Positions 1-64,000 of a DNA stretch of 64,000 bases are shown here, piece by piece. Source of the stretch: a virus; the IMG/VR virus record IMGVR_UViG_3300044691_000429, positions 1-64,000 of that record. One strand, written 5' to 3'. Under the pieces are notes generated by a model. The model searched no databases. It saw only the letters and a program-made list of their open reading frames with translations, and was not told the origin of the DNA. A program made the translations under genes and the position numbers. Positions within the stretch are counted from its first letter, which is position 1, and each line of letters starts with the position of its first letter.

Positions 1-20
1 GGGTGGTACCGCCGCAGAAA

Positions 21-280
21 CCCCCTCAGCACCCCCTTGGTCCGACGATCAGTACGTTCAAAGGGGTTCCGATGCAGGTCAAGAGGCTGTAGCGGTCATC
101 TCGTTGTAGTACTGCATGTTGAGCCACGCATGAGAGCGCCACCTGCTCCGTCGTATCGAGAGTGGGGCTGACGTGGGCATATCTAGTTCCCGATAGTTCC
201 CGGACTATCGGGATACCCCCGCTCGGTTCCCCCCTTGAGCCCCCCTTGGGCATCGGAGCCCCCCTCAGCACCCCCTGGGC
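21..280. repeat. C-tract direct repeats
   Basis: The 17-mer CCCCCTCAGCACCCCCT occurs at 21-37, and a copy with one C fewer in the second tract lies at 260-276. Related CCCCCTTG-type tracts lie at 227-250. The strand bias is extreme (C on the + strand). Iterons, operators or a replication-related site are possible; nothing in the sequence decides. Confidence 0.4.
189..212. repeat. 9-bp inverted repeat
   Basis: CCCGATAGT and ACTATCGGG form a perfect 9-bp stem around a 6-base centre. It lies far from any strong gene end, so an operator or recombination site is as likely as a terminator. Confidence 0.45.
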
Positions 281-635
281 AACGCCCGTGACGCGTCCTG
301 ACGTGGTCCGAATAAGCAGCCGCCCCGCACTATGGGTCAGTGCGGGGCGGCGCCCAAACCCGCCCCATCGCGGACGCTTCCCAACGAAGACGGCGGAGCG
401 GGTAGTCCTGGGCGCGGGGGGATCGCCGCGACGCCGGCTAGGGCGGCGGAGCACCTGGGGACTCTGCTCATCTCGCGGGGTCTCGGCGAGGAGCTGGTCG
501 AGCGGGTGGGGCCGCTCCAGACCATGATCGAGAAAAACTTCAAAGTTGCTGTGGGCTAAAGATCATTTTCGGCACAGCGTTTACCGAGTGCCTGTACAGC
601 CGCCGCTTCCCGACTGGGTTCACGTCCGACGCCGT

Positions 636-836
636 ATGTACGGCCGCCGTATCCAGCAGTGGCGCGAGCATCGGAGCTTGACGCAGGAGCAGTTGTCCGA
701 GCGTACCGGCCTGTCCGTGTCCAGCGTGCAGCGTGTCGAGGCCGGCGGGGAGATCCGATTCTCGGCGATCATCCTTGCCGCCGATGCGCTCGGTGTGCCC
801 ATCGGGACTCTCCTCTCGGCCGATCCGGGGGCGTAG
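636..836 (+). CDS. Small XRE-type HTH DNA-binding protein
   Basis: A 66-residue protein that is almost entirely one Cro/CI-type helix-turn-helix. LTQEQLSERTGLS (about residues 15-27) forms the first helices and SSVQRVE the recognition helix, followed by the usual AADALGV segment. ATG at 636 puts the domain at the N-terminus; a TTG at 546 would add 30 non-domain residues and is less likely. It is probably a transcriptional regulator of this element or an antitoxin-like protein, but no partner gene is adjacent. A strong hairpin follows it. Confidence 0.75.
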   Translation: MYGRRIQQWREHRSLTQEQLSERTGLSVSSVQRVEAGGEIRFSAIILAADALGVPIGTLLSADPGA

Positions 837-855
837 GTTGCCGCGAGCCCGCGGA

Positions 856-892
856 TTCCCGCCCCAGTACGGGGGCGTCCGGGGGGCGGGAA
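856..892 (+). terminator. Hairpin terminator after the XRE gene
   Basis: TTCCCGCCCC (856-865) pairs perfectly with GGGGCGGGAA (883-892). It lies 20 bases after the HTH stop codon. There is no T-run, as is usual in Streptomyces. Confidence 0.6.
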
Positions 893-979
893 ACGTTCCC
901 ACTGTCCCTCTACCCGCATAGACGCGTCCACCCTTCGGACGGGATTGAGGGCGCAATGCTGCCCCGGCCCCCGGGATTT

Positions 980-1021
980 GTCCCGCCGCCGCCCGACGGG
1001 GGCGACGAGCGACGGCGGGAC
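980..1021 (-). terminator. Hairpin terminator downstream of the leftward small operon
   Basis: GTCCCGCCG (980-988) pairs with CGGCGGGAC (1013-1021). It is just beyond the stop of the leftward gene at 1061, so it probably ends that transcript. Confidence 0.45.
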
Positions 1022-1060
1022 TGGACCACCGGCGGCCATTGCCGTCCCGCCGGGGCCCGG

Positions 1061-1234
1061 CTATGCGGGCAGTGCGCGCCTGGTGCGGGTGTTCGCGGCT
1101 TCTGCGCGCGCCTGGTTGCAGGCTGCGGGGTCGGTGCACCAGGTGACCTCAAGGGGTCCGTGGTCGTCTTCGACGGGGCGGGTGGTCCAGTCCGTGACGG
1201 TCCGGTCGCAGCGGTGGCACTGGCGGGGTGTCAT
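1061..1234 (-). CDS. Small Cys-rich (zinc-finger-like) protein
   Basis: A 57-residue protein with a CHRC pair near the N-terminus and a later C-x5-C pair (CTDPAAC), which together could bind one zinc ion. The ATG overlaps the stop of the upstream gene as ATGA, so the two are probably translationally coupled. It is the last gene of a three-gene leftward operon divergent from the GntR gene. Function unknown. Confidence 0.55.
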   Translation of the reverse strand: MTPRQCHRCDRTVTDWTTRPVEDDHGPLEVTWCTDPAACNQARAEAANTRTRRALPA

Positions 1235-1437
1235 ACGGGCTCCCCGTGCGGGACGTCGTGCGCCCGAACGGCCAGCGGAATGATCCCGTGGGCGCGGATG
1301 CAGCCGATGCAGGCGTAGGTGGGCATGCCGGGCCCGGAGCCGGTTTCGACGGCGCCGACGATCTGCGCATCCTCGTCCTGGACGGGGCCGTGGTGGATGC
1401 AGCACCAGCGGCTCACGGGGTGCGCCGCCGTCCGCAT
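1231..1437 (-). CDS. Small Cys/His-rich hypothetical protein
   Basis: 68 residues. A WCCIHHG motif near the N-terminus and YACIGCIRAHG near residues 41-51 suggest a zinc site. ATG at 1437 was chosen because upstream sequence in this frame is Arg-rich shadow. It overlaps the previous gene out of frame by 25 bases and the next gene by 4. Function unknown. Confidence 0.5.
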   Translation of the reverse strand: MRTAAHPVSRWCCIHHGPVQDEDAQIVGAVETGSGPGMPTYACIGCIRAHGIIPLAVRAHDVPHGEPV

Positions 1438-1628
1438 GTGGGGCCGCAGGTGTGCCGCATTTGGGCGGACACCGTGGCGCCGGGGGCGTGGACGACGAGG
1501 ATCGTGCTGGTCTGCACGCTGCCGTCCTGACGGGTGACGGTGTCCGGCACGGCGGTCGACTCCAGCGAGGCGAATTGCCGCCGCGGGGGACTCACCTGCA
1601 TGGGGGTGTCGCCGGTATTCTCGGTCAT
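1413..1628 (-). CDS. Hypothetical protein, first gene of the leftward operon
   Basis: 71 residues with a C-terminal CGPTC pair. It starts at an ATG preceded by GAGGCAGG, a usable ribosome binding site. It is the promoter-proximal gene of the operon divergent from the GntR regulator, which probably controls both directions through the intergenic palindromes. No family recognised. Confidence 0.45.
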   Translation of the reverse strand: MTENTGDTPMQVSPPRRQFASLESTAVPDTVTRQDGSVQTSTILVVHAPGATVSAQMRHTCGPTCGRRRTP

Positions 1629-1720
1629 GTCGGCCTGCCTCGCTTCGGGTCGTCCATCCCCCGGGCCGTGCCATCGGCTGCGGGGATTTTTCGTTCCCTC
1701 ACGGTACACCCAGCTATAGA

Positions 1721-1732
1721 CCTCTGTAGAGG
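1721..1732. promoter_or_regulatory. Palindrome in the GntR divergent promoter region
   Basis: CCTCTGTAGAGG is palindromic (CCTCT/AGAGG) and sits between the leftward small operon and the rightward GntR gene. The placement fits an operator of that regulator, by analogy with autoregulated GntR proteins of Streptomyces plasmids. Binding is inferred. Confidence 0.4.
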
Positions 1733-1786
1733 AGTGCGGAGGGATCTGGAGAGGCGTGCAGGTCAGCACGTATCTACGTTGATCGT

Positions 1787-2050
1787 GTGAGTGACGATCC
1801 GCGGGACCTCATTGACCACGAGTCGGGCCGGCCGGTGTATGTGCAGCTCGCCGATCTGGTGGCGGCGCAGATCGCGGCGGGCGCGCTGGTCGTGGACCGG
1901 CCGATCCCGGCGGAGTCGCGGCTGGCGGAGGAGTACGGGGTGGCCCGGCTGACGGCGCGGCGCGCTGTGCGGGAGCTGCGGGAGCGGGGCCTGGTGTACA
2001 CGGTCCAGGGCAAGGGCACGTTCGTCGCCGCGCCCCCGCCCGCCGAGTAG
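1787..2050 (+). CDS. GntR-family regulator without effector domain
   Basis: 87 residues, GTG start. After a short tail, PVYVQLADLVAAQIAAG begins the winged helix; PAESRLAEEYGVARLTARRA is the helix-turn-helix and GLVYTVQGKGTFV the wing, ending the protein. Full GntR regulators have 150 more residues for ligand binding, so this is a DNA-binding domain alone, as seen in many Streptomyces mobile elements. It probably represses its own promoter and the divergent operon. A second, full-length GntR protein lies at 58327-59076. Confidence 0.85.
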   Translation: MSDDPRDLIDHESGRPVYVQLADLVAAQIAAGALVVDRPIPAESRLAEEYGVARLTARRAVRELRERGLVYTVQGKGTFVAAPPPAE

Positions 2051-2114
2051 TCGGCATATGCCGTCCCGCCTGCACGTATACCCCGCTGTCACACCCGGCG
2101 CCTAAGCTTGGATC

Positions 2115-2300
2115 ATGCCCCGCACTTCCTGTCCCTGCGCTGCCGCACGCCCTGTGCCTCCGCGCCCGGCTACCGCGGCCCGGTCGCTCGAAGCGGTGAA
2201 CCAGGAGATCCACGCTCTGGTGGAACGGGCTCCGCTGGCGGCCGCGGATCAGGTGCGGCTCGCGGGGCTGTACGCGGAGTGGCTAGAGCTCGCGGCGTAG
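2115..2300 (+). CDS. Small hypothetical protein
   Basis: 61 residues, ATG start. The N-terminus is Cys/Pro-rich; the C-terminal half (VNQEIHALVERAP, then a predicted amphipathic helix) looks like real coding sequence. A strong hairpin follows the stop by 8 bases. No family recognised. Confidence 0.5.
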   Translation: MPRTSCPCAAARPVPPRPATAARSLEAVNQEIHALVERAPLAAADQVRLAGLYAEWLELAA

Positions 2301-2307
2301 GACAGCG

Positions 2308-2338
2308 GAACGCCCCCGCCGGCTCGACGGGGGCGTTC
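2308..2338. terminator. Intrinsic hairpin terminator
   Basis: GAACGCCCCCG (2308-2318) pairs perfectly with CGGGGGCGTTC (2328-2338) around a 9-base loop. It separates the rightward gene at 2115 from the leftward gene at 2514 and can serve both strands. Confidence 0.75.
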
Positions 2339-2513
2339 TGCGCGCGGAGTCTGTGACCCTTGGCCGGCCGATGGCCAGCGCGGGCGGCGCGCACCGCCTG
2401 CGCCTATCGTGCCACCGTCCCCGGTGCCCCCGGCGGCTCAACCAGCCGGGGGCGTGGCCAGCACGGCCGGGAATGGGACGGCCAGCCTACGGGGCGGGGC
2501 CGACAGAGTCGGG

Positions 2514-2951
2514 TCAGACCTCGGACCTCGAGGCCCGGTCGGCCTGCTTCCACATTTCCTCGCCGCGCAGTCCCTTGTCGATGGCATCCCCGAGGGCCGT
2601 GTCGTATGCCTTGGCGCGATTCTTCGGCCGCCCGTACTTCTCGAGCAGCCGGTAGAGCCGGGACGGGGGCATGGCGGCGGCGATGGCGATGCCCTTGCGG
2701 TCGGCGAGCGGGTGGGTGGCGTCGGCTTTGACGATGGCCAGCTCGCGGAACGCTTCGAGGTGCTGGATGACGCGGGTGGTCTGGGCGATGGTGCCGACGA
2801 GTTCGTTGTACTCGGTGGCGTGGCGCGGGGACGTGGCCAAGACGTTGTTGCGCAGCGCGGCGAGGAGGTGGTCGGCGAGGTCGGGGGCGATGTCGAAGAC
2901 GGGCTGCTCGGTGCCGTCCTGGTCGCAGATCTTGGCGTATCGCTTCTTCAT
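2514..2951 (-). CDS. Putative HTH regulatory protein, leaderless
   Basis: 145 residues, ATG at 2951. The N-terminal part contains a helical region with VIQHLEAFRELAIVKA. The C-terminal part GIAIAAAMPPSRLYRLLEKY (about 91-110) followed by GRPK resembles the degenerate helix-turn-helix of the small proteins at 6268 and 15291. A good minus-strand promoter (TTGTGT, 17 bp, TAGTGT) ends only 7 bases before the ATG, so the mRNA is probably leaderless. Repeats in this promoter suggest autoregulation. Function is inferred only from the HTH-like segment and the context. Confidence 0.6.
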   Translation of the reverse strand: MKKRYAKICDQDGTEQPVFDIAPDLADHLLAALRNNVLATSPRHATEYNELVGTIAQTTRVIQHLEAFRELAIVKADATHPLADRKGIAIAAAMPPSRLYRLLEKYGRPKNRAKAYDTALGDAIDKGLRGEEMWKQADRASRSEV

Positions 2952-2958
2952 GGTGCGA

Positions 2959-2987
2959 ACACTACTCGCATCGCGTTCGCTACACAA
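2959..2987 (-). promoter_or_regulatory. Minus-strand promoter built on repeated CGAGTNGTGT boxes
   Basis: On the minus strand, -35 TTGTGT (2987-2982) and -10 TAGTGT (2964-2959) are spaced 17 bp. Each hexamer lies inside a copy of CGAGTNGTGT. A third copy lies upstream at 3081-3070. A regulator binding this box would cover the promoter directly. Confidence 0.6.
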
Positions 2988-3081
2988 CTCGAGCAGACTT
3001 CAGCAGCGAACTAGCAGGTGGCAAGACTATGGCGCCGGCCGGTTCTGCTCGAGCTCAAGCGCGTTCGCTACACGACTCGAG
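2973..3081. repeat. 21-bp direct repeat with internal inverted repeats
   Basis: A 21-bp unit starting GCGTTCGCTACAC and ending ACTCGAG occurs at 2973-2993 and 3061-3081 with one mismatch. Between them CTCGAGCAGA (2989-2998) and TCTGCTCGAG (3045-3054) form a perfect 10-bp inverted repeat. This could be an operator complex or a recombination site. Confidence 0.6.
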
Positions 3082-3146
3082 TCCGCGAACCCTGCCCGTC
3101 GGGTGCGGCCCGAGCCCCGGCAACCGTGCCCCGGTATCCTCGCCCG

Positions 3147-3407
3147 GTGGCTGATGAACCTGAGATCCCCGCTGACCTGATCGCTCTCCAGCGCCGTTTT
3201 GACGCCGCGCACGCCGCGGTGGTGGCCGCGTCCGCCCACCCGGGCCCGGTTGCCGACTGGCCGGCGGACGCGGTGGCCGAGCTGCGGCGGGCCCGGGAGG
3301 CGGAGCGGCAGGCGACGGTGGACCTGTACCGGGCGCGGGAGGGGACGCCGTTCGCCGCGTACCCGGCGCAGGAGCGGCTGCGGGACGCGGCGGCCGAGCA
3401 GGGGTGA
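3147..3407 (+). CDS. Small conserved Streptomyces-type hypothetical protein
   Basis: 86 residues. GTG at 3147 was chosen because the N-terminus ADEPEIPADLIALQRRFDAA resembles small Streptomyces proteins that start this way, while earlier in-frame sequence lies within the repeat region. Mostly helical, Ala/Arg-rich. Function unknown. Confidence 0.6.
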   Translation: MADEPEIPADLIALQRRFDAAHAAVVAASAHPGPVADWPADAVAELRRAREAERQATVDLYRAREGTPFAAYPAQERLRDAAAEQG

Positions 3408-3505
3408 GGCGGGGCCTGTCCGCCACCGGGCTCACTCCCTATTTGTGTGCGTATGCCGCATTCGGGCACCCGACCTAGGGCAACCCCCAAGGAACGGAGC
3501 CAGCC

Positions 3506-3790
3506 ATGGTCATCAAGAAATTGCACGACATGGGCCTGCGCAGCGAGCACGCCTACCTCGCCGCGTTCGCCTCCATCGGCATGACGGTCTTCACCTGGGC
3601 CGGATCCCTCAAGGCCGATCCCAGCGCCGACCTCGCCCGCGCCGACCGGTGGGGAATTTTCGTCGGAGAGTGGGCCCCCACGTTCTTCGGCCTCGGTCTC
3701 GCGCTGTCGCAGTTCGAGCAGCAGGACGGGACGCTGGAAGAAGCCGGCGTCCCGCACATTCGCGAGGCGAAGGAGCGGGCGGCGTCCTGA
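3506..3790 (+). CDS. Small membrane protein
   Basis: 94 residues, with ribosome binding site AAGGA before the ATG. Two hydrophobic stretches, about residues 16-33 (YLAAFASIGMTVFTWAG) and 49-66 (GIFVGEWAPTFFGLGLAL), could span the membrane; the C-terminus is charged. It lies alone before a hairpin and the CRISPR-like repeats. Function unknown; superinfection exclusion is only a guess from size and place. Confidence 0.6.
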   Translation: MVIKKLHDMGLRSEHAYLAAFASIGMTVFTWAGSLKADPSADLARADRWGIFVGEWAPTFFGLGLALSQFEQQDGTLEEAGVPHIREAKERAAS

Positions 3791-3811
3791 CGGACATGGC
3801 AGCGACGACGA

Positions 3812-3838
3812 AGCCCCCGGCCGGGGGGGTCGGGGGCT
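3812..3838 (+). terminator. Hairpin terminator
   Basis: AGCCCCCG (3812-3819) pairs with CGGGGGCT (3831-3838), 22 bases after the membrane-protein stop codon and immediately before the first CRISPR-like repeat. Confidence 0.55.
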
Positions 3839-4039
3839 GTCGTAACCCCGCAGGTGCGGGGAGCAGGGTCATCCACCGACAGTTAGCCGGTTCATCCCCG
3901 CATGCACGGGGAAGGGCGGTGCTGTGAATCTGGACCACTCATCGGGATCGGTCCACCTCCGCCTGCGCGGAGAGAGGTTGCGCTATGGATCTGCGCCACC
4001 AGCCAGAACCGGTACACCCCCGCGCGAGCGGGGAGTTCG
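3839..4039 (-). CRISPR. Cas-less, type I-E-like mini CRISPR array (4 diverged repeats)
   Basis: Four 28-29-base repeats start at 3839, 3889, 3950 and 4011. The last three are spaced exactly 61 bases, giving 32-base spacers at 3918-3949 and 3979-4010 as in type I-E systems; the first interval is 50 bases. The repeat at 3889 begins GGTTCATCCCCGC and continues CGGGGAA, close to the E. coli I-E repeat in reverse orientation, so transcription would be leftward. All repeats keep the hairpin: CCCCGC/GCGGGG in two, CTCCGC/GCGGAG in the third (a compensatory change), CCCCG/CGGGG in the other. No cas genes lie in the window, so any activity would need host Cascade. Repeat divergence suggests an old or decaying array. 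Confidence 0.75.
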
Positions 4040-4066
4040 CCAACCGGGGCGGGCTTAACGCCCCGG
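4040..4066. repeat. 10-bp inverted repeat beside the CRISPR array
   Basis: AACCGGGGCG (4040-4049) and CGCCCCGGTT (4057-4066) form a perfect stem with a 7-base loop, directly next to the last CRISPR-like repeat. It may be a terminator or part of the array leader. Confidence 0.5.
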
Positions 4067-4146
4067 TTGAACGCCTTCACCCTAGCGTGCCATGTCGTCC
4101 GGCGGGGTCGGAATGCCTCAAGAGCGAGGCACTGTCAGCGAACCTC

Positions 4147-4176
4147 TTGACGCTTCCTATTTTAGGAAGCTACGGT
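4147..4176 (+). promoter_or_regulatory. Promoter with a palindromic operator between -35 and -10
   Basis: TTGACG (4147-4152) and TACGGT (4171-4176) are spaced 18 bp. The spacer is filled by the palindrome CTTCCTATTTTAGGAAG (4153-4169). A protein on this site would block polymerase. It drives the DUF1870-like HTH gene at 4229, which is the obvious candidate autoregulator. Confidence 0.7.
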
Positions 4177-4228
4177 TACGCCATCGGGTCAGGGGAACAG
4201 CCCCAGACCCCGCCGGAAGGAACCGGAC

Positions 4229-5218
4229 ATGACCAGCACCGTCCGCATCATCCCCTGCACCGAACCGGCCGGCCTGCACCGGCACTTCGGCCAGGAGGGC
4301 GAGGCCCAGCCCTGCTACATCGAACTCGACCTCCGTGCGGACACTCTCCTTGCGACCGTGGACGTCGAAGTCGGCGGCGCCGTCCCGTTCTCGACCCACT
4401 ACGGCTTCGAACGCCGCTACGGCATTCCCGTCCTCACCGCCGAGGCGGCGAACCGTGCGATGGAGGCGCTGCGGCCCTTCGCGGAGCGGATCCTCGCCGA
4501 CTGGGAGGAGCACTGGAACGGCGAAAACATGGTCGCCCGCCTCGGAGAGGACGCCAAGGCCGCCGAGAGCGCCATCTCCGACCACCTCGGCCTCGGAGAA
4601 GCTTCCTACGGCGGTGAGGGCGTCTTCGACGCGTCCGACCTGGTTGCGGAGTGGGACCTGGAAGGCGCTGTCAACGGCCTGGAGGCCGACGAGTACGACA
4701 TCATCGCCGACACCACGGACGACCGCCTCGCGGAGATCGCCTCCGAGATCACCGAGGGTCTTGCGGCGAGCGGAGAGAGCAGCGTGGCCGTCGTCCACGG
4801 CCTGGACGAGTACCTCGCGGAGATCCGCGACGGCCTTGCCGAGGCGGAGCGGATGAGTGACGCCGAGTTCCGGGTGCTGCGGGAGTCCCTCGGGCTGACC
4901 GCGGACTGGCTCGCCGGGCACCTGTCCGTCTCGAACCGCACCGTCCGCCACTGGGAGCAGGGCAAGTACCCGGTGCCCCACGGCGTCGGCAAGACCCTGC
5001 GCGACCTGGAGGAGGAGACCGCGGCCCTGGTGAAGGAGACCGCGGACGAACTGCTGGAGGACTACGCGACCGGCCCGCAGCCTGAGATCACGGTGTACCG
5101 CACGGACGAGGCGTACCTCGCCAGCGACCCGGAGCCGGTCCGGTCTGCGTCGTGGCACCGCGCGTTCGTCGCCCGCGTCGCACAGCAGGCGCCGGTGACC
5201 ATCACCTACGACGCCTGA
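4229..5218 (+). CDS. DUF1870/Aca2-like HTH protein with long N-terminal extension
   Basis: 329 residues. The C-terminal third resembles the DUF1870 (YdiL/Aca2) family: SDAEFRVLRESLGLTADWLA then VSNRTVRHWEQGKYPVP forms the HTH (about 212-250), and a TVYRTDEAYLASDP segment precedes a conserved Trp near the end. Aca2 proteins are repressors of anti-CRISPR operons, and the promoter upstream carries a palindrome consistent with autoregulation. The N-terminal ~200 residues (acidic, with HFGQEGEAQPCYIELDLRAD early) are not recognised; they resemble proteins of Streptomyces plasmids. A very strong terminator follows. Confidence 0.7.
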   Translation: MTSTVRIIPCTEPAGLHRHFGQEGEAQPCYIELDLRADTLLATVDVEVGGAVPFSTHYGFERRYGIPVLTAEAANRAMEALRPFAERILADWEEHWNGENMVARLGEDAKAAESAISDHLGLGEASYGGEGVFDASDLVAEWDLEGAVNGLEADEYDIIADTTDDRLAEIASEITEGLAASGESSVAVVHGLDEYLAEIRDGLAEAERMSDAEFRVLRESLGLTADWLAGHLSVSNRTVRHWEQGKYPVPHGVGKTLRDLEEETAALVKETADELLEDYATGPQPEITVYRTDEAYLASDPEPVRSASWHRAFVARVAQQAPVTITYDA

Positions 5219-5235
5219 TCCTGCCGACTGCAGAA

Positions 5236-5278
5236 ACGACGCCGCCCCCGTTGGATGCCCCGACGGGGGCGGCGTCGT
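5236..5278. terminator. Strong 16-bp-stem terminator
   Basis: ACGACGCCGCCCCCGT (5236-5251) is perfectly complementary to ACGGGGGCGGCGTCGT (5263-5278). It ends the DUF1870-like gene; the next gene starts 21 bases later. Confidence 0.85.
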
Positions 5279-5298
5279 ACCGAGCTACGATCGAACGC

Positions 5299-5676
5299 GT
5301 GTCCGACCCATCCCCTCCCCCTCCCCGCGTCTCGGTCACCCTCCCCGGTGGCCGCACGGTGTCGGGCCGCCTCCTCTGCTGGCGCCAGACGGCGGACGGG
5401 ACGTGGCACCCCGAGGTGGCGCTGACTGTCCCCGCGGCGGCCGTGACCCCGGTGGACGGCGAGGACTACAGCCAGGTGCCCCGCGAGCCGGCCGAACCAC
5501 CGGCGCCCATATGGACCATCGCCCCTGTGGGCCGCGCGGACGACGGGCCCCGCGAGGTCCACGATGCGGCCCGCTGCTGGCTGGTCCGCGGCGGCCGTAC
5601 CGTCACCCTGGCCGAGGCCCGCGCCGCCATCGCCCAGGGCGTCCCGGGCTGCACCGTGTGCCGGCCGGAGCCCTGA
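5299..5676 (+). CDS. DUF6233-like protein
   Basis: 125 residues, GTG start placed at VSDPSPPPP. The first part VSVTLPGGRTVSGRLLCW and the C-terminal block AARCWLVRGGRTVTLAEARA ending in a CTVCRP zinc-knuckle-like motif match the pattern of the Streptomyces DUF6233 family as I remember it. Function unknown; such proteins are common on Streptomyces chromosomes and mobile elements. Confidence 0.7.
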   Translation: MSDPSPPPPRVSVTLPGGRTVSGRLLCWRQTADGTWHPEVALTVPAAAVTPVDGEDYSQVPREPAEPPAPIWTIAPVGRADDGPREVHDAARCWLVRGGRTVTLAEARAAIAQGVPGCTVCRPEP

Positions 5677-5685
5677 CACGCCGGC

Positions 5686-5716
5686 GCCCCGCTGGCCATG
5701 GGGGTGCCAGCGGGGC
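5686..5716. terminator. Bidirectional hairpin between convergent genes
   Basis: GCCCCGCTGGC (5686-5696) pairs perfectly with GCCAGCGGGGC (5706-5716). It lies between the rightward gene ending at 5676 and the leftward gene ending at 5807. Confidence 0.75.
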
Positions 5717-5806
5717 GGGGCGAGGGGGGTGGGGCGAGCCTGGCACCGAGCGGGGTGGCGGGCGGTGGGGATGCGGGGGAATGCGACGAAGGGCGTAGGG
5801 GGTGGG

Positions 5807-6073
5807 TCAGGCAGGCGGGGTGGGGGTGGCCGGGTGGTCGACGCGCCCGAGGACTTCCTGGCAGCAGCACCCGTCGATCGGGCCCCAAGACGGACAGACG
5901 CTGGTGATGCCCGCCTTGTGACCGCAGGGCTCGTTCCAGAAGCTCTCGTCGCAGCCGCACTTGTCGCTGTCGTGCCAGGCCGGAACGGGCTGCTTGCACT
6001 GGTCGCAGACGAGGTGCGGGTTGGCGAAGGCGATCTCGGTGTGGGTTCGGGTGTGCGTGCGCGTGATGGTCAC
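5807..6073 (-). CDS. Cys-rich zinc-binding hypothetical protein
   Basis: 88 residues, GTG start. CDQCK, CGCDE, an EPCGH site, a lone Cys in SVCPSW and a CCC cluster suggest two metal sites. Third gene of a leftward operon headed by the small HTH gene at 6268; the intergenic gap is 3 bases. No family recognised. Confidence 0.6.
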   Translation of the reverse strand: MTITRTHTRTHTEIAFANPHLVCDQCKQPVPAWHDSDKCGCDESFWNEPCGHKAGITSVCPSWGPIDGCCCQEVLGRVDHPATPTPPA

Positions 6074-6076
6074 GAT

Positions 6077-6271
6077 TCAGCTCTCCTCGGGCGGGGTGGG
6101 GGTGGGCTCCGGGTGTGTCGTCATGAGGTCGCTCTCCGACCACTCTCCGAGGGCTTCGTCTTCGTGCCGGTCGGCTGGTTGGTGGCCGCGCGGTAGGAAG
6201 CACACCGCGTCGATGGCCTCAATGTCCGGCCAGAAGACGGTACGGGCGCCGCACGCCTCTTTCTCGGTCAT
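6077..6271 (-). CDS. Small hypothetical protein
   Basis: 64 residues. MTEKEACGARTVFW, then AVCFLPRGH, resembles short Streptomyces proteins with a Cys/His pair followed by an acidic tail. The ATG overlaps the HTH gene stop (ATGA), implying coupled translation. Function unknown. Confidence 0.55.
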   Translation of the reverse strand: MTEKEACGARTVFWPDIEAIDAVCFLPRGHQPADRHEDEALGEWSESDLMTTHPEPTPTPPEES

Positions 6272-6501
6272 GGCGTCCCCTTCTTCGGTCCCGGCTTGGC
6301 GGGCTCGATGCCTGCGAGGCGGGAGAACTTGCGGACATAGGCGGCTGTGAACGGGGAGTGGTTGACCACGTCGGTGGGGCGCTTGTCCGCCTTGAGGGCT
6401 GCGATCACGGCGTCGATCGCCTGCCGACGAGCCTCTTCGTGCGCCGCTTCCGTCTCTCGATAGCGACTCGTGGCCTGATCAAGGGCCTCCAATTCATCCA
6501 T
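6268..6501 (-). CDS. Small HTH protein, paralogue of the one at 15291
   Basis: 77 residues. A helical N-terminus is followed by RPTDVVNHSPFTAAYVRKFS (about 46-65), a helix-turn-helix, then RLAGIEP and a basic tail PGPKKG. The protein at 15291-15587 has the matching RPTEVAKLSGWTAAHVRKMA and AGIEP. ATG at 6501 follows TACTCT by 7 bases, so the transcript is probably leaderless. Its upstream region carries CGCAAC/GTTGCG boxes shared with the paralogue, making it a probable autoregulated switch for the divergent early gene at 6603. Confidence 0.75.
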   Translation of the reverse strand: MDELEALDQATSRYRETEAAHEEARRQAIDAVIAALKADKRPTDVVNHSPFTAAYVRKFSRLAGIEPAKPGPKKGTP

Positions 6502-6595
6502 GCGCAACAGAGTATCGCAACAGGGTTGCGCGGTCACTCCCTAGCGCGCTACTTTGAATCGCAACAAAGAAGCGATTGCATAAAGCGCAACAGGG
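6502..6595. promoter_or_regulatory. Divergent promoter with CGCAAC/GTTGCG operator array
   Basis: A palindrome CGCAAC-AGG-GTTGCG lies at 6516-6530. Its right half supplies -35 TTGCGC (6526-6531), followed after 18 bp by -10 TACTTT (6550-6555), driving 6603 rightward. Extra CGCAAC boxes are at 6503-6508, 6560-6565 and 6586-6591. Leftward, TACTCT in the palindrome flank gives a leaderless start at 6501. The same layout occurs at 15600-15639. Confidence 0.7.
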
Positions 6596-6602
6596 GGACC
6601 CG

Positions 6603-6923
6603 ATGACCCGCACCGCCCGCCGCACGATCCGCAGCATCCGCCGCAGCATCCGCGCCGCAGTCCAGGCCGGTCAGAAGCTCGTCACCGCCGTGCGCGGGGC
6701 GAGGTTCGGCGTGCTGGTCGCCCTGTTCGCCGCGATCGACCGGGGCGCCACCGTGCGGATCGGCTACGTCGACTCCAAGGGCGTCGCCTCCGTCCGCGAC
6801 ATCACCCCGCACCGCCTCGACCCCACCACCGCCGGGAACATCACCTGCCGCGCGTTCGACCACCGCGACGGCGAGGACACCACGTTCCGGGTCGACCGGA
6901 TGACCAGCCTGGGGGTCGGTTAG
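6603..6923 (+). CDS. Mini WYL-domain protein
   Basis: 106 residues. The basic N-terminus (TRTARRTIRSIRRSIRAA) is followed by a stretch with the hallmarks of a WYL ligand-sensing domain: ATVRIGYVDSKGVASVRDIT, then PHRL, a CRAFDHRDGEDTTFRVDRM core and a terminal Gly-rich end. WYL proteins bind nucleotides or nucleic acids and often regulate phage-defence loci. No separate HTH is present; the Arg-rich segment may bind nucleic acid. First gene of the rightward early operon under the operator array. Confidence 0.65.
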   Translation: MTRTARRTIRSIRRSIRAAVQAGQKLVTAVRGARFGVLVALFAAIDRGATVRIGYVDSKGVASVRDITPHRLDPTTAGNITCRAFDHRDGEDTTFRVDRMTSLGVG

Positions 6924-6947
6924 GCCGAGTTCAACGCGGTCGCCGAA

Positions 6948-7169
6948 GTGATCCCCGCGCCCTTCAAGTTCGCCGCACACCTGACCCCCGGCGACCGGAT
7001 CGCGCTGCACGGGTCGGATCAGACCGTCGCCTACGTCGAAAACTGGAGCGGACCGACGGCCGCCGTGTTCACCGACGTCACCGGCGACGACCCGTGGCTC
7101 CTCGACCCGGGCGCCCACGTCACCATCTGCCTCGCGCAGGAGATCCGATTTCCCAACCGCCCCGCCTGA
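6948..7169 (+). CDS. Hypothetical protein
   Basis: 73 residues, GTG start. The sequence FAAHLTPGDRIALHGSDQTV and AHVTICLAQEIRFP suggests a small beta-barrel. Second gene of the rightward early operon, 24 bases after the WYL gene. No family recognised. Confidence 0.5.
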   Translation: MIPAPFKFAAHLTPGDRIALHGSDQTVAYVENWSGPTAAVFTDVTGDDPWLLDPGAHVTICLAQEIRFPNRPA

Positions 7170-7203
7170 TCCCCCACCCGCCTAACGAAACCGAAGGCGC
7201 ACC

Positions 7204-7617
7204 ATGGACCAAACTTCGCGCGCCGCCTACGACCTCGTCCGGTCCTCCTGGATCGACCTGATCCGCCAGCATGGCTGGTCCGAGATCTACAACCGCGCGG
7301 AACTCGACCGGGCCCGCTCCCACTGGCGACAGTTCACCGACGGGGACGACTGGGTCGAGGCCGGGATCACCGCCCACCGCGCCCACTGGGACGGCTCCTG
7401 CAACCGCCCGACGTGCCAGCTCCACGGGGAGACCGAGCCGGCCGCCGCCGAGGACGAGGGCGACGGCGACTGGGGCGCCCCGGGACCGCTCAGCCTCGGC
7501 GACAGCTACCGGCCGGAGACCGACCCGGTGAAGATCCGCGTCCAGGAAGAAAACCTCGCCCGACTGCGCGCCCGGATGCGGGGGCTCCACGAGGAACAGG
7601 CGACTTGGACCCCCTAA
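7204..7617 (+). CDS. Hypothetical protein
   Basis: 137 residues, ATG with upstream GAAGGC. Contains a possible metal site (HWDGSCNRPTCQLH, about 63-76), an acidic middle and a C-terminal helix (QEENLARLRARMRGLHEE). Part of the early operon. Function unknown. Confidence 0.55.
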   Translation: MDQTSRAAYDLVRSSWIDLIRQHGWSEIYNRAELDRARSHWRQFTDGDDWVEAGITAHRAHWDGSCNRPTCQLHGETEPAAAEDEGDGDWGAPGPLSLGDSYRPETDPVKIRVQEENLARLRARMRGLHEEQATWTP

Positions 7618-7711
7618 CCCCCACCCCCGTCCCGGCCGTCTCCCCCAAGCGCGCGGCCGGGTCGGGTGGGGGGTGGCTGACCCGCTGACTGAGAAGGAAG
7701 GACCACCCGTC

Positions 7712-7954
7712 ATGACCCGAGGCACGCTCCACCCGGGAGTCGTCCGCTGTCCCCCGTATGCGATCGCCAGTCGCCGCCTCAACGCGTTCTCCGACACCGC
7801 GAGCCTTGAGCAGATCCAGGAGCAGATCAACGCGCGCCGCGCCGAAGTCCGCCCGCTGGAACGCCACATCGAATGGCTCGAAGACCTCCTCGCCCGGCGC
7901 ACGGAACACGTCGCCAACGGGGGCAACCCGCCCCGGGGCTACGACCCCGCCTGA
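7712..7954 (+). CDS. Small coiled-coil hypothetical protein
   Basis: 80 residues. ATG at 7712 was preferred over 7673 because AGAAGGAAGGA lies upstream at normal spacing. The middle, SLEQIQEQINARRAEVRPLE, is a predicted coiled coil. Function unknown. Confidence 0.6.
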   Translation: MTRGTLHPGVVRCPPYAIASRRLNAFSDTASLEQIQEQINARRAEVRPLERHIEWLEDLLARRTEHVANGGNPPRGYDPA

Positions 7955-7996
7955 CCACCACCTGCCCGCCGCACCATCCGATCAAGGAGCCACCGC

Positions 7997-8317
7997 ATGA
8001 GCATCGCCATCTCAACCTCAGTAGGACCGATGGACGTGGCCACCACCGAGCCCGTCCCCGGCCTGCACGTCTACGAGATCCCCGCTGGAGTCAGTCCCGA
8101 CTCGCCGTACCGCTGGATCCTCGCCCACCACGCGGGTGCCGCACTCGCCTCGTTCGAGACGGCCGAGGCGGCGACCCGGGCCGCCGAGAGCGTGGGCCCG
8201 CTCGCCGACTGGTCCCGGAACGCGATGACCACGGCCAATCAGGTCAGCTTCGGCGGCAACACCGAGCGCCTGATGGAGCTGCTCACCGAACACGGCGGCC
8301 AGCACCCCAACGCCTGA
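7997..8317 (+). CDS. Hypothetical protein
   Basis: 106 residues, ATG with AAGGAG-type ribosome binding site. HVYEIPAGVSPDSPYRWILA then a helical C-terminal half. No family recognised; early-operon gene. Confidence 0.55.
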   Translation: MSIAISTSVGPMDVATTEPVPGLHVYEIPAGVSPDSPYRWILAHHAGAALASFETAEAATRAAESVGPLADWSRNAMTTANQVSFGGNTERLMELLTEHGGQHPNA

Positions 8318-8403
8318 TCGCCACCCGGGTGCGCGGCCCCAGACGTGCGCCCTGCGAGGCACTCAGCCCGATCAGCCCGCCACTCGAAGAAAGGCACGAC
8401 CGC

Positions 8404-8802
8404 ATGATCCGCGAAGACCGCTTCCTGATCAGCCGCCGCCCGTATGCGGTGGACCTGTCCAGCCTGCGCGGCGACACCGCCCCCACGCCGAACGGCCGCC
8501 GGCCCAGCAGCTTCGACGGCCGCATCAACGCCGTCTGGTTCCGCCGCAAGCAGGGCACGACCGCCGCCTGCATCGGCACCCTGTGGGATCTCCAGTACCC
8601 CACCCCGGCCGACGCCACCGCCTTCCTGCTCGCGCACGAGGACGGCCGGTACGGAGGCGACTGCGAAGGCCGATGGGACGGCGACAGCTACTGGGGCAAC
8701 GTCACGCTCACCGTGCAGGAACAGCACCTGGCCACCCTCCGGCCGATGCTCGCCGCGTACCCCGCCATCCCGGCCGGCTACGACGGGTGGTGGAGATTCT
8801 GA
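8404..8802 (+). CDS. Hypothetical protein
   Basis: 132 residues, ATG with AAGAAAGG upstream. Aromatic-rich, with WFRRKQGTTAACIGTLWDLQ near the middle and a C-terminus ending WWRF. Its stop overlaps the next start (TGATG). Function unknown. Confidence 0.55.
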   Translation: MIREDRFLISRRPYAVDLSSLRGDTAPTPNGRRPSSFDGRINAVWFRRKQGTTAACIGTLWDLQYPTPADATAFLLAHEDGRYGGDCEGRWDGDSYWGNVTLTVQEQHLATLRPMLAAYPAIPAGYDGWWRF

Positions 8803-9008
8803 TGGCCGCCGAACCGATCACCGCCTGCCTGCTCCACGCCGACTTCCACACCATGGAATCGGGCTGCTGGGAGATCACCCTCAACTGGTACTTCGAGCAC
8901 CAGGAGTTGTCGCCCGCCGCCCAGCGAGCCGCCTATCAGGCCGCGGTGGAGCGCCGCATTCTCTACGGCCTGCGCACCCCGGCCGGACAGGAAGCCACCG
9001 ATGGCTGA
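8802..9008 (+). CDS. Small hypothetical protein
   Basis: 68 residues, coupled by overlap to both neighbours. CLLHADFHTMESGCWEITLN then a helix (SPAAQRAAYQAAVERR). Function unknown. Confidence 0.55.
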   Translation: MAAEPITACLLHADFHTMESGCWEITLNWYFEHQELSPAAQRAAYQAAVERRILYGLRTPAGQEATDG

Positions 9009-9177
9009 GCTGCACCAGCACCGCGACCCTCACGGCCGCCGCCTGTACGCGACCACCGACAACAACCGCATCGTCCTCGTTCTGACCACGCCCGCAGCAC
9101 CCGGCGCCGTCCGCGTCGAGTTCACCCCCGCCGAATGGCAGGCCCTCACCGACGCGATCAACGAGACCCCCGCCTAA
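9001..9177 (+). CDS. Small hypothetical protein
   Basis: 58 residues from ATG 9001, overlapping the previous gene by 8 bases. RRLYATTDNNRIVLVLTTP followed by a helix FTPAEWQALTDAINETP. Codon use is Streptomyces-like. Function unknown. Confidence 0.55.
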   Translation: MAELHQHRDPHGRRLYATTDNNRIVLVLTTPAAPGAVRVEFTPAEWQALTDAINETPA

Positions 9178-9209
9178 CCCCGCCGCCGTCCCGAGAGGAG
9201 CCCCCCGCC

Positions 9210-9434
9210 GTGTACCTCCACCAGTTGCGCGCCGCGATGGCCACGATCCGCGCCCGCTGGGAGCACGGGCACGACGGGCTCACCCCGGGGTGCGCGCTGT
9301 GCGCCGACGAGCAGGCCGAGGTGCGGGCGCTCATCGCCGTCGACCGGGCGCTGACGGGGCGGCACGAAACCCGCTGGCCGGCCCCGCACGGAACGTCCAC
9401 CATCAGGACCACCCACCAGAAAGGCCCGCTGTGA
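9210..9434 (+). CDS. Small hypothetical protein upstream of RNA ligase
   Basis: 74 residues, GTG after GAGAGGAG. Contains HGHDGLTPGCALCADEQAEV, a possible Cys/His metal site. Its stop overlaps the GTG of the RNA ligase gene, so the two are probably co-translated. Confidence 0.55.
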   Translation: MYLHQLRAAMATIRARWEHGHDGLTPGCALCADEQAEVRALIAVDRALTGRHETRWPAPHGTSTIRTTHQKGPL

Positions 9435-10558
9435 CCCAGCTCGACAGCCTCATCCCGCCCGCAGACCTGGCCGCCGCGATCGAGGCTGGCCACGTCACCC
9501 GCAAGACCCACCCGGCGCTGCCTCTCTCGATCTACACCTACACGCGGGAGTGCCAGTACGGGCACATCTGGACGCCGGTCACGATGCGGTGCCGCGGCCT
9601 GATCTCTGACGACGTGTCCGGCGAGGTGGTGGCCCTGCCGTTCCCGAAGATTTTCGTGACCGGCATGCACGGCGTCTTCGATTTCGCGCCGCCGCTCCCG
9701 GCCGAGCCGTTCGAGATCTTCGAGAAGGCCGACGGCTCGCTGATCATCGCGTTCTACTACGACGGCCGGTGGCACGCCGCGTCCAAGGGCTCGTTCATCA
9801 GCGAGCAGGCCGTGTGGGCGCAGGAAGTCCTCGACAGCGCGGACCTGAGCGGCCTCGACACGGGCCTGACGCACCTGGCCGAGGCGATCTACCCGGCCAA
9901 CCGCATCGTCGTGGACTACGGCTCGCGCGAAGAGCTGATGCTGCTGGCCGCCTACCGGCCGGCCGACGGGACCGAAGCCCCGCTGTCCGAGGTGGCCTCC
10001 CAGTGGAAGCCGGTCGGCCCCGTCGTCCGGTCGTGGGGCCTGAGCGATGGTCTCGCCGAGCTGGAGCAGCTTGCCGTCGCGAGCACGACTCTCGCCGGCG
10101 CCACGGTCGGCGGCACCGAAGAGGAGGGCTACGTCATCCGGTACGCCTCCGGTGCCCGCGCGAAGATCAAGCTGTCCGCCTACCTGACGCTGCACAAGCT
10201 GTTCACCGGCACCAACGAGCGCACCATCTGGGAGGTGCTGGCGTCCGGTCAGGAGCCCGCCGTGCTGTTCGACCAGGTCCCGGACGAGTTCGCCGACTGG
10301 GCCCGTGGGATCGCGGCCGGCCTGCGCGAGCAGCACGACCTGCTCGTTGGCGAGGCCACCGACGCCTACGGAACCGTCATGGCGACGCTCCCCGCCGACC
10401 CCGACCGGAAGACCTTCGCGCTGGCCGCGGTGAAGTCCGAGTACCGGTCCGCCCTGTTCCTCGTCCACGACGGCCGCGACAAGGCGGTCGGCGACTGGGC
10501 GTGGAAGCAGATCAAGCCCCGCGGCGACAAGCCGTTCAAGAACGACGAGGAAGGCTGA
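9431..10558 (+). CDS. T4 Rnl1-like RNA ligase
   Basis: 375 residues, GTG start overlapping the upstream stop. The nucleotidyltransferase motif I is EKADGSLII (about residues 97-105), with Lys98 the predicted AMP-accepting lysine. Motif Ia-like AASKGSF follows, then VDYGSREELMLLAAYR (motif III region), EEEGYVIRY (motif IV) and ARAKIKLSAYLTLHKL (motif V; both lysines present). This order and the LHKL ending fit the T4 Rnl1 family, which re-joins broken tRNA. The next gene encodes the matching end-healing enzyme, so the pair forms an RNA-repair cassette. Confidence 0.9.
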   Translation: MTQLDSLIPPADLAAAIEAGHVTRKTHPALPLSIYTYTRECQYGHIWTPVTMRCRGLISDDVSGEVVALPFPKIFVTGMHGVFDFAPPLPAEPFEIFEKADGSLIIAFYYDGRWHAASKGSFISEQAVWAQEVLDSADLSGLDTGLTHLAEAIYPANRIVVDYGSREELMLLAAYRPADGTEAPLSEVASQWKPVGPVVRSWGLSDGLAELEQLAVASTTLAGATVGGTEEEGYVIRYASGARAKIKLSAYLTLHKLFTGTNERTIWEVLASGQEPAVLFDQVPDEFADWARGIAAGLREQHDLLVGEATDAYGTVMATLPADPDRKTFALAAVKSEYRSALFLVHDGRDKAVGDWAWKQIKPRGDKPFKNDEEG

Positions 10559-10559
10559 C

Positions 10560-11477
10560 ATGCCCACGATCCACGTCATGACCGGGTTGCCAGCAAGCGG
10601 CAAAACAACGGCGGCCCGCCAGATGCTCGCCGAGTCCAAGGGCCGCATCCGGCGCGTCAACCTGGACGACCTGCGGGCGATGCTCGACTACTCCGGCACC
10701 GGTGAGCGGGTGTGGTCCCACGCCCACGAGCAGACCGCGCTGGGCATCCAGGACTCTGCGGTGCGCGAGGCCATAGCGGGCGGCTTCGATGTCGTGGTCG
10801 ACAACACGCACCTGACGCCGCATATCCCGAAGCGCCTCAAGGCCGCCGCGCTCGGGCAGGCCGCATTCCAGGTGCACGACTTCACCGGCGTGCCCATCGA
10901 GGAGTGCCTGCGCCGGGATGCCGTCCGGGAGGTGTCGGTCGGCGAAGACGTGATCCGCAAGCTGCACGCCAACCACGTCAAGGCCACCCGCAACGGCTGG
11001 CGCCTCACCGATGCGTGGATGAACGACGCCCCGGCCGTCGAGCACTACGTGCCCGACGTCTCGCTGCCGTCCGCGATCATGTGCGACATCGACGGGACCC
11101 TCGCGCTCATGGGCGACCGCGGCCCGTTCGACTTCGCCCGCTGCGGCGAAGACCTCCTCAACGAGTCCGTGCGCCGGGCGCTCGTCTCGTTTCGCCTGGC
11201 GAACGACGACCGGATCGTCCTGCTGTCCGGCCGCGGCGACGACTTCCGTACCGAGACCGAGGCGTGGTTGGCCAAGCACGACGTGCCGTTCGACGAGTTG
11301 TGGATGCGCGCGACCGGCGACTCCCGCCGGGACGACATCGTGAAGGCCGAGCTGTTCAACGAGCACGTCAGGAACCGGTTCCACGTGCGGGTCAGCCTGG
11401 ACGACCGCGACAGGGTCGTGGCCCTCTGGCGGCGCATGGGGCTGCCGACGTGGCAGGTCAACTACGGAGCCTTCTAG
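10560..11477 (+). CDS. Polynucleotide kinase-phosphatase (T4 Pnkp-like)
   Basis: 305 residues. N-terminal kinase: GLPASGKTT P-loop (about 9-17), VNLDDLRAMLDY and DNTHLTP. C-terminal acylphosphatase of the DxDGT/HAD type: MCDIDGTLA (about 174-182), LLSGRGDDFR, and the terminal LDDRDRVVALWRRMGLPTWQ. This is the domain order of T4 Pnkp, which removes 3'/cyclic phosphates and adds 5' phosphate so that Rnl1 can seal. One base separates it from the ligase gene. The predicted role is repair of tRNA cut by host anticodon nucleases. Confidence 0.92.
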   Translation: MPTIHVMTGLPASGKTTAARQMLAESKGRIRRVNLDDLRAMLDYSGTGERVWSHAHEQTALGIQDSAVREAIAGGFDVVVDNTHLTPHIPKRLKAAALGQAAFQVHDFTGVPIEECLRRDAVREVSVGEDVIRKLHANHVKATRNGWRLTDAWMNDAPAVEHYVPDVSLPSAIMCDIDGTLALMGDRGPFDFARCGEDLLNESVRRALVSFRLANDDRIVLLSGRGDDFRTETEAWLAKHDVPFDELWMRATGDSRRDDIVKAELFNEHVRNRFHVRVSLDDRDRVVALWRRMGLPTWQVNYGAF

Positions 11478-11696
11478 CCGCGACCACCCCTACCCCGCCA
11501 CCCGGGGCGAAACCCGGGCGAGGGCGGGCGGGGCGGGGCAGGATGACCGCTCCCCCCGCGCGTAACGGTCGGCCGACCGCGGGGGAGTTGGCCCCCTTCG
11601 CTCCCGTCATCCGAGGCCCGTTACCGGCGGTAGCCTCGTATAATTTCCCTTGTAAGTCCCTAAGTTGCCGACGCGTCAGCCGCCCAAGGAGAGCCC
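11478..11696 (+). promoter_or_regulatory. Promoter region of the recombinase operon
   Basis: This gap holds a perfect 14-bp palindrome CGGTCGGCCGACCG (11566-11579), an inverted pair GTAACGG (11562-11568)/CCGTTAC (11618-11624), and a consensus -10 TATAAT (11639-11644), rare in such GC-rich DNA. No good -35 is visible at normal spacing, so activation may be needed. The next gene starts 53 bases after the -10. Confidence 0.55.
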
Positions 11697-12530
11697 GTGG
11701 AATCCTCTCGATCCCTCGCCGCAGTGCCACCGCAGTCGGACCGGAAGCCTCGTAGCTACGAGGAGATCGTGCGCGCGATCTACAACGACCGACGTGCCGA
11801 CCTCAAGCAGCGGGAGTTGCTTATGGCGGTGGCCTACGCCCTGTACGTGGCACGCGAAGAGGGGGTGAGCCCGCTACGGGAGGCCCGCCGGGTGCTGGGG
11901 CGCGAGAGCGGCCTCGCGCGGTACGACCAACTGATGCAGGCAGACCTACCCCGCTACGAGTCGCCGAGGGAAGCCGGGAACTGGGGACCCAGCAACGCCC
12001 CGTCGTGCGAGGCCCCGCGCCTGCGCCCGTACCGGCAACGCCTCGGCAAGTCCAGCGAGCCGGACCCCACCGCCCCGGTTCCCATCCGCCCCTACGAACT
12101 GCCCCCGGAGCTGGCCGCGCTGAAGGAACAGGCAATGGCGACGTACACGCCGCCTCGGGACTGGCGAACAGAGGACGGCGTGTGTGGCGCCCAGTCTCAC
12201 CACAAGGTCATCGAGAAGGACCCGCGCACCGGATGGATCACCCCGCGCTGGTTCTGCAAGCGGCACAAGGACCACGCCGACCGTGTGGCCGAGCAGGTCC
12301 GTGCACAGAACGAAGCCGCGCCCGAGCCGGTCCCCAATCGCGGCGGGCTGCTGCCCTGCTACTTCAAAGCCGACTGGGAGAAGGTCTACCGCCACTACGT
12401 CGGGGAGTTCTGGGAGCCCCCGAAGTACGGGCTGTGCGCAGACGACTGGCCGACGCCCGGCGAGTCATTCACGGCGCACCGGCGCCTGCGCATGGTCCTC
12501 AGCGTTGACGACTCCGAGGGCCAGTCGTGA
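11697..12530 (+). CDS. Hypothetical protein coupled to the recombinase
   Basis: 277 residues, GTG after AAGGAGAG. YEEIVRAIYNDRRADLKQRE and LREARRVLGRESGL look like a helical, possibly DNA-binding N-terminus; the middle is Pro-rich; DGVCGAQSHH and WFCKRHKDH suggest a zinc site. Its stop overlaps the GTG of the tyrosine recombinase (GTGA), so it may be a recombination accessory factor. That role is inference from position only. Confidence 0.5.
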   Translation: MESSRSLAAVPPQSDRKPRSYEEIVRAIYNDRRADLKQRELLMAVAYALYVAREEGVSPLREARRVLGRESGLARYDQLMQADLPRYESPREAGNWGPSNAPSCEAPRLRPYRQRLGKSSEPDPTAPVPIRPYELPPELAALKEQAMATYTPPRDWRTEDGVCGAQSHHKVIEKDPRTGWITPRWFCKRHKDHADRVAEQVRAQNEAAPEPVPNRGGLLPCYFKADWEKVYRHYVGEFWEPPKYGLCADDWPTPGESFTAHRRLRMVLSVDDSEGQS

Positions 12531-13687
12531 CCAACGAGTCCGAGGGGGTGGTCGACGCGGAGCTTGTGGACGGCGACCATCTCCCCGCCATCGCTCCGGC
12601 GCCTGCCGAAGTGATGACCGCCCGCCCATTGGTCGACCGGCACACGATCCTCGTTCCCGGCCAGGCCATCCCGACCGAGGCGGACCAGCCGACGTACACC
12701 GAGCGGGACCTGTACGTCTCCGAGGCCACGGCAGAGCGGCTGAAGAACAAGTCGAAGCCGCGCAACACCAGCCGGAACTACGAGTCGCAGCGGGAGATCT
12801 TCCGGAAGTGGTGCCAGGACCACGGGCGCGTCGCCAAGCCGTGCACCACCGCTACCTACGTGGAGTACGTCAACCACCTCATCGACACCGGCCGTGCCCC
12901 CAACGCGATCAGCGTCGCCATGTCCGCGATCCGCACGTGGATGCCCGACGACAAGAAGCCCGGCACGACCGAGGCGCGCGGCATGCTCAACGAGTACCGG
13001 AAGGAGTGGAACAAGCGCGTCGGCGTGAAGAAGGCCCCCGCGATCACGGAAGAGATGCTGCGCGCCATGATCGCCACCTGCGACCCGACCGAGCCCACCG
13101 GCATCCGCGACCGGTGCGTCCTCCTCCTCGGCCGGGGCGCCCTCAACCGCAGGATCGAACTCGCCGACCTCACCATCGGCAACGTCACCATCGAAGCGGA
13201 CGGCGTCGCCCTCTGGTTCTCGTCGTCCAAGACGGACCAGGAGGCCAAGGGCGAGGAGACGTTCATCCCCGCCTGGGACGACCCCGCCATCGATCCGGTA
13301 CGCGCAACCCGGGCCTGGCTCGACGTGCTGCACCACCTCGGCGTCCACGACGGCGCCCTGTTCCGCGCGCTCACCAAGGGGGGCACGCTCCAGTCCCGGG
13401 TGACGGCGACCGAGCGGGGCGAGCACGTCACCGGGGACGCTATCAACGAGTGGGTGCGCGGCCGGGCCCAGACCGCCGGGCTGGCCGGCTGGAAGAAGGT
13501 CACCGCCCACGGGCTGCGGCGGGGAGGCGCCCAGGCCATCTCCGACGCGGGGGGCGACCCCACGACGCAGGGTCGGTGGAAGCCGGGATCGGCCACGGTG
13601 AAGCGCGAGTACCTCGACCGGGCGCAGTCCCGGGCGAACAACCCGTGGCTGAAGCTGGCGAGGCCGCCGAGGGACGAGGACGCCTGA
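12527..13687 (+). CDS. Tyrosine recombinase/integrase
   Basis: 386 residues. A core-binding domain (TSRNYESQREIFRKW onward, about 80-165) precedes the catalytic domain: Arg in GALNRRIELADL, Lys in SSSKTDQ, H-x-x-R in TAHGLRRGGA, Trp in QGRWKPGS (replacing the second His) and the nucleophile Tyr in KREYLDRA. All key residues are present, so it is probably active. It may integrate the element or resolve dimers. A hairpin terminator and a gene-free stretch, a possible attP, follow. Confidence 0.9.
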   Translation: MTNESEGVVDAELVDGDHLPAIAPAPAEVMTARPLVDRHTILVPGQAIPTEADQPTYTERDLYVSEATAERLKNKSKPRNTSRNYESQREIFRKWCQDHGRVAKPCTTATYVEYVNHLIDTGRAPNAISVAMSAIRTWMPDDKKPGTTEARGMLNEYRKEWNKRVGVKKAPAITEEMLRAMIATCDPTEPTGIRDRCVLLLGRGALNRRIELADLTIGNVTIEADGVALWFSSSKTDQEAKGEETFIPAWDDPAIDPVRATRAWLDVLHHLGVHDGALFRALTKGGTLQSRVTATERGEHVTGDAINEWVRGRAQTAGLAGWKKVTAHGLRRGGAQAISDAGGDPTTQGRWKPGSATVKREYLDRAQSRANNPWLKLARPPRDEDA

Positions 13688-13706
13688 CGCCCCCCACGCG
13701 CGAAAA

Positions 13707-13733
13707 CCGCCCGCCTCTCGGGGAGGCGGGCGG
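13707..13733 (+). terminator. Terminator of the recombinase gene
   Basis: CCGCCCGCCTC (13707-13717) pairs perfectly with GAGGCGGGCGG (13723-13733) around a 5-base loop, 20 bases after the stop codon. Confidence 0.8.
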
Positions 13734-13888
13734 GCGGCAGCGTAGTTGGCGGGGGGCCCTGGGTTCAACCCATCCCGGGAGCACGGGGTTCACGCGGGCC
13801 CTCCATGGACCGCCCGGCGATCAACCGGGCGATGCTCCATCGCGCACCAGTGTGGCACGGGGCGCCGACAGCGGGCGGACACGCCGAA

Positions 13889-13928
13889 AGCCGCCCCCGC
13901 CCGCCAGTTACGGCAGGAGGGGGCGGCT
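13889..13928. terminator. Hairpin terminator
   Basis: AGCCGCCCCC (13889-13898) and GGGGGCGGCT (13919-13928) form a perfect 10-bp stem with a 20-base loop. Confidence 0.5.
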
Positions 13929-14033
13929 CGGCGTCTCCGAGCCCTTCGCCGCCGCGTCACAGTCCCATCACAACGCGCACACGCCCGCCGCACCCGCGCC
14001 ACACTCCCCGGGACACCACACCCAGGGGGGAAC

Positions 14034-14384
14034 ATGCGCCACCGCACCACCATGACCGCGCTCGCACTCGCCGCGGCCGGGTTACTGCTCGCCGGCTGCT
14101 CGTCCGGTACAAGCGGGACCCCGCCGGCCGTCACCAGCACTTCGCCGCCAATGGTCACCGCGCGGACGCCGTTCAAGATGCCCAGCCATTCGCCCGAGCC
14201 GCTGTCGACTCTGGCCACGGATCCGGACACCGCGGCCTGCTACAAGGCGATCAAGGCTCAGTACGAACCGGGGACGATCACCCTCACTGGCGCTCCGACC
14301 GAGCCCCCGGCTTGCCAGAGTCTCACCACCGACCAGGTGTCGGAGATCGCGACGGCCGTTATCAACGACCAGTTGGGACTCTGA
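14034..14384 (+). CDS. Small lipoprotein
   Basis: 116 residues. Basic N-terminus MRHRTT, hydrophobic ALALAAAGLL and lipobox LLAGC give a clear lipoprotein signal with Cys about residue 21. A Ser/Thr/Pro linker is followed by a small domain with two Cys (AACYKAIKAQYEPGTITL and PPACQSLTTDQ) that may form a disulfide. Ribosome binding site GGGGGG. Surface lipoproteins in temperate elements often block superinfection; that is a guess here. Confidence 0.75.
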   Translation: MRHRTTMTALALAAAGLLLAGCSSGTSGTPPAVTSTSPPMVTARTPFKMPSHSPEPLSTLATDPDTAACYKAIKAQYEPGTITLTGAPTEPPACQSLTTDQVSEIATAVINDQLGL

Positions 14385-14475
14385 GTCGGCGCGCGCCGGC
14401 CCGGCCACCAGCAGGACGGTGGCGGCACGGGGCGTGTTCCGGGTCAGCGCGGCCGGCGAGCGGCCGACTGGCGCG

Positions 14476-14721
14476 TCAGCCGCTGTACTGGTCTGTGTAC
14501 ACCGGCCCGCCCGGTTTCGACTCACACCCCTCGGACGCGCCCGGGGTGCCGAAGTGCGTGACCACGAGGCCGTATCCCTGCATGGTGCCGCAGCCTTTGT
14601 CGGTCCAGCGTTGTGCGGCGATCGTCCAGGCGAGGAGTAGCAGGATCACGAATCCGGCGATTGTGGTGCGGCGTCGCATCCAGGGCTTGTCGGCGCCGGG
14701 GGTGGTGCTGGTGTCCGTCAT
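14476..14721 (-). CDS. Small single-span membrane protein
   Basis: 81 residues. One transmembrane segment, IAGFVILLLLAWTIAA (about 21-36), then a short domain with two Cys (KGCGTMQGYG and EGCESKPGG). Convergent with the lipoprotein gene. Function unknown. Confidence 0.6.
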   Translation of the reverse strand: MTDTSTTPGADKPWMRRRTTIAGFVILLLLAWTIAAQRWTDKGCGTMQGYGLVVTHFGTPGASEGCESKPGGPVYTDQYSG

Positions 14722-14850
14722 GCGCGCGATTGTGCATGCGTTGGAGGTGCGTGGTGGGCGAAGTGATCGGTCCGTGACATGCCGCCGCCCCGTTGCCGGA
14801 TCACACGGCGGCGGGGCGGGAGGGTGGGCAGCCGGTAGTCAGGATGCTGT

Positions 14851-15294
14851 TTAGCCCATCGGCCACCACTCCCGCCGGTAATCCGCGTGCTCGCGGTAGG
14901 GAAGGGTCAGCGTCATCAGCATGGCGAAGTCGTGCATCTGCGCGTCGAAGTCATCGACGCGCCGCAGGTGGTCTTCGATGCAGTCGATCAGTCGCCGCTT
15001 CGCCTCGGCCTCGATGATGACCCGAGCCGGGTCGTGGCGGACGGCGTGGCGTGCCACCTGCTCGGTGTGCGCACCGCCGCCGCTCATCCCACTGCCCACC
15101 ACCTCGATCACCTGCTCGTAGCTACCGGCCCCTGCGGTAGCCACGATGCTCCAGTAGGTGCCGCCGTCGTCGGCGTGACTCCCGGAGAGGCGCCAGTGGG
15201 AGCCGTGGATGCGGCCGCCGAAGTCCGCACTCTGGCGGGCTGCTTCCTCGTCCTCGGCGATCCGGGCCCGCAGGAAGTCGATCAGGTCGCTCAT
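14851..15294 (-). CDS. DUF6221-family protein
   Basis: 147 residues. N-terminus IDFLRARIAEDEEAAR, central ARHAVRHDPARVI..EAEAKRRLID and C-terminus LPYREHADYRREW match the Streptomyces DUF6221 pattern as I know it. Function unknown. The ATG overlaps the stop of the HTH gene at 15291 (ATGA), so it is probably the second gene of that autoregulated operon. A second member lies at 47427. Confidence 0.8.
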   Translation of the reverse strand: MSDLIDFLRARIAEDEEAARQSADFGGRIHGSHWRLSGSHADDGGTYWSIVATAGAGSYEQVIEVVGSGMSGGGAHTEQVARHAVRHDPARVIIEAEAKRRLIDCIEDHLRRVDDFDAQMHDFAMLMTLTLPYREHADYRREWWPMG

Positions 15295-15587
15295 GTGTTA
15301 CTCCCCTTCTCGGCCGTAGCTCGCGTCTTCATCCGCTCGGCGCGTTCCCTGTAGCGCTCATCGGGTTCGATGCCTGCTTCGCGGGCCATCTTGCGCACGT
15401 GGGCAGCGGTCCACCCGGAGAGTTTGGCGACCTCGGTCGGCCGGTGGGCGCCGTCCCGTAGCGCCGCGAGAACGATTTCCTTCAGCTCGGCGCTGGACTT
15501 CTTCAGCCGATCCTCGTCCCGCTTCCGGCGGGCCCCGGCTGCGGCGATTTCTTCGAGGCTCGGCGGCTCGGGCTCGGTCGCTGTCAT
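15291..15587 (-). CDS. Small HTH protein, paralogue of the one at 6268
   Basis: 98 residues. Helical N-terminus, then RPTEVAKLSGWTAAHVRKMA (about 54-73), a helix-turn-helix, and REAGIEP followed by a basic tail. It is recognisably related to the protein at 6268. TACCGT lies 6 bases before the ATG, suggesting a leaderless transcript. The palindrome CGCAAC-TAG-GTTGCG is just upstream. It probably represses its own promoter and the divergent promoter for 15716 onward. Confidence 0.75.
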   Translation of the reverse strand: MTATEPEPPSLEEIAAAGARRKRDEDRLKKSSAELKEIVLAALRDGAHRPTEVAKLSGWTAAHVRKMAREAGIEPDERYRERAERMKTRATAEKGSNT

Positions 15588-15599
15588 GGCGCCACGGTA

Positions 15600-15639
15600 C
15601 CGCAACTAGGTTGCGATGGGGAGTTGCGCGCTGTAGTTT
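15600..15639. promoter_or_regulatory. Divergent promoter with CGCAAC-N3-GTTGCG palindrome
   Basis: Palindrome CGCAACTAGGTTGCG at 15601-15615. Its right half gives -35 TTGCGA (15611-15616); after exactly 17 bp comes -10 TAGTTT (15634-15639). A further GTTGCG lies at 15623-15628. Same architecture as 6502-6595. This is the best candidate promoter for the long rightward unit starting at 15716. Confidence 0.7.
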
Positions 15640-15715
15640 GGTCTCTAACCTGCGCCTTGGTATCGCTACTCATGATCGATAGTGGCGCACCGAGGAAGCC
15701 GACCAGGAAAGCGAG

Positions 15716-16327
15716 ATGCGAGCCTTGTCGAACGCCCCATCCACCCCCACGCGGACCGCCCGGCCGGCTCGATGGCTAGATGCGCACATCTACGTGTTGG
15801 GCTTCCAGGACGGCCTGATCAAGGTTGGCCAAAGCATCGATGCCCAGAGGCGGATTCGGCAGCACGAAGACAACGGTGCGGCCTACGGCAACCCCGTGGT
15901 GGCACAGTGGGCTTCACCACGGCATCCCCAGGTCGCCGAGAACGAGCGCGCGCTGATAGCTCACTGCATGGAGCACGGGCGGCAGGTCCGGGGGCGTGAA
16001 TGGTTCACGGACGTCACCTTCGAAAGCGTGCGCTCCTATGCGTTGACCTTGCCGTTCGCCTGTGTCACGCCCGAACGGATCGAGCAGCGCGAGCACGTCC
16101 AGAGGCCGAGGCCGAATCCGCGTAAAACTCCCCCCAGAGGCCCGGCCGCCACTGCCCCGGCGCGCGTCCCCGTCGCCGACCTCAGCCAAGTCGTGACCAG
16201 CGCCATCGTGGCCGTGACCGACACCCTCACGTCCGCGCAGGTCCGGGAGATGTCCCGGCTCATCGTCGCCGAACTCGCCCGGCGGGGACTGGCCGACGAA
16301 CCGCCGACCGAAGGAGGAAGCGCATGA
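15716..16327 (+). CDS. T5orf172-type GIY-YIG domain protein
   Basis: 203 residues, first ATG in frame. DAHIYVLGFQDGLIKVGQSI (about 22-41) and RRIRQHED give the Tyr, the second-strand aromatic equivalent and the Arg of the T5orf172 branch of the GIY-YIG nuclease superfamily; ENERALIAHC follows with the conserved Glu. The C-terminal half is Pro-rich then helical. Such phage proteins are presumed DNA nucleases or DNA-binding factors. First gene of a long rightward unit of overlapping genes. Confidence 0.75.
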   Translation: MRALSNAPSTPTRTARPARWLDAHIYVLGFQDGLIKVGQSIDAQRRIRQHEDNGAAYGNPVVAQWASPRHPQVAENERALIAHCMEHGRQVRGREWFTDVTFESVRSYALTLPFACVTPERIEQREHVQRPRPNPRKTPPRGPAATAPARVPVADLSQVVTSAIVAVTDTLTSAQVREMSRLIVAELARRGLADEPPTEGGSA

Positions 16328-16491
16328 GCGATGAAGTCCAGTGCTGGCACATCGAGCCGGGCACCCCGTGCGACTGGGATATCTGCCGCCAGCCCGAGCG
16401 GCTCGCGGCAGGCGATTACGGCACCGACCCGGGCGTGGAGCCGCTGCCTACGCCGAACCTCAACCGGCTACGCCATGGGAGCGACCTCTGA
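16324..16491 (+). CDS. Micro-protein
   Basis: 55 residues from ATG 16324, overlapping both neighbours. CWHIEPGTPCDWDICRQPER contains three Cys and a His. Typical of small zinc-binding proteins in Streptomyces phages. Function unknown. Confidence 0.55.
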   Translation: MSDEVQCWHIEPGTPCDWDICRQPERLAAGDYGTDPGVEPLPTPNLNRLRHGSDL

Positions 16492-17546
16492 TGACCACCT
16501 ACGACGAACTCACCCCGGACGCCCTCTTCCTGCTGGAAAACCTCAGCGAACTCGACATCGTCCAGGACTGTGCCGACCGAGGCGCCAAGATCGCCGAACT
16601 GCGCGAGGAACTCGTTCAGCAGCGGGAGCGGGCCGACAACGCCGCGCCCCGCCTCGACCTCGCAACGCAAGCCCTCATCGCCGATGGCTACTTCACCCGG
16701 GCCGAGGTCGGCGATGAAGGCAGCCCGGACATCGCCCCCCGCATCACGGAACTCGCCGTCCATCTCCGAGCCGAACTCGCCGCGTTCCACGAGGGCGAAG
16801 AGCCCTATGACGACGACCGGCTCATACCCACGCCGGGTCAGTGGATCTGGCGGTGGAACCGCGCCACGCCCGCTGAACGGCTCGGCGTCGTGCAGGTCAT
16901 CAAGACCCTCGGCGGCCAGCGGGACCGCGTCGAATCCCTCGCGCGGAGTTGGGCGGACGCTCCGCCGCTCATCCCCGGCCAGGCCCTTGCGGACCTCCGC
17001 AACGCTCTCTCCGACGACCCGCAGCCCACCTATGTTCAGGCCGTACAGGCAGGCGATCGCCTGATCCGCGTCACCGGTACCCGCGTACCGACGCCCGACG
17101 AACGCGCGGCGATCGGGGCGCTGCTCGACGCCAACGAGGACGCGCTCGGGCAGAAGCAGCCCGCTACCGGCGGCATATATGGCGCTCTGCACAAGGCCGT
17201 GGCTGAGACGGTCACCCCGCCCGCCGTCGGCAAGACCGTCGACTGCGGGCCGCAGCCCCTCATGGCCCGGGTCCTCGGTGTTGCGGCATGGCCGTGCGAG
17301 TCGGGTCGCCACCCAGATCACCCCATGAACACCTGCGAGGAGTACGACGCGCTGGTTGAGCTGCGGAAGTGCAAGGTCATCGTGCCGCACCCCTTCCAGC
17401 AGGCCACCGGCGAGGACGTGGGCGTATGCAGATGCACCAAGTGGCCCAAGCATCACATTCACACCGGCGATCGAGCGGTCTGCGCCTGCGAGGAATGCTG
17501 CCCCGTGCCATACGAATACCTCCCGCGCACCAAGGAGCAGTCGTGA
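16491..17546 (+). CDS. Hypothetical protein with Cys-rich C-terminus
   Basis: 351 residues, ATG overlapping the previous stop. The N-terminal half is helical (IAELREELVQQRERAD). The last ~70 residues have VCRCTKWPKHH and CACEECCP, which look like a metal-binding end. Small HTH, nuclease and capsid families do not fit. Its stop overlaps the next GTG. Confidence 0.55.
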   Translation: MTTYDELTPDALFLLENLSELDIVQDCADRGAKIAELREELVQQRERADNAAPRLDLATQALIADGYFTRAEVGDEGSPDIAPRITELAVHLRAELAAFHEGEEPYDDDRLIPTPGQWIWRWNRATPAERLGVVQVIKTLGGQRDRVESLARSWADAPPLIPGQALADLRNALSDDPQPTYVQAVQAGDRLIRVTGTRVPTPDERAAIGALLDANEDALGQKQPATGGIYGALHKAVAETVTPPAVGKTVDCGPQPLMARVLGVAAWPCESGRHPDHPMNTCEEYDALVELRKCKVIVPHPFQQATGEDVGVCRCTKWPKHHIHTGDRAVCACEECCPVPYEYLPRTKEQS

Positions 17547-18301
17547 GCCGCTCGGTCACCTGCCGCCAGCCCGCCTACGACGCCGTATTCACGTTCATCC
17601 GATCGCTCCCGAGCAGCGACATCGCACGCAACGGCGTGATCTGGCAGGCCGTCACCTCCGCGCTCGACGCGGCGAACGTCCCCGACTGCCAGGCCGCCGG
17701 GCACGACAGCGGCAGCCACATCGACGAGACCGGCCCGAATACCGAGTACCGGAACTTCTCCCGAGGCGTCCCCGGGGAACTGCCCCCGAGGTGGATCGCC
17801 ACCGAACTGCTCGCCGACCCGCCCATCGATCTCTCCAGCATCCTCGGCGACTACCAGCGCTACGCCGATGAGATGGACACGCATGCTGCGGCCGTTGAAG
17901 GCTTCACCGTCACCGCCAACGTCCCGGCCGCTCTGCGTGGCCCCAACCGCCCCCGGCCGGAGGAAGACCCGTCACCGCTGCGGAAGCTCGCCGAGCAGGC
18001 GCTCGCCGAAGGCGGACCGCTCCCCGGGGTGCGGCCGTTCGCTGAGGTGATGGCGAACACCGACCGAGTCCCCGATGTCCTACTCCCAACCCACGGACGC
18101 CCCAGCGCAGACGGGCTCTACGAGCAGGTCATGGCCACGTTCGGCGGGCCGCTGCCGCAGGATCGGCCCCCGCTCTGCCCGTGCGGGGCGCAGCGACTTG
18201 CCGGGCGGGTCGTCCACAACGCGGGCTGCTGGTGGATGAACGACCCGGCACCGCTGCGCGCCATCGCCGAAGGCGGCTCGCTCCCCGATGAGACATCGTG
18301 A
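17543..18301 (+). CDS. Hypothetical protein
   Basis: 252 residues, GTG start overlapping the upstream stop. C-terminal region PPLCPCGAQRLAGRVVHNAG then CWWMNDP suggests a zinc site. No family recognised. Coupled to both neighbours. Confidence 0.5.
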   Translation: MSRSVTCRQPAYDAVFTFIRSLPSSDIARNGVIWQAVTSALDAANVPDCQAAGHDSGSHIDETGPNTEYRNFSRGVPGELPPRWIATELLADPPIDLSSILGDYQRYADEMDTHAAAVEGFTVTANVPAALRGPNRPRPEEDPSPLRKLAEQALAEGGPLPGVRPFAEVMANTDRVPDVLLPTHGRPSADGLYEQVMATFGGPLPQDRPPLCPCGAQRLAGRVVHNAGCWWMNDPAPLRAIAEGGSLPDETS

Positions 18302-18606
18302 TCGTCGTCCGCGTCCAAGACCCCACCGGGGATCACATCGAACCGCCGCTCGATGAGGGGTGGGACGCCTTCACAAAGCTGCGCTGGAAAGCGGCCGTCA
18401 CCGCGCACGACACGGGACTGACCGTGGACGTAGAGGAGGGCGCCCTGCGCGACGACAGCGGCAACCCGGTGCCCGGTTGGTACGGCATCGGTGTCGGCCG
18501 GTCCGGTGCCGCCGCGTTCGACTTCCACTCCGCGTGGACCTACCTGAACGGGGTCAGCGCTGGCGCCCAGGACCCCCGTGTCCGACCCGAGGAGCCCACC
18601 CCGTGA
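18298..18606 (+). CDS. Hypothetical protein
   Basis: 102 residues, GTG start overlapping the upstream stop by 4 bases. IVVRVQDPTGDHIEPP and a Gly-rich core; no family recognised. Confidence 0.5.
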   Translation: MIVVRVQDPTGDHIEPPLDEGWDAFTKLRWKAAVTAHDTGLTVDVEEGALRDDSGNPVPGWYGIGVGRSGAAAFDFHSAWTYLNGVSAGAQDPRVRPEEPTP

Positions 18607-18998
18607 GCAGCACCTACAACGCGATCTGCCTCAGCCACGACCCGGGCATCGTCCTCGGCCCCGACTTCACCTACGAGGAAGCCAACAGCCTCAAGAGCCG
18701 CGACCGGCTGACCGGCCACGAGACCTGCGACATCGTCATCGGCCGCTACTCGTACCCGCTGGTCGAAGCGGCGTGCCTCGGCCGCCAGCTGCCCGGTCCG
18801 ACCGGCTGCAAGGGCTACCACTCCGGCGTCGAGTGGATCGACCGGGACTGGCTCCGCCTCCTCGCAGCGGCCACCACGCCGCCCAACTCGGTCGACCCGG
18901 AACTGCTCCGGCCGCTGGTCCAGGGCTGCTGGCCACTGGAACGGCTGCACCGGCTCCGCGGCGAACTCCAACTGCCCGCCACCAAGGACCCCGCATGA
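18603..18998 (+). CDS. Hypothetical protein
   Basis: 131 residues, GTG start overlapping the upstream stop. YNAICLSHDPGIVLGPDFTY and HETCDIVIGRYSYPLVEAAC look like a compact globular fold with conserved His/Cys. I recall similar short proteins in other Streptomyces phages but cannot name a function. Confidence 0.5.
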   Translation: MSSTYNAICLSHDPGIVLGPDFTYEEANSLKSRDRLTGHETCDIVIGRYSYPLVEAACLGRQLPGPTGCKGYHSGVEWIDRDWLRLLAAATTPPNSVDPELLRPLVQGCWPLERLHRLRGELQLPATKDPA

Positions 18999-19117
18999 CA
19001 CCCACCACCTCCGCCGACCGGCGCCGCGTCCTGCGATCCCACCTCGAACCCCAACCCGACCTCGGCCGCTACCTCAAGGTAGAAGGCTACGAATTCTGCA
19101 CCAGCTACTTCTCCTGA
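18995..19117 (+). CDS. Micro-protein
   Basis: 40 residues, ATG overlapping the upstream stop. Basic N-terminus (SADRRRVLRSHLEPQP) and aromatic C-terminus (EGYEFCTSYFS). Weak evidence beyond coupling and codon use. Confidence 0.4.
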   Translation: MTPTTSADRRRVLRSHLEPQPDLGRYLKVEGYEFCTSYFS

Positions 19118-19137
19118 CCCCACGAAAGGACTGACCG

Positions 19138-19302
19138 ATGAAGCTCCCCGGCGGCGGCTACGCCCCGAAGGGCGACGGCACCAAACCCGGCACGCCCCCC
19201 ATCGAACCGGCCGGAGCCAGCAGCGCGAATGCGGGCCCCGCACCCGCCAGTACCTGCGCATGTGGCAGTCCCTGCGACCACACGCCGAACCAGGAGGACT
19301 GA
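19138..19302 (+). CDS. Micro-protein
   Basis: 54 residues, ATG after GAAAGGA. Gly/Pro/Ala-rich with a C-terminal CACGSPCDH metal-site-like motif. Function unknown. Confidence 0.45.
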   Translation: MKLPGGGYAPKGDGTKPGTPPIEPAGASSANAGPAPASTCACGSPCDHTPNQED

Positions 19303-19305
19303 CCC

Positions 19306-19635
19306 GTGACCGCTCTTCTCGTCAGCGATGCCCGGACCTGGGAAGCCACCAGGAAGAACGACCCGAAGAAGTCCGGGCAGTTGCTCGGCTGGCTCGCCGC
19401 CAACGGCATCGACCCTCGCGAAGCCTCATCCGACCACCCGATCACGATCGAGAACGACGGAACCCGACCCGTCATCCGGTACACCGTGTACCTGCGGAAC
19501 GCCGCCGGACGCATCTACGAAGACCCGGCCACGAACAACGCCGCATGCGAGGAACGCGCCACCCCGCTCACTGTGCCGCTGCCCGACACCTGGCCGCAGC
19601 GCGTCGGGCCCGTGACGCCCAAGCCCACCCCGTGA
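19306..19635 (+). CDS. Hypothetical protein
   Basis: 109 residues, GTG start after CAGGAGG. TWEATRKNDPKKSGQLLGWL then beta-rich ENDGTRPVIRYTVYLRNAAG. Proteins with this pattern occur in Streptomyces phages, but no role is known to me. Confidence 0.5.
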   Translation: MTALLVSDARTWEATRKNDPKKSGQLLGWLAANGIDPREASSDHPITIENDGTRPVIRYTVYLRNAAGRIYEDPATNNAACEERATPLTVPLPDTWPQRVGPVTPKPTP

Positions 19636-19760
19636 GCGCCATCTGCGCCGCGCTGGCCGCGCTCTTCGCCATCGCCGTACTCGGCCCCCACCTCGGACAC
19701 GAGTTCCGCTACACCACCCCGGCGCGTGCGACGATCAACGTGCAGGAAGGAGCGCCATGA
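19632..19760 (+). CDS. Micro membrane protein
   Basis: 42 residues, GTG overlapping the upstream stop. Hydrophobic N-terminus AICAALAALFAIAVLG could span the membrane. Its stop overlaps the small-terminase ATG. Confidence 0.4.
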   Translation: MSAICAALAALFAIAVLGPHLGHEFRYTTPARATINVQEGAP

Positions 19761-20407
19761 GCGACGACGACGGCATCGACCCATCGAACTCGGCGAACAG
19801 CCCGGACCCATCGAAGCCCCGCTGTTCAGCCCGCACCAGCCGTGGCCCCTGTGGGAACTACCCGGTACAGGGCGCCACTGTCTGCCGGTTCCACGGCGGC
19901 GCAGCACCCCAGGTGAAGGCGGCGGCGGGGAAGCGACTGGCGGTTGCCGAGTGGGCCCGCTCGTTCGGCGCCCCGGCGGAGGATGCCGACCCGTCGCAAA
20001 CGGTGCTGGACGAGATCCGGTGGTCCGCCGGCCACGTGGCGTGGCTGCGTGAGCGGGTCCAGGAGACGGAGCCCGAGGCGCTGGTGTGGGGTGTCGACTC
20101 CGAAGTGGAGAAAGGGGCGGGCGAGTTCACCGGCACCGACACCACCAGGGCGGCCAAGGCCAGCATGTGGGTGCAGTTGTACGGGCAGGAGCGGGACCGG
20201 CTGACGCGCATGTGCGAGGTCGCGCACCGTATGGGTATCGCCGCCCGGCAGGTGGAACTGGCGGAGCGCGTGGGCTCGCTGATGGCGGACCTGATCCGCG
20301 GTGTCCTCGGCGACCTCAGCCTGTCGGAGGAGCAGCAGCTGGTGGCGGCCGTTGCGGTGCCGCGGCACCTGCAGCTCATCGGGGGCGCGCTGGGTGGCGC
20401 TGCCTGA
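19757..20407 (+). CDS. Probable terminase small subunit
   Basis: 216 residues. N-terminal Cys/His motif CSARTSRGPCGNYPVQGATV followed by CRFHGG is a pattern I know from small-terminase-like proteins of actinophages, probably a zinc-binding DNA-recognition element. The rest is helical. It lies one small gene before the large terminase subunit, the expected place for the packaging recognition subunit. Confidence 0.65.
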   Translation: MSDDDGIDPSNSANSPDPSKPRCSARTSRGPCGNYPVQGATVCRFHGGAAPQVKAAAGKRLAVAEWARSFGAPAEDADPSQTVLDEIRWSAGHVAWLRERVQETEPEALVWGVDSEVEKGAGEFTGTDTTRAAKASMWVQLYGQERDRLTRMCEVAHRMGIAARQVELAERVGSLMADLIRGVLGDLSLSEEQQLVAAVAVPRHLQLIGGALGGAA

Positions 20408-20622
20408 TGACCGACTGGATTGACCGGATGCTCGCCGATGGGCTGGCCCGCGCCGGGGGCCTGTTCGCTCAGGAGCAGCATCTCGGGCAGCAGTTGTGGA
20501 GCGTCGGCGGGTGGCGCTGCTACGGGCGCATGATGCCCGATGGAAGCGCCTTGACGATCCGGCGTCCCGGGAAGGCGCTGGCCTACGAGATCGTCGGCGT
20601 GGACCTGGACGCCCTGAAGTGA
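20407..20622 (+). CDS. Hypothetical protein between terminase subunits
   Basis: 71 residues, overlapping both terminase genes by a few bases. Helical start (DWIDRMLADGLARAGGLF), beta-rich end (GWRCYGRMMPDGSALTIRRP). Probably co-translated with the packaging genes. Function unknown. Confidence 0.5.
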   Translation: MTDWIDRMLADGLARAGGLFAQEQHLGQQLWSVGGWRCYGRMMPDGSALTIRRPGKALAYEIVGVDLDALK

Positions 20623-23003
20623 CCATGGCGGTGGCTCCGGGGACGCTGCACCGGTACGAGCCTTGGGGTTCGGCGCTTGATTTGATGGAGTGCCGGCTGC
20701 CGCAGGTCTTGCTGTCGGGGCCGGCGGGTACGGGCAAGAGCCGGGCGTGCATGGAGAAGCTGCACCTGATGGCGTTGGCGAACCCGGGGATGCGCGGGCT
20801 GATCGTCCGCAAGACGCGGGAGTCGCTGGGGTCGACGGCGCTGGTGACGTGGCGGGAGCACGTGGCGAAGGAGGCGATCGCCGCAGGCATCGTGTCGTTC
20901 TACGGGGGCTCGGCGGAGGAGCCGCCGCAGTACCGGTACGTGAACGGCTCGAAGATCATGATCGGCGGAATGGACAAGCCGACGAAGATCATGTCTTCGG
21001 AGTACGACGTCGCCTACGTGCAGGAAGCCATCGAGCTGACGACCACCGACTGGGAGAACATCACCACCCGCCTCCGGAACGGCAAGGTCAGCTTTCAGCA
21101 GCTCATAGCGGACGCCAACCCCGACATGCCCAGCCACTGGCTCAAGCAGCACTGCGACCGCGGCACGGCCCGGATGGTCCACTGCCGCCACGAGGACAAC
21201 CCCGTCCTGTTCAACGCCGACGGCACCATGACGGTCAAGGGCGAGGCGTACATGAAGCTCCTGGATGCCCTGACCGGCGTCCGGCTGCAACGCCTGCGCC
21301 ACGGCCGCTGGGTGTCCGCAGAGGGCATGATCTACGAAGGCTTCGATCCCACCATTCACCTGGTCGATCAGTTCCCCATCCCGGACAGCTGGACGCGTTG
21401 GTGGTCGGTGGACTTCGGCTTCACCAACCCGTTCGTCTTGCAGTGCTGGGCTGAGGATCCTGACGGCCGGCTGTACCTCTACCGCGAGATCTACAAGACG
21501 AAGACTCTCGTCGAGGACCACGCGAAGCGGATCCTGCGCGAAGTCACGGCCTGCACCAACTGCTGCGATTCCACGGCCGACAGCCACGACTGCTACGAGT
21601 GCGACCGGTGCGGCAAGACGTGGACCGAACCGAAGCCGCGCGCGATCATCTGCGACCACGACGCGGAGGACCGGGCGACGCTGGAGCGGCACCTGGGCCT
21701 GTCCACCAGCCCGGCGCACAAGTCGGTGTCCGACGGGATCCAGGCCGTCAACACCCGCTACAAGGTGGCCGATGACGGCCGCGCGCGGCTGTTCATCGTG
21801 CGCGGTGCGGTAGTCGAGCGGGACGAGGCGCTCGACGCGGCGAAGAAGCCGTGCTGCACAGAGGAGGAGATCCCGGGTTACGTCTGGGATCGCGGTACTC
21901 CGTCGCAACAACTCGCGGACAAGCCGCCGAAGGAAGTCCCCGTGAAGATCAACGACCACGGGTGCCTCATCGCCGGAACGATGGTGGCCACTCCCGATGG
22001 CGAGCGCCCCATTGAGTCGATACGCGCGGGAGATCTGGTGATGACCCGTCGCGGCGCCCGTTCGGTCGTGGCGGCGGGGATGACTTCGCCGGAAGCCGTC
22101 ACGGTGTCGGTCGCTTTGAGTAATGAAAGGGTCCTGACGGGCACGGGGAATCACCCGGTGTGGGTAGCGGGGAAGGGTTGGATTCGGCTGGATGCGTTGC
22201 GATATGACGATAAGCTGGTTGCATGTCAGACACCGTCGTCTTCCGGGGTATCAGCTTCCGTCGATACCCCGACTCGCCTCATCTCGCCCAGCGGAACTAC
22301 TACACCCCCGGCATTGCTGACCGTAAGCGAGGGGTGCAACACCTCCACATCGAGATCTGGAAAGCTCACCACGGGTGCGCCGTCCCTCCTGGCTGCGAGA
22401 TCCACCACGTCGACCTCAACCCCCTCAACAACGACCTCGCCAACCTGGCCTGCCTCACCGTGGCCGAACACAAGGAAGTCCACCGCGAGCAGGGAAGGGT
22501 ACGCGGACGAACGCCTGAGTTCCGCGCTCACCTTGACCGAATACGACCCCTCACTGTCAACTGGCATCAGTCAGCCGATGGACGCGAGTGGCACAAGCAA
22601 CATGCGGCTGAGCAGGGCCTCGGCCACGGTGAGCAGCGGTCTTCCGTCTGCGATCACTGCGGGGGCGGGTACGAAACCGCCGTTGTCCACCGCCTCGATC
22701 GCTTCTGCTCCAACAAGTGCAAGTCGGCGGCACGCCGCGAGAGCGGAGTCGACAACGAGCAGCGGTCTTGCGCACGATGCGGAACCGAGTTCACCGTCAA
22801 CCGCTACGCCAAGAAGGAATGCTGCGGTCGTGTCTGTGCGCAGCGTCTCCGCGTCGACAGGGCCCGCGCCGGTGTTCAACCTGACGGTCGCTGACCAGCC
22901 GGAGTACTTCGCCAACGGCGCACTAGTCCACAACTGCGACGCAAAACGGTACGTGGTCGCCGAGCTCGACTTGGTCGGCCGGCCGAACATTCGCTGGCTC
23001 TGA
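20619..23003 (+). CDS. Terminase large subunit precursor, interrupted by an intein
   Basis: 794-residue precursor; removing the intein (residues 449-772) leaves about 470 residues, a normal TerL size. ATPase: Walker A GPAGTGKS (34-41), Walker B-like VAYVQEA. A zinc-knuckle-rich segment (CTNCC ... CYECDRCG) is inserted in the nuclease domain. Nuclease: WWSVDFGFTNPF carries the first Asp, ICDHDAED the second acidic group, and INDHG plus CDAKRY, joined only after splicing, restores the third active-site motif. TerL cuts and pumps phage DNA. GTG at 20619 overlaps the upstream stop; ATG at 20625 is an equal alternative. Confidence 0.93.
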   Translation: MTMAVAPGTLHRYEPWGSALDLMECRLPQVLLSGPAGTGKSRACMEKLHLMALANPGMRGLIVRKTRESLGSTALVTWREHVAKEAIAAGIVSFYGGSAEEPPQYRYVNGSKIMIGGMDKPTKIMSSEYDVAYVQEAIELTTTDWENITTRLRNGKVSFQQLIADANPDMPSHWLKQHCDRGTARMVHCRHEDNPVLFNADGTMTVKGEAYMKLLDALTGVRLQRLRHGRWVSAEGMIYEGFDPTIHLVDQFPIPDSWTRWWSVDFGFTNPFVLQCWAEDPDGRLYLYREIYKTKTLVEDHAKRILREVTACTNCCDSTADSHDCYECDRCGKTWTEPKPRAIICDHDAEDRATLERHLGLSTSPAHKSVSDGIQAVNTRYKVADDGRARLFIVRGAVVERDEALDAAKKPCCTEEEIPGYVWDRGTPSQQLADKPPKEVPVKINDHGCLIAGTMVATPDGERPIESIRAGDLVMTRRGARSVVAAGMTSPEAVTVSVALSNERVLTGTGNHPVWVAGKGWIRLDALRYDDKLVACQTPSSSGVSASVDTPTRLISPSGTTTPPALLTVSEGCNTSTSRSGKLTTGAPSLLAARSTTSTSTPSTTTSPTWPASPWPNTRKSTASREGYADERLSSALTLTEYDPSLSTGISQPMDASGTSNMRLSRASATVSSGLPSAITAGAGTKPPLSTASIASAPTSASRRHAARAESTTSSGLAHDAEPSSPSTATPRRNAAVVSVRSVSASTGPAPVFNLTVADQPEYFANGALVHNCDAKRYVVAELDLVGRPNIRWL
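21963..22934 (+). other. Intein in the terminase nuclease motif
   Basis: 324 residues within the terminase frame. Block A starts at the nucleophile Cys: CLIAGTMVATPDGERPI. Block B is TGNHPVW (about 61-67) with the catalytic His. C-terminal blocks F/G are VFNLTVADQPEYFANGALVHN, ending His-Asn with Cys as the first downstream residue, so every splicing residue is present. Between blocks B and F the frame encodes about 215 Ser/Thr/Pro/Ala-rich residues with no endonuclease motif; that DNA encodes an HNH protein in another frame. Without it the splicing domain is only about 108 residues, near the lower limit for a mini-intein. Confidence 0.92.
22223..22894 (+). CDS. HNH homing endonuclease nested out of frame inside the intein
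   Basis: A complete 223-residue gene in another frame than the terminase. ATG at 22223 lies right after intein block B and the TGA falls inside block F. N-terminal HNH domain: GVQHLHIEIWKAHHG, IHHVDLNPLNNDLANLACL (about 60-78), AEHKEVH with metal-binding His. C-terminal zinc fingers: CDHC...CSNKC (143-166) and CARC...CCGRVC (183-205). The layout resembles free-standing or intron-type HNH homing enzymes. No good ribosome binding site precedes the ATG. By hand count, 45 of the first 60 codons end in G/C, against 38 of 60 in the terminase frame. Confidence 0.88.
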   Translation: MSDTVVFRGISFRRYPDSPHLAQRNYYTPGIADRKRGVQHLHIEIWKAHHGCAVPPGCEIHHVDLNPLNNDLANLACLTVAEHKEVHREQGRVRGRTPEFRAHLDRIRPLTVNWHQSADGREWHKQHAAEQGLGHGEQRSSVCDHCGGGYETAVVHRLDRFCSNKCKSAARRESGVDNEQRSCARCGTEFTVNRYAKKECCGRVCAQRLRVDRARAGVQPDGR

Positions 23004-23046
23004 CCCACCGTAGGGTCACCATCTGTCACACATCTGGGAGGTTGCC

Positions 23047-23214
23047 ATGGGGAAGCTCTTGGCCCACGTACCGAAGAATTTCCTGCCTTTGGCCATCTTG
23101 ACAGGAGGATTTACACTCATCGCTGTAGGCTGCGGGATAATCGGCGGTTTGGGCGTGGGTCTCGTCGTCGGTGGCGTGCTCGCGTGCGTGATGCAGGCGG
23201 TGGCGTACAGCTAG
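23047..23214 (+). CDS. Small membrane protein between terminase and portal
   Basis: 55 residues, ATG after GGGAGG. Two hydrophobic stretches: LPLAILTGGFTLIAVGCGII and GVGLVVGGVLACVMQAV. Probably inserts as a hairpin with Gly-rich helices. It is not part of a standard packaging module, so it may be a moron gene; function unknown. Confidence 0.6.
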   Translation: MGKLLAHVPKNFLPLAILTGGFTLIAVGCGIIGGLGVGLVVGGVLACVMQAVAYS

Positions 23215-23227
23215 CAGAGGGGGTCTC

Positions 23228-24700
23228 ATGGGCAGAACGCTCCTGGACCCCCTCCGCAACCTCCGCAACGCCCTCCCGACCCCCGTCCCGTTCACCGCCG
23301 GCTCCGGCTCCCCCGTCGTCAACCTCCCCTGGACGTCCCGCAACGACGCGATATCCCAGATGCGCGCCATGGGCGCCGTCGGTGCGCTCTTCGCGATCGT
23401 GCACCGCACCAGCACCAGCACCGGACAGGTCAACTGGCGCCTGTGGACGAAGTCCAAGAGCGGACTCCCCGAGGACCGCAAGGAAGTCACCCGGCACGTC
23501 GCCCTCGACCTGTGGAACAAGCCGAACGACTACTACGTGCGGCAGGAGTTCGTCGAGACCGAGCAGCAGCACATCGACCTGACCGGCGAGGGCTGGTGGG
23601 TCGTCGGCCGCAGCGGGAAGGCCACGATCCCGCTGGAACTGTGGCCCGTCCGCCCCGACCGCATGGTCCCGGTGCCGCACCCCACGGAATTCCTGTCCGG
23701 GTACATGTACCTGTCGCCCGGCGGGGAGCAGATACCGCTGCTCCGCAACCAGGTCATCCAGCTGCGCATGCCCAACCCGCTGGATCCGTACCGGGGCATG
23801 GGCCCCGTGCAGTCGATCCTCCCCGACCTCGATGCGTCCCGGTACGCGGCGGTCTGGAACCGGAACTTCTTCCTCAACAGCGCCGAGCCCGGCGGCATCA
23901 TCCAGATGGACAAGAGCCTCGATGACCGCGACTTCGACCGGCTGTCCAAGCGCTGGAACGAGCAGCACAAGGGCATCGCCAACGCCCACCGCGTCGCCAT
24001 CATCGAGCAGGGCCAGTGGGTCGACCGGAAGATCACGCAGCGGGACATGCAGTTCGCCGAGCTGCGCACCATCACCTCCGACATGATCCGTGAGGCGTTC
24101 GGCATCCCCAAGTTCGCGGTCGGCGTGATCACGGACATCAACCGGGCCACCGCCGAAGCGGCCAAGGCATGGTTCGCGGAGCAGCTGACCGTGCCGCGCC
24201 TGGAGCGCTTCAAGCAGGCGCTCAACAACGACCTCTTGCCGATGTTCGGGCCGGCCGGCGTCGGCGTCGAGTTCGACTACGACAACCCGGTGCCGCCCGA
24301 CGCGGAGACGCAGAACGCGAAGCTGACCACGCAGGCCGCCGCCGCGAAGCTCCTGCGCGAGGCCGGCTACGACCCCGACGACGTCCTGTCCGTGGTCGGC
24401 CTGCCCGCGATGCGGCACACCACGACCCTCTCCCCCACCCCGACCGGGTTCGCCGAGCAGGCCGCCGCGCTCCTCGCGAAGAACAGCCGCCCGCAGGCTG
24501 CAGCGAAGGAGTGGGTTGTCGAGGCGCATGAAGACGGAGACGTCTGTCAGCCGTGTCACGACAACGACGGCCACACCTACGCCACTCAGGCCGACGCCTA
24601 CGCGGACTACCCGGGCGGCTCCGGCTACATCAAATGCCTCGGCGCGAAGAACTGCCGCTGCAAGATCGTCACACGCGGAAAGGCCAGCGACGATGCCTAA
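23228..24700 (+). CDS. Portal protein (HK97-type)
   Basis: 490 residues. GAVGALFAIVHRTSTSTGQV, VALDLWNKPNDYY, EGWWVVGRSG, QVIQLRMPNP and GIPKFAVGVITDINRATAEA are the segments seen in actinophage HK97-family portals; the wing-stem region with ELRTITSDMIREAFG is typical. The C-terminus adds CQPCHDNDGHTYATQAD and a Cys-rich end, like the MuF-type extension of some portal proteins. It forms the dodecameric DNA channel. Ribosome binding site AGAGGGGG, ATG start. Confidence 0.88.
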   Translation: MGRTLLDPLRNLRNALPTPVPFTAGSGSPVVNLPWTSRNDAISQMRAMGAVGALFAIVHRTSTSTGQVNWRLWTKSKSGLPEDRKEVTRHVALDLWNKPNDYYVRQEFVETEQQHIDLTGEGWWVVGRSGKATIPLELWPVRPDRMVPVPHPTEFLSGYMYLSPGGEQIPLLRNQVIQLRMPNPLDPYRGMGPVQSILPDLDASRYAAVWNRNFFLNSAEPGGIIQMDKSLDDRDFDRLSKRWNEQHKGIANAHRVAIIEQGQWVDRKITQRDMQFAELRTITSDMIREAFGIPKFAVGVITDINRATAEAAKAWFAEQLTVPRLERFKQALNNDLLPMFGPAGVGVEFDYDNPVPPDAETQNAKLTTQAAAAKLLREAGYDPDDVLSVVGLPAMRHTTTLSPTPTGFAEQAAALLAKNSRPQAAAKEWVVEAHEDGDVCQPCHDNDGHTYATQADAYADYPGGSGYIKCLGAKNCRCKIVTRGKASDDA

Positions 24701-25880
24701 GACCCGAAGCCGGCCGAGCATGCGGCAGTCCCGCGAGTGGTACAGCCTCCGCAACTCCGGTGCGACCACCGCCGAGCTCTACATCTATGACGAGATCGGC
24801 TACTGGGGCACGACCGCGAGCGACCTGGTGGCGGCCCTGTCGGAACTGCGGGGCGTTACCGCCATCGACGTCCACGTCAACTCCCCCGGCGGGGACGTCT
24901 TCGACGGCATCGCGATCATGAATTGCCTGCGGGCGTGCGCCGCGACCGTCACCGTCTACGTGGACGGCATCGCCGCCAGCATCGCCTCCGTCATCGCGAT
25001 GGCCGGCGACCGCATCATCATGGGCCCCCACTCGCAGCTCATGATCCACGACGCGTCCGGGCTGTGCCTGGGCAACGCCGAGGACATGACCGAGATGGCC
25101 ACGATGCTGAACTTCCAGTCCGACAACATCGCCGCCGTGTACGCCGAACGGACGGGCGGCACGGTGGAGGACTGGCGGGCGAAGATGTCCGTCGAGTCCT
25201 GGTACACCGCCGAGGAGGCGGTGGCTGCGGGGCTGGCCGATGAGGTGGCGCAGCGCCCCGCACCCGCTGCGCCCGGCGTGCCGATGGACAAGGCGTGGGA
25301 CCTCACGATGTTCGCCTACGCCGGCCGGGAGAAAGCCCCGGCGCCTGTCGTCGCGAAGGCTCCACCGGAGACGGTTGAAGTGAAGCCGGCCGTAGGCGAG
25401 CACGTCCTGACCCCGGCCGACGTGAAAGCCGCCGCTCCGTCCGAGCAGGCCAAGCCGGCGCTCACGATCAACATCGCGGAAGCTCTCGACGCGGAAACCG
25501 TCGAAGCGCTGCGGGCCGCGGTGCGCGATCGGGGCGCTGCCGCGGCCGTCGCAGAGTTCGGTATCTCTTTCACCTCCGAAGGCGTCCCGATCGAGCCCGT
25601 GGGGACGGGGCCGGACGGGACCGCCGCCGGCCAGGAGCCTCCCCCCGCGCCTGAGTCGGCGGCGCCCACCGAGCCCGAGGCCGCAGAGGCCCTCCTGGTC
25701 GTGCCCGGCGAAGACATCGCCACCCCGGAGACCGAACCGGCACCCGTCATCGAGCCCGAGCTCGAAGAAGAGCCCGAGCGACCCGACTCGTGGGCGGCAG
25801 CCGTCGCCCGCCTCACCACACCCCCCGCAGAGCCCACCGTGGGCGACCTGCTCGCTGCCCTCAGGGAGGCATCGCTGTGA
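24693..25880 (+). CDS. ClpP-like prohead protease, with long C-terminal extension
   Basis: 395 residues. The N-terminal ~190 are ClpP/S49-like: VNSPGGDVFDGIAI oxyanion loop, VDGIAASIASVIAMAG with catalytic Ser about residue 96, LMIHDASG with catalytic His about 118. The acidic, Pro/Glu/Ala-rich C-terminus, ending in a helix (VGDLLAALREASL), is probably a scaffold, as fused protease-scaffolds are common in phages. It overlaps the portal gene by 8 bases and the capsid gene by 4. It matures the procapsid. Confidence 0.88.
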   Translation: MPKTRSRPSMRQSREWYSLRNSGATTAELYIYDEIGYWGTTASDLVAALSELRGVTAIDVHVNSPGGDVFDGIAIMNCLRACAATVTVYVDGIAASIASVIAMAGDRIIMGPHSQLMIHDASGLCLGNAEDMTEMATMLNFQSDNIAAVYAERTGGTVEDWRAKMSVESWYTAEEAVAAGLADEVAQRPAPAAPGVPMDKAWDLTMFAYAGREKAPAPVVAKAPPETVEVKPAVGEHVLTPADVKAAAPSEQAKPALTINIAEALDAETVEALRAAVRDRGAAAAVAEFGISFTSEGVPIEPVGTGPDGTAAGQEPPPAPESAAPTEPEAAEALLVVPGEDIATPETEPAPVIEPELEEEPERPDSWAAAVARLTTPPAEPTVGDLLAALREASL

Positions 25881-27325
25881 TCGGAACCAAGCCCACCCCC
25901 GGGCAGCGCCACAAGCTCCACCGCATGGGCGTCAGTGCCCGCCGCGTCGGCCGCACCTTCAACCGGGCGACGCTGCCGGTGCCGAAGAACGCCGCCGAGC
26001 TCGAAGAGATGCTCAACGACGGCGCCAAGTCGCAGGAGATCCTCAAGGACAAGGAGTCCCTGAAGAACTTCATCACCGACTACGCCAAGGAGCAGCAGGG
26101 CGACGGCACCGAGCTGCGGCGCACCATCACCGACGAGACCACGCGCGTCCTGACGCAGATGCTGAAGGAGAAGGAGGTCTCCGACAAGGAAGCCGACGGC
26201 ATCCGCCGCCTGAACCTGGACCCGCAGACTCGCCCGGTCAACATGCTGACCAGCCACCGGCAGGCCGCGGCGTACAACCCGAAGGCCAGCGGTGCGGTCC
26301 TCGACAAGGAGTTCAAGTCGGCGGCGGAATTCTTCGCGACCGCCTGGCACCTGAACCCGAACCCCGAGGCGCGCGGGCGGATGGAGTCGCTCCGCAACGC
26401 GTACAGCAGCACGGTTCCGGCCGACGGCGGGTTCCTCGTCCCGGAGACGCTGCGGTCCCAGCTGCTCCAGATCGCGCTGGAGATGGCCATCATCCGGCCG
26501 CGCGCGACGGTCGTCCCGATGGAGACGGCCCGCGTGCCGTTCCCGATGATCGACGTCACGAGCAACCAGCTCTCCGTCTTCGGCGGGATGGTGGCCTTCT
26601 GGGGCGAGGAGGGCGCGGCCCTCATCGACTCCTCGGCGAAGTTCGGGCGGGTCGTCCTGGACGCGAAGAAGCTGACGGGCCTGAGCATCGTCCCGAACGA
26701 GCTGCTCACCGACTCGCTGCTGTCGTTCGCGGCGCTGATCGAGGCGCTGTGGCCGAAGGCGCTGGCGTTCTACGAGGACATCGGTTTCCTGACCGGGTCC
26801 GGCGTCGGCGAGCCGCTCGGCGCGCTCGGCAACCCGGCGACCGTCGCTGTCGCTGCCGAGTCCGGCCAGGCGTCTGGCACCATCCAGCTCGAAAACATCA
26901 TCAAGATGTACGCCCGCATGCTCCCGAGCTCGCTGGGCCAGGGCGTGTGGCTGGCCACCCCCGAGGCGTTCCCGCAGCTCATGACCATGGCACTGTCGGT
27001 GGGCACCGGCGGCTCCGCGGTCATGCTCACCAACGCCGCCGGGCCGGCGCCGATGACCGTCCTCGGCCGCCCGCTGATCATCACCGAGAAGGCCAAGCAG
27101 CTCGGCGCGCAGGGCGACCTCGCGTTCGTCGACCTCTCGTATTACCTCGTGGGCGACCGCCAGCAGATGACCGCGGCCAGCAGCACGGACTACAAGTTCG
27201 GCAACGACCAGACCGCGTTCCGCCTGATCGAGCGTGTCGACGGCCAGCCGTGGATCAAGTCCCCGATCACCCCGCAGAACGGCGGACCGGCCCTGTCCCC
27301 CTTCGTGGAGCTGGCTGCCCGCTAA
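25877..27325 (+). CDS. Major capsid protein (HK97 fold)
   Basis: 482 residues, GTG after GGGAGG. A helical N-terminal region (delta-like, about 1-120) precedes the HK97-fold core: YSSTVPADGGFLVPETLRSQ, MIDVTSNQLSVFGGMVAFWG, VVLDAKKLTGLSIVPNELL, IGFLTGSGVGEPLGALG and the C-terminal AFVDLSYYLVGDRQQM then AFRLIERVDGQPW. This pattern is typical of phage_capsid proteins processed by a ClpP-like protease, which is the gene just upstream. Confidence 0.92.
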   Translation: MIGTKPTPGQRHKLHRMGVSARRVGRTFNRATLPVPKNAAELEEMLNDGAKSQEILKDKESLKNFITDYAKEQQGDGTELRRTITDETTRVLTQMLKEKEVSDKEADGIRRLNLDPQTRPVNMLTSHRQAAAYNPKASGAVLDKEFKSAAEFFATAWHLNPNPEARGRMESLRNAYSSTVPADGGFLVPETLRSQLLQIALEMAIIRPRATVVPMETARVPFPMIDVTSNQLSVFGGMVAFWGEEGAALIDSSAKFGRVVLDAKKLTGLSIVPNELLTDSLLSFAALIEALWPKALAFYEDIGFLTGSGVGEPLGALGNPATVAVAAESGQASGTIQLENIIKMYARMLPSSLGQGVWLATPEAFPQLMTMALSVGTGGSAVMLTNAAGPAPMTVLGRPLIITEKAKQLGAQGDLAFVDLSYYLVGDRQQMTAASSTDYKFGNDQTAFRLIERVDGQPWIKSPITPQNGGPALSPFVELAAR

Positions 27326-27422
27326 CCCTCTCGGCCGGCGCCGGCAATCGACCCCCGGCGCCGGAGTTCGACCGGTCCGGCAGCGCCGCCCCGGACCGCA
27401 CCACAAGCGAAAGGCACGACCC

Positions 27423-27860
27423 ATGGCACAGAAGGCCCTCGGGCGCCTCTTCAACTTCACCCCCGCCGGTGACGGCACGTGGATCAACCTCAAGGACTGC
27501 GGCGGCGTCACCTTCGCCTGCTACCTGTCCGGCGCAGCGGGCGACGTGTACACCCTCCAGGAAGCCAAGGACGCCGCGGGTACCGGTGCGCAGAACCTGC
27601 CGGTCATCTCCACGTTCTGGACGAACACCGGCAACGGCACCGACGCGTGGACGATCCACTCTCAGGCTGCCGTGGCGACCGCCACCACGACCGCCACCGC
27701 TACGCAGAACGCGATGGTCGTCGAAGTCCTCGGGACCTCGCTGGACGACGGTTACAAGTTCGTGAAGCTCACGTCCACCGGCGCGGGCCTCGTCAACGTC
27801 CTGACCACGGACCTCAAAACCCAGCGCAGCCCGTCGAACCTCCCCGCGATGGGGGTCTGA
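27423..27860 (+). CDS. Probable capsid decoration or structural protein
   Basis: 145 residues, ATG after AAAGG. Beta-rich, Gly/Thr/Ala-rich sequence (GRLFNFTPAGDGTWINLKDC, VISTFWTNTGNGTDAWTIHS) without charged helices. Position right after the capsid gene is that of decoration proteins. Function inferred from place. Confidence 0.6.
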   Translation: MAQKALGRLFNFTPAGDGTWINLKDCGGVTFACYLSGAAGDVYTLQEAKDAAGTGAQNLPVISTFWTNTGNGTDAWTIHSQAAVATATTTATATQNAMVVEVLGTSLDDGYKFVKLTSTGAGLVNVLTTDLKTQRSPSNLPAMGV

Positions 27861-27862
27861 CT

Positions 27863-28336
27863 ATGAGGAAGCGCACTCTTGTAGCGACGCTCGCGGGCGT
27901 AGCCCTCATTCCGCTGATTGCTGGCATCGGCATCGCTTATGCGTCGATCCCGGCGACGGACGGCACCGTTCACGGCTGCTACCAGAGCGGCGGACTCGGT
28001 AACGGTTCGTTGTACGTCATCGACTCCGCCGCCTCCTGCCCCACCGGCTACACGGCGCTGAACTGGCAGCAGACTGCGCCCGTCGGCATCGCCGGATACC
28101 AGGTCGTCTCGCATAACTTCAGCGTTCCAGGGCCAAGGGGGCCCAGTACCTACGACGACACCGTGAGCTGCCCCGCTGGGAAGGTTGCACTGGCAGGCGG
28201 CGTGCCCGGTGCCGTCATCTCGTGGCCCACAACGGACGGCACAGGGTGGGACTTCGAAGTCAATACCCCGTCAGTCGAGGCCGGGGCCTTCTTGTCGATC
28301 AACGCCCGAGTGGCGTGCGCAACGGAAGGGGTCTGA
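27863..28336 (+). CDS. Secreted protein inside the head module
   Basis: 157 residues. MRKRTLVATLAGVALIPLIA then GIGIAYASIPA is a clear Sec signal peptide with cleavage expected near residue 31. The mature part has paired Cys (HGCYQSGG, ASCPTGYTALNW, VSCPAGKVALAGG, VACATEG), likely disulfides, and resembles repeats of exported actinobacterial cell-surface proteins. A signal peptide is out of place in virion assembly, so this may be a moron gene acting at the host surface. Confidence 0.75.
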   Translation: MRKRTLVATLAGVALIPLIAGIGIAYASIPATDGTVHGCYQSGGLGNGSLYVIDSAASCPTGYTALNWQQTAPVGIAGYQVVSHNFSVPGPRGPSTYDDTVSCPAGKVALAGGVPGAVISWPTTDGTGWDFEVNTPSVEAGAFLSINARVACATEGV

Positions 28337-28337
28337 C

Positions 28338-28811
28338 ATGGCCTCCGGAGTTCCGGGCCGCGACCAGCGGAAGCTGCTGTTCGGCACGAAGGTCGAGGAG
28401 CCGGCGGCCGTGCTGCCTGCGACCGCCACCGCGCACATTTTCACCGTCGCGGGCGGCCGGGTCATCGTCACGAGCCTCACCGGGCAGTGCACCACGGTGT
28501 GCTCGGCGACCGCGACCACGGTGTCCGTCGGCCACACCCCGCTCACCGGCACCGCGTCGGTGAGCGCTCTGGCCACGGCGAGCAGTGTCGCCTCGGCGGA
28601 GGTCGGGTCGCTGGTGTCCCTGCCGATCACCAAGGGCGCGCTGCTCGTCAACCTCTTCGCTGGCGGGTCGGCTCAGGCCCCGGGGTCAGGCGGCTACGTC
28701 GTGCCCCCGGGTCAGATCGACATCGTCACCAGCGCCACGAACACCGGGGCGTTCAAGTGGACGCTGACCTACGTGCCGCTGGACGACGGCGCCACGGTGG
28801 TGGCCGTCTGA
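28338..28811 (+). CDS. Structural protein, head-module hypothetical
   Basis: 157 residues. Beta-rich with IFTVAGGRVIVTSLTGQCTT and PPGQIDIVTSATNTGAFKWT. It resembles the style of phage head-decoration proteins, and one base separates it from the secreted protein. Function inferred from place. Confidence 0.55.
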   Translation: MASGVPGRDQRKLLFGTKVEEPAAVLPATATAHIFTVAGGRVIVTSLTGQCTTVCSATATTVSVGHTPLTGTASVSALATASSVASAEVGSLVSLPITKGALLVNLFAGGSAQAPGSGGYVVPPGQIDIVTSATNTGAFKWTLTYVPLDDGATVVAV

Positions 28812-29401
28812 TGAGCGTCCTGGTCTGCGGCGCGTGCACCGCCCGGTACGCGGTGGGCGCGGAGAAGTGCCCCCAGTGCGGGGCGACCGAGGCGCGCGAG
28901 GAGCACGAAGTGTCGCTGCTGGCATCGCTCACTGTCGCCTGCCTGCCGGACAACGCCGGCTGTCGGTACGGCGGCGTGAAGCGACGGGTGATGCTGCCGC
29001 AGATCGTGCCCGGCGTCATCGACATGCCGCAGCTGCACTGCGCGGGCTGCGGCGCCGAACTGGTCCGCATCACCAACGAACCCCAGCAGGAAGTGGAGGA
29101 CGACGTGCCGAAGAGCACGGTGCACACCGGGGCCAGCAACGAGGCCGCCGAACTCCCGGCCGACGACGCCGGGCAGCTGGTGCAGGCCGACACCGAAGGT
29201 GGTGAGGACGTATCTCCTGGTACCAGCTCCTCGACATCGTCCGAGAAGCCGCCGCCCTCGCCGCCGACGAGCGAGCCCGAGGCCCCATCGCCTGCCCGCA
29301 AGACGGCGAGCCGCTCCTCCAAGGGCCGGACGGCGGCCTCTACTGCCCCTTCGACAACTGGCGACCCGACGGCACCCAGCTCTGACGGCGACGAGGGCTG
29401 A
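28811..29401 (+). CDS. Zinc-ribbon protein of the head module
   Basis: 196 residues. N-terminal four-Cys ribbon CGACTARYAVGAEKCPQCGA, later CLPDNAGC and CAGCGAE. The C-terminal ~90 residues are Ser/Pro/Thr/Glu-rich and likely disordered. Head-module proteins of this form occur in Streptomyces phages; role unknown. Confidence 0.55.
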   Translation: MSVLVCGACTARYAVGAEKCPQCGATEAREEHEVSLLASLTVACLPDNAGCRYGGVKRRVMLPQIVPGVIDMPQLHCAGCGAELVRITNEPQQEVEDDVPKSTVHTGASNEAAELPADDAGQLVQADTEGGEDVSPGTSSSTSSEKPPPSPPTSEPEAPSPARKTASRSSKGRTAASTAPSTTGDPTAPSSDGDEG

Positions 29402-29404
29402 CGG

Positions 29405-29620
29405 ATGAGCACACCCACACCGCTCAACGGCTACCGCATCACGTGGGCCTCGGGCGACGGCGACGGTTCCCGCATACACGCCCACGAGGTGCAGGCGACG
29501 AACTGGGCAATCGACCCCAGCATCGGCTTCGCCATCTTCAAGAACGCGGACGACACGACTGTCTTCGCGATCAACGTCGAGTTCCTCGTCGCCGTCGAGC
29601 GCGTCACCGAGAAGAGCTGA
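29405..29620 (+). CDS. Small hypothetical protein
   Basis: 71 residues. GYRITWASGDGDGSRIHAHE, then FAIFKNADDTTVFAINVEFL, a small beta-sheet domain. Immediately upstream of the connector gene. Function unknown. Confidence 0.55.
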   Translation: MSTPTPLNGYRITWASGDGDGSRIHAHEVQATNWAIDPSIGFAIFKNADDTTVFAINVEFLVAVERVTEKS

Positions 29621-29628
29621 GGGAGGGT

Positions 29629-30684
29629 ATGAGCACGGCCTGGTTCGCGACCAGGGAGGACGTGAGGTCCGCCCTGAGCTCGGCTTCGTCTGCGCGTGAT
29701 GACGCGCAGATCGACCGCGCCCTCGCTTCGGCGACGACCGCGGTCTCCGAGCTGTGCCACCGCGATTTCCAGCCCGTGCTCACCACCCGCACCTTCGACT
29801 GGCCCGACGCGCAGACGCCCCGGTCGTGGCGCCAGTGGCTCGACCGCAACGAACTCATCTCCGCCAGCCTCGTCGTGTCCGGCGGCGTCACCATCCCCGC
29901 CACCGACTACTACCTGGAACCCAACAACGACGGGCCGCCCTACGACCGGATCGAGATCCGCCTCGACCGGCAGTCCGCATGGTCCATGGGCTCCACCCAC
30001 CAGCGCGCCATCTCGGTGACCGGATGGTTCGGGTACCGCGACGACCAGGCGGCCGCCGGGGCGCTCGCCGCAGCCATTACCTCGACCACCGCCACCACGG
30101 CCACGGTCACCGACTCCACCGCGGTGGGCGTCGGCGACCTCCTGTCCTGCGGCGCGGAGCGCATGACGGTCGCCAACAAGCGCCTGGTCAGCACCGGGCA
30201 GACGCTCCAGTCCCCGCTCGGCGCGGCCAAGAACGATGTGCTCATGAGCGTTGCCGACACCACGGCGTTCGCCGTCGGGGAGACGCTGACCCTCGGCGCC
30301 GAGCGCGTCTGGGTGCGGGACATCACCGACACCCTCCTCGTGGAGCGCGCCTACGACGGAACCCAACTTGACTCCCACAGCGGCGAGACGATCTGGGCCC
30401 CGCGGCTGCTGACCCTCACGCGGGGCGCGGCCGGCACGCTTCCCGCAACGGCGGCCGGCGGGACGGCGCTCACCCGGTGGGCGCCTCCTGGGATGGTCAA
30501 GTCGCTGGCTGTCGCAGAGGCCATGTGCACGCTTTACAACGAGCAGGCCGGCTACGCCCGGACCGTGCGCACGCAGGCAGGCAGCGGCACCCGCTCGGTG
30601 GCCGCAGTCACGGTCGAGCGGGACAACCTGCGGGCTCAGGTCTATTCCAGCCTCGGCCGCCAGGCCCGGATCAGGGCGGTGTGA
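29629..30684 (+). CDS. Head-tail adaptor-like protein with a large insertion
   Basis: 351 residues, ATG after GGGAGGG. The N-terminus FATREDVRSALSSASSARDD ... IDRALASATTAVSELCHRDF resembles gp6-type head-tail connectors (helical, ~100 residues); the C-terminus VKSLAVAEAMCTLYNEQAGY completes that helical fold. Between them is a ~200-residue beta-rich, Thr-rich insertion. Located where connectors are expected. Confidence 0.6.
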   Translation: MSTAWFATREDVRSALSSASSARDDAQIDRALASATTAVSELCHRDFQPVLTTRTFDWPDAQTPRSWRQWLDRNELISASLVVSGGVTIPATDYYLEPNNDGPPYDRIEIRLDRQSAWSMGSTHQRAISVTGWFGYRDDQAAAGALAAAITSTTATTATVTDSTAVGVGDLLSCGAERMTVANKRLVSTGQTLQSPLGAAKNDVLMSVADTTAFAVGETLTLGAERVWVRDITDTLLVERAYDGTQLDSHSGETIWAPRLLTLTRGAAGTLPATAAGGTALTRWAPPGMVKSLAVAEAMCTLYNEQAGYARTVRTQAGSGTRSVAAVTVERDNLRAQVYSSLGRQARIRAV

Positions 30685-30685
30685 C

Positions 30686-31078
30686 ATGGGAGTCACATAC
30701 GGCGTCAACGTCCGCCTGAAGGGCCCCATCGTGGAGGGGCGCGGCAAGATCGCCACGGCGCGCATGACGTCCACCGCGCTGCGCGATGTCGCGGACTACG
30801 CCAAGTACGAGGTCAGCATGGACCTGACCAAGGTGCTGCGCCACCCCACCGGCTACTACGAGTCGCGGATCGTGAAGGAGCTGCGTGGCCCCGGGGTGTA
30901 CAGCATCAACGACTCCGGCGTGATCTACGGGCCATGGCTGGAAGGCGTTAGCTTCCGCAACCAGACCAGCAGTTTCAAGGGCTACGCCACGTTCCGCCGC
31001 GCCCGCAACCGCGTCTCACGAAAGGCCACCGCCATCGGTGAGGCCGCCATCGCCCGAGGGGTGGGACTGCTCGGATGA
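30686..31078 (+). CDS. Head closure/neck-type protein
   Basis: 130 residues. LRDVADYAKYEVSMDLTKVL, YYESRIVKEL and VIYGPWLEGVSFRNQTSSFK followed by GYATFRRAR resemble the gp10/neck (HK97 gp10-like) family of actinophages. Its stop overlaps the next ATG. Confidence 0.65.
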   Translation: MGVTYGVNVRLKGPIVEGRGKIATARMTSTALRDVADYAKYEVSMDLTKVLRHPTGYYESRIVKELRGPGVYSINDSGVIYGPWLEGVSFRNQTSSFKGYATFRRARNRVSRKATAIGEAAIARGVGLLG

Positions 31079-31536
31079 GCCTCGACGTCACCACCATCCT
31101 CGACGCGATCCAGTCCCACGCGCTGGCCAGTGGCTACTTCACCAAGGTCAACGGCGCCGAGCCCAAGAGCCCGCCGGACACCTCGGGAATCCTCTGCGCG
31201 GTGTGGGTCGAGGAGATCGGCCCCGCCACCGGAGCCTCCGGCCTGGACTCCACCAGCATCCGCCTCGCCTTCTACGTGCGGCTGTACGCGGGCCTGCTCA
31301 CGGAGGCCGAGGATGCCATCGACCCGAACCTGATGACCGCCCTCGACGCGCTGATGGCTGCGTACAGCAGCGACTTCACCTTGGGCGGCCTGGTGCGGCA
31401 GGTCGATCTTCTCGGTGCGTTCGGCAATCCGCTGGCGGCCCGCGCCGGCTACCTCGTTGAGGGCGGCGCCGAGTTTCGAGTCATGACCATCACGCTGCCC
31501 GTCGTGGTCAACGACCTCTGGGAGCAGAGCGAATGA
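31075..31536 (+). CDS. Tail terminator-like protein
   Basis: 153 residues. ILDAIQSHALASGYF, LAFYVRLYAGLL and the final VMTITLPVVVNDLWEQ match the size and alternation seen in tail-terminator (gpU-like) proteins. It overlaps both neighbours by 4 bases. Function inferred from position and shape. Confidence 0.6.
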   Translation: MSLDVTTILDAIQSHALASGYFTKVNGAEPKSPPDTSGILCAVWVEEIGPATGASGLDSTSIRLAFYVRLYAGLLTEAEDAIDPNLMTALDALMAAYSSDFTLGGLVRQVDLLGAFGNPLAARAGYLVEGGAEFRVMTITLPVVVNDLWEQSE

Positions 31537-31832
31537 GCGATCCCGTCATCACCGTCACGGCGACCGTCATGGACGGCCAGGTCGCCCGCTGGTACCGCAG
31601 TGTCGAGGACGCCACGATCCACCGCGCCGTGCTCAGCGCGTCCCGAAGCGGGGTCAGCGTCTACGCCGAGTTCCTGACGGACGTGCCGCAGGAGTGGATC
31701 GACGCCGCGAAGGCCGCACATGCCGAGCTCGCCGCCGACCGGAACGCCGACGTGCGGCACCTGGCCACACACAGGAACCGGGGCTTCTCGAACGGCCCGC
31801 TGGAACCGGTAGAGAAGGGAGACCAGTCGTGA
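31533..31832 (+). CDS. Hypothetical structural-module protein
   Basis: 99 residues. VITVTATVMDGQVARWYRSV then a helix and a basic tail (LATHRNRGFSNGPLEP). Coupled to both neighbours; no family recognised. Confidence 0.5.
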   Translation: MSDPVITVTATVMDGQVARWYRSVEDATIHRAVLSASRSGVSVYAEFLTDVPQEWIDAAKAAHAELAADRNADVRHLATHRNRGFSNGPLEPVEKGDQS

Positions 31833-32566
31833 CCAAGCAGGGCGGCCTCGGCGACAACTTCTACGTCAGCGGCTTCAACGCGTCCGGCAGCATCAACGCG
31901 CTCGGCAACGTCGGGGGCGGTCCGGCTGCGCTGGACCTCACGGACATCACGCAGTCCGCGATGGCCCGCCAGGGCGGTGTCAGGGACGGCCGGATCGACT
32001 TCACGAGCTTCTTCGACCCTGCGCTCGGCATGACTCACGACAAGCTCGCGGCGCTGCCGACGGCGGACGTTCTGTTCACCTACTGCCGGGGTACCACGCT
32101 GGGCGCCCCCGCATCGTGCCTGAACGGCAAGCAGATCGACTATGCCGGGACCCGCGGCCAGGACGGGTCCTTCACCTTCGCGGTCAACGGGCAGGCCAAC
32201 GGCTTCGGCCTGGAGTGGGGACTGCTGGGCACCGCTGGCATCCGCACCGACACCGCGGCGACCAACGGGACGGCCCTGGACAACGCGGCCTCCAGCGCGT
32301 TCGGGTTGCAGGCCTACGTGCAGGTCTTCTCCATCACCGGTACCAGCGTGACCGTGAAACTCCAGGACTCCCCGGACAACGTCACGTTCACCGACGTGGT
32401 CGGCGGCGCGTTTGCCGCGGCGACCGTGGCCGGGGCGCAGCGCATCGCCACCTCGAACGCCCAGACCGTGGCCCGCTATGTGCGGGTGGCGACCACCGGG
32501 ACGTTCACCAACGCGCAGTTCGCCGTCGTGATCTGCCGCAACCCGATCGCAGGGGTGACCTTCTGA
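31829..32566 (+). CDS. Probable virion (tail) structural protein
   Basis: 245 residues, GTG start. GGLGDNFYVSGFNASGSINA, VRDGRIDFTSFFDPALGMTH and ISCN-free beta-rich repeats, with SVTVKLQDSPDNVTFTDVVG at the C-terminal domain, fit a tail-tube-like or Ig-like tail protein. A second tail-tube candidate lies at 33031, so which is the main tube protein is open. Confidence 0.6.
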   Translation: MTKQGGLGDNFYVSGFNASGSINALGNVGGGPAALDLTDITQSAMARQGGVRDGRIDFTSFFDPALGMTHDKLAALPTADVLFTYCRGTTLGAPASCLNGKQIDYAGTRGQDGSFTFAVNGQANGFGLEWGLLGTAGIRTDTAATNGTALDNAASSAFGLQAYVQVFSITGTSVTVKLQDSPDNVTFTDVVGGAFAAATVAGAQRIATSNAQTVARYVRVATTGTFTNAQFAVVICRNPIAGVTF

Positions 32567-33003
32567 TGAGCGTGATCGAGCCCCGCATGGGCCCCGAGTC
32601 GTACAAGACGTATGCGATCGCCTCGCCGCTGGCGACGCACTGGCGCCCCGCGTCGTGCGAGGAGATCGACTGCCAGGACTTCCTGAACGGCTGGCGGACC
32701 CGCGTTGAGGGCCTGGCCCCCGAGGTGCTGCACGCGGTGCGGCACCAGAGCGGCCGGAAGTTCACGGAGCTGCCGGTCGTCGAGGGCGAGACGTGGCTGG
32801 TCTTCGAGCCGGGTCAGCCGTGCTGGCGGGCCAGTCTGCACCGGATCCCCGTCGGCCGGCCGGAGCTGTACGTGGTGCGGGACGGCGACCGGCGCGGTAA
32901 TCCGCGCGGCACCAAGGACCGGCTGCACGTCAAGCCGGAGCACTGGCAAGAGGACTTCGCGACGCACCAGCAGGGGCTCGCGGACGCCATCGAACGCGGA
33001 TAA
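32566..33003 (+). CDS. Hypothetical tail-module protein
   Basis: 145 residues, ATG overlapping the previous stop. The segments HWRPASCEEIDCQDFLNGWR, LHAVRHQSGRKF and KDRLHVKPEHWQEDF recur in actinophage proteins in this position, as I remember them. Role unknown; probably tail or head-tail joining. Confidence 0.6.
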   Translation: MSVIEPRMGPESYKTYAIASPLATHWRPASCEEIDCQDFLNGWRTRVEGLAPEVLHAVRHQSGRKFTELPVVEGETWLVFEPGQPCWRASLHRIPVGRPELYVVRDGDRRGNPRGTKDRLHVKPEHWQEDFATHQQGLADAIERG

Positions 33004-33030
33004 CGGCATTTACAGCAATTCAGAGAGGGA

Positions 33031-33441
33031 GTGAGTCCCATTTCGAAAAGCTCGGGATTGGGCTGGAGTACGTGCACGGTGGACGATGCGTCCGGCACGC
33101 CGACCATCATCAAGAACGACGTCACCAACCTCCAATTCGCCACGCCTCGCGCGGTGCAGGACGTCACGGGTATCGACAAGTCGGCGATGGAGCGGCTGCT
33201 GCTGCTCGCCGATGCCAGCATCACGTTGCAGACGGTGTTCAACCCGACCGGGGCGCACCTGGTGTTCTCCACGGTGCCGTCCACGTCGGTGGCCCGGACC
33301 ACGACTCTCACCGTCAGCGGAAAGACGCTGGCGATGGAGATCCTGTACACGGACTACCCGTTGCAGCGGTCGAATGCGGGTGACCTCACCGCGTCCATTC
33401 CTGGTGTCTTGGCGGACGGAAATGTGCCCACATGGGCGTGA
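33031..33441 (+). CDS. Major tail tube-like protein
   Basis: 136 residues. SKSSGLGWSTCTVDD, then IKNDVTNLQFATPRAVQDVT, GIDKSAMERLLLLADASITL and SVARTTTLTVSGKTLAMEIL ending IPGVLADGNVPTW is a pattern I know from tail-tube proteins of actinophages. GTG at 33031 sits immediately after GAGAGGGA, an unusually tight spacing. It directly precedes the tail assembly chaperones, as tube genes do. Confidence 0.7.
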   Translation: MSPISKSSGLGWSTCTVDDASGTPTIIKNDVTNLQFATPRAVQDVTGIDKSAMERLLLLADASITLQTVFNPTGAHLVFSTVPSTSVARTTTLTVSGKTLAMEILYTDYPLQRSNAGDLTASIPGVLADGNVPTWA

Positions 33442-33477
33442 GCGAGTAACGGCCCGTTTCGAGCAAGGAGTAACACC

Positions 33478-33885
33478 GTGGGCAGCAGGCGGAATCCGAC
33501 GCTGTACAAGCTGACGTTCGATGAGACCACCGACGATCCGGGTTTGGAGATCACCCTCAGGTCGATGTCGATCCGGAAGCTCAAGGAGCTGAGCGGGCAG
33601 CGGCGAGACGGCGAGACGGACGACGAGGTGTTTGACCGCCTGTGCTCGCTGATCGCCTCTCAGCTCGTCTCCTGGAACCGGGAGGACGAGGACGGCAACC
33701 CGGTCCCGGCGACGCTTGAGTCCCTGGAGGACGAGGAGCCGAAGCTCGTCCACGCCATCATCGCCAAGTGGAATAACGCCATGGTGGGCGTCCCGGCCCC
33801 TTTGGAAAGCGACTCGCCCTCTGGCGAGCTTTCCCCGGTGGAATCGATTCTGACGGAAATCCCGTCCGAAAGCCTCGCGAGCTAG
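33478..33885 (+). CDS. Tail assembly chaperone (gpG-like)
   Basis: 135 residues, GTG after AAGGAG. An acidic, helical protein: LEITLRSMSIRKLKELSGQR and DEVFDRLCSLIASQLVSW. Position before the tape measure and an in-phase slippery site near its end identify the G part of a G/GT pair. It helps fold the tape measure during tail assembly. Confidence 0.75.
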   Translation: MGSRRNPTLYKLTFDETTDDPGLEITLRSMSIRKLKELSGQRRDGETDDEVFDRLCSLIASQLVSWNREDEDGNPVPATLESLEDEEPKLVHAIIAKWNNAMVGVPAPLESDSPSGELSPVESILTEIPSESLAS

Positions 33886-34040
33886 AGGACGCCGAGTTCC
33901 TGGACGAACTTTGCCGACGGTGGCACGTGCCGCCGTGGGAAGTCGAGAACGCGCCTGCGGAGTATTTGCAGTACCTAGAAATCCTGCGATTGGGGGTGAA
34001 TTCCGATGTCGAACCTGGTGGAAATCCTGGTAACGGCTAA
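33478..34040 (+). CDS. Frameshifted tail assembly chaperone (gpGT-like)
   Basis: A -1 slip at CCCTTTG (33798-33804) joins the G frame to an open -1 frame running to TAA at 34038-34040. The extension contains LDELCRRWHVPPWEVENAPA and EYLQYLEILRLG, typical of the T domain of siphophage chaperones. The product would be about 187 residues and its end overlaps the tape measure start at 34006. Confidence 0.75.
33798..33804 (+). promoter_or_regulatory. -1 ribosomal frameshift site
   Basis: CCCTTTG is phased C-CCT-TTG in the zero frame, so both tRNAs can re-pair as CCC-TTT after slipping back one base. No obvious stem-loop was worked out downstream. Confidence 0.7.
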
Positions 34041-37000
34041 AGACCTGACGGGCCCGGCGATGGCCGAGGTCAACGCGAAGGTCAACAGTGCATCCAAGGG
34101 CATGGCCGTCTTCCACAAGACGGCGCTGCTAGCCGGGGCGGGTTTCGCGGCCATTGGTTTCGAGGCCGTGAAGATGGCCAGCCGGTTCGACAGCGAAATG
34201 ACCCTGTTGCAGACGCAGGCCGGGGTGAGCAAGGACAAGATCGGCGGCCTCAAGCAAGGCGTTCTCGACCTTGCGGGGAAGGTCGCGCAGAGCCCGGACA
34301 GCCTCGCCGAGGCGCTGTTCCACGTCGAGTCGAACTTCGAATCGATGGGCATCACCTCGACGAAGGCGCTCGCGCTGACCGAGACCGCAGCCAAGGGCGC
34401 CACCGTCGGCCACGCGAACCTCGTGGACGTCACCAACGCCCTGACCGCCGCCGTCGCCTCGGGAATCCCCGGGGTGCAGAACTTCGACCAGGCCATGGGC
34501 ATGTTGAACGCCACGGTCGGTGTCGGCGACATGAAGATGTCCGACCTGGCTTCCGCGTTCAGCACCGGCATGGTCGCCACCGTCAAGGGCTACGGGCTCA
34601 GCATCACGGACGTCTCGGCCGCCCTGGCCGTCTTCGGTGACAACAACATCAGGGGTACCAACGCGGCGACCCAGCTGCGCATGGCCGTGCAGTATCTGGC
34701 CAAGCCCGTGGCCGGCGGTGCGGCTCAGTTGCAGGCTCTCGGGTTGCAGACGGACACCCTGGCGAAGGACATGCAGAAGGGCGGCCTGAAGCTCGCCCTG
34801 GAGGATCTGGTCGGGCATATGCAGGCGGCGGGTATCGCCTCCGATCAGCAGGGCCAGGTCATCACCAACGCGTTCGGCAAAAAAGCTGGAACCGGGATCA
34901 ATATTTTGGTCGACCAGCTCGGCCGCATGGAGAGCAAGTATCCGGCGCTGGCCGCGGGTGCGATGGGTTTCCAGGACGCGTGGACGGCGACGACGAAGAC
35001 GGCGGCGTTCCAGGCGAAGGCGCTCCAGTCGTCGTTCGACGCGTTGATGATCAGCATCGGGGAGAAGCTGCTGCCCCCGTTGCAGTCGCTCCTGAATCTG
35101 CTGTCGTCACACAAAGCGATCACCATGGGCGCGACCGTGGCGACTCTCGGCCTGCTCGGCGCTGTGGTGCTGGTGTCCGCGGCGATGAAGACGGCGGCGG
35201 CAGCCACGATGCTGTGGTCTGCGGCGACGAAGGGCGCGGCAGGCGTAGCGGCCGTGTTCGAGACTGTCGCCCTCAAGGCCATGTACATGAAGGACGCGTC
35301 GATCGCGGCCGGTGGTGGCCTGAAGGGTCTCGGTGCCGCGTTCGGCACGCTGTCCACCGGGGCGAAGCTGGGCGTCGCCGTGGCCGCGATCGGCGCGCTG
35401 GTGCTGGTCCTGGACAAGCTGTCGAACTCCGGGAAGCACGCCCCGGACGTTGACCGGATGGCCACGGCTCTCGGGGATCTGGCGCTGAAGGGCAAGGCGA
35501 CGGGTGAGCTTTCGAGGACGTTCGGCGCGGATCTCAGCGGCCTGGGCGACGACATCGCGAAGCTCAGCGGCAAGAAGGACGCGCTCGATCACTTCAACGA
35601 CGTGATGAACAAGATCTTCACCCTCGGCATGGGGCACTCCAACGGGCCGAGGCAGGCGGCGGAGGATATCGGCGCGGTCGACAAGGGCCTCGCGTCGCTG
35701 GTGACGTCGGGGCACGCGGACCTGGCAGCGATCGCTCTGGGCAACCTGCAAAGGGCCGGGACGAAGATCGACCCGAAGTACCTGGACGCCTACACGCACG
35801 CGCTCGCCGACACCCAGTACCAGAGTGATCTGACCGCGCAGGCGCAGGGCAAGTTCGGCAAGCAGGCCCAGGACGTACAGGCCGCGCTCGACGTGCAGAA
35901 GGCCGCAGCGGACGGGCTGGCCCTGTCGCTCCAGGCGCTGGACCAGATCAACCAGGACTCGTACAACTCGCAGACCAAGTTCGAGGACGCGATCAGCAAG
36001 GGCACCGCCGCACTGAAGACCAACGGCGCGACCCTCGATGTCCACACCGACAAGGGCCGGGCCAACCGGGACGCGCTCGCTGCGATCGCGGCCGGCACGG
36101 ACGACTACACGGCCAAGCTCGTCAAGCAGGGAGCCACGTGGGACACGGTCAACGGGGTGTATCAGCGGGGTTACAACTCGCTGGTGAAGTCGGCCATTGC
36201 CATGGGCGACAGCCGGCAACAGGCCGAGGCGCTGGCGAACAGTCTGATCCACATTCCGAAGGAGGTGAAGGTAGGCGGCAATATCTCGGATGTCGAGGCG
36301 AAGCTGAAGAAGCTCAACGGGGAACTCAAGACCGCCACCGGGTCGAGGACGACGAAGGTCAAGGCGGACATCGCTGACGCCGAGAAGAAACTCGCCGACT
36401 ACAAGTGGCAGTTGGCGCAACTGGGCCCCAAGACCGTCACGCTCACCACGTTCTTCAACTCGGTGTACTCGGGTCCGAACCTCGGTGGTCTCCCCAAGAG
36501 GGCGACCGGTGGCCAGATCAAGGGCCCGGGTACAGGCGCCAGCGATGACGTGCTGATGTGGGGCAGCAACGGCGAGTACGTCATCAACGCGGAGCAGACG
36601 AAGAAGCACAAAGGGCTGCTCGATGCCATCAACGGCGGCCTCGACGGGTTCGCCGGGGGTGGCCTTATCGGTTACGCCAAGGGCGGGAAGGTCACCGCAG
36701 CCCGGAAGGCAGCGCAGAAGGCAACCGCAGCGGAGCAGCAGGCACGCGGTGACGCACTGAGCCAGCTCGACGTGAGCGGGTACGGGCGGGTGGCCGGGTA
36801 TTCCGCGTCGCCGTTCGAGCATTCGACGTCGGGTGCGGGCAGTGTGGACAGTCTCGTTAGCGCGTTGAATGAGTGGAACGGCCGTATCCGGGCGGCGACC
36901 CGCGGGGCGACCGAGTCGAAGCTGCTGAACGCGCTGAACAACTTCGGCGCGGGGATGCTCAAGAACGAGAAGGCCCTCGAACGGGTCAACGGGCAGCTCG

Positions 37001-37806
37001 ACGGCGCGCGGGCGAAGCTCACGAGCCTGAAGGACTCCTTCAATCAGCTGCGGGACTCCGTGGCGTCCTCGGTCACCTCATACGGCTCCATCGCGAAGTC
37101 CGGCACCGGCCAGCCGGGCGGGGCGGCGAGCGTCATCAACCAGCTCCAGACCGATACGACCACGGCGAAACGATTCGCCTCCGACCTGGCGGCGCTGAAG
37201 AAGAAGGGCCTGAACGCCCAGTCCCTCACGGAGATCGCGAACGCCGGCATCTCGGGCGGCGGCCTGGAGACCGCGGAACGCCTCCTCGGCTCGTCCAAGA
37301 GCGACGTGAAGACCATCAACGCCCTGGAGAAGCAGCTCCTCGCCGCGGGCAACGCAGCGGGCACGACCACCGCGAGCAGCATGTACGGGGCGGGCATCAG
37401 CCAGGCGCAGGGCCTGGTGAACGGGCTGGCGAAGCAGCAGTCGCACCTGAACGCGATCATGGAGAAGGCCGCGGACGCCATGGCCGCGCAGCTCAAGCGG
37501 TCCCTGTCCGGCAAGGCGTCCGGCGGCATCGTGGGCGCCGCGGCGTCCGGAGGCAACCGGTGGGGCCGGACCCTGGTCGGCGAGTACGCGCCGGAACTGG
37601 TCGACCTGCCCATCGGGTCGCGGGTGCACTCGGGCCCGGACACCGCGCGGATGCTCTCCGGCGAGGGTGGACGGATGGCTCCGATCCTCGTCCAGGTCGT
37701 GATGGACAGCCGCGTCGTCGCGGAGCAGCTGGTCGAGCCCACTCGGAACCTGGTGCAGCGCAAGGCCGGCGGGGACGTGCAGAAGTTCTACGGGGGGCGG
37801 CTCTGA
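34006..37806 (+). CDS. Tail tape measure protein
   Basis: 1266 residues, ATG. N-terminal VEILVTAKDLTGPAMAEVNA and FDSEMTLLQTQAGVSKDKI, then MQYLA-type helices, are hallmarks of tape measure proteins. Hydrophobic segments near residues 365-400 (ITMGATVATLGLLGAVVLVS) and 450-470 could enter the membrane. Long Ala/Lys-rich coiled coils and a C-terminal GRTLVGEYAPELVDLPIGSR follow. Length sets tail length; using about 0.15 nm per residue as a rule of thumb gives roughly 190 nm. Confidence 0.93.
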   Translation: MSNLVEILVTAKDLTGPAMAEVNAKVNSASKGMAVFHKTALLAGAGFAAIGFEAVKMASRFDSEMTLLQTQAGVSKDKIGGLKQGVLDLAGKVAQSPDSLAEALFHVESNFESMGITSTKALALTETAAKGATVGHANLVDVTNALTAAVASGIPGVQNFDQAMGMLNATVGVGDMKMSDLASAFSTGMVATVKGYGLSITDVSAALAVFGDNNIRGTNAATQLRMAVQYLAKPVAGGAAQLQALGLQTDTLAKDMQKGGLKLALEDLVGHMQAAGIASDQQGQVITNAFGKKAGTGINILVDQLGRMESKYPALAAGAMGFQDAWTATTKTAAFQAKALQSSFDALMISIGEKLLPPLQSLLNLLSSHKAITMGATVATLGLLGAVVLVSAAMKTAAAATMLWSAATKGAAGVAAVFETVALKAMYMKDASIAAGGGLKGLGAAFGTLSTGAKLGVAVAAIGALVLVLDKLSNSGKHAPDVDRMATALGDLALKGKATGELSRTFGADLSGLGDDIAKLSGKKDALDHFNDVMNKIFTLGMGHSNGPRQAAEDIGAVDKGLASLVTSGHADLAAIALGNLQRAGTKIDPKYLDAYTHALADTQYQSDLTAQAQGKFGKQAQDVQAALDVQKAAADGLALSLQALDQINQDSYNSQTKFEDAISKGTAALKTNGATLDVHTDKGRANRDALAAIAAGTDDYTAKLVKQGATWDTVNGVYQRGYNSLVKSAIAMGDSRQQAEALANSLIHIPKEVKVGGNISDVEAKLKKLNGELKTATGSRTTKVKADIADAEKKLADYKWQLAQLGPKTVTLTTFFNSVYSGPNLGGLPKRATGGQIKGPGTGASDDVLMWGSNGEYVINAEQTKKHKGLLDAINGGLDGFAGGGLIGYAKGGKVTAARKAAQKATAAEQQARGDALSQLDVSGYGRVAGYSASPFEHSTSGAGSVDSLVSALNEWNGRIRAATRGATESKLLNALNNFGAGMLKNEKALERVNGQLDGARAKLTSLKDSFNQLRDSVASSVTSYGSIAKSGTGQPGGAASVINQLQTDTTTAKRFASDLAALKKKGLNAQSLTEIANAGISGGGLETAERLLGSSKSDVKTINALEKQLLAAGNAAGTTTASSMYGAGISQAQGLVNGLAKQQSHLNAIMEKAADAMAAQLKRSLSGKASGGIVGAAASGGNRWGRTLVGEYAPELVDLPIGSRVHSGPDTARMLSGEGGRMAPILVQVVMDSRVVAEQLVEPTRNLVQRKAGGDVQKFYGGRL

Positions 37807-40800
37807 TGGCGTTCCCCCTGACCCGGCTGCCCATCACCGTCGAACTCCAGATCAACGGGACCTGGACCGACATCTCGGGCGACGTCCGCACGCAGGGCGG
37901 CACCGACGCGATCAGGACCGACCGCGGCATCAAGGCGTCGGGCGGCACCGTCGCGGATGCGGCGACGTGCTCGATGACACTGGACAACAACTCCGGGAAC
38001 TATTCCAACCGCAACCCGACGTCGCCCTACTTCGGGTTCCTCGGGCGGAACACGCCGCTCCGGGTCGGTGTCGCCTTCGGCACTCCGTGGTTGAACGTCT
38101 CCGAAGGCGGCACGGAGCATGCCACGACACCTGATGCCGCAAACCTCGACATTACCGGAGATATCGATATCCGCCTCGACTTCGAACCCGCCGTATGGGG
38201 CGACTATCGCGACCACTCGGGTGGCGTCGGCTTGGGCGACACCGACCTGATCGGGAAAGAAGTCCTCACCGGCAACCAGAGATCCTGGCGGCTGCTGCTG
38301 ACCGACCAAGGGCGACTGAACTTCGGCTGGTCGCCGGACGGCGTCGCTGTCATCTTTGCGGAGTCCACCACCCCCTTGAGCCTTCCGCCGTACACGCGGC
38401 TGTCGGTCCGGGCGACTCTGGACGTCGACAATGGGGCGAGCGGCAATACGGTCACTTTCTACACGAGCACCACTGCCGGCACGTCCGGTCCGTGGACGCA
38501 ACTCGGCTCTCCTGTTATCACCGCAGGGACGACGGCGATCTTCAATAGCACGGCGCCGCTAGAGGTCGGCGACATTGCCGAGACCGCCTTCGTCAGTCTT
38601 GCGAAGAAGATATACAAGGCCGAGGTCCGCAGCGGGATCGCCGGAACAGTCGTCGCCAACCCCAACTTCGAGGGACAGGCGGTCGGTGCGACATCGTTTG
38701 CGGACACTGCGCCGTCCCCCCGGACGTGGACGGTCGCAGCCGGGGCGCTCACCAACGTGTACCGCCGCTTCGTGGGCGAGGTGTCCGAATGGCCGCCGCA
38801 GTGGGACACGGGCGGCAAGGACGTCACCACCCCCATCACCGCGTCCGGGATCCTCCAGCGGTACAACCAGTCCAAGACGGTGCTCCAGTCCACGCTGCGC
38901 CGGCGCATCCCATCCCTGGCGACACTGACCGCGTACTGGCCGATGGAGGAAGGCGCCACCGCCACGCAGGCCGCCAGCCCGATCGCGGGCGTGCAGCCCA
39001 TGCAGGTCACCGGGTTCACCTGGGCCGCCGACAGCAGCCTCGCCGGATCGGGGCCGCTTCCGCAGCTCGCCCCGCCGTCCACGATGACGGCCCGGGTCCC
39101 ATCAGTGGCGCCCGGGGACTGGCAAGTTGAATGCGTCTACAAGCTCGGCACTCTCCCGGCCGCTCCGACGCTGATGATGCAGGTCAGCCTTTCGGGTGGA
39201 ACTGGCGCACAGGTGCAGTTCCTGGTCGGAGTTGCAGTAGCCCGCATTCAGGTTCTTGACTCCACCGGCACTGTCGTGGCAACGGCGGACTCAACGCCCG
39301 ACCACTTCACGGACAACTGGGGGCGCCTCCAGATCAAGATGTCTACGGTGACGGGGGTTGTCACTGCCCGGGTGGCGTGGCTTGTCATCGGCGCCAGCAC
39401 TGCGGGAAACGTTGCAGCGGCTTTCACGGGGACTCCAGGCGCGGTGACGAAAGTGGCCGGGCTCTGGGATAGCGGCTTCTCAGGGATGAGCATCGGCCAC
39501 CTGGGTGTCTTCCCGTTCAGCAGCGTCAGCCCCTACGACAGTGCGGACATCGCGTTCGACGGGGAGACTGCGGCGGCTCGGCTCTCCCGAGTTGCCGTTG
39601 AGCAGGCCGTCCCGCTGTCGATCGCGGCCCGTACCGCCGACACCGAACTGGTGGGACCGCAGGCGCAGGACACGTTCCTCAACGTCATCACCAGTGCCGC
39701 GCAGACCGACGAGGGGATGCTGCATGAGGCGCGCGAATTCCTCGGCATCCGCTGCCGGGGCCGCGCTTCGCTGTACAACCAGCCGTCCGCACTGGATCTG
39801 CCCTACGTGGCCACCCCGCAGGCGCTGATGGCTCCGCTCAAGCCCGTTGACGACCTGCAAGGCGTCCGCAACGACTCCACCGTGACGCGTCTCAACGGGT
39901 CGTCCGGGCGCAGCGTCGTCACCACAGGCCCGCTGTCCACCCTTCCCCCGCCACTCGGGATCGGCACCGGCTACGACGAGAACGTCACCCTCAATCTCCA
40001 CTCGGACGACCAGACCGCACTCCACGCCGGGTGGCGCACCCACATCGGCACCTGGGACGAGGCGAGGTTCCCCCAGGTCAACCTCAGCTTGGAGAAGAAC
40101 CCGGCACTGATCCCCGCCGTGTGCCGCATCGACACGGGCAGCCGCATGCGGATCACCCCGCCGCTGCTCAAGCAACTGCCGCCGGACGCGATCGACCAGC
40201 TCGTACTCGGCTACGAGGAGAACATCAGCCAGTTCTCCTGGCGGCTCGCGTTCGCCTGCCAGCCCTACGGCCCATACGGGGTCGCGGTCGCCGACGACGC
40301 GGTCCTGGGCCGGGCCGATGTCGACGCCAGCCAGGCAAGCCAGCTCAACGCGGGCATCACCCCGACCGCGACGTCCATGCAGATCGCCACCACCTCGGGC
40401 CCGCTTTGGACCACCGACCCCGCGCAGCACCCGCTGCTCATCCGCATGGGCGGCGAGACGATCCGAGTCGACTCGGTCGGCGCCACCATCATCAACGCCA
40501 ACCCGTACCTGGATACCGGCCTCACCGGATGGACCGGAGCAGGCGCCACCCTCGGCCTGGCCACGACCCCGGTGTACGACATCGCCCAGCACGCCGTGCT
40601 CATCACCCCCGACGGGGTGAGCGCGTCCGGCGGCGCCAACTCCACCCGGTCCGCCGCGGGCACCGTCACGGCAGGCGCCTCGTATGTGGCGTGCCTGTGG
40701 GCGTACTCCCCGGGCGGATGGTCGGATCTGCGGCCGTCCGTGGACTGGTCGGACGCATCCGGAGTGTTCCTGTCCTCGTCGCTCGGTACCGGGTCCACCG

Positions 40801-41063
40801 TTCCCGCGGGTGCCTGGACGTTCCTGACGCAGACGTTCACGGCGCCGGCCAGCGCGAGCATGGCGACGGTGCGCGCCCGCCACGGCGGCACCCCCGCAGC
40901 GGCGAACACCTGGAATGCGTGGGGAATTCGCCTCCTGCCTGTAGCTGCCGCGCCATCGAGTCCGCAGACCGCGGCCGTCACCCGCTCCGTCAACACGGTG
41001 GTCAAAGCGCAGACCGCAGGCACCCCCATCACCGTCGCAACTGCCGCCATCGCGGCGCTCTAG
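37806..41063 (+). CDS. Large minor tail protein (distal tail/baseplate)
   Basis: 1085 residues, ATG overlapping the tape measure stop. N-terminal LPITVELQINGTWTDISGDV and ATCSMTLDNNSGNYSNRNPT is a distal-tail-type start. Two regions resemble concanavalin-like domains (near 85-250 and 900-1030: TWTGAGATLGLA-type), which may bind surface sugars. It follows the tape measure as expected for the protein nucleating the tail tip. Confidence 0.75.
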   Translation: MAFPLTRLPITVELQINGTWTDISGDVRTQGGTDAIRTDRGIKASGGTVADAATCSMTLDNNSGNYSNRNPTSPYFGFLGRNTPLRVGVAFGTPWLNVSEGGTEHATTPDAANLDITGDIDIRLDFEPAVWGDYRDHSGGVGLGDTDLIGKEVLTGNQRSWRLLLTDQGRLNFGWSPDGVAVIFAESTTPLSLPPYTRLSVRATLDVDNGASGNTVTFYTSTTAGTSGPWTQLGSPVITAGTTAIFNSTAPLEVGDIAETAFVSLAKKIYKAEVRSGIAGTVVANPNFEGQAVGATSFADTAPSPRTWTVAAGALTNVYRRFVGEVSEWPPQWDTGGKDVTTPITASGILQRYNQSKTVLQSTLRRRIPSLATLTAYWPMEEGATATQAASPIAGVQPMQVTGFTWAADSSLAGSGPLPQLAPPSTMTARVPSVAPGDWQVECVYKLGTLPAAPTLMMQVSLSGGTGAQVQFLVGVAVARIQVLDSTGTVVATADSTPDHFTDNWGRLQIKMSTVTGVVTARVAWLVIGASTAGNVAAAFTGTPGAVTKVAGLWDSGFSGMSIGHLGVFPFSSVSPYDSADIAFDGETAAARLSRVAVEQAVPLSIAARTADTELVGPQAQDTFLNVITSAAQTDEGMLHEAREFLGIRCRGRASLYNQPSALDLPYVATPQALMAPLKPVDDLQGVRNDSTVTRLNGSSGRSVVTTGPLSTLPPPLGIGTGYDENVTLNLHSDDQTALHAGWRTHIGTWDEARFPQVNLSLEKNPALIPAVCRIDTGSRMRITPPLLKQLPPDAIDQLVLGYEENISQFSWRLAFACQPYGPYGVAVADDAVLGRADVDASQASQLNAGITPTATSMQIATTSGPLWTTDPAQHPLLIRMGGETIRVDSVGATIINANPYLDTGLTGWTGAGATLGLATTPVYDIAQHAVLITPDGVSASGGANSTRSAAGTVTAGASYVACLWAYSPGGWSDLRPSVDWSDASGVFLSSSLGTGSTVPAGAWTFLTQTFTAPASASMATVRARHGGTPAAANTWNAWGIRLLPVAAAPSSPQTAAVTRSVNTVVKAQTAGTPITVATAAIAAL

Positions 41064-41075
41064 GAAGGGGGACCG

Positions 41076-41543
41076 ATGGCCTTCACCGCATGGGCTGGCG
41101 GAGACAAGCTCACCGCACTGCGCCTCAACGGCATGGTCGGCACGCCCACCGCATACACCCCGGTCGTCACCAACGGCGGCAGCGCCACGTTCACGACGAA
41201 GACCGGCATCTTCGTCATGGTCGGCCCCCTGACCTGGATCAACGTCGACATCACTATTGGCACGGCCGGATCCGGCGCGGGCGTGGTGACGATCTCCATG
41301 CCCACCACCCCGGACCGCACGCAGCGGCAGGTCGTCACTATGCACACCGAGTCGATCGGCGCCAACGGCAACGCGATCAGCCACATCGGCGGCGGTGAGG
41401 CGGTGTTCCTCGCTGGCGGGTCCGGCGCCGCCACCGACCGGCTCCGCACCGACGAGGGCAGCACCACCGCCCGCGAGAACAACATTCTCGGCGCCGACCT
41501 GCTCACCGGCGGCCACATCACCATCCAGGGGTTCTACCTGTGA
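41076..41543 (+). CDS. Small minor tail protein
   Basis: 155 residues, ATG after GAAGGGGG. FTAWAGGDKLTALRLNGMVG then beta-rich repeats. The start motif AGDKLTA is familiar from small tail-fibre-associated proteins of Streptomyces phages. Likely virion component of the tail tip. Confidence 0.6.
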   Translation: MAFTAWAGGDKLTALRLNGMVGTPTAYTPVVTNGGSATFTTKTGIFVMVGPLTWINVDITIGTAGSGAGVVTISMPTTPDRTQRQVVTMHTESIGANGNAISHIGGGEAVFLAGGSGAATDRLRTDEGSTTARENNILGADLLTGGHITIQGFYL

Positions 41544-41568
41544 CCCCGCCAGCGCCCCGGGAGGGCAC

Positions 41569-42432
41569 ATGACCATGACGTTCCGCGCGGGTAGGAAGCC
41601 CGCGCAGCCGGCCCGACCGCACCTGAAGTTCTCCGCGGTTCTCGCCGAGGCCCGGGAGAAGTCGACCCTGGAAGTGGCCGCGCCCCCGGTGTCGGCCCTG
41701 TACGCCGACGCGTCGATCACCTGGGACATGCTCGGCAACGACGCGGTCGGAGACTGCACCTGCGCCGAGGTCGGGCACCAGGTCAACCAGTTCACCTGGT
41801 ACGGCTCCGGCGCCGAGGTCAAGCCGACTACCGCGCAGGTGCTCGCGTTCTACTCGGCGATCACCGGCTACAACCCGAACGACCCGAACAGCGACACCGG
41901 CGCCTACGTGCAGGACGTCCTCGCGTACTGGCGGAAGGCGGGCCTGATAGGTCACACGATCGTGGCCTACGCCGCGGTCGACGTGGCGAACGTCATCGAG
42001 GTCAAGCAGGCGCTCGCCCTGTTCGGGTCGCTGAACGTCGGCCTGAGCTTCCCCGGTTCCGCGATGGACCAGTTCAACGCGGGCCAGGACTGGGACGTCG
42101 TCCCGGGCGCCACCATCGAGGGCGGCCACTGCGTGATGGTCGTCGGCTACGACGCGGCCGGGCTGGACCTGATCACCTGGGGTCGCCGCATTCGGATGAC
42201 CTGGGCTTTCTGGCGGGCCTACGTCGATGAGGCGTGGCTCGTTCTCGACGCGGACGGGGTGAAGAAGGCGGGCGCGTACTTCACCGGGCTGGCCAGTTTC
42301 TACGCGCTCGGGCAGGCGTTCACCGCGCTCACCGGGCAGGCCAACCCGATCCCCGCGCCGGCTCCGACCGGGGTCACCGGAGCGCAGGTCGCTGCTGGGG
42401 TGCGAGCGGCACTGACCAAGCTGGGGGTGTGA
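41569..42432 (+). CDS. Papain-like cysteine peptidase, tail-associated
   Basis: 287 residues. After a basic N-terminus, WDMLGNDAVGDCTCAEVGHQ places the candidate nucleophile Cys in a helix start, and TIEGGHCVMVVGYDAAGLDL gives the His, with ITWGRR after it as the Asn/Trp element would be. This is the C1/C39-like order. Such enzymes sit between the tail proteins and lysin in actinophages and may cut surface proteins during entry. Catalytic assignment is by motif only. Confidence 0.7.
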   Translation: MTMTFRAGRKPAQPARPHLKFSAVLAEAREKSTLEVAAPPVSALYADASITWDMLGNDAVGDCTCAEVGHQVNQFTWYGSGAEVKPTTAQVLAFYSAITGYNPNDPNSDTGAYVQDVLAYWRKAGLIGHTIVAYAAVDVANVIEVKQALALFGSLNVGLSFPGSAMDQFNAGQDWDVVPGATIEGGHCVMVVGYDAAGLDLITWGRRIRMTWAFWRAYVDEAWLVLDADGVKKAGAYFTGLASFYALGQAFTALTGQANPIPAPAPTGVTGAQVAAGVRAALTKLGV

Positions 42433-42433
42433 C

Positions 42434-42718
42434 GTGGACGCCATCTACCGCGAGCGCGCCCACCTCGTAGCGCACCTAGCTGCCATCTACCCGTCACACA
42501 TCGGGCACACCGACCCCGACGAGCCGGAGTGGGCTGTCGTCACTATCAGCCTGCCTACCGGCCAGGCCACGTGGCACGTCGCGCCCGACGACATGGACCT
42601 CTTCGGGCACGTCCGCACGGACATCAGCGAACCGTGGGACGGCCACACCACCGAGCAGAAGTACGCCCGCCTGGACCATGCGACCCGCGTGAAGGCGGCC
42701 GGGGAGTGGGTGGCCTGA
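42434..42718 (+). CDS. Conserved phage hypothetical protein
   Basis: 94 residues, GTG start. IYRERAHLVAHLAAIYPSHI, then GQATWHVAPDDMDLF and WDGHTTEQKYARL. I recall this pattern in actinophage proteins next to lysis genes; its role is unknown. Confidence 0.6.
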   Translation: MDAIYRERAHLVAHLAAIYPSHIGHTDPDEPEWAVVTISLPTGQATWHVAPDDMDLFGHVRTDISEPWDGHTTEQKYARLDHATRVKAAGEWVA

Positions 42719-43650
42719 TGACCGCCATCCCCGGTGTCGACTACTCCTCCGGCCGCCCGGGCGGCGCCGCGCTCGCGGCCGCGGGCAAGGCGTTCGCGGC
42801 GCGGTACGTGAGCACGCCGGGCAACCCGAAGAACATCACCCGGGCGGAGGCTGACGACCTCGCCGCGCACGGCGTGTGGTCCGTCGTCGTGTGGGAGACC
42901 ACCGCCAACCGGGCCGGCGCCGGCCGCGCCGCGGGCATCGCCGATGCGCACGACGCCGTGGCCCAGGCGACCGCCGCAGGGATGCCGGGCAGCCGTCCGC
43001 TGTACTTCGCCGTGGACTGGGATGCCGACCCCGCCACGGTCGTCCCCTACTTCCAGGGCGTCGCCTCGGTACTCGGGTTGCCCCGGGTCGGCGGCTACGG
43101 CGGCTTCAAGGTCATCAAGTACCTGCTCGACCACGGCCTGATCACCTACGGATGGCAGACCGCAGCCTGGTCGCAGGGCAAGCGGGACCCGCGCGCGGCC
43201 ATCTACCAGCCCGCCACCGGCGTGCACATCAACGGCGTGGCCTGCGACAACGACACCGCGACCGTCACCGACTACGGGCAATGGATGCCCGGCAAAACCC
43301 CGGAGGCCCCCGTGCCTGACCTGACCCCGCAGATCGCCGACGACACCAAGACCCTGCGCTCCGACCTGACCAAGGTCGCCTCCCTCACCGAAAAGGACGC
43401 GGCGGGCCACCCGGCGATCCACCCGGCGTCGTACTACCTCGCGCACACCCACTACGACGCGGTCCTGCTCAACACCAAGATCGACGGCCTGACCTCGCAG
43501 GTCGCCGCCCTGGCCAAGTCCCCGGGCGGCGCCACCCTGACGGATGCCCAGGTCTCCGCCATCGCCGCGCAGGTCGCAGCCAGCCCCGTCCTCGCCGCAG
43601 CGGTGGCGACGGCCGTCGTCGACATCGAAGCCAAGCGTCTCCAGTCCTGA
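42718..43650 (+). CDS. Endolysin, DUF1906 glycoside-hydrolase-like
   Basis: 310 residues. PGVDYSSGRPGGAALAAAGK, KNITRAEADDLAAHGVWSVV, PLYFAVDWDADPATVVPYFQ and YGWQTAAWSQG fit the DUF1906 (Rv2525c-like) TIM-barrel; the Asp residues in the first and third motifs are the candidate catalytic acids. The C-terminal ~100 residues are a helical linker ending in TLTDAQVSAIAAQVAASPVL. Two holin-like genes follow, so it is the lysis enzyme. Confidence 0.85.
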   Translation: MTAIPGVDYSSGRPGGAALAAAGKAFAARYVSTPGNPKNITRAEADDLAAHGVWSVVVWETTANRAGAGRAAGIADAHDAVAQATAAGMPGSRPLYFAVDWDADPATVVPYFQGVASVLGLPRVGGYGGFKVIKYLLDHGLITYGWQTAAWSQGKRDPRAAIYQPATGVHINGVACDNDTATVTDYGQWMPGKTPEAPVPDLTPQIADDTKTLRSDLTKVASLTEKDAAGHPAIHPASYYLAHTHYDAVLLNTKIDGLTSQVAALAKSPGGATLTDAQVSAIAAQVAASPVLAAAVATAVVDIEAKRLQS

Positions 43651-43685
43651 CCCGACCCGACCCCACCAGCAGAAACGGTTACCCC

Positions 43686-44054
43686 ATGAAGTTCAAGATC
43701 TTCGGCTACGAGCCCGCCCTGATCATCGGCGCGCTCTCGGCCGCCCTGTCCCTGGTCGTGACGCTCGGCCTCGGCCTGACCACCGACCAGGCGGGCGCCT
43801 GGGTCGCCGTCATCAGCGGCGTCTTCGCCGTGGTCACCGCAGTCACGACCCGGCCGATCGCCCCGGCCGCGTTCACCGGGCTCGTCGCGGTCGTCGCCGC
43901 GCTGCTGTCGGCCTACCACTTCGGCGTCGCCCCGGGAACGGTCGCCGCGATCAACACCATGGTGCTCGCCGTCCTGACCCTGCTGACCCGCGGCCAGGTC
44001 TCCCCGACCGCGACCGCGAAGGCCCCGGCGGTGTCCGCTCGGTCTGACGCCTGA
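43686..44054 (+). CDS. Holin-like membrane protein
   Basis: 122 residues. Three to four hydrophobic stretches: ALIIGALSAALSLVVTLGLG, AGAWVAVISGVFAVVTAV, FTGLVAVVAALLSAYHFGV and VAAINTMVLAVLTLL. Placed just after the endolysin gene. Typical of small phage holins in actinophages. Confidence 0.75.
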   Translation: MKFKIFGYEPALIIGALSAALSLVVTLGLGLTTDQAGAWVAVISGVFAVVTAVTTRPIAPAAFTGLVAVVAALLSAYHFGVAPGTVAAINTMVLAVLTLLTRGQVSPTATAKAPAVSARSDA

Positions 44055-44085
44055 CTCGATCTGATGTGCGCGCCCTGGAGATCAC

Positions 44086-44364
44086 GTGAGCACCGCCATG
44101 GTTGGGGCCGTTGCCGCACTGCTGGCCTCGGTCCTGACCGCACTGGCGGCCATGTACGGCAGCCGGGGCGCGAACCGGGCATCAAGGGAGGGCGGAGCCC
44201 TGAACGGCTACAACAATCTCACTGACCAGCTCCAGGAGGAACGCAAGGAGTTGCGGGCCGAACAGCGCGCCGAACTCGCCGCAGTCCGGGCGGACCTGGC
44301 AGCGGAGCGCCTGGAGTCAGCGAGGCTCCGCCTGATGGTTCAGCAACTCGGGGGTACGCCATGA
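44086..44364 (+). CDS. Second holin-like or spanin-like protein
   Basis: 92 residues, GTG start. One N-terminal transmembrane segment (VGAVAALLASVLTALAAMYG) followed by a long coiled coil (QEERKELRAEQRAELAAVRA). That one-span plus coiled-coil form is common for second lysis proteins of actinophages. Coupled to the collagen-like gene by overlap. Confidence 0.65.
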   Translation: MSTAMVGAVAALLASVLTALAAMYGSRGANRASREGGALNGYNNLTDQLQEERKELRAEQRAELAAVRADLAAERLESARLRLMVQQLGGTP

Positions 44365-45098
44365 CCCGGCTGGAGCGGGCGCTGGTCCGGCGCCGCACGA
44401 TGCTGTTCGTCGTCGCCGCGCTCCTGTTCCTGGGCAGCGCGGTGACGGTGGCGTTCATCCTGATCGGCCGCCAGACGGACCGCGCCAACCAGCTCGCCAC
44501 CGAGGCGGACCTGCGCGGTACCGCGGTGAGCACGCTGGCCGGGGACGTGCGGGCGCTGCGCTCGCAGGTGCAGGCCGGCGGTCACACCCCCGTCGCGCCC
44601 GACCCCAGCAAAGCCGTCAGCAACCTGCCCGCGCGCACCGAAGTGCCGGTGCCGATCCCGGGGCCGCCCGGACCCAAGGGGGATCAAGGCGCGCGGGGAG
44701 CGTCCGGCGCGTCCGCATCCCCGATCCCCGGGCCGAGCGGACCCGCAGGCTCGCCGGGCGCGGGCTCCAACGTTCCCGGCCCGGCCGGTTCACCGGGCGG
44801 CGCGGGGGTGCAGGGCATACCCGGAGCGCCGGGCGCCCCGGGCAAGGACGGCACCGATGGCACAAACGGGGCCGACGGCACGAACGGCCGCGACGGAGCA
44901 GCCGGTCAACCCCCCGCCGGCTGGACGTACACCGATCCCGCCGGCCAGTCCTACACCTGCTCGCCGGTCTCCGGGTTCGACCCGTCGGCGCCGCGGTATG
45001 CCTGCACGGCCGATGCGGCGCCGTCGCCGAGCCCGTCACCCAGTCCATCCCCGAGCACGACCCCGCCCGCGCTGCTGTCCACTCGCCGCCGGACCTAA
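44361..45098 (+). CDS. Membrane-anchored collagen-like protein
   Basis: 245 residues. A transmembrane segment (TMLFVVAALLFLGSAVTVAF, about 13-32), a helical linker, then about 80 residues of Gly-X-Y repeats (GPPGPKGDQGARG ... GAPGAPGKDGTDG) with two interruptions, and a C-terminal YTCSPVSGFDPSAPRYACT and Ser/Pro tail. It may form a trimeric stalk. Collagen-like repeats are usual in phage fibres; the N-terminal anchor and the lysis-cassette position are less usual. Confidence 0.75.
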   Translation: MTRLERALVRRRTMLFVVAALLFLGSAVTVAFILIGRQTDRANQLATEADLRGTAVSTLAGDVRALRSQVQAGGHTPVAPDPSKAVSNLPARTEVPVPIPGPPGPKGDQGARGASGASASPIPGPSGPAGSPGAGSNVPGPAGSPGGAGVQGIPGAPGAPGKDGTDGTNGADGTNGRDGAAGQPPAGWTYTDPAGQSYTCSPVSGFDPSAPRYACTADAAPSPSPSPSPSPSTTPPALLSTRRRT

Positions 45099-45107
45099 GG
45101 AGCTGTC

Positions 45108-47198
45108 ATGGGTTTCCCGGCGAGTGCGCAGACCACCGTTCTCACGGTCACCGCGACCGCGGCGAACGGTGCGGCGGAGCGCGAGACGATCACGCTGACA
45201 CCGTCGCCGCCGCAGATCGTGTCCACAACGCTCAACCACATCGTGGACGGCGACCCGGTCACCATCACCCCGGACCGCGGCAGCGGTGCGGGCGCCCTGC
45301 GCCTGCTGAACACGGACGCCTCCGGGTACAACCCGACGGGGTGGACGTACACGGTGCAGCGCGGCACCCGGGCCCCGTACTCCGTCAGCATCCCGGCGTC
45401 CCTCGGCCCGACCGTGGACCTCGCCGACCTCACCCCGGTCACGTCCACCCCGGGGACATATGACCTGCTCATCCACGCCACGGACCTCGGTGGCGCTGCC
45501 GCGCTGAACGTCGGCACCGGCGCGGGCACCGTGGCGGCCGGCGACGACAGCCGGTTCGGGAACTCCAGCCCGTGGCGGTTCAGCATCGCGGACTACGGCG
45601 CCGTCAGCGACGCGGTGCTGGTCCACGACGGGGCGGTCACCGGCGGGGTGGCAGCGGTCACCTGCGCGACCAGCACCCCGTTCCCCGCCGGGCTCACCGG
45701 GAAGTCGATTCTGGTCCAGGGCGCCGGCCCGACAGGCGTCACCGCGTTCCGGTCAACGATCACGGGGCGCACCAACTCGGGCACGGTCACCCTGGCCGAC
45801 ACTCCACCGACGAGCATCACCGGCGCCATCGTAGCGTTCGGCACGAACAACTACGCCGCGATCCGCCGGGCCGCAGCAGCCGCCGAGGACTACCTCAACG
45901 GCACCGGGGTCGGCGCAGCATCAACGCCCCACACCTACGCGCAGGTCTACACCCCGCCCGGCGTCTATGCCCTCGACGGGCCGCTGGACACCAGCAAGAG
46001 CGGCAACGGGCAGGTGCCGCTCGGGGTCTACCCGACCACCGGCGTGAAGAAAGTGCCGGACTTCTACGGCGAGGGCTCCGGCGCCGGGGTCCGCCACTGG
46101 GAGCAGTTGGTGCCGCAGTTCGGCGGATCGTGCTGGATCTCGTTCGGGTTCTACACGTCCACGTCGGCGCAGCTCAACGACATCAACGCCAACGGCAACC
46201 CAGGCATCATCAGCGGCCCGAACGAGGGCACGGGCAACGGGCTCGCCTATGGTGCAGCGGCGCGGTTCTCCAACATCATGCCGATGATCAGGAACATGGC
46301 GTTCCTCGTGCCGCACACAAGCTTCGGCCTGCCCTACGCCGCTTGGAGCTTCTTCGGGTGCGCGAACGCCCACGTCGAGAACGTCAGCGTCTCCACGCTG
46401 GGCGTTGTGCCCGGCTCGGACTACGCCACCCCGGGGACGTTCGGCACGGGGCTGAGCATCGGCGCGCTGATGCCCGCGCCCGGCAATAACGACCTGAGCG
46501 TCATCCGGAACCTGTCGATCCAGGGCGGTTTCACCTACGGCCTGTTCCTGTCCGAGCACACCATCGTGGACCGGGTGATGGTCCTGTACTGCTGGGCAGG
46601 CCTGTGCCCGGTCGGGAGCTACGCCGGGTCGGTCGGCGCCGTCCACGCGATCAAGGTCGCTACCGCCAGCATCGAGGCGTGCGGCCGGGAGGTGTACATC
46701 ATCGGCGCCGGCAGCCAGGGCGTGGGGCCGCGAATCGACATCGACCAGCTGCAAACCGAGTCCGGCACGCCGACTTTCGATGGCAACAGCACGGCGGCGC
46801 TGGCCAGCGCGGAGGGCCGCATCGTCCTGACGGGGCTGTTCACGCCGTCGGGGGTGAGCATCGCGCAGCCATCGGGGATCGAGCTGGTCAACGGGCAGGT
46901 CCCGCGCGCCATCACCATCCAGACCGCGAACTACGCGGCCGGCCCGCTCGACCGGACGGTGCTGATGGACACCACCGCGGGGAACCTGACGCTGTCCCTG
47001 CCGGATGCCGACTTCAACCCGGTCGAGTACATCGCCAAGAACGTGGGCGCGAACACGCTGACGGTCGCGGCGCTGACCAGCCCGCAACAGAAGATCTACG
47101 ACACGTCCAGCGCCAACAGCATCAGCCTCGCGGCCGGGGTGTCCGCCCGGCTGCAGGCGAAGTACAACGGGACCGCCTGGAGTTGGTACCGGGTGTGA
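45108..47198 (+). CDS. Tailspike/receptor-binding protein, beta-helix type
   Basis: 696 residues. After a ~150-residue N-terminal adaptor, the segment RFSIADYGAVSDAVLVHDGA opens a pectate-lyase-like right-handed beta-helix (about 160-560), with regular turns such as VENVSVSTLGV and SVIRNLSIQGGFTYGLF. The C-terminus YIAKNVGANTLTVAA with repeated beta-strands resembles tailspike trimerisation tips. It probably binds or cuts a host cell-wall polysaccharide. Last gene of the late module. Confidence 0.8.
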   Translation: MGFPASAQTTVLTVTATAANGAAERETITLTPSPPQIVSTTLNHIVDGDPVTITPDRGSGAGALRLLNTDASGYNPTGWTYTVQRGTRAPYSVSIPASLGPTVDLADLTPVTSTPGTYDLLIHATDLGGAAALNVGTGAGTVAAGDDSRFGNSSPWRFSIADYGAVSDAVLVHDGAVTGGVAAVTCATSTPFPAGLTGKSILVQGAGPTGVTAFRSTITGRTNSGTVTLADTPPTSITGAIVAFGTNNYAAIRRAAAAAEDYLNGTGVGAASTPHTYAQVYTPPGVYALDGPLDTSKSGNGQVPLGVYPTTGVKKVPDFYGEGSGAGVRHWEQLVPQFGGSCWISFGFYTSTSAQLNDINANGNPGIISGPNEGTGNGLAYGAAARFSNIMPMIRNMAFLVPHTSFGLPYAAWSFFGCANAHVENVSVSTLGVVPGSDYATPGTFGTGLSIGALMPAPGNNDLSVIRNLSIQGGFTYGLFLSEHTIVDRVMVLYCWAGLCPVGSYAGSVGAVHAIKVATASIEACGREVYIIGAGSQGVGPRIDIDQLQTESGTPTFDGNSTAALASAEGRIVLTGLFTPSGVSIAQPSGIELVNGQVPRAITIQTANYAAGPLDRTVLMDTTAGNLTLSLPDADFNPVEYIAKNVGANTLTVAALTSPQQKIYDTSSANSISLAAGVSARLQAKYNGTAWSWYRV

Positions 47199-47235
47199 CC
47201 AGGGCAGCAATTCGCACCCGCCCGAGCGGGCGGAG
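47199..47235. terminator. Hairpin between convergent late and leftward genes
   Basis: CCGCCCG-AG-CGGGCGG near 47219-47234 is a self-complementary hairpin between the tailspike stop and the leftward gene stop at 47236. Confidence 0.5.
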
Positions 47236-47430
47236 TCAGCTCAGTCCACGCCGCGCCCGGCACCACTGCCGCCCGCAGTCGATCAACTCGGGGTCGGAGT
47301 GGTCGGGGACGCCGTCGCCGTCGGCGGCCGCCGTGATGCCGAGGTCGCCTTCCAGTGTGCGGATCACCAGCGGCCACGCCCGGTCGTGGACATCGCAGCG
47401 GCGGGCGATGCGGCGCAGGATGCCGGTCAT
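47236..47430 (-). CDS. Small hypothetical protein
   Basis: 64 residues. GILRRIARRCDVHDRAW and ELIDCGRQWCRAR carry Cys/His pairs. Last gene of a leftward set; the ATG overlaps the upstream stop. Function unknown. Confidence 0.5.
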   Translation of the reverse strand: MTGILRRIARRCDVHDRAWPLVIRTLEGDLGITAAADGDGVPDHSDPELIDCGRQWCRARRGLS

Positions 47431-47858
47431 GTCCCCTCCTCCGTCCAGCCCCAGCCCTCCGCGAGGGCGATGAGGGTGTCGCAGTAGCCGCGGCCGTCGA
47501 CGCGATCGTCCCGCTTGTGGCATGTCCGGCAGCCGAACCGCGTGATCCTGATGTCGCGGACGTCCCTGGTGATCGGGTGCGCGGCGAGGATCTTCCGGTC
47601 GGCCGCGATGCGGCGGAGGACGGCGGCCGGGTCGTGGCGGGCGATGTGGACGGCATCGGGGAGAGCGTGGTCGCTGCTGGCGCTCACCACCAGGGGGCCG
47701 AGCGGCAGACCGCTTCCGCTTCGCTGCCCACTGTCGTGCACGACCGCAACATTGTGGTGAGCGTTCCACACAGTCCATGGTCCCGGCCGCGCCGCTTCAG
47801 CCTCCTGCTCTACCGCGTCCAGGGTGGCGTGCAGGTAGGCCAGCGGGGTGGTGGTCAC
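47427..47858 (-). CDS. DUF6221-family protein, second copy
   Basis: 143 residues, GTG start placed at VTTTPLAYLHATLDAVEQEA. ARPGPWTVWNAHHNVAVVHD, AVHIARHDPAAVLRRIAADR and the Cys-containing C-terminus (CRTCHKRDD, GYCDTLIALAEGWG) match DUF6221 more fully than the copy at 14851. Function unknown. Confidence 0.8.
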   Translation of the reverse strand: MTTTPLAYLHATLDAVEQEAEAARPGPWTVWNAHHNVAVVHDSGQRSGSGLPLGPLVVSASSDHALPDAVHIARHDPAAVLRRIAADRKILAAHPITRDVRDIRITRFGCRTCHKRDDRVDGRGYCDTLIALAEGWGWTEEGT

Positions 47859-48226
47859 GGGGTCACCGACCCGCTGGCCGGTTCTTCGGCGGTCTCGCGC
47901 TGGGCGTCGCGGAGTTCCTTCACCAGGTCGTCCAGCTTGTCGGACGCGTAGTAGACGTTGCTGGCCTCGAACGGCAAACCGGCAGACCGCAACTCCTGGT
48001 ACAGGTCGTACAGCTCGCTTGCGTGGGCTTCGGCCTGCTGGATGGCGCGCGGCAGGGGCTGCTCCCACGCCGGGGTCTGGCCTGCTGGCACGACAGCGTC
48101 GGGGCCTTCGGGCTGGCCGTAGACGAGTCGGTTCGTGACCCGCTTGATCCGCTGAGCGCCGCAGCCTTCCGCTCGCATCGCGTCCTCGACCTCCGCCATG
48201 ACGCGGCGCAGTTCCCCATCGTCCAT
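47855..48226 (-). CDS. Hypothetical protein
   Basis: 123 residues. Helical throughout: LRRVMAEVEDAMRAEGCGAQ, IQQAEAHASELYDLYQELRS, DKLDDLVKELRDAQRE. Coupled to the DUF6221 gene by overlap. No family recognised. Confidence 0.55.
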   Translation of the reverse strand: MDDGELRRVMAEVEDAMRAEGCGAQRIKRVTNRLVYGQPEGPDAVVPAGQTPAWEQPLPRAIQQAEAHASELYDLYQELRSAGLPFEASNVYYASDKLDDLVKELRDAQRETAEEPASGSVTP

Positions 48227-48266
48227 GCGCCCAGTGTCCCCCCGCCGCCCGACAACGCCGCGGGGG

Positions 48267-48602
48267 TTACTGCGGCAGCGGCACGCCCGCGTGTTCCTCG
48301 GCCATGTGGTCGAGGCCGCATTCCCGGGCCTCCCGCTCGTTGCTGCCGTAGGTCATCTCGGCGGCCAGCCACCGGTCGCAGTGGGGGCACCAGTAGTCGT
48401 AGGCATCAGGGCCGTGCTCAGGCTGGGGCCGCACGCGGATGGTGTCCAACCGCGCCTGGTGGCGCTGGTCGATGTCGCGCATCAACTCACCGGCCAGGTT
48501 GCGGCGCTTGGGGCCGAACGGGACGTCCTGGAACGCGAGAGACGGCGACGCCAGGAAGCCGGTTCGGTGCGCGATCCGCTTGAGTGTCCAGCGAAGGGTC
48601 AT
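48267..48602 (-). CDS. Hypothetical protein with zinc-finger-like motif
   Basis: 111 residues, ATG at 48602. The region DYWCPHCDRWLAAEMTYGS ending DHMAEEHAG is a C2H2-like metal site. Positively charged N-terminus. Role unknown. Confidence 0.55.
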   Translation of the reverse strand: MTLRWTLKRIAHRTGFLASPSLAFQDVPFGPKRRNLAGELMRDIDQRHQARLDTIRVRPQPEHGPDAYDYWCPHCDRWLAAEMTYGSNEREARECGLDHMAEEHAGVPLPQ

Positions 48603-48702
48603 CCCCCCATCATCCCCTCCACCGGACGCGCGCGGGCCCCCGCCGCGGTGACGGCAGGGGCCCGGGGGGATCGGTTCTCCTCTTCGGGAATGCGGACCCC
48701 GC

Positions 48703-48909
48703 CTAGTCGATGAAGCGGAACGCGGCGAAGGCGGTGTGACGCGGGTGGGCGGTGGCGGCGCAGATCCGGTCGGCTTCGTCGACGTCGCCCCGATTGACGG
48801 CAGCGGCGGCACGCTTGGCGGCGTCCCAGTCGACGGGGTTGTCCAGGTCGATCGGCTCGACCTCGCGGGCGGTGGGCTTGCGGCAGAGCAGCGAGCGGAG
48901 CAGGGACAC
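48703..48909 (-). CDS. Small hypothetical protein
   Basis: 68 residues, GTG start. Acidic middle (EVEPIDLDNPVDWDAAKRAA) and a helical end. Separated from the next gene by about 100 bases. Function unknown. Confidence 0.5.
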   Translation of the reverse strand: MSLLRSLLCRKPTAREVEPIDLDNPVDWDAAKRAAAAVNRGDVDEADRICAATAHPRHTAFAAFRFID

Positions 48910-48918
48910 GGCGGTCTC

Positions 48919-49182
48919 CTATCGGTCGGGAGTCTGGTACGCACGGACGGCGTAGACCGGCGGCATCCGGGGCGGGTCGGCGGGTTCGGCGGGTTCGAGG
49001 TGTTGGTCGCCGAAGACGTGCAGTCCGCTCACCCGGTCGTGCCAGGTGAGCCCGGCGACGATGTTCATGCCGTTCTCGTGCTCCCACACGGTGCCGGTGC
49101 GGCCGATCAATTGGCGGTGCTTGTGGGGCGGGACGAGGTGGTCGACGGACAGGACGGTCACGCGGGAACCGGAGGGGTACAT
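48919..49182 (-). CDS. Small hypothetical protein, SH3-like barrel
   Basis: 87 residues, ATG after AGGAGG. SRVTVLSVDHLVPPHKHRQL, IGRTGTVWEHENGMNIVAGL and VFGDQHLEP have the strand pattern of small SH3/KOW-like barrels. Function unknown. Confidence 0.55.
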   Translation of the reverse strand: MYPSGSRVTVLSVDHLVPPHKHRQLIGRTGTVWEHENGMNIVAGLTWHDRVSGLHVFGDQHLEPAEPADPPRMPPVYAVRAYQTPDR

Positions 49183-49223
49183 GGGTGCCTCCTATGCAGG
49201 TCGGGTGGGATGAGTGCCCCTGG

Positions 49224-49489
49224 TCACCAGATGGCGGCGAGGCGGGCGTGGGCGCCGCATCCGGTGCAGGTCGTGGCGGCGCGGTGGTTGCCCCAGTTGC
49301 AGCGGGCGCAGTCCCAGCCCCGCAAGTCCGCGACAAGCCGGCCCCGGCGTGTTCGGCGGCTTCCTTCTCCAGGTCGGCCTTGCGGGGGGTGCCGCCGGTG
49401 TTGCAGCCGGAGCAAGACCAGCGTGAACCCAACGGCCCCGAGCGGACCGTGACCTTCTCGCCCATCTGGGTGGGCATGCTGAGGTTCAC
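49224..49489 (-). pseudogene. Zinc-ribbon protein broken by a frameshift
   Basis: The N-terminal part starts at GTG 49489: VNLSMPTQMGEKV, then WSCSGCNTGG and LEKEAAEHA. Near 49336-49346 (AAGCCGGCCCCGGCG) the frame must change; the continuing frame gives DLRGWDCARCNWGNHR and TTCTGCGAHARL, a second zinc ribbon, and stops at 49224. Either a one-base indel in a C/G run inactivated it or this is a sequencing error. Neighbours are intact. Confidence 0.55.
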
Positions 49490-49493
49490 CGGG

Positions 49494-49682
49494 TCACGCC
49501 TCCTGCTTCTGGCCGTAGTAGCCGGAGCGGGGGTTGGTGGTGTCGGACAGGTGGACGCGGTACCCGTCGGTGGCCAGGACGAGCGGGTCGCTGGCGGTGC
49601 CGGGGTGGCCGCAGGCCGCGCAGGTGTTGCGCTGGCCTTTGTGGTCGCGGGCCTGCTGGGTGGTGTTGATGTAGCCAGCCAC
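49494..49682 (-). CDS. Small zinc-binding hypothetical protein
   Basis: 62 residues, GTG start. NTCAACGHPGTASDPLVLA has a CxxC-H site; RVHLSDTTN adds a His. One of several adjacent metal-binding micro-proteins. Function unknown. Confidence 0.55.
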   Translation of the reverse strand: MAGYINTTQQARDHKGQRNTCAACGHPGTASDPLVLATDGYRVHLSDTTNPRSGYYGQKQEA

Positions 49683-49685
49683 GGG

Positions 49686-49862
49686 TCAGCCCTCCTTGAT
49701 GACGTAGATGGCGCCGTTCGGGTCGATGGCGAGGACGGTGCCGCAGCCGCCGCACTCGTAGACCCGGTAGCCGTCTCGGCTGCCCTTGTGGGCCATGACC
49801 TCTTTGCAGCAGACAGGCGGGTCGTCGGTCATGCGGGAGTTGGTGACGGTTCGGGATGCCAT
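49686..49862 (-). CDS. Small zinc-ribbon protein
   Basis: 58 residues from ATG 49862. CC near residue 18 and YECGGCGTVLAIDPNGAIYV form a four-Cys ribbon. Two bases separate it from the gene at 49865. Function unknown. Confidence 0.55.
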   Translation of the reverse strand: MASRTVTNSRMTDDPPVCCKEVMAHKGSRDGYRVYECGGCGTVLAIDPNGAIYVIKEG

Positions 49863-49864
49863 GG

Positions 49865-50059
49865 TCAGTTCTCCTGCTTCTCGCCGAGCCGGACTTCCAT
49901 GGAGGCGCGGCCGAGTTCGGCGATCTCGCTGCCGTCGGTGGTGCGAGTGGCGAAGCGTGCGTTGACCTCGGCGACGATGCGGTCGGTGGTCCTGATGTCG
50001 CCGCGCCGCTTGGCAGCGACGTACTCGCGGACGGAGTCGTGCTGGTAGTTGGTGGACAT
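49865..50059 (-). CDS. Small hypothetical protein
   Basis: 64 residues, ATG after GAAAGG. SVREYVAAKRRGDIRTTDRI then acidic end. Start of the leftward small-gene run. Function unknown. Confidence 0.5.
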   Translation of the reverse strand: MSTNYQHDSVREYVAAKRRGDIRTTDRIVAEVNARFATRTTDGSEIAELGRASMEVRLGEKQEN

Positions 50060-50102
50060 GGGATTCCTTTCGATCTTGGTTGAGCCGGTCCGGGGCCGGT
50101 CG

Positions 50103-50246
50103 GGACCCGGTCGGTGGGGGTGTTTGCCCTAGTCTGTGCCCGGACGGAGGCCGGACGGGACTCGCAGCCAGCAGTTCTGGCGGCCAGCCCCCGGCCGGGC
50201 CGAACCCGGGTGCTACCCGGCCTGAGACCGGGTCCCGGCCGGGTCC
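50103..50246. other. Candidate clt/TRS cluster for TraB-type translocase
   Basis: GGACCCGG occurs three times in about 145 bp: + strand at 50103-50110, and minus strand at 50239-50246 and inside 50226-50238 (as GGACCCGGTC). The published pSVH1 TraB recognition box is GACCCGGA as I remember it, one base different. Location at the 3' end of the tra gene fits a transfer locus. Binding is untested. Confidence 0.4.
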
Positions 50247-52276
50247 ATCAGCCCTGCGGCGGCCTGTTCGACCGCCGACCGCTCCCAGCCGCGGAGCCGG
50301 CCGTTGGCCTCGGTGTCCCGGCTGGCGGTCACGCCCGGCGCGTGCTTGCGGAGAATCCGGCCAAGGCGCTCCGAATCCATCTCGCCATACCCGGAGTTGT
50401 GGAGCGCGGGCAGCAGCGTCTCGGACGTCGGCAGGAAGTCGGCGGCGCCCAACTCGAACTCCCGCAACAGGATGGCGACCAGCCGTGCATCGTCCACTCC
50501 GCCCTGTGAGGCCAGGGCGTCAAGCCGGTCGGCGATAAGGTCGCCACGCCCGGACGTCGAGAGGTTCGCCCCGGAGCCGATCAGGGTGTCGGCGTCCATG
50601 CGGGGCCGGCCCGCCTTGAGACGCTCGGGCAGGGCGGCGGTGATCTGCGGGCGGGTGTACTGGTTGAACTGGTGGCGGATGGCCCGGGTCAGCGCGCCGC
50701 CCATGATCATGGCCTGGCCCGCGTCGTTCGCAACGGGGCCAACGGCGGGCTTCATGCGGTCCGGCCGCCAGCCGAGAGCGCCAGCACCCACACCGAACGC
50801 AATCTTGACGTCCTCGAAGCGGCAGGCCATCAGTATCCGGTAGGCGACGATCGCCGCGATGGCGTCACCGAGAGCGTCGGCTGTAGCCTCCTGACCGGCC
50901 ATGATGAGGTAGATGCCGTACTGGCGGCCCGTCCGCAGGATCTTGATCGCGGCGTCCTTGCCCTTGGCACTGAGCTGGATGAACTCGTCGATGTTGATGT
51001 ACAGGTTCGGGTGCTCCGGGGTGGCGTGCCACCGGTCGCCCATCCCCAGGGTGTGCATGAGCTTGCCGCGGGCGGACACGTAGGTCAGGGCCTCGTCCAG
51101 CGCTTCCTCGCACTCCTCGGGCCCCCTCGCCCGGCGGGCCATGAGGTCGCCGAACTCGGACAGCCCGCCCTTGATCGGGTCCAGGTCCCACACGACGGCG
51201 TCCCGGCACGCGGTCAGGGCCTCGTTGATGGTGCGCAGCGCTCCGAGGCTCTTGCCCGCGCCCATCGCTCCGATGATCAGAGCGCAGAACCCATCGAGGC
51301 TGAGTTCGAGGGTGCTCCCGTCCATGGTCCGGCCCATGTGGACCACATCGTGCACGGACAGGGAGTTCGGGGGCCGCACCGCGGGCTTCGGCATGTCCGC
51401 GAACGGGTTGGACGCGACGAGCCGCACGGTGACCCTGGACTTGTCGCGACTGTCCGGCTCGGGCATGAACCCGCCGTCGGGCAGGGCGAGATGCCCCTCG
51501 ATCTGGTCGGACGCGGCCATGACCTTGCCCGGGGTGGCGCCCTTGAGTTCCAGGGCGATCTCCCAGCCCCAGCCGCGGTAGCCGAGCACGTTGATCTGCC
51601 GGGCGCCGATGCCCTCGGCCTTGAGGGCGCGCTGGATGCAGGTCCGGACCTGCTCGCCGTCCTTGCACCAGGCCAGCGGGAACGGCTCGCCGTCGTCCAC
51701 CTCGGGCTCCGGGCCGGGTCCGATCGCGGTCGCGACCGGGGCGGCCTCCAGCGCCCGCCTGATGTTGATGCGCCGCCCGTACCCGGTGACGACAGCCCCG
51801 GCGATCGCGGTCTCGGCCGCGGGCGCCGCGAGGAACGCCTCCCCGGCGGGCATGCCCACACCCAGCACGAGGCCGAGGGATGCCGCAACGGTGAGGACGA
51901 CCCCGCCCCCGGCGGTGCCCGCGGCGGTGATCCACCGGCGGTGGCGCTCCTCGCGGATCTTGTCCCAGTCCGCATTGCTGCGGGGCTCCACGGACTCGAC
52001 GCGATCGGTCGCCCGCACGTACCGCCAGCCCGCGCGGGTCGTGCCGTGCAGACCCCGCCCGAGCCACCCTCCGCCGGTGCCTGCCGCGCGGGCGGTGTGG
52101 CCGAGGCCGCGCCCGGTCGCCCTAGCAGCGACCAGCGCGGCGGACTGGGTGGTGCGCGGCGCCGGCCGGGTGGTGGGCACGTCCGGCGCCGCGGGCTTCG
52201 CGGGGACGTAATCCGGCTTGAGGAAGTCCGGCACGTCGATGTCGGCGGCCGTGCGGGAGGAGCTGTCGATGGCCAT
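50213..52276 (-). CDS. FtsK/SpoIIIE-type DNA translocase (TraB/TraSA-like)
   Basis: 687 residues. Two hydrophobic stretches near 115-160 (GGGVVLTVAASLGLVLGVG and AETAIAGAVVTG) anchor the N-terminus. Motor: ALIIGAMGAGKSLGALR Walker A (about 331-338), VVWDLDPIKGGLSEF, NLYINIDEFIQLS Walker B, RTGRQYGIYLIMAGQEATAD, then a C-terminal winged-helix region. This is the layout of Streptomyces conjugation proteins that move double-stranded plasmid DNA between hyphae. It sits next to a complete phage module, so it may transfer the element without virions. Confidence 0.9.
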   Translation of the reverse strand: MAIDSSSRTAADIDVPDFLKPDYVPAKPAAPDVPTTRPAPRTTQSAALVAARATGRGLGHTARAAGTGGGWLGRGLHGTTRAGWRYVRATDRVESVEPRSNADWDKIREERHRRWITAAGTAGGGVVLTVAASLGLVLGVGMPAGEAFLAAPAAETAIAGAVVTGYGRRINIRRALEAAPVATAIGPGPEPEVDDGEPFPLAWCKDGEQVRTCIQRALKAEGIGARQINVLGYRGWGWEIALELKGATPGKVMAASDQIEGHLALPDGGFMPEPDSRDKSRVTVRLVASNPFADMPKPAVRPPNSLSVHDVVHMGRTMDGSTLELSLDGFCALIIGAMGAGKSLGALRTINEALTACRDAVVWDLDPIKGGLSEFGDLMARRARGPEECEEALDEALTYVSARGKLMHTLGMGDRWHATPEHPNLYINIDEFIQLSAKGKDAAIKILRTGRQYGIYLIMAGQEATADALGDAIAAIVAYRILMACRFEDVKIAFGVGAGALGWRPDRMKPAVGPVANDAGQAMIMGGALTRAIRHQFNQYTRPQITAALPERLKAGRPRMDADTLIGSGANLSTSGRGDLIADRLDALASQGGVDDARLVAILLREFELGAADFLPTSETLLPALHNSGYGEMDSERLGRILRKHAPGVTASRDTEANGRLRGWERSAVEQAAAGLMDPAGTRSQAG

Positions 52277-52279
52277 GGG

Positions 52280-53623
52280 TCAGGCGTCCTTCGGAGTCGC
52301 GGTCTTGGCGGTTATGGCGGCCTGCTTGCGGGCGGCTTCAACGAACGGGGCGGTGTCCCCCGGGCGGCGTACTCCACGCACCGGAGGACCGGTAACCGAG
52401 CCCCTACGGCGAGTAGGGGGGACTTGCGGATTCACCTGCGCGTTGCCGATCTTCCACACGGTCTTGTCGGGGGCGTCCGCGCGGGCGTCGAGCATGCGTC
52501 GGGCAGCCGCGTTCCGGAGCTGCTGGGCCTCCGCGGAGTCGCCCGGGTCGGTGCCCTCGACGTCCTTGTGGGCCCGCCTCCAAACGGTCTCGGTGACGGT
52601 CGTTTCGCCGAGCGCGGCGGCCAGTTTGACGGCGTGCTCCCACACCTTCGGGTACAGCGTTTCGCGGTCCTTCGTGAGCTTCTCGAAGGCCGCCTTCGCC
52701 GCCTTCTCGGCGGCCTCCTTCTCGGCCTTCACAGCTGCCTCGCGGGCGGCCTTCTCGGCAGCAGCCCGCTTCTCCGTGCGCTCCTGATCCTTCCGCTCGC
52801 GACCCGTCAGGGCGCCGTCGCGCTTCCGGATCCGGCCGTGCTCGTGCAGGTCCCACACGCCGGGGCCGGCGACCGAGGCGAAGGCGGTAGCGAGAGCCGT
52901 CGCCATCCCGAAGTGCCCCAAACCGTGCGTCAGGTTGATGCCCGCAGCAACAAACGCCAGCGCCCACGCGATCAGGCGGTAGTGCCAGTGCGGCCGGTGG
53001 TCATCGACCGCTGCAGCAGCACCGCGGAGGACAACCCACGCGCCGCCTTCGAGGAAGAGCGGTGCGGCAACGAGCCAGGGTGCGGCAGGGTTCCAGAACG
53101 CGGATGCCTGCACCGGGAGCGCAACAACGGCGCACACGACGGCGAAGCCGAGGGCGGCACGCTTCCAGGAGGACGCGGACTTGCCGTGCTTGGCCTGCTG
53201 CTCGATGTCGGCCTGCCGCTGCGCTGCGGCTGCGAGGCGGCCGTCCTCGCGTGCCCGGTCGGCCTCATCTCGCTTGCGATTGGATTCGGCGATGCGCGCC
53301 TCACTGGCGGCGTCTTCCTCGCGGGCACGCCGGGCGGTCTTGTCGTTGGCGAGCTGCAGCCGACGGGCTTCCTCTGCCGCCCTGACCTTCTCGGCTTCGG
53401 CCTTGCCTTCGGCTTCGATCAGCAGGGCTGCGGCTTCGGCCTCGGCGCGGGTGCGGATGGCGGCGGCTTCGGCGGCGGCCACCAGGTCCACGGCCGGCCC
53501 AGCGGCGGGCGCCGGCTCGGGTGCGGTCTCGGGTTCGGCGATGCCGCCGATGCGGATGGGCGTGAACGGCTCCCATGTGGGCACGTGGGGCCGCGTGGTG
53601 CCGTTCAGGGTCTGGCCGGACAC
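52280..53623 (-). CDS. Spread-type membrane protein (DUF2637-like)
   Basis: 447 residues, GTG start. An N-terminal Ala/Glu coiled coil (about 45-130) leads to four hydrophobic segments (about 155-270): ALGFAVVCAVVALPVQASAF, WLVAAPLFLEGGAWVVLRGA, LIAWALAFVAAGINLTHGLG and MATALATAFASVAGPGVW. A second coiled coil (ERKDQERTEKRAAAEKAARE) and a basic C-terminus follow. The DUF2637-type core next to tra marks a plasmid spread protein, probably part of the transfer pore. Three bases from the translocase gene. Confidence 0.8.
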   Translation of the reverse strand: MSGQTLNGTTRPHVPTWEPFTPIRIGGIAEPETAPEPAPAAGPAVDLVAAAEAAAIRTRAEAEAAALLIEAEGKAEAEKVRAAEEARRLQLANDKTARRAREEDAASEARIAESNRKRDEADRAREDGRLAAAAQRQADIEQQAKHGKSASSWKRAALGFAVVCAVVALPVQASAFWNPAAPWLVAAPLFLEGGAWVVLRGAAAAVDDHRPHWHYRLIAWALAFVAAGINLTHGLGHFGMATALATAFASVAGPGVWDLHEHGRIRKRDGALTGRERKDQERTEKRAAAEKAAREAAVKAEKEAAEKAAKAAFEKLTKDRETLYPKVWEHAVKLAAALGETTVTETVWRRAHKDVEGTDPGDSAEAQQLRNAAARRMLDARADAPDKTVWKIGNAQVNPQVPPTRRRGSVTGPPVRGVRRPGDTAPFVEAARKQAAITAKTATPKDA

Positions 53624-53642
53624 GGTCGGGTCTCCTTCGGGG

Positions 53643-53918
53643 CTATCGGGTGGGCTGGTTGTAGGCGTCGCGGAACTCTTCGGCGAACGCGGCGGCGAGG
53701 ACGCCGATCCCGGTCTGCGACAGCGCCGGGTGCCCGGTGCGGGCGGCGAGCTGCTGCTCGGCGTGGACAGCGGCGGCGGTGGCCACGGTGACGATCACCC
53801 GCAGGGTGCGGAGGACCAGCACCAGCACCCCCAGCAGCAGTTGCGCGACGACCGCGAGGACCGCCAGCACCAGCCGCCGCCATGGGGTCGGGGCGCGGGC
53901 CACCAGGACGCGGGGCAT
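53643..53918 (-). CDS. Small membrane protein, spread-like
   Basis: 91 residues, ATG at 53918. One long hydrophobic stretch RLVLAVLAVVAQLLLGVLVL (about 15-34) and a helical soluble C-terminus ending AFAEEFRDAY. Small one-span proteins are typical of the spread genes next to tra. The ATG overlaps the upstream stop. Confidence 0.65.
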   Translation of the reverse strand: MPRVLVARAPTPWRRLVLAVLAVVAQLLLGVLVLVLRTLRVIVTVATAAAVHAEQQLAARTGHPALSQTGIGVLAAAFAEEFRDAYNQPTR

Positions 53919-54085
53919 CAGGCGTACCTCCGGGGGGCTTTGCCGTCCCGCGCGGACACGGCCCAGGCGCTGGCCCATCGGCCGAGGTCGGGCAGGAGGA
54001 CGGTCGGCAGCTCCTGCTCGAACTGCTTGCGCACGGGCGCCGGGCAGGCGGCAATGAGCCCCAGAAGGTCAGACCAGCGCGTCAT
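53918..54085 (-). CDS. Micro-protein of the transfer operon
   Basis: 55 residues. WSDLLGLIAACPAPVRKQFE and LPDLGRWASAWAVSARDGKA; helical. Overlaps both neighbours by 4 bases. No family recognised. Confidence 0.5.
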   Translation of the reverse strand: MTRWSDLLGLIAACPAPVRKQFEQELPTVLLPDLGRWASAWAVSARDGKAPRRYA

Positions 54086-54660
54086 GACGCCCCCTTCGCT
54101 GCGGTACGGACCAGGCCGAGCGCCTGCTCCCCGGTGGCGCCCGGCATCTCGTTCCACCGCGGGTACGGCATCGTGATCCCCCGGCTGGCGAGGGCGCCCT
54201 GGATCTGCCGCCCCGCCTCGACCGCGGTGTGCTCGGTGCCGTAGCCGAGGGCGTGCACGGCCCGCTGCGCGCCGAGGATGCAGCGCCCACCGGTCGCAGT
54301 GCGGATCCGGCGGCCCGACTTGGCCCACCCCCACCGCTCCAGGACCAGCGCGGTCAGCTCCAGGTGCTCCGTGGTGGTGATCCGCGCCCGCTGCAGGCCC
54401 TCACCCCGACGGGGGCGGAGGACGAGCAGCCGGTCCGGCAGCACCCGCCACAACCCGCCGGGCAGCTGCGGGCCGGCCGGAGCCGACGGGGCGGGCTCGC
54501 TGCCGACCGCCAGCCGCACCAGGTCGGCCGTCGGCAGCGTCACGAGCCGGTGCGCGGTCCGCGTCGGATCCGTCAGCCACGCCACAGCCTCGGCCGCCAG
54601 CTCGTCGGCGACGCCGTCGAACAGGTCCAGGTCGGGCAGGCTCGGGATTGCGGTCGTCAT
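54082..54660 (-). CDS. Hypothetical protein of the transfer operon
   Basis: 192 residues; ATG 54660 (GTG 54669 would add 3 residues). DLDLFDGVADELAAEAVAWL, then ELTALVLERWGWAKSGRRIR and GGRCILGAQRAVHALGYGTE; the second half resembles the DUF6197-type domain in Streptomyces proteins as I remember it. Function unknown. Confidence 0.55.
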   Translation of the reverse strand: MTTAIPSLPDLDLFDGVADELAAEAVAWLTDPTRTAHRLVTLPTADLVRLAVGSEPAPSAPAGPQLPGGLWRVLPDRLLVLRPRRGEGLQRARITTTEHLELTALVLERWGWAKSGRRIRTATGGRCILGAQRAVHALGYGTEHTAVEAGRQIQGALASRGITMPYPRWNEMPGATGEQALGLVRTAAKGAS

Positions 54661-54661
54661 G

Positions 54662-55030
54662 TCAGACACCCGCCGGGGTGGCGTGGCTGATTACCTCGGC
54701 CGGGTCGGGGCCGAAGATGCCGGGCCGGTTGCGCAGTTCCTGGAACGTCATCAGGCCGCCGGGCTTCCGCTCGTGGATCGGGCCGTAGCCGAGCCACGCA
54801 CCGGCGGCGGTCATGTGGTCGCAGCGGGCCTCCTGGCCGATCCACCGGCCCGGCCGGCTGAACGTCCACTCCATGAGGGCCCGCTTCGGCGCCCCGGGGT
54901 ACTTCGCGTTGAGGTCCACCACGCTGTAGTAGGTGTGGCCGGGCTTGACGGTGGCGGCGAAGGTGGCGGCCTCCTTCTGGGCATTGCGACGCGCCACGGT
55001 CGCTGGCGCGATCAGGCTGAGCGGGTTCAC
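54662..55030 (-). CDS. Hypothetical protein of the transfer operon
   Basis: 122 residues, GTG start after AAGGAG. VARRNAQKEAATFAATVKPG, then MEWTFSRPGRWIGQEARCDH. Small Streptomyces element proteins with this start are familiar but unassigned. Confidence 0.5.
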   Translation of the reverse strand: MNPLSLIAPATVARRNAQKEAATFAATVKPGHTYYSVVDLNAKYPGAPKRALMEWTFSRPGRWIGQEARCDHMTAAGAWLGYGPIHERKPGGLMTFQELRNRPGIFGPDPAEVISHATPAGV

Positions 55031-55114
55031 GGTGCTCCTTCGGTTGTGTGGCGGGCGGGGTGTCTGGCGGTTCTCCTCACCACCCAGCGCGGGGCTGGGT
55101 GGTGAGGGCAGGCG

Positions 55115-55315
55115 TCAGGCGGCGGGTCCTCGGCGCCACCGGGGAAGCGGCTTGGCGGCCTGGTTGGCGGCGGCGTTCAGCTCCAGGTATTCGGGCGTCT
55201 CGTCGCGGATACCGGCGCGCCTCTCGCGGGCGCTGTTCCGGTGCAGGGCGGCGTCGGCGGCCTTGGACGCCTTGACGTCCTCGGGGCGGCCGAGGATCTT
55301 GTCGCGGATGCTCAT
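55115..55315 (-). CDS. Small basic hypothetical protein
   Basis: 66 residues, ATG after GAAAGGA. IRDKILGRPEDVKASKAADA and RRAGIRDETPEYLELNAAAN: highly helical and basic. Possible nucleic-acid binder. Function unknown. Confidence 0.55.
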   Translation of the reverse strand: MSIRDKILGRPEDVKASKAADAALHRNSARERRAGIRDETPEYLELNAAANQAAKPLPRWRRGPAA

Positions 55316-55385
55316 TGGGTTCCTTTCGGGTCGGGGTGCCGGGCCGGCCTGCGGAGGGGTGCTGGCCGGCCCGGCGGTCGGGGGG

Positions 55386-55553
55386 TCAGATCTCTTCGGC
55401 GGGGGCGCGTCCGGCTTCACGCTCGGGGCTGTCGTCGGTCGGCGTGGCCACGGTGGTCTCCTGGTCGTAGTCGTTGCGGGGGTAGAACGGCCGGTCGTGC
55501 TGCGGGCAGAGCAGGTGCGGGTCGTTGCAGGCGGCGACCGGATGGCCGGTCAC
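55386..55553 (-). CDS. Micro-protein
   Basis: 55 residues, GTG start. PVAACNDPHLLCPQHDRPFY has two Cys and two His and may bind zinc; acidic tail. Last gene of a long chain of overlapping small genes. Confidence 0.45.
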   Translation of the reverse strand: MTGHPVAACNDPHLLCPQHDRPFYPRNDYDQETTVATPTDDSPEREAGRAPAEEI

Positions 55554-55714
55554 GTCGGCCGGTCGGCCTGGGCCCGCTCCATCGCCTCGCCCATGTCGGT
55601 GGCGCGCTCGTCGGGCTCGGGCACGGGCGGCGGGGGGACGGACGCGGTGACCCGCCCGTTCGCGGCCAGGGCCTCGGCGGCTGCGGCGTGCTCGGAGGGG
55701 ACGGTCACGGTCAC
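55550..55714 (-). CDS. Micro-protein
   Basis: 54 residues, GTG start overlapping the upstream stop as GTGA; its own stop overlaps the next GTG. VPSEHAAAAEALAANGRVTA then Pro/Glu-rich. Weak except for the coupling. Confidence 0.4.
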   Translation of the reverse strand: MTVTVPSEHAAAAEALAANGRVTASVPPPPVPEPDERATDMGEAMERAQADRPT

Positions 55715-56019
55715 CACCAGCCCTTCTTCTTCGGCTTGGGCGGGGTGGCGATGGCTTCGTGGCGGGCGGCTTCGGCCAGGTGGCGGGCGGCCAGGTCCTG
55801 GTGCCGTCGGCCCTTCTTCGAGGCGTCGGCTGCCTTCTCCGGGTCGGAGTAGTCCTTGCCCTCGCGGCCGTAGACGTCGACAACCATCTGCTGCCGCTCG
55901 GCCTCGTCGTGGTGCTTGCCTGCGGCTTCACGGGCACGCTGCGCGGCGGCACCGGCCTGGCGGCGGACGTACTCGGCTTCGGGGGACTCCATGTCGCGGA
56001 ACTTGCGGCCCACGGTCAC
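55711..56019 (-). CDS. Small basic helical protein
   Basis: 102 residues, GTG start. RKFRDMESPEAEYVRRQAGA, HDEAERQQMVVDVYG and a C-terminal KPKKKGWW. Helical with a basic end, possibly membrane- or DNA-associated. Coupled at both ends. Confidence 0.5.
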   Translation of the reverse strand: MTVGRKFRDMESPEAEYVRRQAGAAAQRAREAAGKHHDEAERQQMVVDVYGREGKDYSDPEKAADASKKGRRHQDLAARHLAEAARHEAIATPPKPKKKGWW

Positions 56020-56171
56020 CACCCCCTCGTCTGTACGCCGCGCCGGTGCGCGGTCGGGTCGGTCAGGTCGGACGGGAGCGGCGGCAGGGTGACCGGCTTG
56101 GCGACGATCACGCGGGCGAGCGCCTCGTCCGCCTGGCTCCGCTGCTCGCGGGGCTCCGGGCGGGCGGTCAC
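56016..56171 (-). CDS. Micro-protein
   Basis: 51 residues, GTG start overlapping the upstream stop. EQRSQADEALARVIVAKPVT then Pro/Leu-rich. No family recognised. Confidence 0.4.
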   Translation of the reverse strand: MTARPEPREQRSQADEALARVIVAKPVTLPPLPSDLTDPTAHRRGVQTRGW

Positions 56172-56632
56172 TTCGCACCCCCGACCGGGCAGACGTCGTC
56201 CGGGTTGGCGTGGGTGTGGTTGGCGCCGCTGCGGGCGGGCCGGGCGATCCACTGCTGCGGCCCGGCGACCGTGTCCGCCCAAGCGCGGGCCTCCGGCTCG
56301 CCGTTCGGCGGGGCACCGACCGGGAAGCCGACCAGCGTGTCGATCAGCCGGCCCCGGTAGCGGAGCTGCCACCCGTACACGACCCCGTGGAGCAGGCCCC
56401 ACATCAGGGTCAGGTCCGCGTTCGGGCAGAACCACGCCGGGGTGAACGGGGCCGCGGGGGAGGGCGCCCGCTGATCGGCCCCGTCCGCGGCGTCCAGCTC
56501 GGCGCACTCCCGGTACAGGTCCAGGAACGAGGTGCCGTCGGGGGTCTGCATCGCGCCGAGAACCTGTTCGATCTCCGCGTCGGTGGCGGGCCGGCCCTCG
56601 GGGCTGTCGCCGTCGTGGATGGTCGAGATCAC
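56168..56632 (-). CDS. Hypothetical protein of the transfer operon
   Basis: 154 residues, GTG start. IEQVLGAMQTPDGTSFLDLY, then FTPAWFCPNADLTLMWGLLH and VCPVGGAK. Coupled by GTGA overlaps. Function unknown. Confidence 0.5.
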   Translation of the reverse strand: MISTIHDGDSPEGRPATDAEIEQVLGAMQTPDGTSFLDLYRECAELDAADGADQRAPSPAAPFTPAWFCPNADLTLMWGLLHGVVYGWQLRYRGRLIDTLVGFPVGAPPNGEPEARAWADTVAGPQQWIARPARSGANHTHANPDDVCPVGGAK

Positions 56633-56850
56633 GACTGCCTCCCGTTCCGGTCGTCGCGGGCGACGATGACGTCCAGGCAGCCGTCGGGAAGGCCCACCAC
56701 CCAGTCGAAGTCGGCGAGGGTGATGCCGTGACCGGCTGCGGCGGCGAGCATGTCCGTCAGCAGGGCGGTCGCTGCGGCGCGCTGCCCGTCGGTGGCCGGA
56801 GGGCCGTTGCGGTGCACGGCCGCGATACGGGCGGCGGGGTCCTGGGTCAC
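56629..56850 (-). CDS. Small hypothetical protein
   Basis: 73 residues, GTG start. Helical AARIAAVHRNGPPATDGQRA then DFDWVVGLPDGCLDVIVARD. Both ends overlap neighbours. Confidence 0.45.
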   Translation of the reverse strand: MTQDPAARIAAVHRNGPPATDGQRAAATALLTDMLAAAAGHGITLADFDWVVGLPDGCLDVIVARDDRNGRQS

Positions 56851-57008
56851 GACTTCCTCCCGTGGGTGTGCGGCGCGGCGGTGATGGTCTCGGGGGTGTC
56901 CGTGTTGCGGCCGGCGTAATCGGCGGCCGCGGCCTCGACCGTCGCCGGCTCGGCGACGACCGTGGACGGCTGTGGCGGGGCGGGCGGCCGGTGGGTGGAC
57001 TCGGTCAC
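56847..57008 (-). CDS. Micro-protein
   Basis: 53 residues, GTG start. Pro/Ala/Thr-rich, low complexity (STVVAEPATVEAAAADYAGR). Identified mainly by its place in the overlapping chain. Confidence 0.35.
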   Translation of the reverse strand: MTESTHRPPAPPQPSTVVAEPATVEAAAADYAGRNTDTPETITAAPHTHGRKS

Positions 57009-57133
57009 GACTGCCCCCGCAGCTGCTCGGCCTGCTGGCGGGCGGCTTCGGCGAGACGCGAGGCCTCGGCGGCATCCGCGATGTGCTGCTGCGCGATGGC
57101 GTCCGCGGCCTGCTGCTCGGCGATGGCGCTCAT
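57005..57133 (-). CDS. Micro coiled-coil protein
   Basis: 42 residues, ATG. SAIAEQQAADAIAQQHIADA, then ASRLAEAARQQAEQLRGQS: one amphipathic Ala/Gln helix. Overlaps both neighbours. Function unknown. Confidence 0.45.
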   Translation of the reverse strand: MSAIAEQQAADAIAQQHIADAAEASRLAEAARQQAEQLRGQS

Positions 57134-57345
57134 GCCGCACCGCCCGACTCGGTCTCAGCCGTCTCGTCCACGCGGGGCCCGGTCAGGCGCCCCGTGAAAT
57201 CCAGGGCCGTGTACGCGGTGGCGCTGGTCGCGATCACGGCCAGAGTCACCGGAACACCGGGCTGGGCCGCCAGCACCGCAACCTGAGCCGTGGCGGCTGC
57301 CGTGGCCACCCAGCCCACCGTGCGGGCCAACGACGGGCGGTTCAT
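57130..57345 (-). CDS. Small membrane protein
   Basis: 71 residues, ATG. Two hydrophobic segments: VGWVATAAATAQVAVLAA and VTLAVIATSATAYTALDF. Typical of small transfer-operon membrane proteins. Coupled at both ends. Confidence 0.55.
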   Translation of the reverse strand: MNRPSLARTVGWVATAAATAQVAVLAAQPGVPVTLAVIATSATAYTALDFTGRLTGPRVDETAETESGGAA

Positions 57346-57575
57346 GCCGCACCGCCCGGCGTCCGGCAGTCGCTGGCGTGGGCCTTGGCGTCGTCGCGGC
57401 AGTACGGCAGCACGCTGTAGCGCTGCTCGGCGTAGTGCCCGGCGGTGCACGTCCAGTCGTAGGGGATGCGGCTGCCCAGGATCGCCGTGACGGTGACCGT
57501 GGCACCGGACGGAGTCGGGTACGTCATGGGCCGACCGTCGGAGACAACGGGGACCGGCTCCGGCTGCGCCTTCAT
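57342..57575 (-). CDS. Small hypothetical protein
   Basis: 77 residues, ATG at 57575. PTPSGATVTVTAILGSRIPY, then DWTCTAGHYAEQRYSVLPYC: beta-rich with two Cys and an His. Function unknown. Confidence 0.5.
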   Translation of the reverse strand: MKAQPEPVPVVSDGRPMTYPTPSGATVTVTAILGSRIPYDWTCTAGHYAEQRYSVLPYCRDDAKAHASDCRTPGGAA

Positions 57576-57823
57576 GCCGCCACCCACGCCTCGTACTCGG
57601 CGAGGCCCTGGCTGGTGGCGTCCCAGGCGGCCTCGATCTCCAGCCGCTGGACAGCGCTGGTCGCCCGCTCCAGCGCGGCCCGGCCCTTCGGCGACAGGTG
57701 CGAGGCCGACTCGTGGGCGGCCTGGTCGGCGGGGGACATCGGGACCGGCCGGTAGGACGCGGCGATACGGTCCGCGACGTGGGCGGGGAAGGTGGGCGGG
57801 GTGATCTTGCGGATACTCTGCAC
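57572..57823 (-). CDS. Small helical hypothetical protein
   Basis: 83 residues, GTG start. FPAHVADRIAASYRPVPMSP and RAALERATSAVQRLEIEAAW. First gene of the overlapping micro-gene chain after the excisionase-like gene. Confidence 0.5.
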   Translation of the reverse strand: MQSIRKITPPTFPAHVADRIAASYRPVPMSPADQAAHESASHLSPKGRAALERATSAVQRLEIEAAWDATSQGLAEYEAWVAA

Positions 57824-57863
57824 TTCGGCTCCCGTTGGGCTTAGCGGCTTCGGGTGGTCATGG

Positions 57864-57900
57864 CCCCGGTCGGCGTTCGCAGCGCCGGTCGGGGTTTTTG
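57864..57900 (+). terminator. Plus-strand terminator with T-run and no known upstream gene
   Basis: CCCCGGTCGGCG (57864-57875) and CGCCGGTCGGGG (57883-57894) pair over all 12 positions as RNA only on the + strand (two G-U pairs), then TTTTTG follows. The neighbouring genes run leftward, so the transcript it ends is unknown. Confidence 0.55.
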
Positions 57901-57903
57901 CTG

Positions 57904-58149
57904 TTAGGCGGCGTCGTCGGCGGAAATCTGCGACGCCCGGAGGAACTCGGCCACGGCCGACTCGGGGATGCGCAGTCCGCGCTTCCGCAGTCGCCCTTCG
58001 CCGATCCGGTGGGCGCGGATGCGCCCGGAGTCGGCGAGGCGGTACACGGTGGACACGTGGACGTCGAGGCGGTCCGCGACCTGCTGCGCCCGCAGCAACG
58101 GCTCAGCAGTGGCGGGGGCCGTAGTCGGGGCAGTCGGGTCGTGGCACAC
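57904..58149 (-). CDS. Excisionase/MerR-like HTH protein
   Basis: 81 residues, GTG after AGGAG. LLRAQQVADRLDVHVSTVYR then LADSGRIRAHRIGEGRLRKR and GLRIPESAVAEFLRAS is a winged helix-turn-helix of the Xis/MerR superfamily. In Streptomyces integrative elements such a gene usually lies by int or rep and directs excision or operon activation. Here it heads the transfer operon and lies under two repressor palindromes. Confidence 0.8.
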   Translation of the reverse strand: MCHDPTAPTTAPATAEPLLRAQQVADRLDVHVSTVYRLADSGRIRAHRIGEGRLRKRGLRIPESAVAEFLRASQISADDAA

Positions 58150-58186
58150 GGAATCTCCTAGGGCATGGGCAGCGGGGCGCACATCT

Positions 58187-58231
58187 TCTTCGAAGAGGCA
58201 CCTCTTCAGTGAAGCTGAGTTCTTCGAAGAA
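58187..58231 (-). promoter_or_regulatory. Two TTCTTCGAAGAA-type operators upstream of the transfer operon
   Basis: TCTTCGAAGA at 58187-58196 is a perfect 10-bp palindrome; TTCTTCGAAGAA at 58220-58231 is a perfect 12-bp palindrome. Their spacing (centres 34 bp apart) puts them on one helix face. The 12-mer also occurs at 59156-59167 beside the GntR gene, so the GntR protein is the likely binder. Confidence 0.7.
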
Positions 58232-58285
58232 GGCAAGCTCTTCTAGCTCGCACAGCAGCAGGCCGCGTCGGACACGCAAAGAAGC

Positions 58286-58310
58286 CCCCCGCTGCCGAAG
58301 CAGCGAGGGG
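58286..58310 (-). terminator. Hairpin terminator of the GntR gene
   Basis: CCCC plus CGCTGC pairs with GCAGCG plus GGGG around a CGAA tetraloop, with one bulged A. It is 17 bases beyond the GntR stop in its direction. Confidence 0.6.
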
Positions 58311-58326
58311 CGGAGGACTTCGCAGG

Positions 58327-59076
58327 TCAGGAGGAGAAGACGTACTCCAAGATGTAGTTGGACCCGTCGAGCGTCATCTCATTGACTTCTACGAGGCGGT
58401 CATTCTGGTCCGCCGCGATGCGGATGATCTGGAAGACGGGAGTGCCAGGGCCCAAACTGAGATCGGCCGCCTCCTGGGGGGTGGGCATCCTAGTCCTCAC
58501 CTCCTCCTTGAACCGCGTGGGCGCATGGCCACTCTCGGCGAGTCGGGCGTACATACCGCCGGGGCCAGTGTCCTGCTGAGTGATGGCCGTGCCAGCCGCC
58601 AAGCTCATTGGCACATACGAGACGGCGGTCTGAATGAGCCGCTCCTCCACATAGAAGCGCCGGCTCCGGCGGCACATGCGCTCGTCAGACTCCAGGAGTT
58701 GAGCCACGTGATCGGGCGCATCGACCTCGTTGACGTCCACCTCGACGCGACGCGGGCGGTCCTCCAGGTCAACGTCCCAGATCGACCGCCCGGCATGCCA
58801 CACCTCCGAAGAGAGGCGCTGCACTGCGGGCCGTCTGATTGGGCGGAAGGCGCGGACGGTGACGCCGACCCCCTGCCTGCTCTCAACGAGGCCTTCTGCG
58901 CGAAGGGCGTCCAGGGCCTGCCGCACGGTGGACCGAGCGGCCGCATGCCGCTCCATGAGGCCGTTCTCGCCTTCGATCTTCGACCCCGGCGCCAGCTCGC
59001 CGCCGAGGATCTTCGCGCGCAGCTCGTCCGCGATCTCCTGATGGCGGCGCGGCCCGCGCTCGGGCTTGCTGGGCAA
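58327..59076 (-). CDS. GntR/HutC-family repressor (KorSA-like)
   Basis: 249 residues. N-terminal winged helix: HQEIADELRAKILGGELAPG, then SKIEGENGLMERHAAARSTV and GLVESRQGVGVTV. C-terminal UTRA effector domain (about 85-245), with MYARLAESGHAPTRFKEEVR and LEYVFSS at the end. TTG at 59076 is the start, 6 bases after AGGAGG; an ATG at 59081 is out of frame. In pSAM2-type elements KorSA of this family represses the transfer genes. The shared palindrome at 58220 and 59156 supports that role here. Confidence 0.88.
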   Translation of the reverse strand: MPSKPERGPRRHQEIADELRAKILGGELAPGSKIEGENGLMERHAAARSTVRQALDALRAEGLVESRQGVGVTVRAFRPIRRPAVQRLSSEVWHAGRSIWDVDLEDRPRRVEVDVNEVDAPDHVAQLLESDERMCRRSRRFYVEERLIQTAVSYVPMSLAAGTAITQQDTGPGGMYARLAESGHAPTRFKEEVRTRMPTPQEAADLSLGPGTPVFQIIRIAADQNDRLVEVNEMTLDGSNYILEYVFSS

Positions 59077-59149
59077 GGCATTCCTCCTAGATCGGCTTCT
59101 TCAGAGATGTTAGCTACCGACCGGTTGACGTGCGAACTCTGCGAATCCC

Positions 59150-59178
59150 TTGCGGTTCTTCGAAGAAGTGGTCAGAAT
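59150..59178 (+). promoter_or_regulatory. Promoter with TTCTTCGAAGAA operator in the spacer
   Basis: -35 TTGCGG (59150-59155) and -10 CAGAAT (59173-59178) are 17 bp apart. The 12-bp palindrome (59156-59167) starts directly after the -35. It drives the GIY-YIG gene at 59242; the repressor gene on the other strand may be controlled here too. Confidence 0.65.
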
Positions 59179-59241
59179 CAATGCTACGCAACGCCGCTTC
59201 ACGAACGGAAGTGGCCACCCTGCGTAGCCGAGGGGATACGT

Positions 59242-59802
59242 ATGCCCGATGAGGGGCGCACCGCGCTCTACCGCCTCTACGACGCCGACGAACGCCTGCT
59301 GTACGTCGGGATCACCGCCGACCCCGAGTACCGCTGGACGCAGCACGCGAAGGACAAGGAGTGGTGGCCGTCCGTAGCAAGAAAGAGCGTCGAGTGGTTC
59401 GAGGCGCGAGGGAGGGCCGCCAGCGCGGAAATCTCCACGATCCGCCAGGAACTCCCGCAGTACAACCGACAGCACGCCTCCTGGCCGGTCGATGACGCAC
59501 TGCGACACCAGGTGCGGACGATCGGGGTCCTGGAGCTTGCGAACAACCTCCCCGCCATCATCGGCCACGTTCTAGTGACGGGAGCGCCGGTCCGCGTGAC
59601 GCGGCACTGGAAACCGACCGTCGTGATCATCCCGCACTGGGCCGCCGACGAATCCGTTGTCCCGCCCTCGAAGCAAGGCGCCTTGGCTGAAATCCCGATC
59701 GAGAAGCCACGGGTTGCGGCGGAAGTACTTCACCAGCGCATGAGCAAGAAGGACTTGGTCACCCTGACTCAGGCACTCGTGGCGCTGGTCGCCAAGGGCT
59801 GA
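59242..59802 (+). CDS. GIY-YIG nuclease domain fused to a Phd/YefM-like domain
   Basis: 186 residues. The N-terminal half is GIY-YIG-like: ALYRLYDADERLLYVGITAD (about 7-26) with Tyr residues in both strands, RWTQHAKDKEWW with the Arg, and ASAEISTIRQELPQYN with the conserved Glu. The C-terminal part, IGVLELANNLPAIIGHVLVT then GAPVRVTRHWKPTVVIIP, fits a Phd/YefM antitoxin fold. Toxin-like and antitoxin-like modules in one chain is unusual. It is divergent from the GntR repressor and carries its palindrome. Confidence 0.7.
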   Translation: MPDEGRTALYRLYDADERLLYVGITADPEYRWTQHAKDKEWWPSVARKSVEWFEARGRAASAEISTIRQELPQYNRQHASWPVDDALRHQVRTIGVLELANNLPAIIGHVLVTGAPVRVTRHWKPTVVIIPHWAADESVVPPSKQGALAEIPIEKPRVAAEVLHQRMSKKDLVTLTQALVALVAKG

Positions 59803-59981
59803 GCCGCAACTGGACACGCCGACCGGCCTCGCACCAAGACCTACGACGACGCCACCGCAGCCTTCTGCCGCTTCCACTGAGCAGCAGAAAGGCCGACCGG
59901 GTTGGAGCCCGGCCGGCCAGGTGACCAGCGGTACCAGCCGCTGATCGTGAACCATCCCCCGCGAAGAGAACGGATTCGTCA
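59803..59981. other. Intergenic region with hairpin
   Basis: GGCCGACCGGG (59891-59901) and CCCGGCCGGCC (59908-59918) pair over ten of eleven positions and probably end the GIY-YIG transcript. No gene is visible in the rest. Confidence 0.5.
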
Positions 59982-60503
59982 ATGAGCTTATCGCCCCGGC
60001 CTGCCCCCGCCCACGCGTCGGAAGGCGCTGTGCCCACCGTCACGCCCCGCCCCCAGCGTCGCCGGGCGGTGTGCGCCGGCTGCCAGGTCCACCAGTACGT
60101 GCGTCGGGACGGGCTGGTGTGCAAGCACCGGTCGCGGGCGACGAACGGGCGGTGCGCGGGCAGTGAGACGGTTCCGATCCCCGTGCCCACACCGAACTAC
60201 AACCTGTCGCCTGAGCACCGGCACGACGGCAAGCTCCTGGACCGGTGGGATTTCCTCTCGATGCCGCTGATCGTCCTGCAACAGGTGACCCGCGCGCACC
60301 CCTGCGAGATCGCGGCCCCGGACTTGGGTTTCCGCGGGTCCATCCGCGCCGTGCGGGGCGACTACTGGGTCAACTGGGTGCTGTCCATGCCGATCGGCAT
60401 GGACCCGATGGAACGCGACCTGACGGCCCGTGGCCTGCTTGCTGCGGCCCACGGGATCGACGTCAGTGACTGGCCGATCGAGATGGAGATTCGGCCAGCC
60501 TGA
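59982..60503 (+). CDS. Hypothetical protein
   Basis: 173 residues, ATG. CAGCQVHQYVRRDGLVCKHR and ATNGRCAGSE form a possible zinc site (about 31-60); the rest is a mixed fold with DYWVNWVLSMPIGMDP. No family recognised. A strong terminator follows. Confidence 0.55.
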   Translation: MSLSPRPAPAHASEGAVPTVTPRPQRRRAVCAGCQVHQYVRRDGLVCKHRSRATNGRCAGSETVPIPVPTPNYNLSPEHRHDGKLLDRWDFLSMPLIVLQQVTRAHPCEIAAPDLGFRGSIRAVRGDYWVNWVLSMPIGMDPMERDLTARGLLAAAHGIDVSDWPIEMEIRPA

Positions 60504-60510
60504 ACACCCC

Positions 60511-60542
60511 ACGGCCGGGCGGTCCAAATCCCGCCCGGCCGT
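60511..60542. terminator. 12-bp-stem terminator
   Basis: ACGGCCGGGCGG (60511-60522) pairs perfectly with CCGCCCGGCCGT (60531-60542) around 8 bases, right after the 60503 stop. Confidence 0.8.
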
Positions 60543-60584
60543 TCTACAGATGGACCTACCGACCCCGATCAGGAAGGCGCTTCC

Positions 60585-60893
60585 GTGGGCGTACAAGACG
60601 GACCGGACCCGCAGGCGACACCGCCAGACGATGACGACGACTTCCCGTGGGATGCCCCGATCCACGTCGTCCGCTCAACACCGCAGAACGACTTGCCTGC
60701 CGAGTGGGCGCAGGATCGGACGCTGAGCCTGGGCGCCCGGGGCCTGCTCGCCGAGATCATGGCGCACGGCGGCGAGTGGGACATCGACGCGGAAGGGCTG
60801 GCCGAACTGAGGCCGACCGAAGACGTTGACGCCATCCGCGGCTACATCGCCGAGTTGGAGCGGGCCGGCTACCTGGACCCGTCAGGCGACTAG
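60585..60893 (+). CDS. Winged-helix-like protein, replication-type
   Basis: 102 residues, GTG after AGGAAGG. SLGARGLLAEIMAHGGEWDI, then LAELRPTEDVDAIRGYIAEL and ERAGYL, is the helix-helix-wing pattern seen in plasmid/phage replication initiator N-domains. It parallels the larger protein at 61062 (SWRAKGLLLDLLSYPDGYNV ... ERKGYL). Probably a regulator or initiator; inference from motif. Confidence 0.6.
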   Translation: MGVQDGPDPQATPPDDDDDFPWDAPIHVVRSTPQNDLPAEWAQDRTLSLGARGLLAEIMAHGGEWDIDAEGLAELRPTEDVDAIRGYIAELERAGYLDPSGD

Positions 60894-60905
60894 CCGGACA
60901 TAGCA

Positions 60906-60939
60906 ACGGCCGGAGGGATATGGAGTCCCGCCCGGCCGT
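60906..60939. terminator. Hairpin terminator
   Basis: ACGGCCGG (60906-60913) and CCGGCCGT (60932-60939) form a perfect 8-bp stem between the two winged-helix genes. Confidence 0.55.
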
Positions 60940-61061
60940 CGGCGAACCAGCAGGCAGCCACCCGCTCGGTTCGGACACAACGCATCGCCCTGCAAGAGAG
61001 AAGGTTGCTCGTTGAAGGTACAAGGCTGCGCCCGATGCTGCCAGCAGGCGGGGGGTCTCCG

Positions 61062-61856
61062 GTGAGGACGTTTCGCATGATGCCGCCGGAGGGCTGGGTG
61101 CCGACGGCAAACGTGACAGCTCAGAACTCTCGGTTGAGCTGGCGGGCGAAGGGGCTGCTCCTCGACCTGCTCAGCTACCCGGACGGTTACAACGTCACGT
61201 TCGACTCGCTGATGAAGGAAGCGAAGCGGGCTGGCGACCCGGACGTTGAGGGCCGGGACGCGATGCGCAAGGCGATGCAGGAGCTGGAGCGCAAGGGCTA
61301 CCTCGCTCATCGCCGGGTCGCAGTGATGGATCCGGCGCCCGGAGCGCAGAAGTGGCGCACAGAGACCGCGATCTCGGATCTGCCCATCTTCGCAGGTCGG
61401 CCCGGAACTACGGGTTCCCAGTACCACCAGGATTCAGTACCTCCAGACTTCAGTACTTCCAGTGATCAGGAGGTCTTTAACAACACGGGGTTTAACAAGA
61501 AGAACCAGCAGCAAGATGAAGCGGGCAAATCCTCCTCCGCACTCGCTGCCGCTCGTGCGGGCCAGGGAGCCAGCGCGCAAAAGCTGCGGCCGGACATGCA
61601 GGGCTGGTACGACGCGGCGGACAAGCTCTCCGATGACCGACTGCGGCGCCACCTGCTCGCGTTCGAGCGGAAGCGCCCGCAGATCTACCGCGAGTGCCGT
61701 CAGTCGGCGCTCGTCCAGATCGGCGGGAAGCCGGGCGGCAAGGAGTTGATGGCCGGCCGGGACGGCGTTCGCGTGATCGACATGCTCAGCTTCAAGTACG
61801 CCCTGCTGCACTACGTGGACCGCATGCCGGACTGGCTGATCAAGCTGCCGCGCTAG
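61062..61856 (+). CDS. Winged-helix replication initiator-like protein
   Basis: 264 residues from GTG 61062; TTG 61005 is an alternative. N-terminal MPPEGWVPTANVTAQNSRLS, then SWRAKGLLLDLLSYPDGYNV, TFDSLMKEAKRAG and MRKAMQELERKGYLAHRRVA form a winged helix like RepA-type initiators. The middle is Ser/Gln-rich; the C-terminal ~110 residues, with RLRRHLLAFERKRPQIYREC and ALLHYVDRMPDWLIKLP, look like a second helical domain. Streptomyces elements often place such a gene by tra. A nearby origin is not apparent. Confidence 0.65.
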   Translation: MRTFRMMPPEGWVPTANVTAQNSRLSWRAKGLLLDLLSYPDGYNVTFDSLMKEAKRAGDPDVEGRDAMRKAMQELERKGYLAHRRVAVMDPAPGAQKWRTETAISDLPIFAGRPGTTGSQYHQDSVPPDFSTSSDQEVFNNTGFNKKNQQQDEAGKSSSALAAARAGQGASAQKLRPDMQGWYDAADKLSDDRLRRHLLAFERKRPQIYRECRQSALVQIGGKPGGKELMAGRDGVRVIDMLSFKYALLHYVDRMPDWLIKLPR

Positions 61857-61879
61857 CCACCGAACGAGAGGTGACGACC

Positions 61880-62755
61880 ATGACCGACATACGACCCCAA
61901 GACCTGCCCGAGCTGCGGGCCGGCCTTGTCGAGTCGCGCCAAACTGGAAGCCCGTCCCGACTGCCTGTCTACCAAGCATGCGGACTCACTGAGAACGATG
62001 TTGACCAAGCAAGAGCCGAAGCTCTTTCTGTCGCAGATCTGTTCTATGTCGCGCCAGCCATGGGCGAGCTGGCGTCCATAGCAAGGCTGACCCTCCCTCC
62101 CACTCCTCTCGCCTCGCAGGACATGCCCAGCACGTGCGGGCTTCTGTTCTTCGACCAACCGCCGGAGACGCTGACGTTCGGCGGCGTAGATGGAGCAACG
62201 GTCATCGCTGGGGCGTTGTGGAACGTTGTCGTCGGAGCGAAGGGGCAGAGCTACGCTCTCCTCTTTGGAATCGTGGATCTACACGCTTCCACGCGTCGCA
62301 GGGGAGGCGAGCCTCGCCCCGGACTGGCGCGGTTTGCCTATCGGCGGACAGCGATCCCGGTCGCGATGGGCAACGAGGAACCGCCCCTCCCTTATGCAAA
62401 TAGCCATACGTCGGGGGTCGTAGAAATCGTGCGAACTGCATGGTTGCTGATGCAGCAGCCGCTTGCCGCCCTCTCGGTGACCGAGCCCGATCGCGCAGCA
62501 AAGAAGCGCCTGCGCCGTGCTGGCCAGGAGCCGAAGTCGGTTCGCGTGATCGAACTGCGCCGCCCGAAGTCCTCTGGCGAGCAGGGCGACGGCGAGTCGA
62601 ACTACCACCACCAGTGGATCGTGCGCGGGCACTGGCGGAATCATTGGCACCCGAAGCGCGAAGTTCACCGCCCCGTCTGGATCGCACCGCACGTCAAGGG
62701 CCCGGAAGGGGCGCCGATGATCGGCGGCGAGAAGGTCTACGCCTGGAAGCGGTGA
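61880..62755 (+). CDS. Conserved mobile-element hypothetical protein
   Basis: 291 residues, ATG with GAGAGG upstream. The C-terminus YHHQWIVRGHWRNHWHPKRE, then VHRPVWIAPHVKGPEGAPM, is a motif I have seen next to replication genes in Streptomyces elements. The N-terminal 120 residues are less distinctive. Codons in 62030-62470 are less GC-biased than around. Function unknown. Confidence 0.55.
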   Translation: MTDIRPQDLPELRAGLVESRQTGSPSRLPVYQACGLTENDVDQARAEALSVADLFYVAPAMGELASIARLTLPPTPLASQDMPSTCGLLFFDQPPETLTFGGVDGATVIAGALWNVVVGAKGQSYALLFGIVDLHASTRRRGGEPRPGLARFAYRRTAIPVAMGNEEPPLPYANSHTSGVVEIVRTAWLLMQQPLAALSVTEPDRAAKKRLRRAGQEPKSVRVIELRRPKSSGEQGDGESNYHHQWIVRGHWRNHWHPKREVHRPVWIAPHVKGPEGAPMIGGEKVYAWKR

Positions 62756-62853
62756 GCGCGAGGGGCTGGCCGACGGCTGACCCACCCTGTCCGGTTCCCC
62801 CCTCGCCGCGCCCGCCCCGGTGCGGCAGGCTGTCCCCGACCGAGGGGGTTGGA

Positions 62854-63183
62854 GTGTTCTGTCCGAGCAAGGACTGCGGGTCAACGAACGTGGAGCTGCT
62901 GTCGCACTACTGGTCGGGCTTGTCGCCCGATTCGCCGTCGTCGCGGCGGTACGCCCCGCCGGCCGAGCCCGAGACCCGCAACCGCCTGCTCCTCGCGGCC
63001 CTGGCGGTCGCCGGCCTGGTGCTGGCGGTGACGGGCCAGGTCGCGGTGGGCCTGGTGGCGCTGGCCGTGGGTGCGGTCGGCGCCGTCGTGGCGCACGGGC
63101 GGATCGAGGCGGTCGAGGCGGCGCGGGCTGTGTGGGAGCGGCGGAGGATATGCCTGGCGTGCACGCATCTTTGGGAGGCGTAG
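62854..63183 (+). CDS. Zinc-ribbon membrane protein
   Basis: 109 residues, GTG after GAGGGGG. VFCPSKDCGS gives the first Cys pair and ICLACTHLW the last, framing a hydrophobic hairpin: LLLAALAVAGLVLAVTGQVA and VGLVALAVGAVGAVVA. The two Cys pairs could form one ribbon. Function unknown. Confidence 0.6.
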   Translation: MFCPSKDCGSTNVELLSHYWSGLSPDSPSSRRYAPPAEPETRNRLLLAALAVAGLVLAVTGQVAVGLVALAVGAVGAVVAHGRIEAVEAARAVWERRRICLACTHLWEA

Positions 63184-63332
63184 GCGCCGACCCCGACCCG
63201 CCCTCGGCGCTTCGGCCCGGGGGGCTTCGTCAAGCCCGCCGTGACACCGGTCACGCCATCTGACCTGCGGTGATGCGGCGTCAACTCGGGTGCGGGGATG
63301 GCGGTTGGGGGGCGGATGCGAGACAATCAGGT

Positions 63333-63659
63333 ATGACAAACCAGGAGGAAGCGACCGACAAGCCCGCGCTGCCGAGCCGCATGTTCGACCCGTTCCCGCG
63401 CATCGCCGTCGACACCGGCGACGGCAGCCCGTTCCGTCATCTCCTCGGGCTGGCCATCAGTGCCGCTCACGGCTGGACGTTCGGCCCCGACGGTCCGTAC
63501 AAGTCGCCGGGGCAGACCGGGGCGGAGGTCACCCGGATGGAGGTCTCCGAGGCGCTGCTGCACCTGCTGGAGCTGGGGTTCATCGACATCGACACGGAGC
63601 GGATGAAGTCTGCCCCCGGGTGGCCCATGAAGCGCGAGACCGGGGAGGAGGCATCATGA
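63333..63659 (+). CDS. Hypothetical protein coupled to the nucleotidyltransferase-like gene
   Basis: 108 residues, ATG. RMFDPFPRIAVDTGDGSPFR, FRHLLGLAISAAHGWTFG and MEVSEALLHLLELGFIDID. Its stop overlaps the next ATG (ATGA). No family recognised. Confidence 0.5.
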   Translation: MTNQEEATDKPALPSRMFDPFPRIAVDTGDGSPFRHLLGLAISAAHGWTFGPDGPYKSPGQTGAEVTRMEVSEALLHLLELGFIDIDTERMKSAPGWPMKRETGEEAS

Positions 63660-64000
63660 CCGCAAACCACACCACCGCCGGCGCGATCGGCGTCGGGATG
63701 CCCGGGATGCTGCACCTGGAAGCGTTCGGCCGGGAGATCCGCGATGCGTTCGGACACTTCCCGTATCTCGTGGGCAGCGCCGCCGTCAGCAAGGAGTGGC
63801 GGGACGTGGACGTGCGGCTGATGCTGCCCGACGACACCTTCGATGACATGTTCCCCAAACACCGCAAGCCGGACCGACAGGACGGCAAGTGGGGGCTGCT
63901 GTGCGCCGCCCTGTCCGAACTCGCCCGCGTCCGCACCGGGCTCCCGGTGGACTTCCAGATCCAGCGCACCAGCTGGGCGAACGATCGCTACGACGGGCCC
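63656..64000 (+). CDS. Nucleotidyltransferase-like protein (partial, runs off the window)
   Basis: The first 115 residues are visible. LHLEAFGREIRDAFGHFPYL, then LVGSAAVSKEWRDVDVRLML matches the GS...DxD pattern of the nucleotidyltransferase fold (MNT/KNT type), with the catalytic Asp pair in DVDVR; PVDFQIQRTSWA gives the third acidic strand. Such proteins include antitoxin-like and antibiotic-type transferases. Start chosen by overlap with the upstream stop. The 3' end lies outside. Confidence 0.6.
   Translation, partial: MTANHTTAGAIGVGMPGMLHLEAFGREIRDAFGHFPYLVGSAAVSKEWRDVDVRLMLPDDTFDDMFPKHRKPDRQDGKWGLLCAALSELARVRTGLPVDFQIQRTSWANDRYDGP

Follow-up and report, generated by a model that had tools for sequence, protein, structure and literature searches.

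A phage pseudo-CRISPR array next to an Aca2-like regulator gene

Why would a phage that encodes no Cas proteins carry a row of CRISPR-like repeats? To address this question, we analyzed the first 64,000 nucleotides (here called the window) of IMG/VR virus record IMGVR_UViG_3300044691_000429, a 93,141-bp linear record that encodes terminase, portal, capsid and tape-measure proteins and a tyrosine integrase. The virus is a Streptomyces phage and probably a phage-plasmid. A preliminary description had noted three hairpin repeats in the window at an exact 61-bp period with 32-nt spacers, and had proposed that the element borrows the host type I-E Cascade to target rival viruses. The observation held and was extended here by a fourth repeat. 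The interpretation was supported only in part, as the anatomy supports use of host Cas6e/Cascade well but no evidence for the targeting of rival viruses was obtained.

Four diverged repeats and their surroundings

To determine the structure of the array, repeats were mapped on the minus strand, the sense expected for type I-E crRNA, in which the order of elements is R4, 32-nt spacer, R3, 32-nt spacer, R2, 21-nt spacer, R1. The three repeats noted earlier were confirmed as R2 (CGGTTCATCCCCGCATGCACGGGGAAGGG, 3888 to 3916), R3 (CGGTCCACCTCCGCCTGCGCGGAGAGAGG, 3949 to 3977) and R4 (CGGTACACCCCCGCGCGAGCGGGGAGTTC, 4010 to 4038, the first unit in crRNA sense), which are separated by exactly 61 bp. A fourth unit, R1 (TGTCGTAACCCCGCAGGTGCGGGGAGCAG, 3838 to 3866), was found 50 bp upstream of R2 on the sequence as numbered. 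R1 is the last unit in crRNA sense and retains the hairpin CCCCGC/GCGGGG but lacks the GGNNCA 5′ handle, whereas R2 retains a handle (ATGAACCG in crRNA sense). The compensatory stem change CTCCG/CGGAG reported previously is real and lies in R3 (stem CTCCGC/GCGGAG), but the sixth stem pair of R2 is broken (C/A). Thus, the 29-nt repeat with 6-bp stem, 4-nt loop and 8-nt handle of a canonical type I-E array is present with those exceptions in R1 and R2, and two of the three spacers have the canonical 32 nt. The repeats are 22 to 24/29 identical to I-E repeats in a sample of actinobacterial loci, but R2 to R4 are only 66 to 72% identical to each other when aligned by eye, whereas canonical pairs exceed 25/29.

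To ask whether the array could have arisen by chance, a strict unit definition was applied to the window and to 120 dinucleotide-preserving simulations of 64 kb. The window contained three strict units, all of them in the array, while the simulations contained 0.008 units on average and never a pair at 61 bp. The array lies in noncoding DNA between a 94-amino-acid gene and a 329-amino-acid gene, and no Rfam family matched it. No cas gene was found among 58 proteins of the window, and no cas7e was found in the entire 93-kb record. We conclude that the array is real and is not accompanied by cas genes.

Elements flanking the array were also examined, all on the minus strand. An inverted repeat with 11-bp arms (CAACCGGGGCG, 4041 to 4069) lies just before R4 and would form a 5′ hairpin of the array transcript, and similarly positioned elements were seen in related arrays. 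A possible −10 box, TAGGGT (4079 to 4084), was inferred by eye for a leftward array promoter, but no clear −35 element was present and a consensus scan found no promoter. A GC-rich palindrome (3809 to 3832) between the 3′ end of the array and the convergent 94-amino-acid gene resembles a terminator without a T run.

The spacers were then compared with each other and with databases. The 21-nt spacer (3867 to 3887) reads GCTAACTGTCGGTGGATGACC in crRNA sense, S1 (3917 to 3948) begins with ATCCCGATGAGTGGTCC, and S2 occupies 3978 to 4009. S1 and S2 are 18/32 identical (shuffle P of 0.00025), and 11 of the 14 differences are transitions, such that they look like a duplicated and diverged unit rather than two acquisitions. 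The spacers had no match in INPHARED, the array DNA had no relative there, PAM-plus-seed patterns had no match in 2.9 million viral contigs, and plasmids gave only chance-level hits. A spacer-core pattern found five loci in viral contigs, the number expected by chance. Pattern scans of 392 Streptomyces genomes with both 32-nt guides gave no convincing target. S1 was matched in 11 genomes, nearly all with the same sequence, but the one examined lies in a membrane-protein-like gene with a mismatch at seed position 2 and was rejected.

A class of phage arrays with set spacer lengths

To determine whether the array was unique, pattern scans were performed. A scan of viral contigs for the repeat gave 48 stretches, many of them ordinary arrays but several strongly degenerate. 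A scan for two hairpins 49 to 50 bp apart gave 53 stretches, a minority of which were unrelated inverted-repeat pairs, and a scan of bacterial genomes gave 50, a mixture of ordinary CRISPR arrays with one short spacer, isolated short units and prophage arrays. Dozens of virus contigs, mostly actinobacterial, carry arrays of 2 to 8 diverged I-E-like units. In the degenerate arrays, stems are conserved and loops vary, an A follows the stem, and each unit keeps a GGNNCA[TCA] handle before the stem except the terminal unit, which usually lost it.

Spacer lengths in this class were not evenly distributed. Diverged neighboring repeats were separated by spacers of 14 nt (8 cases), 20/21 nt (47 cases) or 32/33 nt (32 cases), with few others, and after removal of the one pair per locus on which loci had been selected, 20/21 (18 cases) and 32/33 (32 cases) still dominated. 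By contrast, 72 of 89 near-identical repeat pairs had 32-nt spacers and none had 14 or 21 nt. A partial scan of spacings of 36 to 60 bp without preselection for 49/50 showed peaks at 49/50 and 43. The steps of 6 and 12 nt fit the 6-nt footprint of Cas7. Moreover, crRNA length sets Cascade size in type I-F (PMC6828817), and spacers shortened to 24 nt or less repress without interference in type I-B (PMC10989794). The lengths therefore suggest RNAs made to fit Cascade, not merely to bind Cas6.

Two guide families were conserved across phages. The 14-nt family is GCTTG.TACTT with position 6 variable (loci L076, L084, L159, L259, L261, L267, L273, L281 and L286, where numbers preceded by L designate individual loci), and the 20-nt family keeps an invariant AGGGG at positions 7 to 11. 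The 14-nt guide had no recurrent host target (6 of 150 genomes, no more than the control) and no target in 37 virus records besides itself. When the 20-nt guide was read as codons (S-F/L-R-G-V), no matching cas motif was found. Handle and spacer can pair in part of the class, and although such pairing was significant for short units overall, it was restricted to a subset and was not used as evidence. We note that many arrays contain two hairpins only 19 to 21 bp apart, too close for a crRNA unit (L029, L048, L065, L076, L078, L089, L270, L273 and L286). Many of the arrays come from metagenomic contigs without a host.

One precedent for short units is the CreA/CreR design, in which two degenerate psi-repeats, with the handle kept in the first and degenerate in the second, use seed positions 1 to 5 and 7 to 11 (PMC8501985; for CreR, PMC12948488 and PMC13131331). 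Isolated chromosomal pairs of the short type were found at cas loci in Bordetella, Pluralibacter, Microbacterium and Aeromicrobium. Those in Bordetella, Pluralibacter and Microbacterium, and further ones in Actinomycetaceae MAGs and Corynebacterium, had 13 to 18 contiguous guide matches (ignoring every sixth base) with an AAG or AAC PAM 40 to 400 bp away, but the Aeromicrobium unit did not. The matched units are probable new CreR/CreA loci (L110/L173, L121/L175, L137/L176, L122, L143 and L153). The window array shares this anatomy and would likewise need host Cascade but differs in that it is phage borne, has several units in a row, lies beside an Aca2-like gene instead of a cas or toxin gene, and has no nearby seed target, the best match in the 93-kb element being 8.

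An Aca2-like gene adjacent to the array

The gene divergent from the array (4229 to 5218, plus strand) encodes a 329-amino-acid protein. Residues 209 to 302 matched the Pfam family Aca2_YdiL (PF08965) at 29.6 bits, above the cutoff of 23.8, and the four best PDB hits of residues 201 to 329 were Aca2 chains (7vjo, 8w35, 7b5j and 7ezy; E values of 1.8e-5 to 1.7e-4), in which the HTH and the dimerization region aligned. The protein differs from these in that the Aca2-like domain is fused to an N-terminal domain of about 200 amino acids (encoded by 4229 to 4830) with no known function and in that it is inferred to regulate an RNA array rather than a protein Acr. The N-terminal region exists alone as hypothetical proteins on several circular 80- to 95-kb Streptomyces plasmids, suggesting that the element is related to phage-plasmids.

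To determine whether proximity to arrays was general, 43 other array-bearing virus records were searched for PF08965. Only three had a match, two of them below the curated cutoff, and in each the match was beside the array, at 107 bp (L072), 223 bp (L080) and about 535 bp (L036). With the window, the hit was near the array in 4 of 4 records (Fisher's combined P of about 1e-4, taking distance divided by the length of the contig as a P value), but only 4 of 44 records have such a neighbor. In prophage L150, the Aca2-like gene ends 46 bp from the array and follows a 162-amino-acid gene (4649 to 5137 of L150, minus strand) with a 4-bp overlap, resembling an acr-aca operon, and the 162-amino-acid product is a candidate anti-CRISPR protein. 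The closest relative of the window protein (52% identity over its length) is encoded on an 84-kb circular Streptomyces plasmid, NZ_CP108117.1, where a two-hairpin array (61 bp) again lies just beside the gene, on its other side. The Pfam score of that relative, 22.6, is just under the cutoff.

A palindrome, GCTTCCTA-TTT-TAGGAAGC (4152 to 4170), lies upstream of the Aca2-like gene and overlaps a promoter-like sequence for that gene, TTGACG-18-TACGGT (4147 to 4176, plus strand), that was read by eye but not found by an automatic consensus scan. The core CCTA.TTTAGG occurs once in the 93-kb element and is also found upstream of the Aca2-like gene on the plasmid (L322) and upstream of the operon in L150. 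Consistent with a likely operator, such a site is what an autoregulating Aca would need. We note, however, that Aca2/YdiL-like regulators also occur outside anti-CRISPR loci (PMC8434428).

Decoy, guide or immune memory

One way to account for these features is that the locus is a multi-unit RNA anti-CRISPR, a reading in which we have moderate confidence. In this view, a leftward RNA, most likely made early, would begin with a stable 5′ hairpin and be cut by host Cas6e at each stem into three crRNA-like RNAs with 32-, 32- and 21-nt spacers, each with a 5′ handle and a 3′ hairpin. The pseudo-crRNAs would occupy Cas6e, Cas5e, Cas7e and Cas8e in complexes that cannot license cleavage of the phage and so take them away from genuine crRNAs, while the Aca2-like protein would bind its palindrome (GCTTCCTATTTTAGGAAGC) and limit expression after infection. 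The analysis itself establishes the anatomy of the array, the spacer-length classes, retention of the handle in all but the terminal unit, the absence of cas genes, the Aca2-like domain and its linkage to arrays, and the shared operator-like palindrome. Transcription, processing by Cas6e, loading of Cascade, inhibition of CRISPR-Cas and repression by the Aca2-like protein are inferred from sequence.

RNA anti-CRISPRs (Racrs) that mimic the host repeat, occur in intergenic DNA of phages without cas genes and cluster with acr genes are established, and two I-E Racrs are proven inhibitors (PMC10651486). Racrs, however, are known only as solitary repeats that lack a usable 5′ handle, whereas here four units form an array and handles are kept, such that full Cascades could form. 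The published search discarded repeats clustered within 100 bp and required 90% identity to known repeats and would therefore have missed this class, and no description of the class was found in the openly accessible literature, a search that did not cover subscription papers and most preprints. Other observations fit less well. Conserved guide families suggest a target, which a pure decoy would not need, and I-E cas7 is not clearly commoner in Streptomyces lysogens than in the genus (59 of 150 over cutoff). If the arrays inhibit type I-E systems, they would be a larger and better organized form of RNA anti-CRISPR, common in actinobacterial phages and easily found by spacing and handle. The quantized spacer lengths would then be a natural experiment on how Cascade size sets function (cleavage, silencing or dead end), and the link to Aca2-like repressors would offer a direct test in Streptomyces.

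A second possibility, less likely but the main alternative, is that the pseudo-crRNAs are true guides that steer host Cascade by seed pairing (positions 1 to 5 and 7 to 11 plus PAM) to repress host genes, above all the cas operon, with short spacers preventing cleavage. Both this and the decoy reading are anti-CRISPR or host-takeover uses of the host Cascade. Consistent with guidance, chromosomal short units at or near cas loci behave in this way, and position 6 of the 14-nt family varies while several neighboring seed positions are conserved. Among 50 cas loci, S1 matched 12 of 12 seed bases with an AAC PAM within the codons of the conserved GLIG motif of cas5e in one Streptomyces (L181), for which we estimate, approximately, a 1% chance for the three window guides. 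Moreover, an integrated element in Streptomyces sp. ST2-7A (L140, 3408 to 3473) carries a 21-nt guide that reads the conserved LNRDDT codons of cas7e with an AAC PAM in four cas loci. Over 117 phage guides and the 50 cas loci, however, six guides hit versus 0 to 5 in shuffles, and the distribution of best matches equaled that of shuffles. Thus, we do not claim cas silencing. It remains possible, although doubtful, that a widespread class of phage arrays programs host Cascade with 14-, 20/21- and 32/33-nt guides as a silencing complex against host genes, possibly cas itself, which would be a natural phage CRISPRi used as an anti-CRISPR and controlled by Aca2-like repressors.

The remaining explanations are unlikely. 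The hairpins could be unrelated to CRISPR and bind some other protein or act as structured RNA or DNA sites, as the hairpins 19 to 21 bp apart and the handle-spacer pairing might suggest, but the I-E handle, stem and following A, the 32/33-nt mode identical to that of canonical arrays, the similarity to host I-E repeats, the same short units at cas loci and the Aca2-like linkage all argue otherwise. Targeting of rival viruses or plasmids, as proposed in the preliminary description, is very unlikely. A cas-less virus array with 32-nt spacers and I-E-like repeats has precedent in mini-CRISPR arrays of archaeal viruses, which carry one or two full-length spacers (PMC6858448), but those have host-like repeats and leaders and spacers that match related viruses. 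Here, no protospacer was found in the phages, viral contigs or plasmids searched, the repeats are too diverged for fresh acquisition, the two 32-nt spacers are homologous, and the class uses 14- and 20/21-nt spacers, at which type I-B interference is lost (PMC10989794). The related spacers, the diverged repeats and the spacer lengths of the class do not fit acquired immune memory, and the neighboring Aca2-like gene points to an anti-CRISPR locus instead. The locus is neither a canonical CRISPR array nor a demonstrated interviral mini-array. Finally, a CreTA-like or autoregulatory guide that represses a gene of the phage itself and senses loss of Cascade has equivalent anatomy in two-psi-repeat creA genes (PMC8501985) but is very unlikely, as no seed match of 9 or more with any PAM was found in the 93-kb element besides the array itself.

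Elsewhere in the window, the large terminase gene (20496 to 23003, plus strand) is interrupted by a Hint/intein domain. In addition, a T4-type RNA ligase lies next to a polynucleotide kinase/phosphatase (PNKP HAD plus AAA_33) at 9290 to 10558 and 10560 to 11474 on the plus strand, an RNA repair pair that could undo tRNA-cutting defenses.

What the first reader, a model, noticed from the sequence alone, without database searches (positions are those of the whole stretch)
6502..15639. Two paralogous HTH genes share the same operator-in-promoter design 9 kb apart
Loci at 6502-6595 and 15600-15639 both have CGCAAC-N3-GTTGCG whose right half forms the -35 (TTGCGC/TTGCGA), followed after 18 or 17 bp by TACTTT/TAGTTT, and both drive a leaderless leftward HTH gene. 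The HTH cores (RPTDVVNHSPF.. and RPTEVAKLSGW..) are similar. The two regulators may cross-regulate, giving a linked switch for the early and late-side operons that bound the RNA-repair/recombinase block.
Basis: partly seen in the sequence, partly recalled or inferred. Interest (0 to 1): 0.7.

Follow-up and report, generated by a model that had tools for sequence, protein, structure and literature searches.

The report
Self-regulating phage DNA-binding switch, twice
A phage of high-GC actinomycete bacteria carries two copies of a small, previously unclassified DNA-binding protein, each encoded beside an almost identical control site that sits inside a pair of back-to-back promoters, and more than fifty related loci share this layout, so it is very probably a self-regulating genetic switch that can now be tested directly.

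Summary
CGCAAC-N3-GTTGCG occurs exactly twice in the 93-kb virus record (expected about 0.014), each time just upstream of one of two homologous HTH genes (40% identity, E 5e-11). One correction matters. The TTGCGC-18-TACTTT and TTGCGA-17-TAGTTT promoters lie on the + strand and point away from the HTH genes, towards the divergent operons. The HTH genes have their own promoter, TACTCT/TACCGT abutting the box and 6-7 nt before ATG, so they are predicted to be leaderless. In 51 of 57 homologous loci from phages and actinomycete genomes (43 distinct promoter regions) the box lies exactly 13 or 14 nt before the start. All 51 have TAnnnT on the HTH side, and all 51 have TAnnnT 17/18 bp from the divergent -35. 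Fifteen thousand other start codons show essentially none. Best reading: an uncurated family of small autorepressors that close both promoters of a divergent pair. The two window genes belong to old, separate subfamilies, not a recent duplication; of 26 virus records examined only this one carries two family genes behind the same box. Cross-regulation is therefore plausible but untested.

The parts
6268..6501 (-). HTH gene 1 (77 aa, MDELEALDQATSRYRE...RPTDVVNHSPFTAAYVRK...)
   Evidence: ORF; homologous to gene 2; AF2 model: long helix 3-37 plus HTH 42-48/53-62, pLDDT 85
6509..6514 (-). predicted -10 TACTCT of the leaderless HTH gene 1 promoter, 7 nt before ATG
   Evidence: TAnnnT at this position in 51/51 box-bearing homologues against 0.14% of other start codons
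6516..6530 (.). palindromic box CGCAACAGGGTTGCG (site 1)
6503..6530 (+). composite CGCAAC-N7-CGCAAC-N3-GTTGCG, site 1
   Evidence: half-site map
6560..6591 (+). two further CGCAAC half-sites (6560, 6586) 26 bp = 2 x 13 bp apart, just after the rightward -10
   Evidence: 13-bp spaced half-sites recur in gene-1 relatives
6526..6555 (+). rightward promoter PR1: TTGCGC-N18-TACTTT
   Evidence: divergent TAnnnT at 17/18 bp in 51/51 homologues
6603..6923 (+). first gene of divergent operon 1 (SD AGGGGG at 6592-6597); genes on the same strand run on to RNA ligase, PNKP and tyrosine recombinase
9431..10558 (+). T4 Rnl1-like RNA ligase, inside the block between the two sites
   Evidence: PF09511 E 2.7e-10; phrog_562 E 2.4e-48
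10560..11477 (+). polynucleotide kinase-phosphatase
   Evidence: PF25109 E 1.1e-48; phrog_505 E 2.8e-82
12527..13687 (+). tyrosine recombinase
   Evidence: PF00589 E 2.4e-6; phrog_1 E 1e-10
15291..15587 (-). HTH gene 2 (98 aa, MTATEPEPPSLEEIAAAG...RPTEVAKLSGWTAAHVRK...)
   Evidence: ORF; 72-76% identical to three viral relatives
15594..15599 (-). predicted -10 TACCGT of the leaderless HTH gene 2 promoter, 6 nt before ATG
15601..15615 (.). palindromic box CGCAACTAGGTTGCG (site 2)
15601..15628 (-). composite CGCAAC-N7-CGCAAC-N3-GTTGCG, site 2 (opposite orientation to site 1 relative to the gene)
15611..15639 (+). rightward promoter PR2: TTGCGA-N17-TAGTTT
15716..16327 (+). first gene of divergent operon 2, T5orf172 (GIY-YIG-like) domain; genes on the same strand continue to terminase at 20496
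   Evidence: PF10544 E 1.1e-5; terminase large subunit PF04466/phrog_2

Best explanation
Each locus is a self-contained autoregulatory switch. A small HTH protein (long N-terminal helix, probably for dimerisation, then an HTH) binds CGCAAS-N3-STTGCG. The box fills 15 of the 17 bp between the -35-like and -10 elements of the HTH gene's own leaderless promoter. Its far half is the -35 of the opposite, rightward promoter. Binding therefore closes both promoters: it limits the regulator's own synthesis and represses the divergent phage operon. Extra half-sites 13 bp away would strengthen this by side-by-side binding. In this phage two old subfamily members, each behind the same box, guard two operons: gene 1 the early-side RNA-repair/recombinase operon, gene 2 the one leading to terminase. 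They probably recognise each other's sites to some degree. Shown: sequences, homology, conserved architecture, rarity of the box. Inferred: binding, repression rather than activation, dimerisation, cross-regulation, lysogeny as the setting.
For: Homologues in 39 viral loci and 16 genome loci of several actinomycete families. Of 57 loci, 51 have the box exactly 13 or 14 nt before the start with at most 2 mismatches; 51/51 then have TAnnnT on the HTH side and 51/51 on the divergent side at spacer 17 (36) or 18 (15), none at 12-16. After removing identical promoter regions 43 remain. Control: 15,722 other ATG/GTG in the same DNA give 4 box hits, all the same boxes read from the other strand or a second operator, and TAnnnT in 0.14%. 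In 26 virus records the box+TAnnnT pattern hits 22 times, every time at an HTH family gene, reversed-pattern control 0. In 591 genomes 6 hits: 4 family genes (2 new to the set), all with the divergent promoter, and 2 unrelated TetR genes without it. Leftward -35 resemblance peaks at exactly 17 bp in the gene-2 subfamily, 3.86/6 against 0.5-1.8 elsewhere. TAnnnT about 12 bp before the start is the known sign of leaderless genes (PMC3160421) and CGN-TAnnnT is a common mycobacterial -10 context (PMC3898074). A divergent member in record G006 has GTATC half-sites at the corresponding places and V->N in the recognition helix, as expected if the HTH itself reads the box.
Against: No binding, transcription or lysogeny data. 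A box between -35 and -10 could in principle serve an activator of MerR type, although the 17-bp spacer argues against that. The fold comparison gives only a generic HTH (no Foldseek hit below E 0.65; best VIA Z 6.1). Site 1 and site 2 differ in the placing of the extra half-site, and the two proteins come from separate subfamilies, so their preferences may differ.
Confidence: 0.78

Rival explanations
1. Two insulated switches: each protein acts only on its own site; the shared box is inherited from the family and the two circuits do not talk.
For: The subfamilies are separated by a long, fully supported branch; extra half-sites are placed differently; another record (G006) carries two members with different half-sites, GTTGCG and GTATC, showing that insulation does evolve.
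Against: Here the core boxes have the same half-sites and the recognition-helix core TAA[YH]VRK is shared; Y and H both occur with the same box within the gene-1 group.
Confidence: 0.35
2. The HTH proteins activate rather than repress the rightward promoters (an activator using the -35-overlapping box).
For: The rightward -35 TTGCGn is only a moderate match to TTGACA, and activators often bind at -35 (general knowledge).
Against: The box also fills the spacer of the HTH promoter and abuts its -10, where binding would block polymerase; site 1 half-sites continue past the rightward -10 and start, a repressor position.
Confidence: 0.12
3. The box is a site for a host regulator or sigma factor, and the HTH protein is only linked to it.
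For: Two Streptomyces TetR-family genes carry the same box+TAnnnT+ATG pattern, so other proteins can use such sites.
Against: In 26 virus records every exact box+TAnnnT hit lies at an HTH family gene; the half-site changes together with the recognition helix in G006.
Confidence: 0.07

Closest known systems
Mycobacteriophage BPs repressor gp33 and its PR/Prep divergent promoters (PMC4557955)
   Same: Small phage-encoded repressor next to divergent promoters, palindromic operator inside the promoter, further half-sites; the early lytic operon is the target.
   Different: Operator CGACATATGTCG and an integration-dependent repressor binding five regulatory regions; here the box is in two places only, and it fills the leaderless regulator promoter's spacer while serving as the -35 of the other promoter.
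RcoLS20 switch of plasmid pLS20 (PMC4207663)
   Same: Overlapping divergent promoters of a mobile element, one driving the regulator itself; multiple operator sites; autoregulation.
   Different: Bacillus plasmid, tetramer with DNA looping, controls conjugation; no second regulator gene with the same operator described in the abstract.
phrog_34713 / phrog_686 (HTH DNA binding protein)
   Same: Weak profile matches of many members (19 and 13 of 30; best E 1.3e-7 and 1.3e-3).
   Different: No function or operator attached to phrog_34713; the phrog_686 match is marginal.
TrpR/FlhD/Fis-type HTH folds
   Same: Long helix followed by a helix-turn-helix (VIA Z about 5-6 for FlhDC and TrpR chains).
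   Different: No significant Foldseek match, identity around 10%; a generic arrangement.

Membership tests
The box-linked small HTH family defined here | Homologous HTH core with P42, V45, S49, T52, A54, V56, R57, R61 (gene 1 numbering) | tested here: met
   Invariant in all 30 aligned members, both window proteins included
The box-linked small HTH family defined here | CGCAAS-N3-STTGCG-N-TAnnnT, box ending 13/14 nt before the start | tested here: met
   Both window genes and 51 of 57 loci
The box-linked small HTH family defined here | Divergent TTGCGn-N17/18-TAnnnT | tested here: met
   51/51
Any curated Pfam or NCBIfam family | Score above the curated cut-off | tested here: not met
   No curated family matched; best values marginal and unrelated
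phrog_34713 / phrog_686 | Profile match over most of the family | tested here: inconclusive
   E 1.3e-7 at best for 19/30 members; marginal for the other
TrpR/FlhD/Fis fold families | Significant structural similarity | tested here: inconclusive
   Foldseek E at least 0.65; VIA Z up to 6.1, a level the tool warns is common for helical models
Phage immunity repressor (functional class) | Represses the early lytic promoter and confers superinfection immunity | not testable with these tools
   Needs lysogens and plaque assays
Leaderless gene | TAnnnT about 12 bp before the start, no SD | tested here: met
   Sequence and 51/51 conservation; the transcript start itself was not mapped

The most novel reading that the evidence does not exclude
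One phage uses two anciently diverged members of the same repressor family on the same operator, so that the early-side (RNA repair/recombinase) and terminase-side operons form one cross-wired switch, with the mirrored extra half-site setting which protein dominates at which site; elsewhere the family avoids such cross-talk by changing its half-site (GTATC in G006).
Probability: 0.4. Interest if true: 0.65.

Novelty: new variant of a known kind. Interest (0 to 1): 0.52.

Why it matters
It supplies a regulator family, absent from Pfam and NCBIfam, together with its predicted operator and both promoters, conserved in phages, prophages and apparent integrative elements across several actinomycete families. 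That gives candidate switch parts for Streptomyces and a natural set for studying how repressor-operator specificity diverges (GTTGCG against GTATC, with a recognition-helix V->N change to test). If the two window proteins cross-bind, it is an uncommon case of one phage running two operons through a shared operator read by two distant paralogues.

Tried and rejected
Megablast of 5700-16600 and tblastn of both proteins against annotated phages, and of gene 2 against plasmids: no match. Generic sigma-70 scan: no promoter found, as expected for TAnnnT-type promoters. The loose pattern with 3 mismatches is uninformative (57 hits, 57.9 expected). The composite 28-bp operator as an exact search in IMG/VR hit 4 contigs, not examined gene by gene. 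ATCGCAACNNNGTTGCG is too common to be useful alone. Paper searches for GTTGCG gave nothing relevant in titles or abstracts. PDB sequence search gave only designed repeats and chance hits. Recent tandem duplication was considered and rejected on the tree. My first tally placed gene 1 one base off (13 instead of 14 nt to the ATG); corrected.
Full report
WHAT WAS CHECKED. The window is bases 1-64,000 of a 93,141-bp IMG/VR virus record. The box CGCAAC-N3-GTTGCG is exact at 6516-6530 and 15601-15615 and nowhere else in the record, against 0.014 expected. Allowing three mismatches destroys the signal (57 found, 57.9 expected), so only the exact or near-exact box means anything. The two leftward HTH proteins align over 65 residues at 40% identity, E 5e-11.

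CORRECTION OF THE PROMOTER READING. They would transcribe the genes starting at 6603 and 15716, both with plausible Shine-Dalgarno sequences, and not the leftward HTH genes. The HTH genes have TACTCT and TACCGT next to the box, ending 7 and 6 nt before their ATGs at 6501 and 15587, with no Shine-Dalgarno sequence. This is the layout of leaderless genes in high-GC bacteria (TAnnnT about 12 bp before the start, PMC3160421; CGN-TAnnnT is a common -10 context in M. tuberculosis, PMC3898074). So each site is a pair of overlapping divergent promoters: the palindrome is the -35 of the rightward one and fills 15 of the 17 spacer bases of the leftward one.

CONSERVATION. Homologues were found in viral contigs (3 per protein singly; 39 with an alignment) and in 16 genome loci from Streptomyces, Kitasatospora, Dactylosporangium, Nonomuraea, Streptosporangium, Micromonospora, Nocardiopsis and others. 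Without using the box to find them, 51 of 57 loci have it exactly 13 or 14 nt before the start with at most two mismatches (41 perfect); all 51 have TAnnnT at the HTH-side position and all 51 have TAnnnT 17 or 18 bp from the divergent -35, with none at spacers 12-16. The start codon and the 13/14 spacing were chosen to minimise mismatches, but few candidates existed per gene. Identical promoter regions removed, 43 remain: 22 in the gene-2 group (all 13 nt) and 21 in the gene-1 group (16 at 14 nt, 5 at 13). The six excluded loci include five distant relatives that keep TAnnnT 6-7 nt before the start but have another box.

CONTROLS. In the same DNA 15,722 other ATG/GTG codons gave four box hits, three being the same palindromes read from the other strand and one a second nearby operator; TAnnnT preceded 0.14% of them. 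In 26 virus records the pattern box+N+TAnnnT hit 22 times, each at a family gene, and the reversed pattern never. In a reverse test on 295 Streptomyces genomes (13-nt pattern) and 296 class-level genomes (14-nt pattern) the full pattern hit six times: four family genes (two already known, two new), all with the divergent promoter, and two unrelated TetR-family genes without it. The leftward -35 resembles TTGACA best at exactly 17 bp in the gene-2 group (3.86 of 6 against 0.5-1.8), and more weakly at 17/18 in the gene-1 group.

FINER STRUCTURE. Both window sites contain a 28-bp composite CGCAAC-N7-CGCAAC-N3-GTTGCG, in opposite orientations relative to the gene. In the gene-1 group half-sites recur at 13-bp steps (-48, -35, -22 and, next to the box, +22 from the box start), several just past the divergent -10, a repressor position. 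About half of the gene-2 group (12 of 22) has a CTCAG-N-CTGAG inverted repeat near the divergent -10, which the window's site 2 lacks; it may serve a second regulator.

THE PROTEIN. AlphaFold2 gives a long helix (3-37) and an HTH (42-48, 53-62), mean pLDDT 85. Foldseek finds nothing significant; VIA-align gives FlhD and TrpR chains at Z 5-6, a generic HTH. No Pfam or NCBIfam family fits; PHROGs gives an unnamed family at 1e-7 for some members. On the tree gene 2 lies in a fully supported Streptomycetaceae group and gene 1 outside it across a long branch (proteins are short and the bootstrap had not fully settled), so they are old relatives brought together, not a recent duplication. Among 26 records only this one has two members behind the same box; G006 has a second member with GTATC half-sites in the corresponding positions and an altered recognition helix (AAYVRK to PAYNRR). 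That is one natural case in which protein and site change together.

CONTEXT. The divergent operon of site 1 holds an RNA ligase, a kinase-phosphatase and a tyrosine recombinase; that of site 2 begins with a T5orf172 protein, and genes on the same strand reach terminase at 20.5 kb. In several relatives the divergent strand also leads to a terminase within 2-3 kb. Whether each run of genes is one transcript was not tested.

MECHANISM AND LIMITS. Most likely each protein represses its own leaderless promoter and the divergent operon by sitting on the shared palindrome. Binding, repression, dimerisation and cross-regulation are inferred; no experiment was possible. The design class is known (BPs PR/Prep, PMC4557955; RcoLS20, PMC4207663). 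What is new is the family with its operator, the dual role of the box, and two distant members sharing it in one phage.

Noticed in passing
window 20496-23003 (+): Terminase large subunit ORF carries Hint/intein-splicing domains (PF13403, PF07591, PF14890), so the terminase gene appears to contain an intein.
   Followed up: no
L231 (G006:82000-84000), near 83002: A divergent family member with GTATC half-sites (GGATAC-AAG-GTATCC upstream; GTATCT twice next to the start) instead of GTTGCG and V->N in the recognition helix: a natural specificity variant.
   Followed up: partly
L239 and L240: Two Streptomyces TetR-family genes have the same box-TAnnnT-ATG layout but no divergent promoter: independent use of a similar operator.
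   Followed up: partly
gene-2 group promoters, e.g. L007, L165, L171: CTCAG-N-CTGAG inverted repeat around the divergent -10 in 12 of 22 and a conserved TAGCGAT block about 55-60 bp upstream of the box; possible sites for a second regulator, absent or altered in the window's site 2.
   Followed up: partly
L155, L158, L159, L161, L164: In Nonomuraea/Streptosporangium/Sphaerisporangium loci the family gene lies beside membrane proteins that look like Spd/DUF2637-type proteins of integrative elements (from memory; the one tested by Pfam gave no hit), suggesting the family also serves non-phage elements.
   Followed up: partly
L157: A metagenome-assembled actinobacterial member has two HTH family domains in one 245-aa protein, as if two copies had fused.
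   Followed up: no
window 41429-41513 (-): A tRNA-Asn(GTT) gene within the virus record.
   Followed up: no
window 58525-59802 (+): A 425-aa protein with a GIY-YIG catalytic domain (PF01541, E 4.8e-6), a second GIY-YIG-like gene besides the T5orf172 gene at 15716.
   Followed up: no

What the first reader, a model, noticed from the sequence alone, without database searches (positions are those of the whole stretch)
21963..22934. Intein whose homing endonuclease is encoded in a different reading frame
The terminase frame gives a complete intein (blocks A, B, F, G; Cys1, block-B His, final His-Asn, Cys+1), yet its central region has no endonuclease motif. A complete 223-codon HNH/zinc-finger gene with its own ATG fills exactly the position where inteins normally carry an in-frame endonuclease, but in another frame. 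Known inteins usually carry the endonuclease fused in frame and release it by splicing. Here the enzyme would be made by independent translation, and the two proteins share DNA. I could not check whether out-of-frame nesting is already published.
Basis: partly seen in the sequence, partly recalled or inferred. Interest (0 to 1): 0.95.

Follow-up and report, generated by a model that had tools for sequence, protein, structure and literature searches.

The report
Intein with overlapping out-of-frame homing endonuclease
In this phage, a self-splicing insert (intein) in the DNA-packaging gene carries its DNA-cutting spreading enzyme in a different reading frame of the same DNA, and the same layout appears in over a hundred distinct virus sequences, so inteins need not carry this enzyme as part of the same protein.

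Summary
The terL frame encodes a complete class-1-type intein (21963-22934) at the nuclease motif of the terminase large subunit. A 223-aa HNH/zinc-finger endonuclease with its own ATG (22223-22894) lies inside it in the -1 (+2) frame. At this one GC-rich locus the open overlap could be chance (codon-shuffle P = 0.13). Relatives settle it: 127 distinct nested HNH sequences, GC down to 31%, all in the same relative frame. In a scan that ignored the HNH, 73 of 84 terL inteins had the out-of-frame HNH, 11 were mini-inteins and none had it in frame. Host-frame stops are absent (0 seen, 144 expected); free-standing HNH relatives show chance numbers (43 vs 46). Splicing domain and HNH are both under purifying selection (pN/pS 0.30 and 0.26); the intein-frame text opposite the HNH is unconstrained (1.3) and predicted disordered. 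Start codons and Shine-Dalgarno strength point to independent initiation, not frameshifting. Some relatives are degraded-HNH inteins, mini-inteins, or split inteins with the HNH between the halves. The closest readable precedent, the 2025 'ShiLan' element, is not an intein; a 2025 preprint on actinobacteriophage inteins could not be read. Splicing and homing remain inferred.

The parts
20625..23003 (+). terL (terminase large subunit) coding sequence with the intein, stop included; ATG start assumed (GTG 20496 also possible)
   Evidence: Terminase_3 E=5.8e-11, phrog_2 terL 4e-34
21963..22934 (+). Intein, 324 codons in the terL frame, Cys1 to His-Asn, Cys+1 follows
   Evidence: Hint_2/PT-HINT/Intein_splicing; empty site in P1312 and Dagobah
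21963..22232 (+). N-terminal half of the Hint splicing domain (intein residues 1-90)
   Evidence: pLDDT about 97 in residues 1-90; gp41-1, RecA and DnaB inteins by Foldseek
22143..22154 (+). Block B T-G-N-H of the intein
   Evidence: Sequence; T61 and H64 conserved in 54 inteins
22211..22213 (+). Stop codon (TAA) that closes the HNH frame 9 nt upstream of its ATG
   Evidence: general in nested relatives, median 13.5 nt
22223..22894 (+). Nested HNH/zinc-finger endonuclease gene, 223 codons plus stop, frame +2/-1 relative to terL
   Evidence: HNH_3 1.8e-12, phrog_15471 8e-36; pN/pS 0.26 in relatives; mean pLDDT 95
22340..22471 (+). HNH domain (residues 40-83) with invariant H61 H62, N70, N74, H83
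   Evidence: Pfam HNH_3 stretch 40-83; alignment of 60
22649..22720 (+). First Cys-rich (zinc-binding-like) module, C143 C146 C162 C166
   Evidence: Invariant or nearly invariant cysteines in 60 sequences
22769..22837 (+). Second Cys-rich module, C183 C186 C201 C205
   Evidence: Invariant cysteines in 60 sequences
22827..22934 (+). C-terminal half of the Hint domain (intein residues 289-324, blocks F and G); overlaps the 3' end of the HNH gene
   Evidence: pLDDT about 96; both frames constrained in this overlap in relatives

Best explanation
This is a mobile intein in a phage terL gene whose homing endonuclease is an overlapping gene rather than a domain of the intein. Translation of terL gives a precursor in which the two halves of a Hint domain are joined by about 190 residues of meaningless linker (the HNH gene read in the wrong frame); the Hint domain splices itself out and restores TerL. 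A separate ribosome starts at ATG 22223 on the same mRNA and makes the free 223-aa HNH zinc-finger nuclease. That nuclease cuts intein-less terL alleles at the conserved nuclease motif (DHG^MDA.RY) and the intein is copied in during repair. Shown here: the two frames, purifying selection on Hint and HNH, neutrality of the linker frame, stop avoidance, conserved starts, the empty site, and loss and split derivatives. Inferred: that splicing, HNH expression and site-specific cutting occur.
For: Intein blocks, Pfam hits and Hint fold; exact empty site with Met to Cys at +1; HNH families and confident fold; 127 distinct nested cases in one register; HNH-blind scan 73 of 84 nested, 0 in frame; 0 stops against 144 expected, with free-standing control at chance; pN/pS 0.26 HNH, 0.30 Hint, 1.28 linker; starts and Shine-Dalgarno; HNH loss leaving mini-inteins; terL host genes.
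Against: No expression, splicing or cleavage data. The window's own HNH start has a weak Shine-Dalgarno. Homing is inferred from position, family and distribution; this HNH family also sits free-standing next to terL in some phages. HNH and Hint distances correlate only moderately (r=0.32).
Confidence: 0.85

Rival explanations
1. The HNH is reached by programmed -1 ribosomal frameshifting from the intein frame, giving an IntN-HNH fusion instead of a separately initiated protein.
For: The HNH frame is always the -1 frame relative to terL, the commonest direction of programmed frameshifting.
Against: The HNH frame is closed by a stop a median 13.5 nt before a start codon, and start codons are nearly universal; a slippery heptamer occurs in that interval in only 10 of 123. 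The fixed register is explained by stop density: about 2 potential stops against 18 in the other frame.
Confidence: 0.05
2. The nested HNH is a DNA-packaging cofactor of the terminase (as proposed for HNH genes beside terL in other phages, from general knowledge) and not a homing endonuclease.
For: Relatives lie free-standing beside terL in PAE1 and EauM-23 and upstream of terS in BP10.
Against: Mini-intein phages have lost it, with no HNH relative in the fetched flanks of 8 of 9 such loci; degraded copies exist; intein-less P1312 and Dagobah have no annotated HNH beside terL; HNH_3 and I-HmuI are its nearest families.
Confidence: 0.08
3. A frameshift mutation or assembly error has put a normally in-frame endonuclease out of frame, or the overlap is a chance open frame in GC-rich DNA.
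For: At this locus alone the host frame stays open in 13% of codon shuffles.
Against: 127 distinct nested sequences from many habitats and hosts, GC 31-66%, never in frame; also in GenBank genomes TJE1, Highwayman, LS06-2018-MD07 and a Halobacterium plasmid.
Confidence: 0.01
4. The insertion is removed as RNA (a self-splicing intron with an HNH gene), and the open terL frame through it is incidental.
For: HNH genes are typical passengers of group I introns (general knowledge; PMC11855218 discusses this for ShiLan).
Against: No Rfam match up to E=1; conserved Hint fold and catalytic residues in the host frame with pN/pS 0.30; host-frame stop avoidance.
Confidence: 0.01

Closest known systems
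[quoted passage not shown] PMC11855218; also Applejack, PMC12613952)
   Same: A 195-aa HNH with zinc-finger modules encoded out of frame inside an insertion that leaves the host frame open; disjunct, homing-like distribution.
   Different: Its authors find no splicing domain and conclude the insertion stays in the protein; different host gene; few examples. Here the host frame encodes a complete intein, the gene is terL, and there are over a hundred examples.
Large inteins with in-frame endonuclease, e.g. cyanophage CL131 dCTP deaminase intein with HNH_3 (PMC6293099)
   Same: Hint domain with an HNH endonuclease at the usual insertion point between its halves.
   Different: There Hint and HNH are one polypeptide; here they are separate frames.
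Fractured genes / split inteins with a free endonuclease gene between the halves (Dassa et al. 2009, known from citation and general knowledge; paper not held; cf. MIJ3 PolB, PMC6892783)
   Same: Endonuclease is an independent gene at the intein's endonuclease position; about a dozen loci here have exactly this form in terL with the same HNH family.
   Different: In the window and most relatives the intein is contiguous and shares its DNA with the endonuclease.
Actinobacteriophage inteins with 'non-canonical architecture' (preprint doi 10.1101/2025.01.02.630785)
   Same: Same topic; the title suggests unusual intein layouts. Cited in PMC11855218.
   Different: Could not be read here, so overlap with this finding is unknown.

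Membership tests
Intein (class 1, Hint) | Cys1, block-B T-x-x-H, terminal His-Asn, nucleophile at +1 | tested here: met
   Sequence; C1, H64 and N324 invariant in 54 relatives
Intein (class 1, Hint) | Hint fold | tested here: met
   AlphaFold and Foldseek to gp41-1, RecA and DnaB inteins
Intein (class 1, Hint) | Clean insertion relative to intein-less homologues | tested here: met
   P1312 and Dagobah empty sites
Intein (class 1, Hint) | Protein splicing activity | not testable with these tools
   Needs expression of the precursor
Large intein with in-frame endonuclease domain | Endonuclease domain in the splicing frame | tested here: not met
   No endonuclease family in the intein frame; HNH in the other frame in all 127 distinct cases
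HNH homing endonuclease (HNH_3, I-HmuI-like) | HNH motif and family profile | tested here: met
   HNH_3 1.8e-12; invariant His/Asn/His; I-HmuI profile hit E=0.0038; structural search not significant
HNH homing endonuclease (HNH_3, I-HmuI-like) | Cuts the empty allele and drives homing | not testable with these tools
   Needs a cleavage or homing assay; distribution with loss forms is consistent
ShiLan-type element | Out-of-frame HNH in an insertion without any splicing domain | tested here: not met
   A full Hint domain is present
Split intein / fractured gene | Intein halves on separate ORFs | tested here: not met
   Contiguous in the window; met in about a dozen relatives
Group I or II intron | Intron RNA structure | tested here: not met
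   No Rfam match up to E=1 in 20400-23400

The most novel reading that the evidence does not exclude
A large, ancient class of mobile inteins, spread through the terL genes of bacterial and archaeal viruses, encodes its homing endonuclease as a fully overlapping, independently translated gene in a fixed alternative frame. The overlap ties enzyme integrity to an essential gene (any frame-breaking indel kills TerL), and these elements may be a route by which mini-inteins and split inteins arise.
Probability: 0.6. Interest if true: 0.9.

Novelty: new variant of a known kind. Interest (0 to 1): 0.84.

Why it matters
Textbook inteins carry the endonuclease as a domain fused in frame. Here endonuclease and splicing are separate gene products encoded by the same DNA. 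It means such endonucleases are missed by annotation (TJE1, Highwayman, MD07 and GSL-19 are all annotated as one terminase or Hint protein), supplies over a hundred natural long overlaps in which one side is neutral, and offers a testable route between contiguous, mini- and split inteins. For protein engineering it suggests that Hint halves of this family tolerate linkers of about 190 effectively arbitrary residues.

Tried and rejected
Programmed frameshift: no conserved slippery site, frame closed upstream of the start. Intron: no Rfam match. Sequencing error: refuted by relatives. Chance in GC-rich DNA: possible for the window alone (P=0.13) but not for the set. Foldseek of the HNH model gave no significant match, so its assignment rests on sequence families. 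HCTV-5 'HNH beside terL' is a separate flanking gene, not nested. Dassa 2009 is not held. Literature searches for out-of-frame endonucleases in inteins found only the ShiLan papers. A scan with a divergent split-type HNH gave only near-copies. Not examined: whether inteins in genes other than terL share the layout.

Full report
What is there. The window is part of a 93,141-base virus record. terL runs from ATG 20625 to 23003. An uninterrupted insertion in its frame, 21963-22934, has Cys1, block-B T-G-N-H, block F, and block G ending His-Asn, then Cys+1. Pfam finds Hint/intein families and no endonuclease in that frame. Intein-less relatives show the empty site exactly: window NDHG|CDAKRYVVAE against DDHGMDAMRYMVAH (Thermobifida phage P1312) and DDHGMDALRYMVAF (Streptomyces phage Dagobah), with Met replaced by the Cys that splicing needs. 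In the frame offset by two bases, ATG 22223 to stop 22894 encodes a 223-aa HNH_3 protein (E=1.8e-12) with two Cys-rich modules.

Is it more than chance? For this locus alone, no: shuffling synonymous codons of the HNH gene leaves the intein frame open 13% of the time because the DNA is 64% GC. The homologues decide. Scans of viral contigs and genomes for the HNH, read frame by frame, gave 152 nested cases when pooled with the second scan. These contain 127 distinct sequences; some contigs were found by both scans. All have the host frame in the same register. Host ORFs are terminases: 38 of 39 sampled match PHROG terL, and 38 match Pfam Intein_splicing. Insertion points differ by a few residues within the motif D-[ND]-H-x-x-D-A-x-R-Y.

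An HNH-blind test. A scan with only the intein C-terminus plus extein returned 80 loci with 84 inteins: 73 carry the HNH out of frame in the same register (3 of them with the N-part cut off by the contig end), 11 are mini-inteins of 128-145 aa, and none carry this HNH in frame. Across 71 distinct loci, 144 host-frame stops are expected from codon shuffling and none is seen; the other forward frame has 1228 against 1282 expected. The zero is partly built in, because these loci were chosen for a spanning host ORF, so the control matters: free-standing HNH relatives show 43 stops against 46.5 expected. The same calculation explains the fixed register: the HNH gene has about 2 potential stops in that frame and about 18 in the other.

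Selection. In 14 close pairs the HNH frame has pN/pS 0.26, the N-terminal Hint part 0.30, and the intein-frame reading of the overlap 1.28; substitutions fall mostly on HNH third positions, 359/294/791. Where the HNH tail runs into the folded C-terminal Hint part, both frames are constrained, 0.42 and 0.55. AlphaFold agrees: intein residues 1-90 and 290-324 have pLDDT near 97, and 94-285 are disordered; the HNH protein has mean pLDDT 95. Foldseek matches the intein to gp41-1, RecA and DnaB inteins. The HNH model has no significant structural match, but its profile hits I-HmuI by sequence.

How the endonuclease is made. A stop closes the HNH frame shortly before its start codon (median 13.5 nt). 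Of 152 cases, 136 start with ATG, 11 with GTG and 3 with TTG. Predicted Shine-Dalgarno pairing at 123 distinct starts equals that of long ORFs (p=0.28) and exceeds that of other ATGs (p=4e-6); a slippery heptamer is present in only 10 of 123. Independent initiation is therefore the best reading. The window's own start has a weak Shine-Dalgarno. No expression data exist.

Life cycle. Some inteins have lost the HNH core but stay open in the host frame (L182, L183), others have broken HNH reading (L193, L195), and mini-inteins have none; eight of the nine mini-intein loci show no HNH anywhere in the fetched flanks, and the ninth (L196) has an HNH only in a second intein. About a dozen loci are split: TerL-N with IntN ends before the HNH gene, and IntC with TerL-C is a separate short ORF, including Brochothrix phage BL3, Lactobacillus phage CL2 and a Vibrio phage. 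The HNH tree mixes nested, split and free-standing forms with 14 changes, fewer than any shuffle. HNH and Hint distances correlate moderately. The nested form occurs in Tetrasphaera phage TJE1, Acinetobacter phage Highwayman, a Rhodobacteraceae phage genome and a Halobacterium plasmid that carries phage genes.

Known or new. Out-of-frame HNH insertion was published in 2025 for the ShiLan domain of phage methylases, which its authors conclude is not an intein (PMC11855218). In-frame HNH_3 inteins are known (PMC6293099). Ten searches of the held library found no report of an intein with an out-of-frame endonuclease, but the library lacks most preprints and subscription journals, and one preprint by the ShiLan authors announces 'non-canonical architecture' of actinobacteriophage inteins. 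I therefore call it a new variant of a known kind, with the priority question open.

Noticed in passing
L030, L043, L051, L072/L091, L074, L080, L083, L090, L095, L098; L006 (Brochothrix phage BL3), L202 (Lactobacillus phage CL2), L200 (Vibrio phage 1.238.A): terL is split by what looks like a split intein with the same HNH family between the halves; the IntC-TerL C-terminal ORF is unannotated in CL2 and called 'hedgehog/hint domain protein' in the Vibrio phage.
   Followed up: partly
L141 2347-4096: One terL with two inteins, each carrying an out-of-frame HNH.
   Followed up: no
L179, L184, L196: terL genes with two inteins, mini-inteins included; in L179 and L184 the first lies at the ATP-binding motif (GKT) instead of the nuclease motif.
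   Followed up: no
L199 (Halobacterium sp. GSL-19 plasmid pGSL19_54.9): The plasmid carries terL and portal genes, so it looks like a provirus or phage-plasmid; its terL has the nested HNH intein, which extends the class to archaeal viruses.
   Followed up: partly
L014, L026: Free-standing HNH genes that branch inside nested clades with starred support, suggesting the enzyme moves in and out of inteins.
   Followed up: no
window 20583-22154, 23117-24769, 25316-27511, minus strand: Very long antisense ORFs (523-731 aa), most likely a side effect of high-GC coding on the plus strand.
   Followed up: no
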